Source: Elusimicrobiaceae bacterium
Lineage (GTDB): Bacteria; Elusimicrobiota; Elusimicrobia; Elusimicrobiales; Elusimicrobiaceae
DNA length: 33,143 bases
Assembly: GCA_016281355.1 (NCBI GenBank)
Contig: JAEEIL010000038.1
Span: 1 to 33,143, forward strand
Direction: 5' to 3'
The notes beneath the pieces were generated by a model. It was not told where the DNA came from. It searched no databases and saw only the letters and a list, made by a program, of their open reading frames with translations. This document shows positions 1 to 33,143 of this stretch, piece by piece (positions within the stretch are counted from its first letter, which is position 1; the number at the start of each line of letters is the position of its first letter). The translations under genes and the position numbers were made by a program.

Positions 1-205
1 CACACCACCGCTAGATATATATTGTGTACCACCGCTGGAAACGATATTGCTTGTTACAATACCACCATCGGCTACAACTTGACTACCGCCATCGGCAATT
101 ACCGTGTAATTAGCGCTTCCACCGGCATACACACTTTGAATACCACCGCTATGAAGCCAAGTACTGTCAGCCACACCGCCATTAAAAATATTTTGAGTAC
201 CGCCG
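1..205 (-). repeat. Higher-order repeat copy A within the adhesin
   Basis: This block encodes a run containing GGVADSTWLHSGG, QSVYAGGSAN and VADGGIVTSNIVSS. It matches the block 957 bp away (copy B) over more than 60 residues, much more closely than ordinary neighbouring repeats match each other. It is cut by the window edge. Confidence 0.65.
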
Positions 206-2278
206 TTGTTTATAGTTGTGCTAACAGCAGAGCCACCATTAGAAATATATTGTCCGCCGGCACTGTTTATCGTTGTACCAACAGCAATACCGCCATTGGA
301 AATCACTTGGCTTCCTACCCGATTAATTATTGTACCGCTTGCTTGAGCATTAGCAAGAATGTATTGATCCCCATGACTGCCTATGGTTGTATCAATACTG
401 AGACCTCCGGTTGAAACAACTTGACGTCCGCCATCACCTATCTGTGCAGAACTTGCCAAGCCACCGTTAGAAACTGTTTGGAAACCGGTCACACTTGTAG
501 CAAGCGCTACCCCCCCAGCAGAAATACGTTGAGCACCGTTGACATGAACGAAATCATTTATAGATGAACCGCCATCATATATAACTTGTGAAGCGTAATT
601 ACTAATATGTCCGGAAATGGATGAGCCCCCGCTGGATACATATTGAAAGCCGGAGGAATAAACATGAGCACCATTTGCAACCCCACCAGAAACATGTTGA
701 TACCCACGGGAACTAACTAAAGAAGAAATAGCCAATCCGCCGCTGGAAACTATCTGACTACCTCCACTATAAATATGGGTATAAATTGCAGAACCGCCGT
801 TAGAAATATGCTGTAATCCGCCATTACTTATAAAGGTCCACTTTGCCGAACCACCGCTGGATACATACTGTATCCCCCCATTACTTATAATCGTAGAAAT
901 AGCAATACCACTATACAATATATGCTGCTCAGCACCGGAATCTAAAATCGCCAAATAGGATGAGCCACCGCTTGATATATATTGCCCGGCTGAAGACACA
1001 ATATTATTAGTAACAATACCGCCGTCAGCAACTTCTTGCACCGCACCGTTTATAATAACCGTAGAGTTGGCACTTCCGCCGGAATACACACTTTGATAAG
1101 CACCACTTAAAAGCCATGTCCTGTCAGCCACACCACCGCTTAGAACAAATTGAGAACCGCCATTAAAAACGGAAGTGTGATTGGCACTACCTCCACTGGA
1201 AATTACTTGACTAGCACCACTACTTATAATCGCATAATTTGCAAGACCACCATTCAATATATTTTGTATGCTATCCTTATTAACTTTTGTATAGGAAGCA
1301 CGGCCGCCATTATATATATTTTGAATAGCACTAGTCAAACTCGCGCTGGTATCAGATCCTCCGGTATAAATATCTTGCTCGGCGTTAGTCAAGAACGTCA
1401 TATATGTACTTCCGTACACGTTTAAAGTAGCAGAACTATTCAGACCTCCGCTACTTACTTTACCACCTGAAAGCACGTTTACCGTGCCCCCTCCTATACC
1501 TCCTTGTATGACATTTCCGCCGCTATAAATATTTAGTGTCCCTTGTTTAGCAGAAAGAATTGTTGCCATACCGTATATATTAACAGTTCCACCCTCCCTT
1601 AAAAAAGTAGAATAGGTTGTAGCATAAGTATTTAATATACCCCCACTACTTATATGAGTACTGACAATAGTAGCCCCACTATCTGCCGTCATCGATCCGC
1701 CGTTAAAAATCATTGCAGTTGCTGCACTGCCGCCACTTCCGACAGACAAAACACCCCCGTCATATACAAACGTGCGCACAGCAGATCCTAAAACATATTG
1801 CGATCCGCCGCTGAGTAGGGTTCCCCCGCTGATAAGCCCCCCACCACCGGTGGCTAACCCACCGCTTGAAACGATTTGTTGTCCGCCACTCATCACCACT
1901 GTATCGCGAGCCACACCCCCGTTATAAATTACTTCCGTTCCTCCGGAGTTAATAACTGTGCTTTGCGTGCTACCATAGTTGTACAGATTACTAACCACGA
2001 CGTTGTATAAATCTGCCCCCACCGTTAAACCGGAAGAAGTTTCCCCGGCTTGAACCGTTAAATCAGCATAAGCGGGAAGGGTATTATTTAAGAGCATCGC
2101 TGTCATTGTAGCGGTATAAATTACTTTTTTACCTCCGTTAATAATGCGGGTTGGAAAACTAGCGGAGCAACGACTCAAACCCACTTCGCTTGTTACAGCA
2201 CTACGGCTATGACAGTAATATTCTTCCAAACTTTGAATATAACGACTTGTGTAGATATATTCATCTTTCTTACTCATT
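1..2278 (-). CDS. AIDA-type autotransporter adhesin, passenger domain (3' end outside window)
   Basis: An open frame of 759 codons begins at ATG 2278 and runs off the left edge without a stop. A GGGGA ribosome binding site precedes it. Residues 1-71 look like an extended signal peptide, with a long polar N-region, the hydrophobic stretch VIYTATMTAMLLNNTLPAYA, and probable cleavage after AYA. From about residue 105 the protein is a run of roughly 19-residue imperfect repeats of the pattern T-x-I-x-S/N-G-G-x-Q-x-V/I-S-S/N-G-G. This is the strand-loop-strand repeat of AIDA-I/TibA-type self-associating adhesins, which forms a beta-helix on the cell surface. The translocating beta-barrel would be beyond the window. 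The gene lies 26 nt after a TibC/AAH-like heptosyltransferase, so its repeat serines are probably glycosylated. The family call is firm; the target of adhesion is unknown. Confidence 0.88.
958..1162 (-). repeat. Higher-order repeat copy B within the adhesin
   Basis: Second copy of the block at 1-205, containing GGVADRTWLLSGA, QSVYSGGSAN and VADGGIVTNNIVSS. The offset of 957 bp (319 codons) keeps the frame and equals about 17 basic repeats. This suggests segmental duplication of a large repeat block. Confidence 0.65.
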
Positions 2279-2304
2279 GTTAGTTCCCCTTTATTCGCAA
2301 CATT

Positions 2305-3684
2305 TTATTTCTTTACATTTTCATTAATTTCTTTATTAGGTTCGATTAAATTATGATCTTTCATTAGTTGCTTTATATGCCCAATCACTTGCTTACCTGT
2401 TATCAGACGCGTGCATTCAAATTGTCTAGCTGTATTTTTAAACTTAGGACACCACAAAAAATCGTAATGGTCAAAGTTACAGTTAACATCATCCCAACAA
2501 CCATTGCAACCGTGAGAATTGAAAACACGATATGGTGTGTAAAATTCACATATCGGTAATGTGAAACCGCTTATAAGTACTATTGGAATATTAGTACACC
2601 AAGCCAACCACGTTAACCCCGAAGATAAACCGATAAAAAAGTCCGCGTGTTCCAGTAACGCAATTCTTTCCTGTAATGGTAAATTGCCGGTGAAATCTTC
2701 TACTCCTTGCGGCATACGATTCCATATAAACCCCTGTCCATACACAGGTTCTTTATCAATACATAAGACGCGATAACCCATATCTTTAAGATATTTTACA
2801 ACTTGCTCCCAACCATAACCGTTATTCCAAAATTTTGCTTGAGAACTTGATTTTGTTGCAATGCAAACATATCTTTCTTTAATTTTTCTTTCATTACCAA
2901 GGCGAACTTTGGGGGCCTCTTCACGTGGATCTACTCCTAATATATAACCCGCGGTTCTGTGTAAACCGACTTTACGAAAATCGATAGGTTGATGAGTGTC
3001 ATTACCCCTAAAAAACAAACCTAAATAATAACTTGCATAAGGTTTGTCGAATTTTGGTTTATCCATTGGCACAGCGGTAAAAAATAAATTAGGATATTGG
3101 GAAGCAAAAATTTCAACTAAATTTTTTGCCATTGTAAGTTCTGCTATGCAATTATGTTTCTTTTGAAATCTATCGGCATAAGGTAACCAGCCAATAATAT
3201 CCCCAAGTGTACCGACGGGGAATTTGATTTGTACTTCTTTGCCTGTAAGGTTCATTTCATGGTCTAAAATTGGATTTTGTTCGCCACGCACCCAAACACG
3301 AATTCTAAAAGGAATATAATATTTTTTATTACTTAATACCCAACCTTCGTCTGCATCACAAGCAAAAATTATATTATCACTTTCCGCATCTTCTATTTGA
3401 ACGTGCCAATGCCCTTTGGGTAAAAGCACACGTGCACCGTCGTTAAAGTCATAACGAATACCCATTGGACCTTCTTGTGTGGGGATAGCTGGAATTGGAA
3501 CAATAAATGGATTTTGAGGTTGTACGTTTTTTTGATTATTGATAGCCGCAGTAACATCTTGAACAGGTTGTGCAGCTGATTGATTCGCAAGCGTACCCAT
3601 TTGTGGCTGCTCATTATTGTTTACATTTTGTGATACTTGATTTTGATTTCCTTGATTTACTACTTGATTATTTTTTTCTTCCAT
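2305..3684 (-). CDS. Autotransporter strand-loop-strand O-heptosyltransferase (TibC/AAH-like)
   Basis: This 459-aa cytosolic protein resembles the bacterial autotransporter heptosyltransferases (TibC, AAH), which transfer heptose from ADP-heptose to serines in AIDA-type repeats. Visible family features are the segment GIRYDFNDGARVLLPKG (about 75-91), a GT-B C-terminal half with IGLSSGLTWLAW (351-362), and a cysteine cluster Cys393, Cys396, Cys412 and Cys424 that matches the iron-binding finger of TibC; Cys402 also falls inside it. The first ~65 residues are unusual: rich in Gln and Asn, low complexity and probably disordered, making the protein longer than E. coli TibC (about 400 aa). The start at 3684 has only a weak Shine-Dalgarno; an internal Met29 (3600) is no better. 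It is the upstream partner of the adhesin at 2278, as in aah-aidA and tibC-tibA. Confidence 0.88.
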   Translation of the reverse strand: MEEKNNQVVNQGNQNQVSQNVNNNEQPQMGTLANQSAAQPVQDVTAAINNQKNVQPQNPFIVPIPAIPTQEGPMGIRYDFNDGARVLLPKGHWHVQIEDAESDNIIFACDADEGWVLSNKKYYIPFRIRVWVRGEQNPILDHEMNLTGKEVQIKFPVGTLGDIIGWLPYADRFQKKHNCIAELTMAKNLVEIFASQYPNLFFTAVPMDKPKFDKPYASYYLGLFFRGNDTHQPIDFRKVGLHRTAGYILGVDPREEAPKVRLGNERKIKERYVCIATKSSSQAKFWNNGYGWEQVVKYLKDMGYRVLCIDKEPVYGQGFIWNRMPQGVEDFTGNLPLQERIALLEHADFFIGLSSGLTWLAWCTNIPIVLISGFTLPICEFYTPYRVFNSHGCNGCWDDVNCNFDHYDFLWCPKFKNTARQFECTRLITGKQVIGHIKQLMKDHNLIEPNKEINENVKK

Positions 3685-3978
3685 AATATTTTATCTTCGT
3701 AAAAAGTAATTTTATAATTCAAAAAACAAATTAATTTTAAGGTTAAACTGTAATTTAACTTAAAACTTTTACGTACCCTTATTAGAACTTTTAATTTCAT
3801 TATACCAAATTATATCCCAGTTTATGTCTACATTTTTTAATTTAATGTCATTATATGGATAATTAGTCGTAAATCTCTCTTTACTATATGTTTATAGACA
3901 TACTAAAACACTCTGTTTCTTGTATAATCCCAACAATTATGTTGGAATTGAAGTATAAGTTTATATCGGGAGGATATA
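3685..3978. other. AT-rich intergenic spacer without a gene
   Basis: Very AT-rich spacer between the adhesin-glycosylation operon and the methyltransferase remnant. Reading both strands I see only promoter-like elements: TGGTATAAT on the minus strand at 3799-3807 and TATAAT on the plus strand at 3923-3928. No open reading frame with protein-family features is present. Confidence 0.6.
3799..3807 (-). promoter_or_regulatory. Possible extended -10 promoter for the heptosyltransferase-adhesin operon
   Basis: On the minus strand this reads TGGTATAAT, a perfect -10 hexamer preceded by the TG of an extended -10. No convincing -35 lies 16-18 bp upstream; a TAGACA sits 20 bp away. Use of this site would give a leader of about 110 nt before ATG 3684. 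Confidence 0.4.
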
Positions 3979-4217
3979 ATTTCGAGAGAAGCATCTAAAA
4001 CCAAAGCGTATTTCGGATTATTAAAAAATAAAGCCTTTCTAGGAAAAGGAATTGATATAGGATGTGGGAATGACCCTATTTTGAGTGGCATCGATTGTTT
4101 TGATGTCAAAGATGGCGATGCTAATTAAATATGCAACTATGCACACAAACAATACGATTTCGTTTTTTCTTCACATTGTTTAGAGCAAGGGAGTTTTTAT
4201 CCAACAATAAATAAATT
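3979..4217 (+). pseudogene. Remnant of a SAM-dependent methyltransferase gene
   Basis: Frame 1 of the plus strand reads a clear class I methyltransferase N-terminus: SREASKTKAYFGLL, then GKGIDIGCGNDPI (4042-4080; the glycine-rich SAM loop), an acidic region FDVKDGDAN, an in-frame TAA stop at 4126-4128, and then, still in frame, ICNYAHKQYDFVFSSHCLEQ (to about 4188). The last motif matches the family's usual FDFV-SSHxLEH segment. A good ribosome site (GGGAGG, 3968-3973) lies just upstream, but the codon at the right distance is ATT (3979), where an ATG would be expected. The frame then runs into the 3' end of asnS on the other strand, so the rest is lost. Lost start, internal stop and truncation make this a decayed gene. 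The original substrate is unknown. Confidence 0.7.
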
Positions 4218-5510
4218 TTATGGTTTCAAGCGGTCCATCAAGCGCGGAAAAGGTATCGTTTCGCGTAAATGGTGCAAGCCGCACATCCAGGAAACAAACC
4301 TTTCAATACCCATCCCAAAACCACTGTGGGGAACAGAACCGTATTTCCTTAAATCAAGGTACCAATCAAAAGCTTCTACAGGCAAACCTTGTTCTTTGAT
4401 GCGGGCAACTAAAGTGTCATAATCTTCTTCGCGTTGACTGCCACCGATAATTTCCCCATAACCTTCGGGGCCTATCATATCAACTGCCAAAACAACGCGC
4501 GGGTCTTTAGGATCGCGTTTCATATAAAATGCTTTAATGGCCGTCGGGTAGCGGTGTATCATAACGGGGCGGTCAAAGTTTTCGGAAATTATTGTTTCTT
4601 CATCTCCTCCAATATCGCCCCCCCATTCAGTTGGGTTGCCTTTTTTATTTAAAATTTCAATTGCTTCAGTATAACTGATGCGCGGGAAAGGCTTTTTAAT
4701 ATTTTCAAGTTTTGAAATATCACGCCCAAGAACTTCAAGTTCTTTGCGGCGGTTCTTTAGAACTTGTTCAACTAAGTAGCAAACGAAATCTTCGGCGAGA
4801 TCCATGTTATCGTCTAAATCATTGAAGGCGACTTCGGGTTCTACCATCCAAAATTCTGTTAAATGGCGGCGGGTTTTAGATTTTTCCGCCCTAAATGTCG
4901 GACCAAAACAATAAATTTTACCAAGTGCCATTGCGCTTGCTTCGCCGTATAATTGGCCGCTTTGTGATAAAAAGGCTTTTTCACCAAAATAATCAGTTTC
5001 AAAAAGTGTTGAGGTACCTTCGCATGCAGCCGGTGTTAAAATCGGGGAATCAACCAAAGTAAAACCGTTTTTCCTAAAATATTCGCGAATAGCAAAAATA
5101 ACTTCATCCCTAATTTTTAAAATCGCAACTTGCCTGCTGGAACGCAACCATAAATGGCGGTTATCCATCAAAAACGCCGTACCGTGTTCTTTATTGGAAA
5201 TCGGGTAATCTTTTGCCATTTGCAAAAGTTTAATATCTTTTACACCAAGTTCAAAACCAAGCGGGGAACGTTTATCTTCCCTCACAGTTCCGGTAATTTC
5301 AACGGAACTTTCCTGAGCGAGTTTATCGCCTAGTTCAAAAACTTCCGGGGTAACATCGCCTTTAAAAACTACGCATTGAATGATTGCACTACCGTCACGT
5401 AACTGTAAAAAATGTAATTTACCGCTAGAGCGTTTATTATAGAGCCAACCTTTTAAAGTTATTTCTTTACCGACATGTTGGGCTACATCTGATATTCTGA
5501 TTTTTTGCAT
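4218..5510 (-). CDS. asnS: Asparagine--tRNA ligase (AsnRS)
   Basis: A 430-aa cytosolic class IIb aminoacyl-tRNA synthetase that charges tRNA-Asn with asparagine. The N-terminal OB-fold anticodon-binding domain (about 1-105) contains [29 protein letters not shown]. The catalytic core has motif 2 ([21 protein letters not shown]) and motif 3 ([15 protein letters not shown]) near the C-terminus, ending in IPFPR. The length is somewhat under the E. coli enzyme but typical of the family. Its presence beside GatB in the same window suggests that any GatCAB in this organism serves Gln-tRNA rather than Asn-tRNA, which is an inference. It stands alone on the minus strand, diverging from the lipoprotein operon at 5631; a TATAAT sits within its short upstream spacer. 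Confidence 0.96.
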
Positions 5511-5573
5511 AGGAACCTCATATACTATTTATTATATTATAACTTTTTTAAGGCTACTTGTGTTCAGCTTATC

Positions 5574-5613
5574 TTGACACTCCCCCCTATTAAATGATAA
5601 AAATGTATTATAC
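5574..5613 (+). promoter_or_regulatory. Promoter-like region upstream of the small lipoprotein gene
   Basis: TTGACA at 5574-5579 is followed by TTAAATG (5590-5596), TAAAAAT (5598-5604) and TATTATA (5606-5612). The same arrangement with identical spacing recurs at 6068. If TTGACA is the -35, the -10 would be the weak GATAAA/TAAAAA 16-18 bp away; TATTAT at 26 bp is a better hexamer but too far. The exact -10 is therefore uncertain. Confidence 0.5.
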
Positions 5614-5630
5614 TTACGCCAGGAGAGAAT

Positions 5631-5990
5631 ATGAAAAAATTACTATATTTATTACCAATATTTGTGTTGAGTGCATGCAGTAATCATTCAGTCAAGAATA
5701 GCCAAAAGATTTCTTTATCTGATTCAAAGCAAGTGAAATATGAACAGTCCTTACAAAATTGGAAAGATAAAACAGAAGAACAACTGATAAAAAAATGGGG
5801 AAACCCAACCAAGACAACTGTATCGGGTAACAAAAAATATTTACTCTATAAAAAAGAAGATATCTTTTCAGTAAACGGAAGTTCTTACAACCTTTATTGC
5901 AATACTACATTCACCATAAAAAACGGAATCGTAGCGGATTGGAAATACAAAGGCAACAATTGCGACAAAGCAACTTACGTAGTAGAATAA
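5631..5990 (+). CDS. Small lipoprotein, BamE/SmpA-like fold suspected
   Basis: A 119-aa protein with a lipoprotein signal peptide and a clear lipobox (LSAC, modified Cys at residue 16), so it should be anchored in a membrane. The mature part begins with a polar linker and then shows QLIKKWGNPTKTTVSGNKKYLLYKKE and CNTTFTIKNGIVADWKYKGNNC. The pattern of a weighing-in helix, a W-G-x-P turn, a Tyr-rich strand and a final strand ending in G-N-x-C is common in small BamE/SmpA-like lipoproteins. The two cysteines in the C-terminal part could form a disulfide. It has a good Shine-Dalgarno (AGGAGAG) and its own promoter region. It precedes the LpoB-type operon. Family assignment is by pattern only. 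Confidence 0.75.
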   Translation: MKKLLYLLPIFVLSACSNHSVKNSQKISLSDSKQVKYEQSLQNWKDKTEEQLIKKWGNPTKTTVSGNKKYLLYKKEDIFSVNGSSYNLYCNTTFTIKNGIVADWKYKGNNCDKATYVVE

Positions 5991-6067
5991 ACATTTGCAA
6001 TATTTTATATCCGTTATTCGTTATATAAATGGAAAGGCCGATCAACATATAAATTTGTTCGCACTTC

Positions 6068-6107
6068 TTGACATATTTGTGTGTTAAATGGTAAAAATAT
6101 ATTATAG
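6068..6107 (+). promoter_or_regulatory. Promoter-like region upstream of the lpoB-type operon
   Basis: TTGACA at 6068-6073, TTAAATG at 6084-6090, TAAAAAT at 6092-6098 and TATTATA at 6100-6106 repeat the element found at 5574 with the same internal spacing, while the 10 bases after TTGACA differ. This indicates a real shared promoter or operator rather than chance. Confidence 0.55.
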
Positions 6108-6122
6108 GTACAAGGAGGAAGT

Positions 6123-6716
6123 ATGAAGAAGTTAATTATCGCTTTACTCGTTTGCCCGCTTTTGCTTGCGTGCGGAACAAAAGTTAAGCGTATGGAAATT
6201 GAACAAACTAAAGATGTCAGCGGCAGTTGGAACGATACCGATTCCCGCGAAGTTGCTAAAACCATGATTGACGAATGCTTAAACGGTAACTGGTATGCCA
6301 AAGCCTTAAAAGAAAAGGGCGGTAATGAACCGGTTGTAATCGTAGGTACAGTCAAGAACGATTCCATGGAACATATAAATACTAACACTTTTATTGAAGA
6401 GCTTCAAAGAGCTTTAATAAACAGCGGTAAAGTGGAATTTGTGGCTTCTAAAAATGAAAGAGGTGAACTGCGCGAAGAACGCTTAGATCAAGATGAATAT
6501 TCCTCTGAAGCGACACGCAAAGCTTTTGGTAAAGAAGTCGGTGCTGATTATATGTTAAGCGGCGTATTAAGCGATATTAAAGATCAAGAAGGCAGCAAAA
6601 GTGTTGTGTTCTATCAAGTTAACTTAAAACTCATTAACATTGAAACAAACAGAATACTTTGGAACGGCCAGAAACAAATCAAAAAATACGTTAACAAAAA
6701 AGCATTTAAGTTATAA
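6123..6716 (+). CDS. lpoB: LpoB-family lipoprotein (penicillin-binding protein activator)
   Basis: A 197-aa lipoprotein with lipobox LLAC (Cys at residue 17). After a short linker it shows the LpoB-family start DVSGSWNDTDSREVAKTMIDECL, the strand PVVIVGTVKNDSMEHINTNTFIEELQRALINSG, and the C-terminal GADYMLSGVLSDI and RILWNGQKQIKKY. In E. coli, LpoB reaches from the outer membrane to activate the peptidoglycan synthase PBP1B. Homologues in other phyla keep the fold, but their partner is not proven, so the symbol reflects family membership. It has an AGGAGG ribosome site at good distance and begins a run of three lipoprotein genes with tight spacing. It is followed 3 nt later by the COG3014-type gene, a neighbourhood repeatedly seen for this family. 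Confidence 0.82.
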   Translation: MKKLIIALLVCPLLLACGTKVKRMEIEQTKDVSGSWNDTDSREVAKTMIDECLNGNWYAKALKEKGGNEPVVIVGTVKNDSMEHINTNTFIEELQRALINSGKVEFVASKNERGELREERLDQDEYSSEATRKAFGKEVGADYMLSGVLSDIKDQEGSKSVVFYQVNLKLINIETNRILWNGQKQIKKYVNKKAFKL

Positions 6717-6719
6717 TTT

Positions 6720-8018
6720 ATGCGAAGTATGAAGGCCCTGCCGGCAATTTGTTGCATTGTTTTACTCTGCGCTTGCACAGGGCCTTCTATACGTTATAAA
6801 ACCAAAGTTATAGGGGACATGCAAAACCATAACTTTGAAGCCGCACAAGCAAGAATTAAAAACAATAAAAAAACTTACGGCAAACGCGATACAAGTTTAT
6901 ATTATCTAGATTTAAGTACACAGCAAGATTCTACCCATTATTCCACAGACACTTTGTCGGTTTTAACGCAAGCACAAAATATACAATCTGACCTGTATGC
7001 AAAAAGCATATCACAAAAATTTACAAGTTATATAGTCAATTCTTATTCAGAGCCTTACCGTTTGAAATATTTTGAACTCGGTTATTTATTTTTCTATAAA
7101 ATACTTGCATATTTACAAGAAAAGAATTTGCAAGATGCGGTAGTTGAAACAAGAAGCATGGTGTTTTACCTGGATAAACTCCGCGAAGATACCGGCAAAG
7201 ATGATCCGTTTTTACAATATTTCGCAAGTCAAATATTTTTAATGTGGGGAGCATATTCAGATGCTCGTATTTCCTTGGAAAACGCAAAAAACGCTTATTC
7301 ACGGTTTGCTGATTCTTATGCAACAATTCCGCAAACACCCAAAATAACAAAAGAAGATTCTACAAAAGGGCTTTTAACCGTACAACATTTAAACGGCATG
7401 ATACCGCTTTTAATTTCCCAAAGAACTATGGTCGCTTGGAACAGATTTGGTTTTGCCTTGGGCACAGATAGTAGTTATCAAAGTGTAAGTGAAACAACAA
7501 TAAATTCCGCATTAGCAGGCGCTTACGGAAATGCTATTTCCGTTGCTTTACCCGTTGTACAGGAAGTGCCTTACCGTATTAAAGGGTCTCGTATTATTGT
7601 TGATGGCCAAATAGTCGGGCAAACGAATTTGGCAAGTAATTTAAGTTATTATTTTAAGAAGAATTTTGATGAAGAATATAACAAAATTTTTATAAATTCT
7701 GCTGTAAGGGCAGCCATAAAATTTTTGGTGACAAAGGAAGTTCGAAAACAAGTGACCAAAAAGGATGACAATGTAGGAGTAATAGTTGATATGCTTTTAA
7801 CAGGTCTCTTTACCGCTGCGGAAAGTGCTGACACTCGCTCCTGGTTTACTTTGCCCGCACAAATTAGGGAAGCAAATGTTTTGTTAGACGAAGGAAGGCA
7901 TGAAGTCAGGGTTCAATTACTTGATGCAAATGAAAAAGTACTTGACGAACACACCTTTAAAGATGTACAAATTAATAGAGGGCGCCATACGTATTTGTAT
8001 TTAAGAAGCGCTAAATAA
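6720..8018 (+). CDS. COG3014-type lipoprotein of unknown function
   Basis: A 432-aa protein with a signal peptide and lipobox LCAC (Cys at about residue 19). It resembles the COG3014 family, which often sits between LpoB- and LPP20-type lipoproteins. The N-terminal half is alpha-helical and TPR-like (NHNFEAAQARIKNNKKTYG; FFYKILAYLQEKNLQDAVVETRSMVFYLDKLRED). The middle has a Gly/Ala-rich hydrophobic stretch (SALAGAYGNAISVALPVVQEVP), and the end is a beta-rich domain (EANVLLDEGRHEVRVQLLDANEKVLDEHTFKDVQINRGRHTYLYLRS). The start at 6720 has no good Shine-Dalgarno, so translation probably depends on coupling to the upstream gene, whose stop is 3 nt away; Met4 is an alternative. The molecular function is not known. 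Confidence 0.78.
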   Translation: MRSMKALPAICCIVLLCACTGPSIRYKTKVIGDMQNHNFEAAQARIKNNKKTYGKRDTSLYYLDLSTQQDSTHYSTDTLSVLTQAQNIQSDLYAKSISQKFTSYIVNSYSEPYRLKYFELGYLFFYKILAYLQEKNLQDAVVETRSMVFYLDKLREDTGKDDPFLQYFASQIFLMWGAYSDARISLENAKNAYSRFADSYATIPQTPKITKEDSTKGLLTVQHLNGMIPLLISQRTMVAWNRFGFALGTDSSYQSVSETTINSALAGAYGNAISVALPVVQEVPYRIKGSRIIVDGQIVGQTNLASNLSYYFKKNFDEEYNKIFINSAVRAAIKFLVTKEVRKQVTKKDDNVGVIVDMLLTGLFTAAESADTRSWFTLPAQIREANVLLDEGRHEVRVQLLDANEKVLDEHTFKDVQINRGRHTYLYLRSAK

Positions 8019-8027
8019 AGGAGAATT

Positions 8028-8966
8028 ATGAAACTAAAACAACTGTTAGTTATAGTGCCGATGTTGGCTGTGATGTGTGCATGCGGCAATAAAAATGTCT
8101 TACGAGAGAATTTAAAAGATTATCCTTATGATAAATATCTCTCTAAAGTAACGAGTTCAAACACTAAAGCTGATGCTAAAGAAGCCGCTTTAGCAGAAAT
8201 AAAAAATATCTTCGCTACCTTGCCTTCGGATCAACAAAGCCAGGCAAGACGGGAGAATATCCTTTCTTTAGCCAAAATTGCAAAGACATGGAAAATTAAA
8301 CAAGACAATGGTGAAAAACGTTATTATGCCATGGCAGTACTCGAACGCCAACCGGCCATGGAAGCCTTGCAACCTTATTATACAGGTTATGATGCGAAAA
8401 TAGAAAGTTTAACCAAAAAATTAAATGAGGAACAAGATAAATTTGTCCGCATTAAAAATGCTTTGACAATGGAAAAACTTTTAAAAGAAAGAAACCATTT
8501 AGATGATGAATATAAAATTTTATCTTATGATGCAACACCCTATAACGAAGAACTTTTATACAATGCCCGATCCGCATACAATAGGGCATTTTATGAAATA
8601 AAAATTTCTTCCAAAATTACCGGGGATGACCGTGAAACAGTTAAAACCCCGATTATCGACACTTTAAACACATTAGGTTTCCAAGTAGGTGAAAATTTAC
8701 CTAATGCCGATATAGACTTAGTAATGAAGGTTTATGTCGATAAATATGAATCCCAAACAACAAAGGGTTTAAATTGGTGCACTTCAACTGCAACGGTTAA
8801 CTTAAAAGATCTTGCTACCGGCGGTATTTTTGCAACATATTCAAAAACAGAACGTGAAGGTTCAGCAAGAAAAGAAACTGCGCAACTCAGAAGTTTAATC
8901 ACAGCCGGGCAAGATGCGGCACTTGCAGTAAAACAAAAAGTTTTAGAATATTTGGAACGTAAATAA
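8028..8966 (+). CDS. LPP20-family lipoprotein
   Basis: A 312-aa lipoprotein with lipobox MCAC (Cys at residue 19) and a good ribosome site (AAGGAG). The N-terminal half has the LPP20-like pattern YPYDKYLSKVTSSNTKADAKEAALAEIKNIF, a helix, and IAKTWKIKQDNGEKRYYAMAVLER; this family includes the Helicobacter antigen Lpp20 and FlgT-like N-domains. A charged helical, probably coiled-coil segment follows (about 125-180). A C-terminal alpha/beta domain (about 190-312) then shows YNRAFYEIKISSKI, LGFQVGENLPNADIDLVMKVYV and TATVNLKDLATGGIFATYSK. It follows the COG3014-type gene by 9 nt. The LpoB/COG3014/LPP20 set suggests an envelope complex, but the role is inferred from context only. Confidence 0.78.
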   Translation: MKLKQLLVIVPMLAVMCACGNKNVLRENLKDYPYDKYLSKVTSSNTKADAKEAALAEIKNIFATLPSDQQSQARRENILSLAKIAKTWKIKQDNGEKRYYAMAVLERQPAMEALQPYYTGYDAKIESLTKKLNEEQDKFVRIKNALTMEKLLKERNHLDDEYKILSYDATPYNEELLYNARSAYNRAFYEIKISSKITGDDRETVKTPIIDTLNTLGFQVGENLPNADIDLVMKVYVDKYESQTTKGLNWCTSTATVNLKDLATGGIFATYSKTEREGSARKETAQLRSLITAGQDAALAVKQKVLEYLERK

Positions 8967-8976
8967 GGAGTTAAAA

Positions 8977-9654
8977 ATGAAAAAATACTTATCTTTAATT
9001 ATCTGCTGTTTATTTTCATCAGCTTTACTTGCACAAGCGGGGCAATCTAAAGCAACGGACCAATCTGATGAAAAAGTTATGTATTCACTTGGATATTTGT
9101 TAGGCAATAATGTAAAAAAGCAACTTATTTTGGAAGATGAAGACTCTTATAAATCTTTTTCCCAAGGTATGCGTGATTCTTTACTTAACCGCAAATCACA
9201 GACTAATTTAGAAGAATATAAACCTTTAATTGCCAAAAAATATGAAGACGATAAAGCTACTTTAAGCGCAAAACGCAAAGTTGCCCAAGATGATTATTTG
9301 AAAAATGTTAAAAAAGATAAAAAATCAAAAGTACTTTCCAACGGGGCTGTTATACAAGTAGAAAGAAAAGGTAAAGGTAAAAATCCTAAAGCTGCGGATA
9401 CCGTAAAAGTACATTACACAGGCAAATTATTAGATGGCACCGTTTTTGACAGTTCCGTTGCCCGCGGTACACCGGCAGAATTTCCGTTAAACGGTGTTAT
9501 TTCTTGTTGGACTATTGGTTTGCAAGAAATGAAACCGGGTGCAAAAGCCACCTTGTATTGCCCGCCGGATACAGCTTACGGCAATATGCAGGCAGGCCCG
9601 ATTGAACCGAATTCTTTACTCATTTTTGACGTGGAATTATTGGAAGTTAAATGA
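8977..9654 (+). CDS. FKBP-type peptidyl-prolyl cis-trans isomerase, periplasmic
   Basis: A 225-aa protein with a Sec signal peptide (about 1-20, cleavage near LLAQA), an N-terminal dimerisation-type helical domain (about 30-130: VMYSLGYLLGNNVKKQL, KVAQDDYLKNVKKDKK) and a C-terminal FKBP domain (about 140-225). The FKBP core is visible as TVKVHYTGKLLDGTVFDSSVARGTPAEFPLNGVISCWTIGLQEMKPG and ending PNSLLIFDVELLEV. The layout is that of FkpA/Mip/FklB proteins, which isomerise Xaa-Pro bonds and act as folding chaperones. Cysteines in the FKBP domain (ISCW, LYCPP) are less usual. It follows the lipoprotein genes with a GGAG ribosome site, and its stop overlaps the next start (ATGA), so it belongs to the same operon. 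Confidence 0.92.
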   Translation: MKKYLSLIICCLFSSALLAQAGQSKATDQSDEKVMYSLGYLLGNNVKKQLILEDEDSYKSFSQGMRDSLLNRKSQTNLEEYKPLIAKKYEDDKATLSAKRKVAQDDYLKNVKKDKKSKVLSNGAVIQVERKGKGKNPKAADTVKVHYTGKLLDGTVFDSSVARGTPAEFPLNGVISCWTIGLQEMKPGAKATLYCPPDTAYGNMQAGPIEPNSLLIFDVELLEVK

Positions 9655-10205
9655 GAAAAAAACTATCCATAGCATTGTTGGCGTTCTCACTTGCGATGCT
9701 ATGTGCTAATTTTATTGTGAGGAGGATTGGTAAATTTTTACCTCCTCCTCAACAAGAAATAGAAGAAGAGAGGGACTTTTCCCCTTTTGAAAAAATTAAG
9801 CGAGACGAACAGGAACAACAAAAAACCGAAGAAGTAATTATAGACAGTACTCTTTTAGTTTTAAAAGAACAGGAAGGAATTGAACAAAATTTTGAGCAAG
9901 AAAAAGAAATAGTAAAACCGGTTCTAAAATTTGAATTAACGGAAGAAGAAAAACAAACTATCGAAACTTACAGCCAAAACCCTAAACTTAGGACATTTAT
10001 TGAAGAAATTTTTACTGTGGTTTCGCAAGAGGATTTAGAACAAGAGAATTATTTACAAATAGCCCATAGCCCGGAAGTAAGAAATATTTTTATGAAATAT
10101 TCCCAAGATGAAGATTTTCGCAAAATTGCAACAGAAGTCATGAAAGACAAAAATATGCTGCAACTTGCAAAAAAAATAGTTAATAACAGTGAGGTAAAAA
10201 AATGA
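9651..10205 (+). CDS. Membrane-anchored acidic helical protein, unknown
   Basis: A 184-aa protein that I do not recognise. One N-terminal transmembrane segment or uncleaved signal (about 5-24, LSIALLAFSLAMLCANFIV) is followed by a proline-containing hinge (PPPQQ), a strongly acidic charged region (about 37-85) and a helical C-terminal domain with LTEEEKQTIETYSQNPKLRTFIEEIF, SPEVRNIFMKYSQDEDFRKIATEVMKD. The C-terminal pattern of short amphipathic helices suggests a small interaction domain outside the membrane. Its ATG overlaps the stop of the FKBP gene by 4 nt and its own stop overlaps the next start by 4 nt. This makes it a coupled operon member. Confidence 0.75.
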   Translation: MRKKLSIALLAFSLAMLCANFIVRRIGKFLPPPQQEIEEERDFSPFEKIKRDEQEQQKTEEVIIDSTLLVLKEQEGIEQNFEQEKEIVKPVLKFELTEEEKQTIETYSQNPKLRTFIEEIFTVVSQEDLEQENYLQIAHSPEVRNIFMKYSQDEDFRKIATEVMKDKNMLQLAKKIVNNSEVKK

Positions 10206-10720
10206 TAGGTCTTTTCTTAGCAATACTCTTAATTATACTTTTAATTTTATTTGTTTTGAAAATTATCTTTGAACATACTGATTTTCAAACATGGCTCAAT
10301 ATCTTAATTATAACGATAATTTTATTCACGGTAATATTATCTATTTATATATTACTCCGTAAAGCTAATGTTATTGAGTCTCCGTCCAAAGCACAAGTTA
10401 CTAAAGAAGAAACTTTGGAAAAGAAATCCAGCAAACCTAAGGCGCATCCTCAAAAAGATATATCTGAGATGAGTGATGAGGAACTCTCTTCCTTGTTATC
10501 AGAAGAATATTTAACCTATAAAACAGACTATGAAAAACAACACGAAGGGGAAGACGGAACAGATTATGCAAGACAGCAGATCATGGAAAAATACGGCTTA
10601 ACTGAAGAAGAGTGGGATGAATTATATAAAAGATTCGTACAAGAAGGTTACTTGGACAAAGCAGCGCAAAAACTTAACTTGGGTATAGATTACTTAATAA
10701 AAACCGACAACAAAGATTAA
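10202..10720 (+). CDS. Two-helix membrane protein with acidic soluble tail, unknown
   Basis: A 172-aa protein that I do not recognise. Two hydrophobic helices lie at the N-terminus (about 2-20 and 29-52) with a short loop, followed by a lysine-rich linker (about 58-88) and an acidic helical domain including MSDEELSSLLSEEYLTYKTDYEKQHEG and YGLTEEEWDELYKRFVQEGYLDKAAQKL. It is the last gene of the operon, coupled by an ATGA overlap and followed within about 25 nt by a strong terminator. It may pair with the preceding membrane-anchored protein; this is a guess from adjacency. Confidence 0.72.
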   Translation: MIGLFLAILLIILLILFVLKIIFEHTDFQTWLNILIITIILFTVILSIYILLRKANVIESPSKAQVTKEETLEKKSSKPKAHPQKDISEMSDEELSSLLSEEYLTYKTDYEKQHEGEDGTDYARQQIMEKYGLTEEEWDELYKRFVQEGYLDKAAQKLNLGIDYLIKTDNKD

Positions 10721-10740
10721 AACCATATCAAACAACAAAT

Positions 10741-10784
10741 AAAAACCCCGTTAAATTGAAATTATTCAAAATAACGGGGTTTTA
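10741..10784. terminator. Bidirectional Rho-independent terminator
   Basis: A stem of 12 pairs, AAAACCCCGTTA against TAACGGGGTTTT (10742-10753 and 10772-10783), with an 18-nt loop. A-runs and T-runs flank it, so it can work from both sides. It lies between the plus-strand lipoprotein operon (ends 10720) and convergent pyrR (ends 10800). Confidence 0.88.
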
Positions 10785-10799
10785 ATATAAGTCAGAATA

Positions 10800-11351
10800 T
10801 TATTTTTCGCGTTCTGATTGGCCGCCGATATTGTGAACAATACAATCATCACCGTCTTTTTCAATTAAATGCACATGGATGATATCATCATCAGCTGTAA
10901 TAACTTCCTTGCCGATATAATCTGCTTTCACAGGGATTTCACGATGTCCGCGATCCACCATAACTAAAAGTTCTACTTTGCGTGGGCGGCCAAGATCAGT
11001 TATTGCATCTAAAGCAGAACGCACTGTCCTGCCGGTATACAAGACATCATCGACAACAATTAAATTCTTATCCTTAATATCAAAACCCACAGATGACTGT
11101 TTAATTTGGGGGTCTTCGGCAACTTTTGAAAGATCATCACGGTACCAAGTTATATCTAAAACACCTACGGGTAAGGTAATACCCGCAAACTTTTTAATGC
11201 GTTCCTGTAAACGGTTTGCCAAATATACACCGCGTGTCTTTATGCCAATTAAGCATAAATTGGAAGTATCACTGTAATTTTCCAAAATTTGATGGGCCAT
11301 ACGATCCAAAGACCTTAGCATATCTGCTTGGTTTGCAATTATCTTTTTCAT
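10800..11351 (-). CDS. pyrR: PyrR-type phosphoribosyltransferase (pyrimidine operon regulator / uracil PRTase)
   Basis: A 183-aa type I phosphoribosyltransferase of the PyrR family. The PRPP-binding loop is VVDDVLYTGRTVR (99-111). Other family features are LCLIGIKTRGVYLANRL (32-48), PVGVLDITWYRDDL (61-74) with the PyrR-typical YRDDL, and RKVELLVMVDRGHREIPVKADYIGKEV. In Bacillus, PyrR binds pyr mRNA and has uracil phosphoribosyltransferase activity. Here no pyr genes are adjacent, and its own leader is too short for an attenuator, so any regulatory target would lie elsewhere. It has a strong ribosome site (AAGGAG), its own promoter and a terminator, so it is a single-gene unit. Confidence 0.92.
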   Translation of the reverse strand: MKKIIANQADMLRSLDRMAHQILENYSDTSNLCLIGIKTRGVYLANRLQERIKKFAGITLPVGVLDITWYRDDLSKVAEDPQIKQSSVGFDIKDKNLIVVDDVLYTGRTVRSALDAITDLGRPRKVELLVMVDRGHREIPVKADYIGKEVITADDDIIHVHLIEKDGDDCIVHNIGGQSEREK

Positions 11352-11377
11352 ATAATCTCCTTATGGTGATTTTTTAA

Positions 11378-11406
11378 ATTATAGAAAAATTAGGTATATA
11401 TTTCAA
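11378..11406 (-). promoter_or_regulatory. Promoter of pyrR
   Basis: On the minus strand TTGAAA (11401-11406) is separated by 17 bp from TATAAT (11378-11383), close to the ideal housekeeping promoter. The -35 lies in the last codons of the upstream TPR gene. The predicted start of transcription is roughly 20 nt before ATG 11351, so there is no room for a regulatory leader. Confidence 0.75.
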
Positions 11407-12442
11407 GATAGGTGTGCAGGCCTTCTGCTTGTGCCCGTCTAACAGCGGCAAAATAAATTTTGTCTGCTTTAGCTTTATCACCCAACGCATAAATAACTTG
11501 TGCAAGGGAAATTTCCGTCAAAAGTTGACCACGTATTTCATCGGAATTAGCAAATAATTTTTTAGCTTCTTCCAAGACCGCTAATGCTTGCTTTAATTTG
11601 TTTTGACGCTTTAAAACATCGGCTTGCCCCCATTTAACAAAGCCGAGGTCAACAGTATCATGTATCGCTGTATAAAGCAATGCGGCACGTTTATAGTGTT
11701 TGCTCGCTTTATCTAAAAATCCGGCCTGCCTTAAACCGTTTGCCATACCGCAATTTGTATATGCTTTGCCAAAGATATCTTGTGTTTTAGCAAATAACTT
11801 TTCCGCCTTTTCATAATTTAATACGCAATTTTTTGCATCCCCGCTGACACGCAAAATACCGGCAAGCCCGCATAAAGCATAAGCCATAGAGATTTTATCT
11901 TTAATAACAGAAGCGTATTTATAACTCTGTTTAAATAAATTTATGCCTTCTTTAAAATCCCCCTCAAGACGGCAAATACCGCCCAAAGCCCAAGCAATAA
12001 ATGAAAGGCCTTCATAATCTTTTTCGCTTTGATAATACTCCTGTACTTCTTTAAGCAAAATTTTTGATTCTTTTAATTTACCTTCGGCGCGAAGGGCCAA
12101 AGCAAGTTCCTGCAATGCCAAAATAGCTGCATCAAGCAATTGTTCTTTACGGGCAATTTCCCCGGCGCTTGTAGCAAATTTTTGAGCTTCTTTTGCTTTA
12201 CCGAGCGTACGGTAACATTTGGATAAAGCAAGCAATATATCAATTTTTTCCTCTGCAATTTTGGCAATTTTTTGCGCTTTTTTTGCCTCCGTTATTGCTT
12301 CTTCAAATTTACCGAGGAGGCGGTAAGCCTCACTTTTTATAAAATAAAAATAACTGTCTTTACCTTTATAAGAAAGCAAAATTTCTAAAACTTCGGCGGG
12401 TTTGTTTTCATTTAATAAATTTTCTAATTTTTCTTTATCCAT
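11390..12442 (-). CDS. TPR-repeat protein, last gene of the pilus operon
   Basis: A 350-aa protein made almost wholly of tetratricopeptide-like helical pairs of about 40 residues. At least seven are visible, for example SYFYFIKSEAYRLLGKFEEAITEAKKA, ISMAYALCGLAGILRVSGDAKNCVLNYEKAEKLF and AYTNCGMANGLRQAGFLDKASKHYKRAALLY. No signal peptide or transmembrane helix is seen, so it should be cytosolic. I start it at ATG 12442 (MDKEKLENLL), not at the farther in-frame Met at 12553, because the latter would lie inside the upstream peptidase gene and the sequence between lacks TPR character. The start is one base after the peptidase's stop, indicating coupling. Repeat units alternate alanine, glycine and cysteine at equivalent places. 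The role is unknown; TPRs mediate protein contacts. Confidence 0.82.
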   Translation of the reverse strand: MDKEKLENLLNENKPAEVLEILLSYKGKDSYFYFIKSEAYRLLGKFEEAITEAKKAQKIAKIAEEKIDILLALSKCYRTLGKAKEAQKFATSAGEIARKEQLLDAAILALQELALALRAEGKLKESKILLKEVQEYYQSEKDYEGLSFIAWALGGICRLEGDFKEGINLFKQSYKYASVIKDKISMAYALCGLAGILRVSGDAKNCVLNYEKAEKLFAKTQDIFGKAYTNCGMANGLRQAGFLDKASKHYKRAALLYTAIHDTVDLGFVKWGQADVLKRQNKLKQALAVLEEAKKLFANSDEIRGQLLTEISLAQVIYALGDKAKADKIYFAAVRRAQAEGLHTYLEIYT

Positions 12443-12443
12443 A

Positions 12444-13496
12444 TTACTTACCGTTGTTGTTTTTAATTTTTTTACGGCCCATTGCTTGAAACGCAGTAAG
12501 CCAATACCAAAAATCTTTCTCAAAATCCAAGATATTTTGATATTTATAAGCAATTTTTAGGGCTTCCTCTTCACTTGGACGAACCATAATTTTCTTACCA
12601 TCTTCAGATAAAATCGGTTTGCCGTTTGTATCTGTTTTAACAGAATATCTTGCAAGTGTCGTCATAAATTGCTGGAATTGCATACGCTTATTAGCGGTTA
12701 TGGAATTATTGGATCTAAACAAGAATCGGACCATCGCATAAGCTTGTAAATACCAATCATCTACTTTGTCGTTTGCAAGGGCCTTGTCATAAGAATCAGG
12801 TTCCATAAAATCAACAAAATTTTGGAAGAATACCACTTTATCTGAAACCGCAAATTTACGCAGGGCTTCTTTCTCTTTTTGGCTTAGGCCACCCGTTTCC
12901 TTGCGCTTTTTTAAAGTCTCATACTCTCCACCTGAAAAGATATTTATAACTATTAAATCATTATTCCAAACACCGCCCTTAGGTGTTTGGGCTATATCTT
13001 CCATATTTACTGCGAGGCCTTCATTAAGCCATACAGGCGGTTCTCTACGAGGAGCTTTGGAGTTTGGAGGATTAAAGGTGTTTTCTACAAACAAATGTGT
13101 AAGTTCATGTGTAAACTTCTTCATCATTCGTTTTTGATGATCCGGCTCATCATACATAACAATGATATTCCTACCCGGATCAAAAAGAGCACCGGACCAA
13201 TCTTCTGCGATATCATGGTTATGCATTAAAAAACTTTTTTTATCTTGATAGACTTCGACACTGACTTTACTGGGAATCATCCACGCAATATTTTGACGCA
13301 ACATTTGAAATACATTATTAAATTGCATAGCAAGATTGGGGGTCATCATCCCACGTGTATGAGGTTCAATTTTTATTTGGAAACCACCTAAATTGCTATT
13401 TACCCATTTTATATCACTTGTTTTATCTTGTGCCAGGCAAAGCAATACCCCTGATACAAATAATAAAACAAAAAGTAATATTTTTTTAATTTGCAT
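12444..13496 (-). CDS. Secreted peptidase MA-like (gluzincin) metalloprotease
   Basis: A 350-aa protein with a Sec signal peptide (about 1-23, cleavage near CLAQ). The zinc motif HELTH is at residues 130-134, with the downstream glutamate in WLNEGLAVNMED (Glu159). This is the HExxH...E layout of gluzincins of the peptidase_MA-like domain. The region before it (DWSGALFDPGRNIIVMYDEPD) matches the family's usual strand preceding the active-site helix. A helical C-terminal half follows (YLQAYAMVRFLFRSN). It should be periplasmic or exported. It begins 6 nt after the stop of the last prepilin-like gene, and the TPR gene follows one base after its own stop. Possible targets are pilins or surface proteins, which is inference only. 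Confidence 0.86.
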   Translation of the reverse strand: MQIKKILLFVLLFVSGVLLCLAQDKTSDIKWVNSNLGGFQIKIEPHTRGMMTPNLAMQFNNVFQMLRQNIAWMIPSKVSVEVYQDKKSFLMHNHDIAEDWSGALFDPGRNIIVMYDEPDHQKRMMKKFTHELTHLFVENTFNPPNSKAPRREPPVWLNEGLAVNMEDIAQTPKGGVWNNDLIVINIFSGGEYETLKKRKETGGLSQKEKEALRKFAVSDKVVFFQNFVDFMEPDSYDKALANDKVDDWYLQAYAMVRFLFRSNNSITANKRMQFQQFMTTLARYSVKTDTNGKPILSEDGKKIMVRPSEEEALKIAYKYQNILDFEKDFWYWLTAFQAMGRKKIKNNNGK

Positions 13497-13502
13497 TTGT
13501 TA

Positions 13503-13865
13503 TTATTGGCCTGCGTTTACATCTACATTGACAGTAAACTGCGTGGTTACCGTATAATTACCTTCTACATTTTCACCGTCAGTAGCATTCATCATAATGT
13601 TACCGACACTGCCATTCGCTTGGAAGAAACGGCAGTTCATGGACAAATTTGAGCCCGGCGGTTCACCCAATAATTCAGAAGTAGCCTGATAAGCCATATA
13701 CTGATCTAAACAACTGTCAGCAACTATTTGTGCTTCTAAAATTCGGGCTGATCTTGACAAATTGGCAGTTCTTGTAACGGCATATCTAAGCATTAGAACC
13801 GCAAAAGCCGCAACAATTAAACCTATAACTAAAACTTGCATTAAAGCAGAACCTTTTTTAGACAT
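13503..13865 (-). CDS. Prepilin-like minor protein lacking Glu5 (GspK/PilX-like position)
   Basis: A 120-aa protein beginning MSKKG|SALMQVLVIGLIVAAFAVLMLRYA, with a short basic leader, Gly at -1 and one hydrophobic helix, as in type IV prepilins. Position +5 is Gln, not the usual Glu. In type II secretion GspK and some PilX-like minor pilins also lack Glu5, and it is the last of the prepilin run, as gspK is. It is much shorter than typical GspK (about 300 aa), so the equivalence is by position and motif only. The soluble part is beta-rich with two cysteines (DSCLDQY, NCRFFQ). The start codon abuts the stop of the previous gene. Confidence 0.78.
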   Translation of the reverse strand: MSKKGSALMQVLVIGLIVAAFAVLMLRYAVTRTANLSRSARILEAQIVADSCLDQYMAYQATSELLGEPPGSNLSMNCRFFQANGSVGNIMMNATDGENVEGNYTVTTQFTVNVDVNAGQ

Positions 13866-14549
13866 TTAAACACCCCTCCTTGTGGGTAAAATATGGCTGA
13901 CTCTGAAATAAACATCCGGGATATCTTGACCAAAATTTCTCTTAATTTCATATTGCGCCACCATATCATCACCACTAGTGATGCTGAAGCCATTAACATA
14001 TGGCATTACCACTTCCCTATTGCTTTCATTAGAACAATAACTATGCGCTGTGCTAATTAATGTTGATATTGACATATCGGAAGTTGTTTCAAGGAAATTA
14101 TTAGTACAACGATAAACCATGTGATTGTCTGCATCGTAAACATAAATTACATAAGAAGGTTTTATGCAATGGCCGGTCATACCATCCAACCCTTCCAACC
14201 ACTGATTATTTGAAGTTCCGCAAACAGGGGCCGTTGTTCTTGAAATTTTAGGACTACTTATATCACTATAATCTATAACTGCGTTTTTGATTGCTATATA
14301 CTCATTACTGTGGGTGCATGAAGGTAGACCGGGATACACTCTCGGACAAATAACATCACTTGCAAAAACGAAATCAGAATAAAGTTTCCTAAGAAAAATG
14401 GTACTATCGTTTTTTATGATAGATTGGCGTTGTGCTTGGGCTGTATGATTAGAAGAAGTTTTCCACATGGCAACCAAAGAAAGCATTACCATACCTGTAA
14501 TAAAGATGGATACCAATAATTCCATTAAGGTAAAGCCCTTCTTTGTCAT
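13866..14549 (-). CDS. Minor prepilin, PilW/GspJ-like
   Basis: A 227-aa prepilin with leader MTKKG and mature start FTLMELLVSIFITGMVMLSLVAMWK (Glu5 present). A large C-terminal globular part contains several cysteines (VICPRVYPGLPSC, APVCGTS, GHCIKPS, RCTNNF, SYCSNES). Length and position in the gene order fit a PilW/GspJ-type minor pilin. I start it at ATG 14549, which overlaps the previous stop as ATGA and has GGAGG at the right distance, and not at the upstream in-frame TTG at 14564, which would extend the leader unnaturally. Minor pilins prime pilus assembly at the inner membrane. Confidence 0.82.
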   Translation of the reverse strand: MTKKGFTLMELLVSIFITGMVMLSLVAMWKTSSNHTAQAQRQSIIKNDSTIFLRKLYSDFVFASDVICPRVYPGLPSCTHSNEYIAIKNAVIDYSDISSPKISRTTAPVCGTSNNQWLEGLDGMTGHCIKPSYVIYVYDADNHMVYRCTNNFLETTSDMSISTLISTAHSYCSNESNREVVMPYVNGFSITSGDDMVAQYEIKRNFGQDIPDVYFRVSHILPTRRGV

Positions 14550-14998
14550 AATGCCTCCTGACAATTTGCCTGTATATCTAAAATTTCAAAATTTTGCAAA
14601 GGAACAGAAGTTGGCTCCGCTCCGGGAGTTGTGGAAAGAAAAGCACTCGGATTATTAGCGGAAGTCGTATCGGTGATCTCATATGTAAAAGCCCTGGTAG
14701 TACCGGAACACACATTATCAAAATTAAAGGTAAAAAACTGATTACAACCAATTATACTCTGAGGCCCGGTAAAAGAGAAAACTCCGATACAACTTCTTAA
14801 ACTGCAATTTGTATTTGAACGACAATCTTTAATAGCAGCATAGGCACTATCTATGGCATATAAAACTTCTTCCCTTTCAGAAGATGCAATCATAGCACGC
14901 CTGCTGGACATTAAAGCAGAAAACACTGCCCCCACCATGACAACCACCAAAAACATGGCTATTACTGCTTCCATTATTGTGTAACCTTTATTTTTCAT
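14546..14998 (-). CDS. Minor prepilin, PilV/GspI-like
   Basis: A 150-aa prepilin with leader MKNKG and mature start YTIMEAVIAMFLVVVMVGAVFSALMSSRRAM (Glu5 present). The MEAVIAMFLV pattern is typical of PilV/GspI proteins. The C-terminal part has cysteine pairs (DCRSNTNCSLRSCIG, IIGCNQFF, DNVCSG, ANCQEAL). A GGTGG ribosome site precedes the start. The stop overlaps the start of the PilW/GspJ-like gene, so the two are translated together, as I and J often are. Confidence 0.82.
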   Translation of the reverse strand: MKNKGYTIMEAVIAMFLVVVMVGAVFSALMSSRRAMIASSEREEVLYAIDSAYAAIKDCRSNTNCSLRSCIGVFSFTGPQSIIGCNQFFTFNFDNVCSGTTRAFTYEITDTTSANNPSAFLSTTPGAEPTSVPLQNFEILDIQANCQEAL

Positions 14999-15021
14999 AA
15001 TTTTACCACCAATAAAATGTA

Positions 15022-15510
15022 TTAATCACATTCATCTTTACCTTCTCTACACACCCTACCCAAAGCATCCATACAAGCGCATCTGCCATTATATGACCCT
15101 GCATTATCATTACCTACCATGGAAATCACAGGGACAACACCGTTATTCGTACAAGCCACGCAGCTGGGATTTCCTAATGTAAAAGAATATCTGCTTTGAA
15201 CATCCTCACTGGGCCTTATATATTTACAGCTTACTAATGTCTGCGGGCCAACTTGTAAATTTGATGCACCATAAAAATCTGATATCTTACATTTAAAATA
15301 TGCAGATGCCTCAGTAACTGTTACACCAGGATAATCTTTTTCAAAATTCATACGGGCTTCATTAAGTTCCCTCATATAATTAAGTGCTTTAGCATTATGG
15401 GCATCATCTATATAACCTCTAACGAAAGGAGCACTTAAAGTAGCCAAAATAGTCAAAATAGCTATGACAGCCAACATTTCCGCTAAAGTAAAAGCTTTTT
15501 TATTACTCAT
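15022..15510 (-). CDS. Cysteine-rich prepilin with Ala at -1
   Basis: A 162-aa prepilin-like protein starting MSNKKA|FTLAEMLAVIAILTILATLSAPFVRGY, with Glu5. The residue before the expected cleavage site is Ala, not the usual Gly, so processing by the prepilin peptidase may be less efficient or differ. The C-terminal domain holds eight cysteines, including CVAC and CAC pairs and a terminal VCREGKDECD, pointing to several disulfides. Its start overlaps the previous stop by one base (TAATG). It is probably a structural or minor pilin of this system; which one cannot be told from sequence. Confidence 0.8.
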   Translation of the reverse strand: MSNKKAFTLAEMLAVIAILTILATLSAPFVRGYIDDAHNAKALNYMRELNEARMNFEKDYPGVTVTEASAYFKCKISDFYGASNLQVGPQTLVSCKYIRPSEDVQSRYSFTLGNPSCVACTNNGVVPVISMVGNDNAGSYNGRCACMDALGRVCREGKDECD

Positions 15511-16001
15511 TATTGCACCTCTACCGTTGAATCAGTATTAGGGTTAAAGAAAGCACATTTGGGATATCCTTCTACTTGTTCTTTGGGAAGCATAAAAACT
15601 GTTAGCATATTAAGATTCCCTCCGCAATCACCACTACTGGGATTACCAAAATAGAAATCAAAATGAGAATCAAACCCTAAACTTCTTTCCACATCACCGC
15701 AACCGAAGATACTCATAACCCTGTTCCTAGGATCTGCACTTTGATAATCACATACCGCTGAATTAAGATCAGTGATATGCAAATTCCCTGCTAAGTTAGG
15801 CTCCCCGTGTTCTATTTTAAATCTTTCGACAGCACCACCCAGGGCCGCTAATTTTCCCCTTGCTGCCTTTACCTCGCCTTCCCTCATAGTAGTAGTATAA
15901 TGGTAAACTGCATAACTTGCAAGTACCGCAACTAAAATTACGGTAACAATTAATTCTATAAGAGTAAAACCTTTTTTAGTAAAACAATTAAATTTATTCA
16001 C
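15510..16001 (-). CDS. Prepilin (GspG/H- or PilA/PilE-like)
   Basis: A 163-aa prepilin with mature start FTLIELIVTVILVAVLASYAVYHYTTTMREGEVKAARGKLAALGGAVERFKIEHG, Gly at -1 and Glu5. The soluble domain is small with four Cys (AVCDYQS, FGCGDVER, GDCGGN, PKCAFF), the last two probably closing a C-terminal D-loop. The start is GTG at 16001, inside the last codons of the previous gene, with GAGG about 9 nt upstream; this gives a 10-residue leader MNKFNCFTKKG, a little long but within the family's range. The helix-to-domain arrangement is like that of major pseudopilins. Confidence 0.8.
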   Translation of the reverse strand: MNKFNCFTKKGFTLIELIVTVILVAVLASYAVYHYTTTMREGEVKAARGKLAALGGAVERFKIEHGEPNLAGNLHITDLNSAVCDYQSADPRNRVMSIFGCGDVERSLGFDSHFDFYFGNPSSGDCGGNLNMLTVFMLPKEQVEGYPKCAFFNPNTDSTVEVQ

Positions 16002-16500
16002 AATTATCTAACCTCGCTTTTTCAATAACTGCAGGGTTTGTTCTATTTATAGAAAAAGTATAACACTCTTCCACATCATCTTCCTGGTTATAAAAACGGC
16101 AAGTCGTAGATGCTAAAACAGAATCCCCCACCCCACCTATTACATACTGACAATCCAAAACGGCATCACCACCCCATAAAGAATAATCAGTTGAAGATCC
16201 CGGGCGAAACCCCCATCTCCCGGCGGCATTTTGCAAATACACATAACCTTGTTCTGTGTCCTCTTGGGTTAACTTTTGATAATTTTCCACATTAAAAACA
16301 CCGGAAATAGGATCTGCTTCGTGTACTTCATTATACAATTTTACTGCTGTTGTTAATTCTACTAAACCTATTTTCGCTTTCTCCATTTGGTTTGTCATAG
16401 CAGAATTTTTGAAAGACGGCGCGACAAGCAAAGCCAACACTGCAATAATCAAAGTAACGACGACAACTTCAATTAAAGTAAACCCTTTCTTGTTTATCAT
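15994..16500 (-). CDS. Prepilin (GspG/PilA-like), first of the prepilin run
   Basis: A 168-aa prepilin with leader MINKKG and mature start FTLIEVVVVTLIIAVLALLVAPSFKNSAMTNQMEKAKIGLVELTTAVKLYNEVH, Glu5 present. The globular part contains GYVYLQNAAGRWGFRP and cysteines in LDCQYVIG, TTCRFY, EECYTF and LDNCE. I chose ATG 16500, which follows the pilC stop by one base and has a GGGGGAT ribosome site, instead of the in-frame start at 16563, which would put 21 non-pilin residues inside pilC. Being the first after pilC, as gspG follows gspF, it is a candidate for the main subunit. Confidence 0.82.
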   Translation of the reverse strand: MINKKGFTLIEVVVVTLIIAVLALLVAPSFKNSAMTNQMEKAKIGLVELTTAVKLYNEVHEADPISGVFNVENYQKLTQEDTEQGYVYLQNAAGRWGFRPGSSTDYSLWGGDAVLDCQYVIGGVGDSVLASTTCRFYNQEDDVEECYTFSINRTNPAVIEKARLDNCE

Positions 16501-16501
16501 A

Positions 16502-17728
16502 TTATCCCCCAATCTGAGACATCTTAAATATCGGCAAGAAGATAGACAAAACAATAACTGCAATAATCGAACCTATGCCTACAATTAAAATTGGGTCAAT
16601 CAAAGCTGAGAAACGTGCCAAGAATTGGTTAACCTGTTCCTGATAAAAGGCAGATAGAGTTTCCATAATACTTGGCAAACGGCCTGATTCTTCACCCATG
16701 AGCATCATTTCTGTCATTAAACCGGGGAAAACTCTCGTTTTTCTAAAAGACTCTGATAAACTTTTACCTGATGCGACCTCATTTTTAGAATAAGTAATTG
16801 CATTTTTAATAATAACATTACCTACGAAAGATTCTTCCATAACTGTCAAAACGTTGATGATACTCACACCGCTGTTTAACAAAGTAGACATATTATTGAG
16901 CAACTTTTCAAAGTAAATGTTAGAAATAAATTTTCCGAATATCGGCATAGTTAAATGAAATTTATGCCAAACTTTTTTGCCGGAAGGTGTCGAAATGACC
17001 ATATAAAAAATAAATATTGCAAGGCCTATCAGTACAAGAATTAAAAACCAATGATCTGCCACCCCATTTGATACTTTTAAAACAATTTTTGTTATTGTAG
17101 GAAGTTCTATATCGAAATCTTTAAAAATCTCAGCAAATGTAGGAACTATACCAACAACAAAGTAAACCAAGACACCCATTGCCATAACGAACAAAACTGC
17201 AGGATATGAAACAGCGGTGACAATTTTACTCTTTAATGCTTCCTTAGCTTTGACATATTTTGCAACCTGCATCAAAGCATCTGCTAAATGACCGCCAACT
17301 TCACCGGCCTCAACCATAGAGATCCATGTGTGGTCAAATACTTTGGGATATTTATCCAAAGCTTCGTGCATAGAATTACCGCCTGCGATATCACGTGCAA
17401 CAGCAACTAAAACCGGCCCAAAACTTCTATCAGTAGAATATTCACCAAGGAGTGAAATAGCCCTAATTAACGGAACACCGCCGCTAAGCAATGTGGAGAG
17501 TTGTTCTGCAAAGAAAGCCAAAACGTGGCCGCTTGGCCTTTTGGAACCAACGCGTGCAGAGCCGAACATGGATGATAATGACGTTTTTGTCTTTTCAGGT
17601 TTTATTTCCAAAACAATAAAATTTTTCATCTGTAAGGCATAAATAGCCTTTTCCATAGTGTCAGCAGTTATGGAACTTCTGATATACTTCCCATTAGTAT
17701 CTTGAACTGTACAATTAAACTTCGGCAT
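16502..17728 (-). CDS. pilC: Inner-membrane platform protein PilC/GspF
   Basis: A 408-aa polytopic inner-membrane protein that connects the assembly ATPase to pilin polymerisation. The N-terminal segment (1-45, KFNCTVQDTNGKYIRSSITADTMEKAIYAL) is the family's small cytosolic domain. Two T2SSF domains follow, each starting with the typical AFFAEQLSTLLSGGVPLIRAISLLGEY and FEKLLNNMSTLLNSGVSIINVLTVMEE motifs. Each ends with MVEAGEVGGHLADAL or LMGEESGRLPSIMETLSAFYQEQVN. Transmembrane helices lie at about 170-195, 225-247 and 375-400. It lies directly after the ATPase gene and before the prepilins, the standard order. Confidence 0.94.
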   Translation of the reverse strand: MPKFNCTVQDTNGKYIRSSITADTMEKAIYALQMKNFIVLEIKPEKTKTSLSSMFGSARVGSKRPSGHVLAFFAEQLSTLLSGGVPLIRAISLLGEYSTDRSFGPVLVAVARDIAGGNSMHEALDKYPKVFDHTWISMVEAGEVGGHLADALMQVAKYVKAKEALKSKIVTAVSYPAVLFVMAMGVLVYFVVGIVPTFAEIFKDFDIELPTITKIVLKVSNGVADHWFLILVLIGLAIFIFYMVISTPSGKKVWHKFHLTMPIFGKFISNIYFEKLLNNMSTLLNSGVSIINVLTVMEESFVGNVIIKNAITYSKNEVASGKSLSESFRKTRVFPGLMTEMMLMGEESGRLPSIMETLSAFYQEQVNQFLARFSALIDPILIVGIGSIIAVIVLSIFLPIFKMSQIGG

Positions 17729-17739
17729 ATCTTCTCCTT

Positions 17740-19479
17740 TTATTCATTTGCTAAAGTAACGGAAAGAACTTCTTCCACCGTAGTAATACCCGTTACAGCT
17801 TTTCTCCAACCGCTCGCACGTAAATTCCAAGCCCCTGTACTTTGAGCAGCCTTTTTAAGTTCAATTAAATCTTTAGTCTGATAAATAGTGTTACGCATGT
17901 TTTCGTTAATTTTAAATACTTCATAAATTGCTTTTCTGCCCATATATCCTGTACCGGAACATTTCGGGCAACCTGACGCTTTGAAGAAAGTCCAAGTCGG
18001 CCTATCTTTAGAAGGTAAACCTGATTCCCTTAAAACCTGATCTATAGTACTTGGCCCCGGTACATACGGTACTTTACAATAAGGACATAATACCCTAACC
18101 AAACGCTGGGCAGCCACCAATGCAAGCGAACTGGCAAGTAAGAACGGTTCTATACCCATATCAATCAAACGGGGTACTGCACCGATGGCCTCATTTGTGT
18201 GCAAAGTGGAAAACACCAAGTGACCGGTCAAGGCTGCCTTTAAACAAGCCTCTGCAGTTTCAGAGTCCCTGACTTCACCGACCAGTATTACATCCGGGTC
18301 TTGACGCAAGAAAGAACGCAAACCAGCAGCAAAAGTTAAACCTATTTGAGGTTTAACTTGCACCTGGCTAATACCGGAGAGTTTATATTCTACCGGGTCT
18401 TCCAAAGTCATAAAATTAAATTCTGTACTTTTTATTGATGTTAAAACTGCGTTTAATGTAGTAGTTTTACCGGAACCTGTAGGACCGGTTAAGAAAATCA
18501 AACCGTGGGGTAAAGCAGCTGCTTCCAAGAAATCTTTTTTCTGTCTAGGTTCAAAACCTAATTTATCAATATTCAATTCACTGCTACCCTTATCCAAAAT
18601 ACGAATAACTAACTTTTCGCCGAAAACCGTAGGACATACTGAAACACGGAATTCTACTGTTCTATTTTGGAATTTTACTGCGAAACTTCCGTCTTGCGGT
18701 AAACGTTTTTCCGCGATATCAAGTTTTGATAAAATTTTTATACGGGAAATGATGGCCCCAACGTCTTCTTTTGCCGGGGAAGTTCTTTCATACAAAGAAC
18801 CGTCAATCCTAAAACGCAAACTGACCCTTTCATCAAACAGTTCCAAGTGAATATCAGACACCCTTTCAGTTAACGCTTGACGTAAAATAGCGTTAACCAT
18901 TTTAACATAATGGGCACCTGCACCGGAAAATTCCCTATCTAAGTCAATTTTTGCACCCGGGGCAGAAAGTTCATCTAAACTTTCGCCATCGGATACTTCT
19001 GTTTCTTCTTTAGCCTCGGAAATAACTTCCGCGAGTAAATCTTTTTTAGAGTAAAATGCATCGAGTGCTTGAAATAATTGTGACTTGCTTGCTATAAACG
19101 GTTGTATTTCAAGGCCACTCATCATGCGTAAATTGTCCAACAAAAATACGTTGGAAGGATCGTTCAAAGCAACTGCTAAAGTTCCGTCTTCCACGAATAA
19201 TGGTAATACGACATTTTCGCGGGCATACTTCTCCGGAACATACTTAGCTAGATTTTGATCTTTTTCAGGTATCAAAATGCCATTTTGCTTACTGGCATAA
19301 GGTACTGAAAGTTGTTTAGACATTGCTTGGATAAGTTCTTCTTCTTTGACGATGTCCAAAGCGACCAAGGCTTCGTTTAAAGAAACTTCGTTTTGTTTTG
19401 CATGCAGTTCGGCTTTATTTAAACCTTCCTTAGTTAACTTACCGCTTTCTATAAGAATATCTATCAACTGTTTTGCCAT
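17740..19479 (-). CDS. pilB: Type IV pilus / type II secretion assembly ATPase PilB/GspE
   Basis: A 579-aa hexameric ATPase of the GspE/PilB family that powers pilus or pseudopilus extension. The N-terminal MshEN-like domain (about 1-150: LIDILIESGKLTKEGLNKAELHAK, YVPEKYARENVVLPLFVEDGTLAVALNDP) is followed by ALTERVSDIHLE, the Walker A GPTGSGKTT (near residue 330), the Asp box and FMTLEDPVEY, Walker B DPDVILVGEVRDSETAE and the His box ALTGHLVFSTLHTN. The C-terminal zinc site is a CPYC...CPKC pair followed by GTGYMGRKAIYEV. All motifs of an extension ATPase are present. No PilT retraction ATPase is present in the window. Confidence 0.95.
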   Translation of the reverse strand: MAKQLIDILIESGKLTKEGLNKAELHAKQNEVSLNEALVALDIVKEEELIQAMSKQLSVPYASKQNGILIPEKDQNLAKYVPEKYARENVVLPLFVEDGTLAVALNDPSNVFLLDNLRMMSGLEIQPFIASKSQLFQALDAFYSKKDLLAEVISEAKEETEVSDGESLDELSAPGAKIDLDREFSGAGAHYVKMVNAILRQALTERVSDIHLELFDERVSLRFRIDGSLYERTSPAKEDVGAIISRIKILSKLDIAEKRLPQDGSFAVKFQNRTVEFRVSVCPTVFGEKLVIRILDKGSSELNIDKLGFEPRQKKDFLEAAALPHGLIFLTGPTGSGKTTTLNAVLTSIKSTEFNFMTLEDPVEYKLSGISQVQVKPQIGLTFAAGLRSFLRQDPDVILVGEVRDSETAEACLKAALTGHLVFSTLHTNEAIGAVPRLIDMGIEPFLLASSLALVAAQRLVRVLCPYCKVPYVPGPSTIDQVLRESGLPSKDRPTWTFFKASGCPKCSGTGYMGRKAIYEVFKINENMRNTIYQTKDLIELKKAAQSTGAWNLRASGWRKAVTGITTVEEVLSVTLANE

Positions 19480-19507
19480 TTTAACGATCCTTCCAATTTA
19501 AAACTGA

Positions 19508-21073
19508 TTATTCAGACAACACCGTAGGAGTTATGAAAATAACCAAGTCTGTTGTGCTCTTAGTTTTCTGTTTAGAGGTAAATAACCAACCAAGTATTGG
19601 TATTTGACCGAGTAAAGGCACTTTATAAACTGTTTCTTTTTCCGTAGATTGCAACAGACCGCCGAGAACAACTGTTTGACCGCTCTTAACGCGAACTTGT
19701 GTTGTAACGGCACGGGTAACAGTATCATAAGTATCACCCATTTCTGATGCGACAAGATCAGAATAAGAAGGAAGTACGGTTAAAGTAACATAACCTTCTT
19801 TATTTACTTGAGGTGTTACAGTTAAAGTTAAACCGACTCTCTTTCTTTCAGTACCACTGGTACTGCTTTCTGAACTTTCATTTGTTTTAGTTATTTTGCC
19901 GATTGAAGCATCCCTAGAAGATGTAACCATTGCTTGGTTATTATTCATTGTAATAACTTTAGGTTTACCTAAAGAACGGGCTTCTTGGTTTTGCATCATA
20001 GCTTGGAAAACCAAAAATACATTATCGCTATCGCCCCATGAAAGTTCCGGAGCTGTAGCATTATCAGGATCAGCAGCTCTTACACCAAAATATCTTAATA
20101 CTTTATTACCTTCTCTGGCACCAAAGTATTTCCACGGCATTTCCGTTTTACCGCCGGTTAAAGTACCTTGTATATTCCAGTGAAAACCAACATCATAACC
20201 GCTACCTTTTGAAACTTCAATTACTTGTGCTTCAATTAAAATTTGCGGTGCTTTGATATCAAGTTCATCTAAAATGCTTTCAATTTGTGGGAAAACTTCC
20301 GGAACATCTGTAATAATCATTTTGTTAGTTCTGGAATCAACAGCAATTCTCCCTTGTTTTGTAAGCACACTTTGAATAACTGCCAAAATAGCACTGCTTC
20401 CGTCACCGGAAATGGTTTGTTGGGAAGAATTATTTAATGAGAACCCAGGGCCGCCTACACCACCGCTGGAAGAACTGTCAAACACATTGAAAGAAGTACT
20501 ACCGCCATTACTAAAACTGCTGCTTGACACATCAGTAGGCATGACGGAATTTAAATCTGTCGATATAGATGTATTAGGTTGCAAAGACACATAATTTAAA
20601 GTATAAACTTTTGTTATGGTATTAGGAGCTTCCTCAGAACGATTCGTAATAACGTAAGAATCACTCTTACCAACTCTTTGATAAGTCAACCCTTGTACTC
20701 TTAAAAGAGTATCTAACGCTTCACGGACAGTAACATTTGTTAAAGAGGCAGAAATTTTCTTGCCTGAAAATTCTTCCCCCATAATAAAGTTAATCCTTGA
20801 TTGAGCGGAAATACTGTTTAAGAAAGTACCTATAGGAACATTGTTTACCCTGATAGTTACTTTTCTGTCTAACGGAGAGACTGCATCTGCCCGCTTATAT
20901 AAGGAAGGTTCTGTCCCTTGGCTTATTCTGCCATTGGATTCTTCCCCGTAATCATCTACTACGTCTACCTTCGGGCCTGATGTAGTTTTCGTTCCTTGTG
21001 CCAAGGCAACTTGAGAACACAATTGAAACGAAGCAAACACCAGTACCAAAGTGAGTGCTATACTTTTTTTCAT
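19508..21073 (-). CDS. pilQ: Outer-membrane secretin (PilQ/GspD family)
   Basis: A 521-aa secretin with a Sec signal peptide (about 1-25). Domain order: an STN-like N-domain (about 68-150: VTIRVNNVPIGTFLNSISAQSRINFIMGEEF), an N1/NolW-like domain interrupted by a Ser/Gly-rich insert (about 175-220), then RIAVDSRTNKMIITDVPEVFPQIESILDELDIKAPQILIEAQVIEV, and the C-terminal secretin pore ending VRVKSGQTVVLGGLLQSTEKETVYKVPLLGQIPILGWLFTSKQKTKSTTDLVIFITPTVL. This is the usual secretin signature. It forms the channel for the pilus or secreted cargo. No AMIN domains are seen, so it is shorter than proteobacterial PilQ. It follows the PilP-like gene, as in pilMNOPQ. Confidence 0.93.
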   Translation of the reverse strand: MKKSIALTLVLVFASFQLCSQVALAQGTKTTSGPKVDVVDDYGEESNGRISQGTEPSLYKRADAVSPLDRKVTIRVNNVPIGTFLNSISAQSRINFIMGEEFSGKKISASLTNVTVREALDTLLRVQGLTYQRVGKSDSYVITNRSEEAPNTITKVYTLNYVSLQPNTSISTDLNSVMPTDVSSSSFSNGGSTSFNVFDSSSSGGVGGPGFSLNNSSQQTISGDGSSAILAVIQSVLTKQGRIAVDSRTNKMIITDVPEVFPQIESILDELDIKAPQILIEAQVIEVSKGSGYDVGFHWNIQGTLTGGKTEMPWKYFGAREGNKVLRYFGVRAADPDNATAPELSWGDSDNVFLVFQAMMQNQEARSLGKPKVITMNNNQAMVTSSRDASIGKITKTNESSESSTSGTERKRVGLTLTVTPQVNKEGYVTLTVLPSYSDLVASEMGDTYDTVTRAVTTQVRVKSGQTVVLGGLLQSTEKETVYKVPLLGQIPILGWLFTSKQKTKSTTDLVIFITPTVLSE

Positions 21074-21104
21074 TACTTCCTCCTAATTTTTAAACTACAA
21101 ATCT

Positions 21105-21602
21105 TTACAACAAAGGCAATTTTCGTTGAAACCTTTGCCCTTTATATGTAAACCAAACGGAATCATCCGTAATGGATACAACTTTCGCTCCTAAAACTTT
21201 AGAGCCAATATTAACTACTTCACCGTTAACAATAGCTTCTTTACCTAAAATACCGTCAACGCGAATCTTATACATAATAGCACGGGCCGGGTAACGCCTT
21301 ATTTCATCTTCAAGAATTTTTTGCCTCATTAAACGCTCTCTTTCCAATTCCGCCTGACGTCTGCGTTCCGCCTCTTCTTCAGCCAATCTGCGTTGTTCGG
21401 CTTTTTTAGCTTGGTCTATTTTAATAACTTCTTCTTTAGATAAAAATGGGTTTCTTTTACCGGGATTAAAAGAAACTTTTTTAGCCCCTGCCGCACTTTT
21501 AAAGCCTGCATTTGCCTTGTCATTCTTTATATTTTGGGCATTAACAATAGCCCCAAAACATAAACTCAAGACTATAAAGGTATATATAAGTTTATTTTTC
21601 AT
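21105..21602 (-). CDS. PilP-like periplasmic protein
   Basis: A 165-aa protein with a signal peptide (about 1-22) or N-terminal anchor, a motif FNPGKRNPFLSKEE (about 46-58) that resembles the RDPF region of PilP, a highly charged, Arg/Glu-rich helix (about 66-100, AEQRRLAEEEAERRRQAELERERLMRQ), and a C-terminal small beta domain (about 105-165: MYKIRVDGILGKEAIVNGEVVNIGSKVLGAKVVSITDDSVWFTYKGQRFQRKLPLL). The beta domain has the shape of PilP/GspC homology-region domains, which contact the secretin. Its position between the PilO-like gene and the secretin supports the same assignment. It has a GGAGG site and overlaps the PilO-like gene's stop. Confidence 0.78.
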   Translation of the reverse strand: MKNKLIYTFIVLSLCFGAIVNAQNIKNDKANAGFKSAAGAKKVSFNPGKRNPFLSKEEVIKIDQAKKAEQRRLAEEEAERRRQAELERERLMRQKILEDEIRRYPARAIMYKIRVDGILGKEAIVNGEVVNIGSKVLGAKVVSITDDSVWFTYKGQRFQRKLPLL

Positions 21603-22191
21603 TCTTGCCTCCTACAAAAGTAGGAAAATCTTTATCCTGTATAAAAACGGTATTGGTATTAAAAGTGACATTTAATTTTTCCGTTGTTTCCCCTTGTTTA
21701 CGGCTTATTCTTAAATCAGATACGCGCATAAAAGTAGGGCTGTTTTCTATTGTTTCCATAAGACGCCCTAATTGGTCAAAAGTAATATCCCCCTTAACAG
21801 GAATAGTCGATATCGTAAATACACCATCGGAATTTTGGATTTCATTGCCTTTAGACCAAGAATCTTTCGGTAAACCGACTTTTTCCATTATGGAGATAAG
21901 TTCCGTCTGGTGCCAAAAAGATTTCTGCGTATTAGGTGGCAATTCCTCCGTTAATTTTTTATACTTGGCTTTACTCTTTAAATAATCTTCCCTGTTTTCC
22001 ACTTCCACTGCCTGAGCCTCCGCCTTCTTTTTCATTCCTATTATTTGATCGGATGTACCTTTATATAAGGACCAAGCAACAATAACAACTACCAATAACA
22101 CTACAAACGGCCTTAAAAAAGGTTTAAAATTCCTATCTTTTATCATCGTGGAGGCATCAGTCATGCCTGTTTTAATATCTTCTATTTTCAT
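21592..22191 (-). CDS. PilO/GspM-like inner-membrane assembly protein
   Basis: A 199-aa bitopic protein: a cytosolic N-terminus, one transmembrane helix (about 28-46, FLRPFVVLLVVVIVAWSLY), a helical coiled region (about 50-95) and a ferredoxin-like periplasmic domain (DGVFTISTIPVKGDITFDQLGRLMETIENSPTFMRVSDLRIS), as expected for PilO. I chose ATG 22191 (MKIEDIKTG), one base after the stop of the PilM-PilN gene, instead of the GTG at 22206 inside that gene, which has no ribosome site. PilN and PilO form heterodimers that link the cytosolic ring to PilP and the secretin. Confidence 0.8.
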   Translation of the reverse strand: MKIEDIKTGMTDASTMIKDRNFKPFLRPFVVLLVVVIVAWSLYKGTSDQIIGMKKKAEAQAVEVENREDYLKSKAKYKKLTEELPPNTQKSFWHQTELISIMEKVGLPKDSWSKGNEIQNSDGVFTISTIPVKGDITFDQLGRLMETIENSPTFMRVSDLRISRKQGETTEKLNVTFNTNTVFIQDKDFPTFVGGKNEK

Positions 22192-22192
22192 T

Positions 22193-23773
22193 TTACTTAT
22201 TCCCACACTTTACAATAAATTTTGTACCTAAAACAAAGGCCTCGCCTCTGTTTTTTATCGCACTATCGGTATTATAAGTTATATTTGCTGTATTTTTACA
22301 TAAATCGGCGAAATCCAAGTCAGAAGATAAATTAGATTTGAATTTATCACCCAAAACCAATTCCTCTTTATTACCGGAAATACTGCTGGCCACGCCTTCT
22401 ATTGCCAAAGTGGCATTGCTTTTTTTGATATCAAAATTATAAGGATAATCTATAACTACCCCTGAAAGCCAAATATCTTCAGGCAAAGTCCTCGGCAACG
22501 CGGAAAGTTTTTTAGTAAAGTACGGATCAACTAATAAATTTTCCAATTTCTTAGTATTACTTTTCAAATTCGCAACCCTTGCTTTAATTTGGTCTGCATA
22601 CAATCCCTGAAAATCCGTCACCTCTTTCTGATCTTTTTTACTAGCCTTTAATTGAACCGTAGTAATAACAGATGATATTTGCATGAATAAAATATAAAGT
22701 ATTATTAACACGGAAACAGCACCTGCAATCAGCCAAGCAAACATTGTGGCACCGATTTCTTCATCGCTGGAACGGTTACTCTTATAAAAGTCTATATCAG
22801 GTACTTTTTTATTAACAAATTTGAGACAGGCACCTAAAACAGCCATTTCCGAAAAACCTTCCACTTTAAAACCGAAAACCTCGCTTATTTTGCTTGTTCT
22901 AACGTGTTGTTTGACTTCCCCTTCAACTATGTATACCCAAAAGTCCCCATCATCGGAAACTATAGCAACATCTTCAAAAGGATTCCTTTCAAGTTGTTTG
23001 GAAATAAAATCCATACAATTTGTAATTTCCAAACGGTTTCTTGCCCCCAAGGCTTTTTGAACTTCAACTTCCCTAGACATCAAAGGAACTTCGTTTAATG
23101 CAAACAGAAATTGCCCGTGGTTAGAAGTAAAATTTGCATATATAATACCTTTTTGCTCAGAGTTATCTTTATCTACTTGTGTTAAAAGACGATAGGTAGA
23201 TATAGCGGAACATTCCACAGAAACCAAGTTAAGCCCTATTTTTTTCATGCCGGATTCTAACGCAGAAATTATTTTGGCTGAAGTCATGCAAAAAACTACG
23301 CCGAGTTTCTGGGTTTTGCTTAAAGGTGCATTGAAAGGATAAACATAAAAGTCATATACACCCTTTTCAAAAGGATAATGTATATACTTTCTTGCCTGCA
23401 GGGGTATTGTTTGTTTCCAATAAGCGCGGGCTATATTTTGAATTACGAAATGCCTGTGAATACAAAAAGCAGGATCCAGAGAAATAACAACATTTTTCGT
23501 ATTAAAATCTCTATTTTCTAAAATTTTTTGTATAGGATCAAGCCAATGTTTTGTTGTAGCAAAAAAACCTTCATTTAATTCTGCAGGTTTTAAGTTTTCC
23601 TGTGGAACATCACTGATAGGTAATTTTATCAGCGAATTAACCTCCATCCCGCCTGCAACGGTAGTAACTTGCGCGACATAAACATCAGTCAAGGAAATAT
23701 GTATACCTATACATTCCACGTAATCAGAACGCTTTATGCCAGAAAATTTGTCAAAAATATTAGCTATGTCCAT
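22193..23773 (-). CDS. PilM-PilN fusion (GspL-like) assembly protein
   Basis: A 526-aa protein that joins two functions usually on separate proteins. Residues 1-325 look like the actin-fold PilM/GspL cytosolic domain (YVECIGIHISLTDVYVAQV; VVISLDPAFCIHRHFVI; YANFTSNHGQFLFAL; MAVLGACLKF). A short linker (PDIDFYKSN) leads to one transmembrane helix (343-366) and a periplasmic PilN-like part with a coiled coil (about 370-420) and a C-terminal fold. GspL has the same cytosolic-TM-periplasmic plan. The actin-like fold binds the cytosolic tail of PilN in the separate-protein system, so fusion fixes the stoichiometry. It follows the exported OmpA/FlgD-like gene and precedes the PilO-like gene by one base. 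The domain call is from pattern only. Confidence 0.78.
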   Translation of the reverse strand: MDIANIFDKFSGIKRSDYVECIGIHISLTDVYVAQVTTVAGGMEVNSLIKLPISDVPQENLKPAELNEGFFATTKHWLDPIQKILENRDFNTKNVVISLDPAFCIHRHFVIQNIARAYWKQTIPLQARKYIHYPFEKGVYDFYVYPFNAPLSKTQKLGVVFCMTSAKIISALESGMKKIGLNLVSVECSAISTYRLLTQVDKDNSEQKGIIYANFTSNHGQFLFALNEVPLMSREVEVQKALGARNRLEITNCMDFISKQLERNPFEDVAIVSDDGDFWVYIVEGEVKQHVRTSKISEVFGFKVEGFSEMAVLGACLKFVNKKVPDIDFYKSNRSSDEEIGATMFAWLIAGAVSVLIILYILFMQISSVITTVQLKASKKDQKEVTDFQGLYADQIKARVANLKSNTKKLENLLVDPYFTKKLSALPRTLPEDIWLSGVVIDYPYNFDIKKSNATLAIEGVASSISGNKEELVLGDKFKSNLSSDLDFADLCKNTANITYNTDSAIKNRGEAFVLGTKFIVKCGNK

Positions 23774-23788
23774 ATATTCCCCTAATAC

Positions 23789-25558
23789 TTAAAATTCACC
23801 GGAATCGAACTCTTCCCCCGTACTTGTAGTAGTTTCATAGGAATTATTTGTGGATCCATAAGAACTTACTTCCATACTTGTTTCTTGCTCTTGCGGGACA
23901 TCCGCTACTCCTGTACTACTCTCAGAAACTGTTTGTGTAGTTTGTGTAACAGATACCACTGAAGAAGTCTGTGAACTTTCTTCTTCATCCACCGTACCTA
24001 CTTGCCTTTTACCTGGTTTAGTCCAAAGTCTCTTTTGAGTATAATCCAATTCTTTGTCCTTATTTGCTTCCGCTTTGGCTTTCTCTATATTGGCTACTTC
24101 AGATTCAGTTTTTATAATGATTACATCTTCTCTTTCCGGGCCTTCCTTTAAAACAAGTTGACGTTTTAAAATGCGTTCACGCCCGGCAATATCTTTAGCC
24201 CTAAGTACAAGAGTATATTTGCCGAGCGGCAATAAATGCCCGAAGTATCTCTTATGTCCGTTCCAGAAAGTTTGATAATTTAAAGCACCGTCACCGGAGA
24301 GTTGTTTTACTACGTAATAGTGATCATCTGCGTTATGGCTGACAATTTGTAATACCCATTCTTTGATTGAAGTGGAACCTTCCATAACAGAGAAGTCTAT
24401 TACAAAAACTTCCCCGGCTGAAGGTGTAATTTCTTCAAAAGGATAAACAGCCAAACTTAACACCGGCGGTAAATTTTTATCTTGCAATTTAGATTTTAAA
24501 CGTGATACGCCATCATAATCAAACACAATTGATATACCTGCTAAATTACTAAATTTTTCAGGCGGTTCTTGTGTTGTTAAGCCCATGTTTAAGTTCATTT
24601 TTGAAGGTGACATACCACGGTTTATTAAGTATGTATTGAGTGCAACTGCCTGACGTACTGCGTGCAAGGTTACATCATCTGTATAACTTCCTTCAGGTAA
24701 AATAACATAGGAAGGAGAATTTTCTAAAATCATCAAAGCATAAACGTCATCAAGTATAGGCGAAGATATCTTGCTTATTGAAGGGCCGGCAAATAATGCA
24801 GCGGAATTAATATCGATCGCATCCACACGTCCACCGCGCATATAAACCTGAACATCTTCTTCCGCATTTAACTTTGCGACCAAAGAATCTATCATTTCTT
24901 TTCTTTTTTGTTTTTCTGCTTTCTTTTGTAAAGAACGTACTTTTGATTTGCTGCCTCTGGGGAAAGAAGAATCTTCGGTAGTTACAAGTTCCTCTTCGGT
25001 AACTTCGGTAACTGCTTCCTCAGAAGTTGTTTGTTGTTCCCCTTCATTTTGGTCTTCTTGTGCCTCTCCTTGAGAATCTGCAACGGTTTCTTCCGCTTTT
25101 GCTTCTTCACTTTGTTGTTGATAGCCGAAAGGATCTGCTTCCATTTCAGATGTTGCAGGCTCAGGGATATCTTCCAAATCGTCGGTCATATAAACTTCTC
25201 TAAAAATACCTGCTTGTTGATTGCTGGAAGTTTCGCCGGAACTTTTTCCTGCTTTTGAGCCGGATTTATGAAGGTTTTCTATTTCCTGATCATAAGGAAT
25301 TTGTTTGGGAGGAACAACCCCACCTCTATCGAAATGAATTAAGTTAACGTACTCATTAGCTTCGGAAATTTGATCCGCATTACCGCTAACAAAAACATCT
25401 ATAAAACTGTCCATTGCTTCTTCATAACGACCGTCCGCATAAAGTCTTTTCCCCTTTGACAAAGATTCTTCAGCCCTATTCCCCGAAGCTAAAAGCAAAG
25501 AGGATAATGCGAAACAAAAACCAAATAACAACACAAAAATCTTTAATTTTAATTTCAT
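23789..25558 (-). CDS. Exported multidomain protein (TPR, OmpA-like and FlgD-Ig-like), first gene of the pilus operon
   Basis: A 589-aa protein with a Sec signal peptide (about 1-25). A short TPR-like helix pair follows (GKRLYADGRYEEAMDSFIDVF), then a long acidic, low-complexity linker (about 90-215, rich in Glu, Gln, Ser, Thr). Next come an OmpA-like alpha/beta region (about 235-330, VRQAVALNTYLINRGMSPSKMNLNMG), a beta-sandwich like FlgD Ig domains (about 360-465, WNGHKRYFGHLLPLGKYTLVLRAKD), and a Ser/Thr-rich disordered tail. It leads the operon with a good ribosome site and promoter. A role in anchoring the machine to peptidoglycan or the outer membrane would fit, but that is inference; the full architecture does not match a family I can name. 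Confidence 0.75.
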   Translation of the reverse strand: MKLKLKIFVLLFGFCFALSSLLLASGNRAEESLSKGKRLYADGRYEEAMDSFIDVFVSGNADQISEANEYVNLIHFDRGGVVPPKQIPYDQEIENLHKSGSKAGKSSGETSSNQQAGIFREVYMTDDLEDIPEPATSEMEADPFGYQQQSEEAKAEETVADSQGEAQEDQNEGEQQTTSEEAVTEVTEEELVTTEDSSFPRGSKSKVRSLQKKAEKQKRKEMIDSLVAKLNAEEDVQVYMRGGRVDAIDINSAALFAGPSISKISSPILDDVYALMILENSPSYVILPEGSYTDDVTLHAVRQAVALNTYLINRGMSPSKMNLNMGLTTQEPPEKFSNLAGISIVFDYDGVSRLKSKLQDKNLPPVLSLAVYPFEEITPSAGEVFVIDFSVMEGSTSIKEWVLQIVSHNADDHYYVVKQLSGDGALNYQTFWNGHKRYFGHLLPLGKYTLVLRAKDIAGRERILKRQLVLKEGPEREDVIIIKTESEVANIEKAKAEANKDKELDYTQKRLWTKPGKRQVGTVDEEESSQTSSVVSVTQTTQTVSESSTGVADVPQEQETSMEVSSYGSTNNSYETTTSTGEEFDSGEF

Positions 25559-25603
25559 AAAATATGCCTCTCCTAACGAACTATCTCAAGCCCATACATA
25601 AAC

Positions 25604-25631
25604 ATTATATCAATTTATCAGCATTTGTAAA
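25604..25631 (-). promoter_or_regulatory. Promoter of the pilus operon
   Basis: Minus strand TTTACA (25626-25631), 16-bp spacer, TATAAT (25604-25609). The distance to ATG 25558 gives a leader of about 40 nt containing GAGAGG. The 14-kb run of genes that follows has no other clear promoter until pyrR. Confidence 0.72.
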
Positions 25632-25650
25632 GCGTTTCTTAACGTACATA

Positions 25651-28179
25651 CTATATGTTAACATTTTTTAACCTGTTTTTGACAAATTCATCATAAGGAC
25701 AAAAATCTAATATTTCCTCAAGCGAACGTTTGGCAGTTTCTTTATCTCCACATTTTTGCGCAGATAAAGCTAAAGACAAATTATAAGATTTTCCTCTAAA
25801 CTTATCCCCTTTAATTTGCTTTAAAATATAGGTTGCTTCACAATACTTACCCTGCCTAAAATAAAATTCAGATAGTAAATTGTCTACTTCCGTTTCATCC
25901 GGATATTCATTTTTGAGTTTTTTAATTTCTTCAAACACAGTTTCATCTTGCTTTAATTTTAACTTTTCTTTCAACGCGTTGATCTTGTTTGCTCTTTGTA
26001 AAAATTCGGCATTGGCATTATCATTTTTACAATTGGTGGCAATCTTTAAAGCAGTTTTGTCAAAAATATTTTTTTGCAAAGTTTTTAGCGCAAAAATATT
26101 TGCATTTTGGCAGTCCTTTTCTTTAAAATAAATTTCTGCTAAATATGACGGCAAATTTGGTTCATGCGGTAAAATTTCAACTAAGTTTTGAAGTATTTTT
26201 TTATCTTCTTCACACACATAATTTTGGCCTAACAAAATATTTGCAAATAATTCAGCTGCCGGGGAATAAGTCGGCAAAAAATTTAAAGTTTTGCGTAGAT
26301 GTGTTAAAGCACCCGTATAATTTTGTTGCACATATTTCAAAGAAGCAAGATAAAAATGGAATTCATAATACGCAGGATATAATTTTAGCGCTTCTTCATT
26401 GATTTTTTTAGCTTTCTCAAATTCATTTAGGTTCATATTTACTTTTGCGGAAATATAATAAGGCTCCGGCCTTATAGACGATAATTTTATTGCTTTATCC
26501 ATGTCTTCTACGACGTGTTTGTAATTCCCTTTAACCAAATTTTTGTATCCGCTTAATTCATAAGTTTGTGCTATAAAATATCTTGTTTGGAAATTGATTA
26601 AACTGTAAATAAACAAACAAATCAAAGCAGAAATTATAAAAAGGGAAATTCTATTAAAACCCACTTTTTTGTTTTTAGCACTTATGTTATTTATAGACGA
26701 TAATATAAACCAAAACGCAAAACTTACAAGCAAAGTTCTCAAAGTTATATTAAACAAATTATCAATCAAAACACTAACTAAACCTAACATCAAAACGATA
26801 TAAAAATATTTTTCTTCTTTTGTAAGATTTTTAATCTCTTTTTTAAATGTCGCAAAAAATGAAAACAACAAAAATACATAAATGGCAAAAGATATTAAAC
26901 CACCATCAGATAAAATTTCCAAATACTCATTATGCGTATTATTTGCTTGCATTTGCATTTTATCTAAAGCCGGATTTTTAGCAATTAGTTGCCCTTGGCA
27001 ATACGGGTAATTAAGTTGAAAAGAATTTACACCTTTACCCATAACAGGAGAATTTTTGAAATTACTTAAAGCACAATACCACATCATTAAACGTTGATGC
27101 AAAGGCTGTATAAAATGTTTGCTTTGTAAAGACAATGTGTTTAAACTTAAAACTTGTTTTGCTTCTGAAATTCTTGCCCCCGGGGCGGAATTACCATGAT
27201 TTTTTAAACCGAATACTAAAGCAAAAGTACAAGTGCAAAATACCAAAAACAGAATAAGTATTTTTATGAATTTACTTAAAAATATTTTTCTAAACTCTCT
27301 TGCGCAAATAAAAAATATTAAACCGCATGCCACCAAACCTACCCACGAAGAACGTGTACCTGATATCATTAAAAACAAAGATAAAACTAAAACTATAAAG
27401 CCACTTATTAAATTTTCTTGCTTAGTTTTTGCTTGCAAAAATAAAAGCATTGAATAAGGTAAAAAAAGCAAAACAAAGGAAGCCAAAAAATTTGGGTTAC
27501 CGAAGGTGGAAACAGGGCGTGCCCCGAATTCTTTGGAAATATCCAAAACCCAAAACAATTCAAAACCAAATGCCTGCATTATGCCATATAAACATGCACA
27601 AAAACAAACCGCGAGCATAATATCTAAAATTTCTTTTATACCATATTTCCCTAAATGCAAAAAGCATAAATAAACACCGGCACCAAAAATCAAAACAGCT
27701 ACTATTGCACTCGCTTGAATTTTCCACAAAAACCAGGCCAAACACCAAATAAAAATATTTTTAAAAAATTTATAGGAAGATACTTTAAAATCAATTTTTG
27801 TCAATGCTAATTTAGCAAATAAAAACCCAAATATTAAACCAAAAATTAAATAATCTGATTTGCGCAAGAATTCATTTATTAAAGCTGCAGGACTATCGCT
27901 ACAAAAATAATTAACAATCAAGGAAAACAACAAAGAAAACAGAAAAATAACAAAAATAACATCTAGTTTAGAATAGCGTAAATTTATCTCTTTTTTTAAT
28001 ATCGATTCTATGATATAACACAAAACAAAAACACCGCAAAAAATACTTAAAGACAAGGACTGTATAACAAAAGGATTTTGGGTGGTATCAGTTAAAAACA
28101 GTAAAGGGCAAACAAATAAACAACCTATAAAACAAAGCCTTTTCACTATTTCGGTAAAGTTTAAAATTTTATTTTGCAT
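25651..28179 (-). CDS. O-antigen ligase/PglL-like membrane protein with C-terminal TPRs
   Basis: An 842-aa polytopic protein. Residues ~1-530 hold about 12 transmembrane helices and the Wzy/WaaL/PglL-type motifs FGNPNFLASFVLLFLP and NNTHNEYLEILSDGGLISFAIY in a periplasmic loop, with SGTRSSWVGL between. Residues ~540-842 are tetratricopeptide repeats (YKNLVKGNYKHVVEDMDKAIKLSSIRPEPYYISAKVNMNLNEFEKAKKINEEALKLYP). The superfamily transfers lipid-linked oligosaccharide to lipid A, polymerises O-units, or glycosylates pilins (PglL/TfpO); sequence alone does not separate these. Its start overlaps the end of its upstream paralogue by 11 nt, so the two are coupled. It lies just upstream of the pilus operon on the same strand, which makes a pilin-glycosylation role worth considering. 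Confidence 0.86.
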   Translation of the reverse strand: MQNKILNFTEIVKRLCFIGCLFVCPLLFLTDTTQNPFVIQSLSLSIFCGVFVLCYIIESILKKEINLRYSKLDVIFVIFLFSLLFSLIVNYFCSDSPAALINEFLRKSDYLIFGLIFGFLFAKLALTKIDFKVSSYKFFKNIFIWCLAWFLWKIQASAIVAVLIFGAGVYLCFLHLGKYGIKEILDIMLAVCFCACLYGIMQAFGFELFWVLDISKEFGARPVSTFGNPNFLASFVLLFLPYSMLLFLQAKTKQENLISGFIVLVLSLFLMISGTRSSWVGLVACGLIFFICAREFRKIFLSKFIKILILFLVFCTCTFALVFGLKNHGNSAPGARISEAKQVLSLNTLSLQSKHFIQPLHQRLMMWYCALSNFKNSPVMGKGVNSFQLNYPYCQGQLIAKNPALDKMQMQANNTHNEYLEILSDGGLISFAIYVFLLFSFFATFKKEIKNLTKEEKYFYIVLMLGLVSVLIDNLFNITLRTLLVSFAFWFILSSINNISAKNKKVGFNRISLFIISALICLFIYSLINFQTRYFIAQTYELSGYKNLVKGNYKHVVEDMDKAIKLSSIRPEPYYISAKVNMNLNEFEKAKKINEEALKLYPAYYEFHFYLASLKYVQQNYTGALTHLRKTLNFLPTYSPAAELFANILLGQNYVCEEDKKILQNLVEILPHEPNLPSYLAEIYFKEKDCQNANIFALKTLQKNIFDKTALKIATNCKNDNANAEFLQRANKINALKEKLKLKQDETVFEEIKKLKNEYPDETEVDNLLSEFYFRQGKYCEATYILKQIKGDKFRGKSYNLSLALSAQKCGDKETAKRSLEEILDFCPYDEFVKNRLKNVNI

Positions 28180-30349
28180 TTTGTTCGTTTAATTTCCTTT
28201 CTTCTTCATCAAAAATTTTATAATACTTTTTGGCTGTTTCATTATTTTTATGTTGGGCCAAATAATCTTTATTGACAACATCTTGAGGCCCTTGCATATA
28301 CATGTTAAGCCAAACTTTAGCCGTCTTAAAATCCCTGTGCATAGCTGCGATATCCGCAAGTTGAAAATAAGTATTATCAAATACAGGATCCAAATGTAGT
28401 GAATGTTTAAAAAACGTTTCCGCTTGCTTATAATATTTTTCACCGTCATAGAAGTTTTTGGGGCCGATATATGCAGCCATTTTTCTATAAAGCAAACCGC
28501 GATTATGCCAAACCAAAGCATTGTTTGGACTTAAAGATATTTCTTTTTGATAATATTTATCTGCGCGCTCAAAATCGTTCATAGGTTCAGTATCCCCTTC
28601 TAACGGAAGGAACTTCCTTCTCATATCAAATCTATTCACAAAAAATGAGGCTTTAAACTGGTTAACACTGGTTCTAAAAGGGTTTAAATTTATGGCCTTT
28701 GTATATATAATTCCGATTACCGGGTTTTTATTATCCGTCATTGACATAGATGAGGCTATACTCAAATAATGATCTGAGAGCAAGGTTCCAAAAGCCTTAA
28801 ACATCAAAAATGCTGTTAAAGAAAGTAAAATTGCCACAAATACTTTTCTATATTTCCAAATTGCGTAACAAAAAACCCATAATACTCCTAAGGAACCCGC
28901 TAAGAAAAAACCCCAATAAAGCCCTAGTAACAAAATGTTATCTGATAAAGCGATTTTGGCAAATTGATATCCTACAAATATAATCAAAGATAAAATGCAA
29001 GAACTTGCCAAAAAACATAAAATTAAAGTTAAAATACCGGGCTTTTTATTGGTAGTATTTTCCCTTTTTGTCTTTTCAAGACCACCGTAAGCTAAATTAA
29101 ATAATATCCCGTTAAATAGTGCCAAAAAATACATTGTAGATACAAAATAAATACTAACGTCCACTAAATTGTGCAGATAAATCGCGCTGCCGGCCATTAA
29201 AGCGGCAAATAAATTGCAGGCAGTTTCTTTATCTCCCGAATGCTCCAAATATCTTAAAGAATTAAAAGCACCTTTTAGCTGATAAAAAACCAAATATAGA
29301 AATAAGCCAAGGCCCAAAATACCCAATGATGCCCATTGTTCCAAAAAGAAATTTTCAGCGTGCTGGGTTTCGGCATTATGCAAATTCTCCATATAAAATA
29401 TATCGGGCCTTTTATATGCTTGATATATTACTTGAAAAGATCCGAACCCGGTTCCTGTAATAGGTGTTGCCTGTACCATATCCCAAGTTGAACGCCAAGT
29501 AGATAAACGGAAATTTACAGATTGCATACGTTTAGCACCGAAATGTACTGTTAAAGCAGCGCAAGCTAAAAAGAAGATTAAAGCGGAAATATTTATTATT
29601 TTTTTATGTTCGCTTAATTTAGTTTTAAAAAAGTTTAAGTAAATACCTGCAAAAACGACTAAACTTACGCCGAGACCAACCCAAGCACCTTTACTTTCGG
29701 TAAAAAATATATCGGTAACCAAAATTGCCGCAAGCAAAATATATCTTTTATAATGTGTATAGCAAAAACGTGCCAAAACAACCATTAAAGAAAATAAGAG
29801 ATAATTACCCAAAAAGTTAGGGTTTGCAATTGTAGAAAATATACGTTTTTGGAAGGCATTAGTCCAATACAGTAAATCAACCCCACTATAAACATATAGG
29901 TTTATCACTTGAATTAAACCATAAGTACCCACTACCCAAGCACAACCTATAATCGCTTTGAAAAGCAAGTCTATATCATTTTTATCAAACTCAAACGCGA
30001 CAATAGAAAAGAAAATACAAATACCTAAAAATTTGAATAAACTTTCCGCGCGCCCCATAATATATGGGTGGAAAAAATAACTTATAACAACATAACCGAC
30101 ATATAATACAAAGGGTAAAAGTTTAATAAGGTTTTGGCGTGTAAAAATATTTTCTTTATAAAAGTAAAGTTTGGAAATCCAAAGGCCTAAGGCACCGATT
30201 GCCCCTATATAATAGAGGGTAATTTTAATTTGCGCGCTATCTAGAGAATTCAAAAAAAGTGGCAGGGAAATAAAAAAACATAAAGCTGATAGCCAATAAG
30301 TTAAAAGGCGATTTTTCCCACTTTGGGCAGGAGTTTCGGTATTTTGCAT
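28169..30349 (-). CDS. O-antigen ligase/PglL-like membrane protein with C-terminal TPRs (paralogue)
   Basis: A 726-aa polytopic protein similar in plan to the next gene. About 12-14 transmembrane helices (1-535) include the motifs IANPNFLGNYLLFSLMVV, FFTESKGAWVGLGVSL, TGTGFGSFQVIYQAYKRPDIF and ENLHNAETQHAENFFLEQWASLGILGLGLF. The second His of the NLHNAETQH segment sits where the catalytic His of O-antigen ligases and PglL lies. A C-terminal TPR region (about 570-726: PNNALVWHNRGLLYRKMAAYIG; PVFDNTYFQLADIAAMHRDFKTAKVWLNMYMQ) follows. It begins 19 nt after tRNA-Thr on the same strand, with a GGAGG site. The two proteins have diverged in length and motif detail, so they may use different donors or acceptors. 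Confidence 0.86.
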   Translation of the reverse strand: MQNTETPAQSGKNRLLTYWLSALCFFISLPLFLNSLDSAQIKITLYYIGAIGALGLWISKLYFYKENIFTRQNLIKLLPFVLYVGYVVISYFFHPYIMGRAESLFKFLGICIFFSIVAFEFDKNDIDLLFKAIIGCAWVVGTYGLIQVINLYVYSGVDLLYWTNAFQKRIFSTIANPNFLGNYLLFSLMVVLARFCYTHYKRYILLAAILVTDIFFTESKGAWVGLGVSLVVFAGIYLNFFKTKLSEHKKIINISALIFFLACAALTVHFGAKRMQSVNFRLSTWRSTWDMVQATPITGTGFGSFQVIYQAYKRPDIFYMENLHNAETQHAENFFLEQWASLGILGLGLFLYLVFYQLKGAFNSLRYLEHSGDKETACNLFAALMAGSAIYLHNLVDVSIYFVSTMYFLALFNGILFNLAYGGLEKTKRENTTNKKPGILTLILCFLASSCILSLIIFVGYQFAKIALSDNILLLGLYWGFFLAGSLGVLWVFCYAIWKYRKVFVAILLSLTAFLMFKAFGTLLSDHYLSIASSMSMTDNKNPVIGIIYTKAINLNPFRTSVNQFKASFFVNRFDMRRKFLPLEGDTEPMNDFERADKYYQKEISLSPNNALVWHNRGLLYRKMAAYIGPKNFYDGEKYYKQAETFFKHSLHLDPVFDNTYFQLADIAAMHRDFKTAKVWLNMYMQGPQDVVNKDYLAQHKNNETAKKYYKIFDEEERKLNEQNAK

Positions 30350-30367
30350 TTCCCCTCCAAAAGAATA

Positions 30368-30440
30368 AGCCGAGAATGGGGTTCGAACCCACGACCTGCC
30401 GCTTACGAAGCGGCTGCTCTACCAGCTGAGCTATCTCGGC
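30368..30440 (-). tRNA. tRNA-Thr (anticodon CGT)
   Basis: The minus strand folds into a full cloverleaf: 7-bp acceptor stem GCCGAGA/TCTCGGC, D-arm GCTCAGCTGGTAGAGC, anticodon stem GCCGC/GCGGC with loop TTCGTAA (anticodon CGT, reading ACG), and T-arm GTGGGTTCGAACCCCAT. Overall it closely resembles E. coli tRNA-Thr(CGT). CCA is not encoded and the discriminator would be T. A peptide read through it is spurious. Confidence 0.95.
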
Positions 30441-30448
30441 ATAGTAAC

Positions 30449-30477
30449 ATTTTAGCAATTTTGCACGTAAAGCGCAA
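30449..30477 (-). promoter_or_regulatory. Possible promoter of tRNA-Thr and the O-antigen-ligase-like genes
   Basis: Minus strand TTGCGC (30472-30477), 17-bp spacer, TAAAAT (30449-30454), 8 nt before the mature tRNA. The -35 is weak. An imperfect inverted repeat, TTTTGCGC/GTGCAAAA with a 5-nt loop, overlaps this site and could instead be the 3' end structure of gatB, although it lacks a T-run. Confidence 0.4.
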
Positions 30478-30506
30478 AATACAACATAGGGCCATTTAGA
30501 TAATAT

Positions 30507-31940
30507 TTACCCTTTAATTAAACGGTTCAAAATCTTATTTAAAAGTGCCGGGTTGGCTTTGCCCTTGGATGCCTTCATTACAGGCCCAACCAAAGCACCA
30601 ATGGCTTTTGCATTGCCTGCCTTAACTTCGGCAGCCGCTTTCGGGTTTGCCTCTATTGCGGCTTTGGCCCATGCTTCAAGTTGAGCTTCGTCGTTTACCT
30701 GTGAAGCACCGGAACTTTCAAGCAGTTTTTTAATGCTTTCTTTACTATCAAAGGCTTTGGCAAAAACTTCTTTTGCAATTTTGGAAGATATTTTACCACC
30801 CTCAATTTGCTTGATTAAAAATGCCAAATCTTTTGCAACAACAGGGCTTTGGGCAATTTCCAAATTTGCTGCTTTTAACTTACCCGCAAGATCTGAAAAT
30901 ATCCAGTTTACCGCCGCTTTGGCTTGCACGCCTTCTTTTAAAACTGCCTCAAAATAATCTTTTGTTGCACGCTCTTGAGTAACCAAACCGGCATCATAAG
31001 CATTAAGGCCAAGTGTATCCATATAAACTTTTTTTTGCTCATTTGGAAGTAACGGCATAGCATTTTTTACTTCCTCAATTTCCGCTTGCGTTACTTGTAA
31101 AGGCGGAAGGTCCGGCTCCGGAAAATATCTATATTCCTGGGCTGTTTCTTTTGAACGCATGACATTAGTTTGGCCTTTTGCGTCATCCCAAAGCATAGTT
31201 TGTTGGAGGACTTTGCCCCCCTCATTTAAAAGTTTGGTTTGGCGCTCAATTTCATAAGTAAGAGCATCTTTTACCGCTTTAAAAGAATTTAAATTTTTGA
31301 TTTCAATGCGCGTTCCGAACTTTTCTGTACCGACAGGGCGAAGGGACAAATTGACATCAACGCGAAGTTCACCCTTTTCCATATCGCAATTTGAAATATC
31401 CAGCCAAGCCATCATTCTTTTAAGGTTTGTTAAATAATTATATGCCTCTTGCGGGGAACGCATATCAGGTTCGGAAACAATTTCAAGCAAAGGCACACCG
31501 GAACGGTTTAAATCAATTAAAGAACAGTCCCCACCATGCATACTTTTGCCGGCATCTTCTTCAAGATGAGCACGGGTAATGCCGATTTTCTTAGTGTTTC
31601 CGGCCTTATCTTCCACCTCAATATACCCATGTGAAATTATAGGGTGCAAATCTTGGGAAATTTGGTAACCTTTAGGCAAGTCAGGATAAAAATAATTCTT
31701 GCGAGCAAACACAGAAATTTCGTTAATGTTTGCTTTCAAAGCAAGGCCTGCTTTAATGGCTAATTTTACTGCCTCTTTATTCAAAGTAGGCAAAACACCA
31801 AGCTGCCCGGTACAAAGAGGGCAAATATTTGTATTTGGTGCACTGCCGGCAACATTTTTGCAACTGCAAAACATTTTGCTGGCTGTATTTAACTGTAAAT
31901 GTATTTCAAGACCGATAACCGGTTCAAAAGTCTGTTCCAT
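30507..31940 (-). CDS. gatB: Aspartyl/glutamyl-tRNA(Asn/Gln) amidotransferase subunit B
   Basis: A 477-aa subunit of the GatCAB complex, which amidates misacylated Glu-tRNA(Gln) and/or Asp-tRNA(Asn). Features: VIGLEIHLQLNTASKMFCSC at the N-terminus, the zinc-site cysteines FCSCKN and NICPLCTGQLGVLP, KNYFYPDLPKGYQISQ, RAHLEEDAGKS, DLNRSGVPLLEIVSEPD and YRYFPEPDLPP, then the helical and YqeY-like tail (about 330-477) that binds tRNA. Start: ATG 31940 (MEQTFEPVIGLE), since the 12 residues of the longer frame are not part of the family and would overlap the divergent gene. gatA and gatC are not next to it. As asnS is present, glutamine is the likelier target. Confidence 0.96.
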   Translation of the reverse strand: MEQTFEPVIGLEIHLQLNTASKMFCSCKNVAGSAPNTNICPLCTGQLGVLPTLNKEAVKLAIKAGLALKANINEISVFARKNYFYPDLPKGYQISQDLHPIISHGYIEVEDKAGNTKKIGITRAHLEEDAGKSMHGGDCSLIDLNRSGVPLLEIVSEPDMRSPQEAYNYLTNLKRMMAWLDISNCDMEKGELRVDVNLSLRPVGTEKFGTRIEIKNLNSFKAVKDALTYEIERQTKLLNEGGKVLQQTMLWDDAKGQTNVMRSKETAQEYRYFPEPDLPPLQVTQAEIEEVKNAMPLLPNEQKKVYMDTLGLNAYDAGLVTQERATKDYFEAVLKEGVQAKAAVNWIFSDLAGKLKAANLEIAQSPVVAKDLAFLIKQIEGGKISSKIAKEVFAKAFDSKESIKKLLESSGASQVNDEAQLEAWAKAAIEANPKAAAEVKAGNAKAIGALVGPVMKASKGKANPALLNKILNRLIKG

Positions 31941-31959
31941 ATATGATATTATATTAAAT
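31941..31959. promoter_or_regulatory. 19-bp divergent start region of gatB and the GT2 gene
   Basis: The two start codons are only 19 bp apart and no Shine-Dalgarno is visible for either. On the minus strand TATAAT (31948-31953) lies 7 nt before gatB's ATG, so transcription could begin at or near the ATG. On the plus strand TATGAT (31942-31947) lies 12 nt before the GT2 ATG. Neither has a good -35. Confidence 0.4.
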
Positions 31960-32868
31960 ATGGAGAGAAAAGACACAGAGCAGGAATTTTTAATTACGAT
32001 TTTTACCCCTACTTATAATAGAGGTTTTTGTCTTCCTGTTTTATATAAAAGTTTACAAAAACAAGAAACCTACAATTTTGAGTGGCTTGTAATTGATGAT
32101 GGTAGTACAGATAATACGAAGGATTTATTTACCGCTTGGCAAAAAGAAAATAATAAATTTAAAATAACTTATTTATATCAAGAAAATGGTGGTAAGCATA
32201 GAGCTATAAATAGAGGCGTACAATTAGCAAAAGGTGAATTATTTTTTATTGTAGACAGTGATGATTACATATCCAAAAACGCTACAAAAAGGATGGCAGA
32301 GATGTACTCTGAAATTAAAGATAATCAACATTTTGCAGGTATCAGCGCCATGCGCGCACACTTTAACGGTAAGAGAATTGGTGGAGAATTAAATTTTAAA
32401 ACTATAGATACTTCCATGACCGAAATAAGAACAAAATATAAGATAAAAGGTGATATGGCAGGCGCTTGCAAAACAAAAATTTTACGAGAATATCCTTTCC
32501 CAGAATTTGAAGGAGAAAATTTTCTGGAAGAAATGGTGGTTTGGAATACCATTTCCCAAAAATATCTTATGCGATTTTTTAATGAAAACATCTATTTTTG
32601 CGAATATTTGCCCGGCGGATTATCACAAATTAGGGGGCGAAGTGTTAAATTCCCACAAGGCAGCATGTATACAAGTTTATTTATAATAAAGGACCCGCAT
32701 TATTCTTACAAGGAAAAATTAAGGGCAATTTGTGTGTATTGGAAAGCACATTTTTTCTATAAAGGTAATAAGAAATCAGAATTAAATCCCTTATGGTGGA
32801 TGTATTTATTCTATCCTCTCGGAATAATGTTTTTCATATCGGAGAAGTTAAAAAGTAAAGATATATGA
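31960..32868 (+). CDS. Family 2 glycosyltransferase
   Basis: A 302-aa cytosolic or membrane-associated GT-A glycosyltransferase. The N-terminal nucleotide-sugar site is ITIFTPTYNRGFCLPVLYKSLQKQ with DDGSTDNT (46-53); the metal-binding acidic motif is VDSDDYI (98-104), preceded by GGKHRAINRGVQLAKGELFF. A C-terminal amphipathic or weakly hydrophobic helix (WMYLFYPLGIMFFISEK) may touch the membrane. I start it at ATG 31960 (MERKDTEQEF); the frame upstream is antisense to gatB. The sugar is not predictable. Its stop overlaps the next glycosyltransferase start (ATGA), so this begins a surface-polysaccharide gene cluster that continues outside the window. Confidence 0.9.
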   Translation: MERKDTEQEFLITIFTPTYNRGFCLPVLYKSLQKQETYNFEWLVIDDGSTDNTKDLFTAWQKENNKFKITYLYQENGGKHRAINRGVQLAKGELFFIVDSDDYISKNATKRMAEMYSEIKDNQHFAGISAMRAHFNGKRIGGELNFKTIDTSMTEIRTKYKIKGDMAGACKTKILREYPFPEFEGENFLEEMVVWNTISQKYLMRFFNENIYFCEYLPGGLSQIRGRSVKFPQGSMYTSLFIIKDPHYSYKEKLRAICVYWKAHFFYKGNKKSELNPLWWMYLFYPLGIMFFISEKLKSKDI

Positions 32869-33143
32869 TACCAAAAATTATTCACTACTGTTGGTTGGGT
32901 GGCAAACCTTTAACACCTCTTGCTGAAAAATGTATTGCAAGTTGGCAGCGTGTCATGCCCGATTACCAAATAAAACGTTGGGATGAAAGTAATTATGATT
33001 TCCAAAAAAATAAATTCATGGTTAATGCCTATAAACAAAAAAAATGGGGTTTTGTGCCTGATTATGCCAGGCTTGATATTATTTATAATTACGGCGGTAT
33101 TTATTTTGATACGGATGTTGAGGCCCTAAAACCTTTTGACGAA
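32865..33143 (+). CDS. DXD-motif sugar transferase (GT32-like), N-terminal part
   Basis: The first 93 codons of a gene cut by the right edge. It begins MIPKIIHYCWLGGKPLTPLAEKCIASW, then MPDYQIKRWDESNYD, FVPDYARLDIIYNYGGIYFDTDVEALKPFDE. This is the start of the Gly_transf_sug (DXD sugar-binding) family with the DTD metal site at residues 82-84 and the WxF-x-DYARLxxxYxxGGIY signature. Members such as OCH1 and capsular transferases act on surface glycans. Its ATG overlaps the GT2 stop, so they share an operon. Confidence 0.92.
   Translation, partial: MIPKIIHYCWLGGKPLTPLAEKCIASWQRVMPDYQIKRWDESNYDFQKNKFMVNAYKQKKWGFVPDYARLDIIYNYGGIYFDTDVEALKPFDE

Follow-up and report, generated by a model that had tools for sequence, protein, structure and literature searches.

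A predicted heptosyltransferase-adhesin pair of Elusimicrobiaceae with a family-specific leader and chain ends that continue beyond the barrel

Enzymes of the BAHT family bind ferric iron, assemble as dodecamers and transfer heptose to serine. The closest described systems are the E. coli pairs TibC-TibA and AAH-AIDA-I. The Elusimicrobiaceae locus analysed here has in common with both pairs the enzyme family, the gene order, the iron-finger and catalytic residues, the 19-residue repeats and probably the barrel, but it departs from them in an N-terminal extension of the enzyme, in a leader that is not an ESPR and in a tail that follows the barrel. The ESPR of type V proteins slows export, aids periplasmic transit and is dispensable for glycosylation, according to the relevant passages of a review (PMC8151025). 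Trimeric autotransporters can carry periplasmic extensions at the C-terminus, and AtaA is held to peptidoglycan in trans by TpgA (both from passages of PMC13082670). Some type Ve proteins have an extra periplasmic domain, which other autotransporter types lack according to a 2019 review (PMC6555100).

Our window is a stretch of 33,143 nucleotides that makes up the whole of contig C46, in a genome of 1,506,521 bases in 46 contigs. A preliminary description of this DNA had proposed a TibC/AAH-like enzyme encoded directly ahead of an AIDA-type repeat protein on an Elusimicrobiota chromosome. The chromosome is indeed from Elusimicrobiota, and the observation is confirmed with corrections; the interpretation built on it is partly supported. 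Both genes lie on the minus strand, the enzyme first (2305..3684, a single frame of 459 aa) and the adhesin 27 bp downstream (1..2277). On inspection, the gap between them (2278..2304) carries a ribosome-site-like AAAGGGG ahead of the adhesin ATG, an arrangement that fits a two-gene unit read as a single operon. Base 1 is the edge of the contig and cuts the adhesin gene, leaving the N-terminal 759 aa of a frame that is open there, and a barrel therefore cannot be visible in the window.

In a profile search, the enzyme matches TIGR04414 (hepto_Aah_TibC) at 588.2 bits, against a cut-off of 200, and the Pfam model of the TibC N-terminal domain (TibC_1st) at 112.7 bits. Homology over the catalytic and iron-finger regions, which had been named beforehand as the point that could overturn the identification, was found: phmmer aligns residues 57-442 with TibC (4rb4/4rap) at ~1e-173, and identity is ~60%. 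Asp162 (codon 3199..3201) corresponds to the TibC catalytic base Asp110, as read from this alignment and a passage of PMC4358343, and Lys284, Arg340 and Trp359 align with the sugar-binding residues Lys230, Arg286 and Trp305. The iron-finger cysteines reported earlier are likewise in place, with Cys393, Cys396, Cys412 and Cys424 (within 2413..2508) corresponding to TibC Cys339, Cys342, Cys358 and Cys370 at the same spacing. All of these residues are identical in the 14 rows of our enzyme alignment, A1. The sole key residue altered is the sugar-binding Thr226 of TibC, which is replaced by Ser280, a conservative change seen in 14/14 rows.

A position linked to donor choice groups the enzyme with AAH instead of TibC. 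In TibC, Pro300 makes the enzyme select ADP-D,D-heptose, whereas AAH accepts both isomers, as set out in the relevant passage of Yao et al. (2014; PMC4358343). The corresponding residue here is Ser354, as in AAH, and we therefore predict relaxed use of both ADP-heptose isomers. Ser354 is present in 13 of the 14 A1 rows, and glycine takes this position in five other Elusimicrobiaceae enzymes that were not included in A1.

An AF2 model of the enzyme (mean pLDDT 72.7) matches TibC (4rap) with a TM score of 0.88 on target length, followed by the folds of WaaF and WaaC. Residues 1-59 (3508..3684) form an N/Q-rich extension that is unalignable to TibC and predicted to be unordered (pLDDT <50), consistent with the earlier remark that the N-terminus is unlike that of TibC. 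Residues 397-410 of the iron finger also have pLDDT <50, so the model is no test of the iron site. The protein is thus predicted from its sequence to be a full BAHT-family O-heptosyltransferase. It is a new but otherwise unremarkable member of this wide family, from a phylum that the pertinent passages of the family paper (PMC4358343) do not name.

The adhesin part encoded in the window matches TIGR04415 at 317.9 bits and Pfam AIDA at 122.6 bits. Its strand-loop-strand repeats (4..1968, minus strand) are the probable heptose acceptors. The part beyond the leader has 51 GG turns, most commonly spaced by 8, 11 or 19 residues, and 31 of them have Ser at -1 or -2, which bears out the serines previously noted at these turns. 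The same description had called for an autotransporter barrel in the repeat protein. A barrel was found (PF03797, 86.3 bits), but it lies on another contig, C14 (16556-17290, minus strand), and its assignment to the window adhesin depends on an inferred join. Contig C14 has 18,848 bases and terminates in a minus-strand frame of 951 aa, open at the contig edge (15992-18847, outside the window), that contains repeats, an autochaperone match, the barrel and then a 164-residue tail; it is probably the remainder of the window adhesin. The barrel is the only PF03797 match in the genome. It was missed by hmmscan in the whole 951-aa frame and in a 621-aa piece but scored 84.1 bits with a 452-aa piece, and we take the misses as filter effects.

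The simplest reading of the C46 and C14 parts is that they would belong to one gene split by the assembly. The genome has one leader, one PF03797 barrel and one BAHT, and the repeat at the C14 edge is 87% identical in DNA to the copy at the window edge versus 73% to the inner copy in the window. These are the observations that make a single split gene the simplest reading, and the two frames also reach their contig edges unclosed and with matching orientation. If C46 and C14 instead carried two separate adhesin genes, or one broken copy, a single enzyme would act on adhesins in trans, as the three adhesins and one BAHT of the relative G086 might suggest. An exact overlap of the contig ends was sought and none was found, which also leans toward separate genes; set against the single leader, barrel and BAHT, the likeness of the edge repeats and the matching sense of the open frames, we consider this alternative unlikely. 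The join would have gained support from a relative's contig bearing asnS, BAHT, adhesin and rplT together, but none was found among the relative loci examined, where rplT and infC were unmatched. Base composition discriminates poorly, with a GC content of 0.364 for C46 and 0.381 for C14 and a tetranucleotide correlation of 0.942, versus 0.956 for the locus of another species.

To describe the C-termini of the family, we examined 12 ends, of which ten belong to complete frames at named loci and the other two to C14 and G086. Each of those ten complete frames carries repeats and barrel on one chain. All 12 ends have a PF03797 barrel, and in all 12 the chain runs 12 to 229 residues beyond it. The 164-residue tail on C14 is Lys-rich (39 Lys/Arg versus 8 Asp/Glu), and with it the C14 protein, like the other 11, departs from the type Va rule that the chain ends at the last barrel strand. 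OmpA (PF00691) is present in three tails (L055 and two in L058, at 61 to 65 bits) and was sought but not found in the other nine, while the tails of L059, L061, L062 and L068 close in a common motif, D-[YF]-[ST]-x-M-x-x-[IL]-E-x-x-W. The 12 tails are very dissimilar among themselves, and the shortest has only 12 residues. By comparison, the last residue is aromatic in 25 of 42 other repeat frames encoded near BAHT, and in 2 the chain goes one residue past an aromatic; the other 15 comprise uninterpretable frames and proteins of Lentisphaerae type in which no barrel is visible.

Modelled with AF2 (mean pLDDT 75.6), the end of the L055 protein shows a barrel joined by a low-confidence linker to a distinct C-terminal domain. 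Its barrel matches BrkA, EspP and AIDA-I; for its end, the matches are solved OmpA-type domains (1.5e-19 and weaker). The OmpA ends of the three relatives' adhesins should bind peptidoglycan, and we propose that post-barrel ends may anchor the adhesin to the cell wall. As with Acinetobacter AtaA-TpgA and with the periplasmic domain of type Ve proteins, a periplasmic part would then link an outer-membrane adhesin to peptidoglycan. In those systems, however, that part is a separate protein or an N-terminal domain, whereas in three relatives here OmpA is fused after a type Va barrel, and the genome of the window has a Lys-rich tail in place of OmpA. We found no report in the open-licence literature of OmpA fused after the barrel of a type Va autotransporter, and the post-barrel extensions appear to be a new feature of Elusimicrobiaceae adhesins. 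The OmpA-barrel fusion raises the testable question of a classical autotransporter tied to peptidoglycan by its own chain.

At its other end, the adhesin begins with an extended leader of ~71 aa up to a likely signal-peptidase site (2065..2277, minus strand; the site is inferred). Like the ESPR (PF13018), this is a long N-terminal extension ahead of the signal segment of a large autotransporter, but the Elusimicrobiaceae leader does not match the ESPR model. The window and L061 leaders had no Pfam match at E 5 and the L055 and L070 leaders had no ESPR match, while an Oxalobacter control leader matched ESPR at 8.7e-12; with all four unmatched at E 5, we rejected an ESPR assignment. An alignment of 21 leaders (A2) has nine invariant columns. 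Searched against 90 Elusimicrobiaceae genomes, the A2 profile matches 28 places in 21 genomes, and the leader was not found in the other 69. Of these matches, 21 are the rows used to build the profile and 7 are new, six on repeat frames and one on a 135-aa edge fragment that cannot be judged. In G088, G089 and G091, where BAHT was not found, it is chiefly the second part of the leader that matched.

This conserved, long, non-ESPR leader appears to be a new adhesin feature of Elusimicrobiaceae, and by analogy we propose that it delays export as the ESPR does. The leader and the post-barrel tails, both missed by the preliminary description, are the only unusual parts of the system: the adhesin family is new in its leader and periplasmic ends, and the cytosolic heptosylation system itself is known.

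The view of the pair as enterobacterial only was overstated. Our scan of named genomes confirmed 533 BAHT loci across many phyla, 80 of which were kept, and the loci include Elusimicrobiaceae, Endomicrobium, Desulfovibrio, Oxalobacter, Lentisphaerae, Planctomycetota, Verrucomicrobia, Selenomonas and Enterobacteriaceae. BAHT scores above the cut-off in 24 of 340 Elusimicrobiota genomes, comprising 18 of the 90 Elusimicrobiaceae genomes, 3 from a second family in the same order and 3 from family f21. An important caveat is that the named loci L055-L069 come largely from the same genomes as our G-numbered set (the frames are identical), so the two sets are not independent.

Enzyme and repeats are closely coupled. 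TIGR04415 repeats occur in 18/18 Elusimicrobiaceae genomes with BAHT, and 67 of the 90 genomes have neither. Repeats were found without BAHT in G064, G088, G089 and G091; in G084, repeats are absent and BAHT is present as a 177.6-bit fragment at the edge of a contig. Fisher's test on the 90 genomes gives p 3.5e-14, a value that is too small because the species are related. A repeat frame lies directly downstream of BAHT in 18/18 Elusimicrobiaceae loci, closing after 325 aa in G060.

A quick tree was built from 64 rows, namely the window, 56 of the 80 kept loci and 7 G-numbered rows. The window's enzyme groups with all 17 named Elusimicrobiota rows in a set supported at SH-aLRT 99, separately from the enterobacterial ones; G119 is placed with Lentisphaerota, and the branch of L047 is very long. 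On this quick tree, most Elusimicrobiota BAHT copies appear to form one clade.

Comparison of window positions 2346-5549 with G086:C2 (L140), from the same genus, gives 91% DNA identity for the asnS beside the locus and 76% for BAHT. The G086 adhesins that match the window leader are encoded at two other loci, not at G086:C2. The enzyme-adhesin pair seems to be exchanged or fast-diverging.

A recent acquisition of the pair from gut enterobacteria, as a passenger without a settled role, would account for its patchy presence (18/90) and for the lower identity of the enzyme than of asnS to G086. We hold this to be very improbable, given family-specific leaders and tails and the separation of the window and the 17 named Elusimicrobiota rows from enterobacteria, even though the tree is a quick one and places G119 elsewhere. 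A recent transfer from E. coli is not favoured by the same tree. In Elusimicrobiota, the predicted O-heptosylation appears long established in species from rumen and gut, which would extend a protein modification studied in E. coli pathogens to a barely cultured gut phylum. We found no report of BAHT in Elusimicrobiota in the open-licence literature; one paper that mentions both the phylum and autotransporters names other outer-membrane families in its relevant passages.

The donor sugar can be traced in the same genome. Profile searches found a heptose kinase domain (379.2 bits, C38), a heptose adenylyltransferase domain (187.0 bits, C39) and a heptose epimerase (309.3 bits, C45), all above cut-off, and a GmhA-like protein on C16 just below it (200.1 bits, cut-off 209.45). 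One further GT9 protein is encoded on C32, so heptose is probably also used for lipopolysaccharide, from a pool probably common to both pathways. The idea that the enzyme is itself a lipopolysaccharide heptosyltransferase merely adjoining an adhesin has next to no probability and was rejected on profile scores, since its weak matches to GT9 and LPS models reach 19 to 24 bits, far below their cut-offs, versus 588 bits for TIGR04414, and since the iron finger, the coupling of BAHT to repeats across genomes and the other GT9 protein on C32 all oppose it, with the ranking of WaaF and WaaC as next folds after TibC on its side.

Taken together, these observations support an explanation that we regard as highly probable as a whole: a two-gene unit, heptosylation, leader-guided export, barrel display and a periplasmic end. 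The cytosolic BAHT enzyme would move heptose from ADP-heptose onto Ser in the turns of the passenger repeats. The decorated adhesin would leave via Sec under its long family-specific leader, and its own C-terminal barrel would display it. The chain would then run on beyond the barrel into the periplasm, with an OmpA end in three relatives' proteins and a Lys-rich tail in the window's genome, and these periplasmic ends would steady the adhesin against pull. The explanation draws on the TIGR04414 score, the key residues, the TibC fold match, the downstream repeat frames and BAHT-repeat co-occurrence (each 18/18), the ADP-heptose genes, a leader confined to repeat adhesins and the barrel plus tail in 12/12 ends, with OmpA in 3. 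Heptosylation of the adhesin by the enzyme is, on this evidence, very likely. More tentatively, and with the balance tilting against it, Elusimicrobiaceae might have their own type Va branch, in which a dedicated leader holds the chain until it is heptosylated and a post-barrel end (OmpA, basic tail or motif tail) fastens it to the wall in cis.

BAHT loci of Lentisphaerae show other partners. At L119, L125, L126, L131 and L132, the adjacent repeat proteins are without an autotransporter barrel in Pfam, and the partners include RTX calcium repeats (L119), a C10 peptidase (L131, L132), CARDB (L125, L132) and FG-GAP (L131). The BAHT enzymes of these loci may act on adhesins that are secreted by a different route.

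Several further features were seen around the two adhesin contigs. Between the enzyme gene and asnS, the plus strand at 3980-4130 has, by eye, a methyltransferase-like start and an early stop, and is probably a gene remnant. Positions 6123-6716 of the plus strand, near asnS, encode an LpoB-like penicillin-binding protein activator. The minus strand at 17740-23773 holds a cluster resembling those for type IV pili or type II secretion, with a PilB/GspE-like ATPase, a PilQ/GspD-like secretin and a PilM-like protein. On C14 (L054, G000:C14; 6964-14760, minus strand), three large proteins of 773, 669 and 1070 aa resemble type IV pilins at the N-terminus (GFTLFEVL) and then continue into long Cys-rich regions.

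What the first reader, a model, noticed from the sequence alone, without database searches (positions are those of the whole stretch)
11390..25558. Hybrid pilus/secretion operon: PilMNOPQ-like envelope complex with GspG-H-I-J-K-like prepilin order
Fifteen same-strand genes, most with overlaps or one-base gaps, encode a PilM-N fusion, PilO-, PilP- and secretin-like proteins, one extension ATPase, one platform protein and six prepilins. The last three follow the I-J-K order (the last lacking Glu5), which is a type II secretion tip arrangement, whereas the envelope genes follow the pilMNOPQ order. No PilT is seen. The machine could be a secretion pseudopilus, a non-retracting pilus or a DNA-uptake system.
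Basis: partly seen in the sequence, partly recalled or inferred. Interest (0 to 1): 0.6.

Follow-up and report, generated by a model that had tools for sequence, protein, structure and literature searches.

The report
Elusimicrobia-specific type IV filament machine
A gut Elusimicrobium genome carries a complete operon for a pilus-like machine that belongs to neither the usual type IV pili nor the usual type II secretion systems, and it is the only machine of that broad class (besides a Tad pilus) left in a bacterial family that has meanwhile multiplied its pilin genes to as many as a hundred.

Summary
Fifteen minus-strand genes (11390-25558) encode an OmpA/TPR-like protein, a PilM-PilN fusion, PilO-, PilP- and secretin-like proteins, one extension ATPase, one platform protein, six prepilins ending I-J-K (K has Gln5), a putative metallopeptidase and a TPR protein. 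The order recurs in 15 further Elusimicrobia loci and in class relatives. Trees of ATPase and platform protein put the machine in its own well-supported clade within class Elusimicrobia, apart from the phylum's T4aP and T2SS. Its envelope proteins are Pil-type, not Gsp-type. "No PilT" is true of the locus only: the genome has two, and PilT occurs in the same genomes as PilB-type ATPases across 120 Elusimicrobiota. PilT1 descends from the T4aP-cluster PilT, although the T4aP ATPase, platform and secretin are gone. Prepilin matches number 12-106 in gut relatives against 6-11 in free-living ones. Best reading: a dynamic type IV filament machine assembling this variable pilin repertoire. The locus is not new to databases (the likely E. 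minutum genome has it), but I found no description of it as a third lineage.

The parts
25604..25631 (-). candidate sigma-70-like promoter (TTTACA-16-TATAAT, 11/12, extended -10) just upstream of the first operon gene
   Evidence: joint best score in the region; consensus match only
23789..25558 (-). secreted TPR + OmpA-like (peptidoglycan-binding-like) + beta-sandwich protein, 589 aa
   Evidence: no Pfam hit; weak profile match to OmpA C-domain and BamD/FimV TPR; model with confident domains matches MotB/Pal/OmpA domains
22193..23773 (-). PilM-PilN fusion, 526 aa
21592..22206 (-). PilO-like, 204 aa
   Evidence: weak PF04350; conserved position
21105..21602 (-). PilP/GspC-like periplasmic protein, 165 aa
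   Evidence: weak T2SSB match; conserved position
19508..21073 (-). secretin, 521 aa (STN, Secretin_N, Secretin)
17740..19479 (-). extension ATPase (PilB/GspE superfamily), 579 aa, intact Walker A and tetracysteine motif
16502..17728 (-). platform protein (PilC/GspF superfamily), 408 aa
15994..16500 (-). prepilin 1, Glu5 (start ATG at 16500), GspG/ComGC-like N terminus
15510..16001 (-). prepilin 2, Glu5
15022..15510 (-). prepilin 3, Glu5 (KKA^FTLAE), with Ala instead of Gly at -1
   Evidence: sequence read directly
14546..14998 (-). I-like minor prepilin, Glu5
13866..14549 (-). J-like minor prepilin, Glu5 (start ATG at 14549; ORF can extend to 14564)
13503..13865 (-). K-like minor prepilin with Gln5, 120 aa
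12444..13496 (-). secreted peptidase MA-like protein (HELTH motif), 350 aa, co-conserved
   Evidence: PF13485 at 8e-7, just under the curated cut-off
11390..12442 (-). cytoplasmic TPR protein, 350 aa (ORF can extend to 12553)
25651..30349 (-). two Wzy_C (O-antigen ligase family) + TPR membrane proteins upstream of the operon in most relatives; possible pilin glycosylation ligases, separate promoter likely
   Evidence: role is inference

Best explanation
The operon encodes a complete envelope-spanning type IV filament machine of a lineage found only in class Elusimicrobia in this sampling. PilM-N, PilO and PilP form the alignment complex, the secretin the outer-membrane pore, and the ATPase and platform drive extension. 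The I-J-K minor prepilins form the priming tip, with K (Gln5) outermost. The filament shaft and tip effectors come from the genome's many scattered PilE/ComP-like prepilins, matured by the single PilD, some carrying large Cys-rich C-terminal modules (modular pilins). PilT1, kept after loss of the T4aP machine, and perhaps PilT2, act on this machine to retract or disassemble it. Main use: adhesion and surface display in the gut, with DNA uptake possible (ComEC is present). Shown: gene content, conservation, clade membership, PilT and prepilin co-occurrence. Inferred: filament formation, retraction, pilin-machine pairing, function.
For: Separate 100/98 ATPase clade, 100/100 platform clade and 100/100 joint clade. 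Pil-type envelope proteins. It is the only non-Tad ATPase of extension type, platform and secretin in the genome (Tad operon read). PilB-family and PilT-family matches each occur in 94 of 120 genomes, and all 20 negatives listed are the same genomes. PilT1 branches with T4aP-cluster PilTs and keeps an AIRNLIRE-like motif, AVRSIIRD. One PilD. Prepilin counts 35, 12, 76, 106, 53 in gut relatives against 6-11 in free-living f2/f7. The free-standing f2/f7 pilins most similar to the scattered ones are the PQYFKVVEK type (up to 100 bits), not the PilA type. ComP_DUS-like pilin domain in large prepilins.
Against: No filament has been observed; from memory, the E. minutum genome paper reported no appendages on micrographs. 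PilT1 is split across two frames in the likely E. minutum genome G034, so it is not needed everywhere. PilT genes are not in the operon. PilT2's AIRNLIRE-like motif is degenerate (QIKNSIED). Branching order among the new clade, T4aP and T2SS is unresolved. Prepilin number varies widely even within the genus (12 against 35).
Confidence: 0.55

Rival explanations
1. A type II secretion-like pseudopilus: the machine assembles short periplasmic pseudopili that push exoproteins through the secretin; the large prepilin-tagged proteins may be its cargo or surface-anchored products.
For: One compact operon holding ATPase, platform, secretin, major-type and I-J-K prepilins, as in T2SS. The secretin's best PDB match is a GspD and the platform's best NCBIfam match is GspF (under cut-off). 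PilT1 is broken in G034. From memory, the E. minutum genome paper assigned some of these genes to a T2SS.
Against: PilM/PilN-type rather than GspL-type protein; K of about 120 aa, not about 300; ATPase and platform outside the T2SS clades; bona fide T2SS loci exist elsewhere in the phylum and look different (L093, L095, L126); PilT is kept.
Confidence: 0.25
2. A DNA-uptake (competence) pilus: retraction by PilT1 brings DNA through the secretin to ComEC.
For: ComEC is present, two PilTs, ComP-like pilin domain matches, one prepilin gene about 0.6 kb from comEC. Competence genes are conserved in related Endomicrobium (PMC8809381).
Against: ComEC is widespread (10 of 14 control genomes). Uptake alone does not explain dozens of prepilins. 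ComP_DUS matches are below the curated cut-off.
Confidence: 0.15
3. An ordinary T4aP whose sequences are merely divergent in this family.
For: Pil-type envelope set, PilT in the genome; T4aP is polyphyletic in published trees (PMC6668835).
Against: Free-living f2/f7 relatives carry both the canonical pilB-pilT-pilC cluster and this operon, and both ATPase and platform separate the two with full support.
Confidence: 0.05

Closest known systems
Type IVa pilus (PilMNOPQ-PilB-PilC-PilT; M. xanthus, P. aeruginosa, Geobacter)
   Same: PilM, PilN, PilO, PilP, secretin, extension ATPase, platform, minor I-J-K pilins with K lacking Glu5; PilT encoded in the genome
   Different: PilM and PilN fused; ATPase and platform form a separate clade; no pilT in the operon; no PilA-type major pilin found; TPR/OmpA-like and peptidase MA-like proteins added
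Type II secretion system (GspC-O)
   Same: compact single operon, E-F then prepilins ending I-J-K, PilP/GspC-like protein
   Different: PilM-N rather than GspL; K about 120 aa instead of about 300 aa; PilT present in the genome; outside the GspE/GspF clades; order L-M-C-D-E-F-G... instead of C-D-E-F-G-H-I-J-K-L-M
E. minutum Pei191 T2SS-like genes and about 60 pilE-like genes (Herlemann et al. 2009; recalled from memory, paper not held)
   Same: the operon is present in G034, a single contig of 1,643,562 bases that fits E. minutum (L127), with 76 prepilin matches
   Different: to my recollection some of these genes were assigned to a T2SS and the pilE-like genes were left unexplained; the separate clade, the PilT link and the family-wide expansion are added here
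Modular pilins of Streptococcus sanguinis (PilB, PilC)
   Same: pilin module fused to a bulky C-terminal domain (PMC8179133, PMC9934059)
   Different: different, Cys-rich repeats of unknown fold; many genes; diderm host
Tad pilus on contig C4 of the same genome
   Same: type IV filament superfamily
   Different: separate operon with TadE-, CpaB/RcpC-, secretin-, TadZ/A-, TadB- and TadC-like genes (named from sequence)

Membership tests
Type IVa pilus | PilM, PilN, PilO, PilP, PilQ envelope set | tested here: met
   (PilO and PilP matches weak; PilM-N fused)
Type IVa pilus | ATPase and platform branch with canonical T4aP PilB/PilC | tested here: not met
Type IVa pilus | PilT retraction ATPase in genome | tested here: met
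   not in the operon
Type IVa pilus | PilA-type major pilin | tested here: not met
   no EGATKG-type pilin among the 28 prepilins read from the genome; present in free-living relatives; not every prepilin was read
Type IVa pilus | PilY1 tip adhesin | tested here: inconclusive
   PF05567 found nothing, but no control rang either
Type IVa pilus | surface filaments that extend and retract | not testable with these tools
   needs microscopy
Type II secretion system | GspE/GspF clade membership | tested here: not met
Type II secretion system | GspL/GspM inner-membrane pair | tested here: not met
   protein matches PilM and PilN, no GspL match; GspL cytoplasmic fold ranks below PilM
Type II secretion system | large GspK (about 300 aa) without Glu5 | tested here: not met
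   K is 120 aa (Gln5); GspK 303-327 aa in K-12, L093, L095, L126
Type II secretion system | exoprotein secretion | not testable with these tools
   needs secretome of a mutant
Tad pilus | TadA ATPase with split TadB/TadC platform | tested here: not met
   the window platform has both T2SSF domains in one protein; Tad is a separate operon on C4

The most novel reading that the evidence does not exclude
A third diderm type IV filament lineage, specific to class Elusimicrobia, that in gut species took over the retraction ATPase PilT1 of a lost T4aP and became the sole assembler of a family-wide repertoire of up to about a hundred variable, partly modular pilins.
Probability: 0.35. Interest if true: 0.65.

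Novelty: new variant of a known kind. Interest (0 to 1): 0.5.

Why it matters
It gives a machine to pair with the many unexplained pilE-like genes of gut Elusimicrobia. It also shows a type IV filament lineage that profile-based classification splits between T4aP and T2SS, and a case where a retraction motor outlived the pilus machine it came from. These points can be tested in cultivated E. minutum.

Tried and rejected
Bit scores alone could not decide (PilB 585 against GspE 550 bits, PilQ 215 against GspD 208), so trees were built. A lone ordinary T4aP with its pilT elsewhere was rejected because relatives carry both systems side by side. 'I-J-K order plus missing Glu5 means T2SS' was rejected on literature and K-12 sequences. 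PilT as a leftover with no link to the operon was considered: the co-occurrence and near-universal intactness in f1 argue against it, G034 argues for it in one species. c-di-GMP control was considered: an MshEN match exists (PF05157, 5e-18), but by eye the RLG motif residues are not kept, so it is not claimed. The PilY1 search failed its control. The E. minutum genome paper was not held. A separate secretin tree was not built; only profile scores support its grouping.

Full report
What is there. The window is contig C46 of a 1.5 Mb genome, 99.95% complete. Its PilM-N protein is 88% identical to that of a rumen Elusimicrobium MAG, and 14 of the 15 loci found with it are titled Elusimicrobia or Elusimicrobiota, the last an uncultured bacterium. 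Fifteen minus-strand genes run from 25558 down to 11390. Corrected starts and gaps: five overlaps, three gaps of 0-1 base, the largest gap 31 bases. A strong promoter-like site (11/12, extended -10) lies at 25631-25604, just before the first gene, so the two upstream Wzy_C genes are probably a separate unit, although they accompany the operon in most relatives.

Identity of the parts. Pfam and NCBIfam identify platform, ATPase, secretin and five prepilins. The 526-aa protein matches PilM at 1e-12 to 1e-13 and PilN at 0.036 in a profile search, all 23 aligned members match TIGR01175 PilM, and its model (mean pLDDT 83) matches PilM first and GspL later. The first gene has a TPR region, an OmpA-like domain and a beta-sandwich region, with low-confidence linkers. 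The last prepilin has Gln5, kept in 15 of 16 homologues.

Conservation. The order Wzy-Wzy-TPR/OmpA-MN-O-P-Q-B-C-prepilins-I-J-K-peptidase is repeated in 15 MAG loci as far as their contigs reach, the two most distant lacking detected Wzy genes in the stretch held, and in families f1, f2, f5 and f7 of class Elusimicrobia with some losses. It is present in G034, one contig of 1,643,562 bases, which I take to be E. minutum Pei191 from its size (inference).

Three lineages in one phylum. A PilB-profile search over 120 Elusimicrobiota found 94 positive genomes; gut family f1 has one copy each, f2 and f7 several. Neighbour genes show three kinds: pilB-pilT-pilC clusters (T4aP), D/E/F/G...K loci with a 303-321-aa GspK (T2SS), and the window type. 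In the ATPase tree the window type is a 100/98 clade of 20 rows (this includes two ATPases without recognised neighbours), the T4aP clade holds M. xanthus and Geobacter PilB, and T2SS references lie apart. The platform tree and the joint tree give the window type 100/100 with a long stem. The order among the three lineages is not resolved.

PilT. The genome has two PilTs. PilT1 (after gltX) branches with T4aP-cluster PilTs of f2 and f7; PilT2 sits in ftsA-ftsZ-pilT2-cmk in f1 and f2 (ftsA-ftsZ-pilT2 in f7) and is its own clade. All 34 f1 genomes listed have two full PilTs except G034, whose PilT1 is split over two frames. Genomes without a PilB-type ATPase, mostly one f9 genus, also lack PilT. 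Since the window genome has no other PilB-type ATPase, no other non-Tad platform and no other non-Tad secretin, the retained PilT most plausibly serves this machine. That is inference.

Prepilins. The genome has 35 prepilin matches at E <= 0.001, four of them in the operon (two operon prepilins score below that) and the others elsewhere. Gut relatives have 12 to 106, free-living f2/f7 relatives 6 to 11. The scattered ones share a nearly constant N terminus and differ in the rest; several are over 500 aa and Cys-rich. Their closest free-living matches are the PQYFKVVEK-type pilins, not the PilA-type EGATKG pilins, which were not found among the 28 read here. Weak ComP_DUS matches suggest a T4a pilin fold.

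Interpretation. The evidence favours a pilus-type machine of a separate lineage over a T2SS, at moderate confidence, because no filament or secretion data exist. The closest prior description, from memory, is the E. minutum genome paper, which assigned some of these genes to a T2SS and left about 60 pilE-like genes unexplained; it is not held here. A large survey of the superfamily notes Tad systems in Elusimicrobia and calls T4aP polyphyletic (PMC6668835). I found no paper that describes this lineage, within the open library searched.

Noticed in passing
L007:8095-9180 (G000 C23) and L163, L165, L167, L169, L171, L175, L177, L178: A PilT-family gene lies directly downstream of ftsZ (ftsA-ftsZ-pilT2-cmk) in gut and free-living Elusimicrobia; its AIRNLIRE-like motif is degenerate. 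A link between cell division and a PilT paralogue would be worth a look.
   Followed up: partly
L179:2492-3531: pilT1 of the likely E. minutum genome is split over two frames; other gut relatives have it intact.
   Followed up: partly
L021, L023, L024, L025, L029, L030, L036, L037, L038: Prepilin signal peptides on proteins of about 380 to possibly over 1000 aa with Cys-rich repeat-like C termini and no Pfam domain beyond the pilin part in the four scanned.
   Followed up: partly
G000 C4 (L005): Complete-looking Tad operon with a TadZ-TadA fusion (731 aa) and a short secretin (246 aa).
   Followed up: no
window 25651-30349: Two Wzy_C + TPR proteins adjacent to the operon across the class: candidate pilin O-glycosylation ligases.
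   Followed up: no
G000 C45:79710-81169: A prepilin gene about 0.6 kb from comEC.
   Followed up: no
window 15022-15510: Prepilin 3 has Ala at -1 of the processing site where the relatives have Gly.
   Followed up: no
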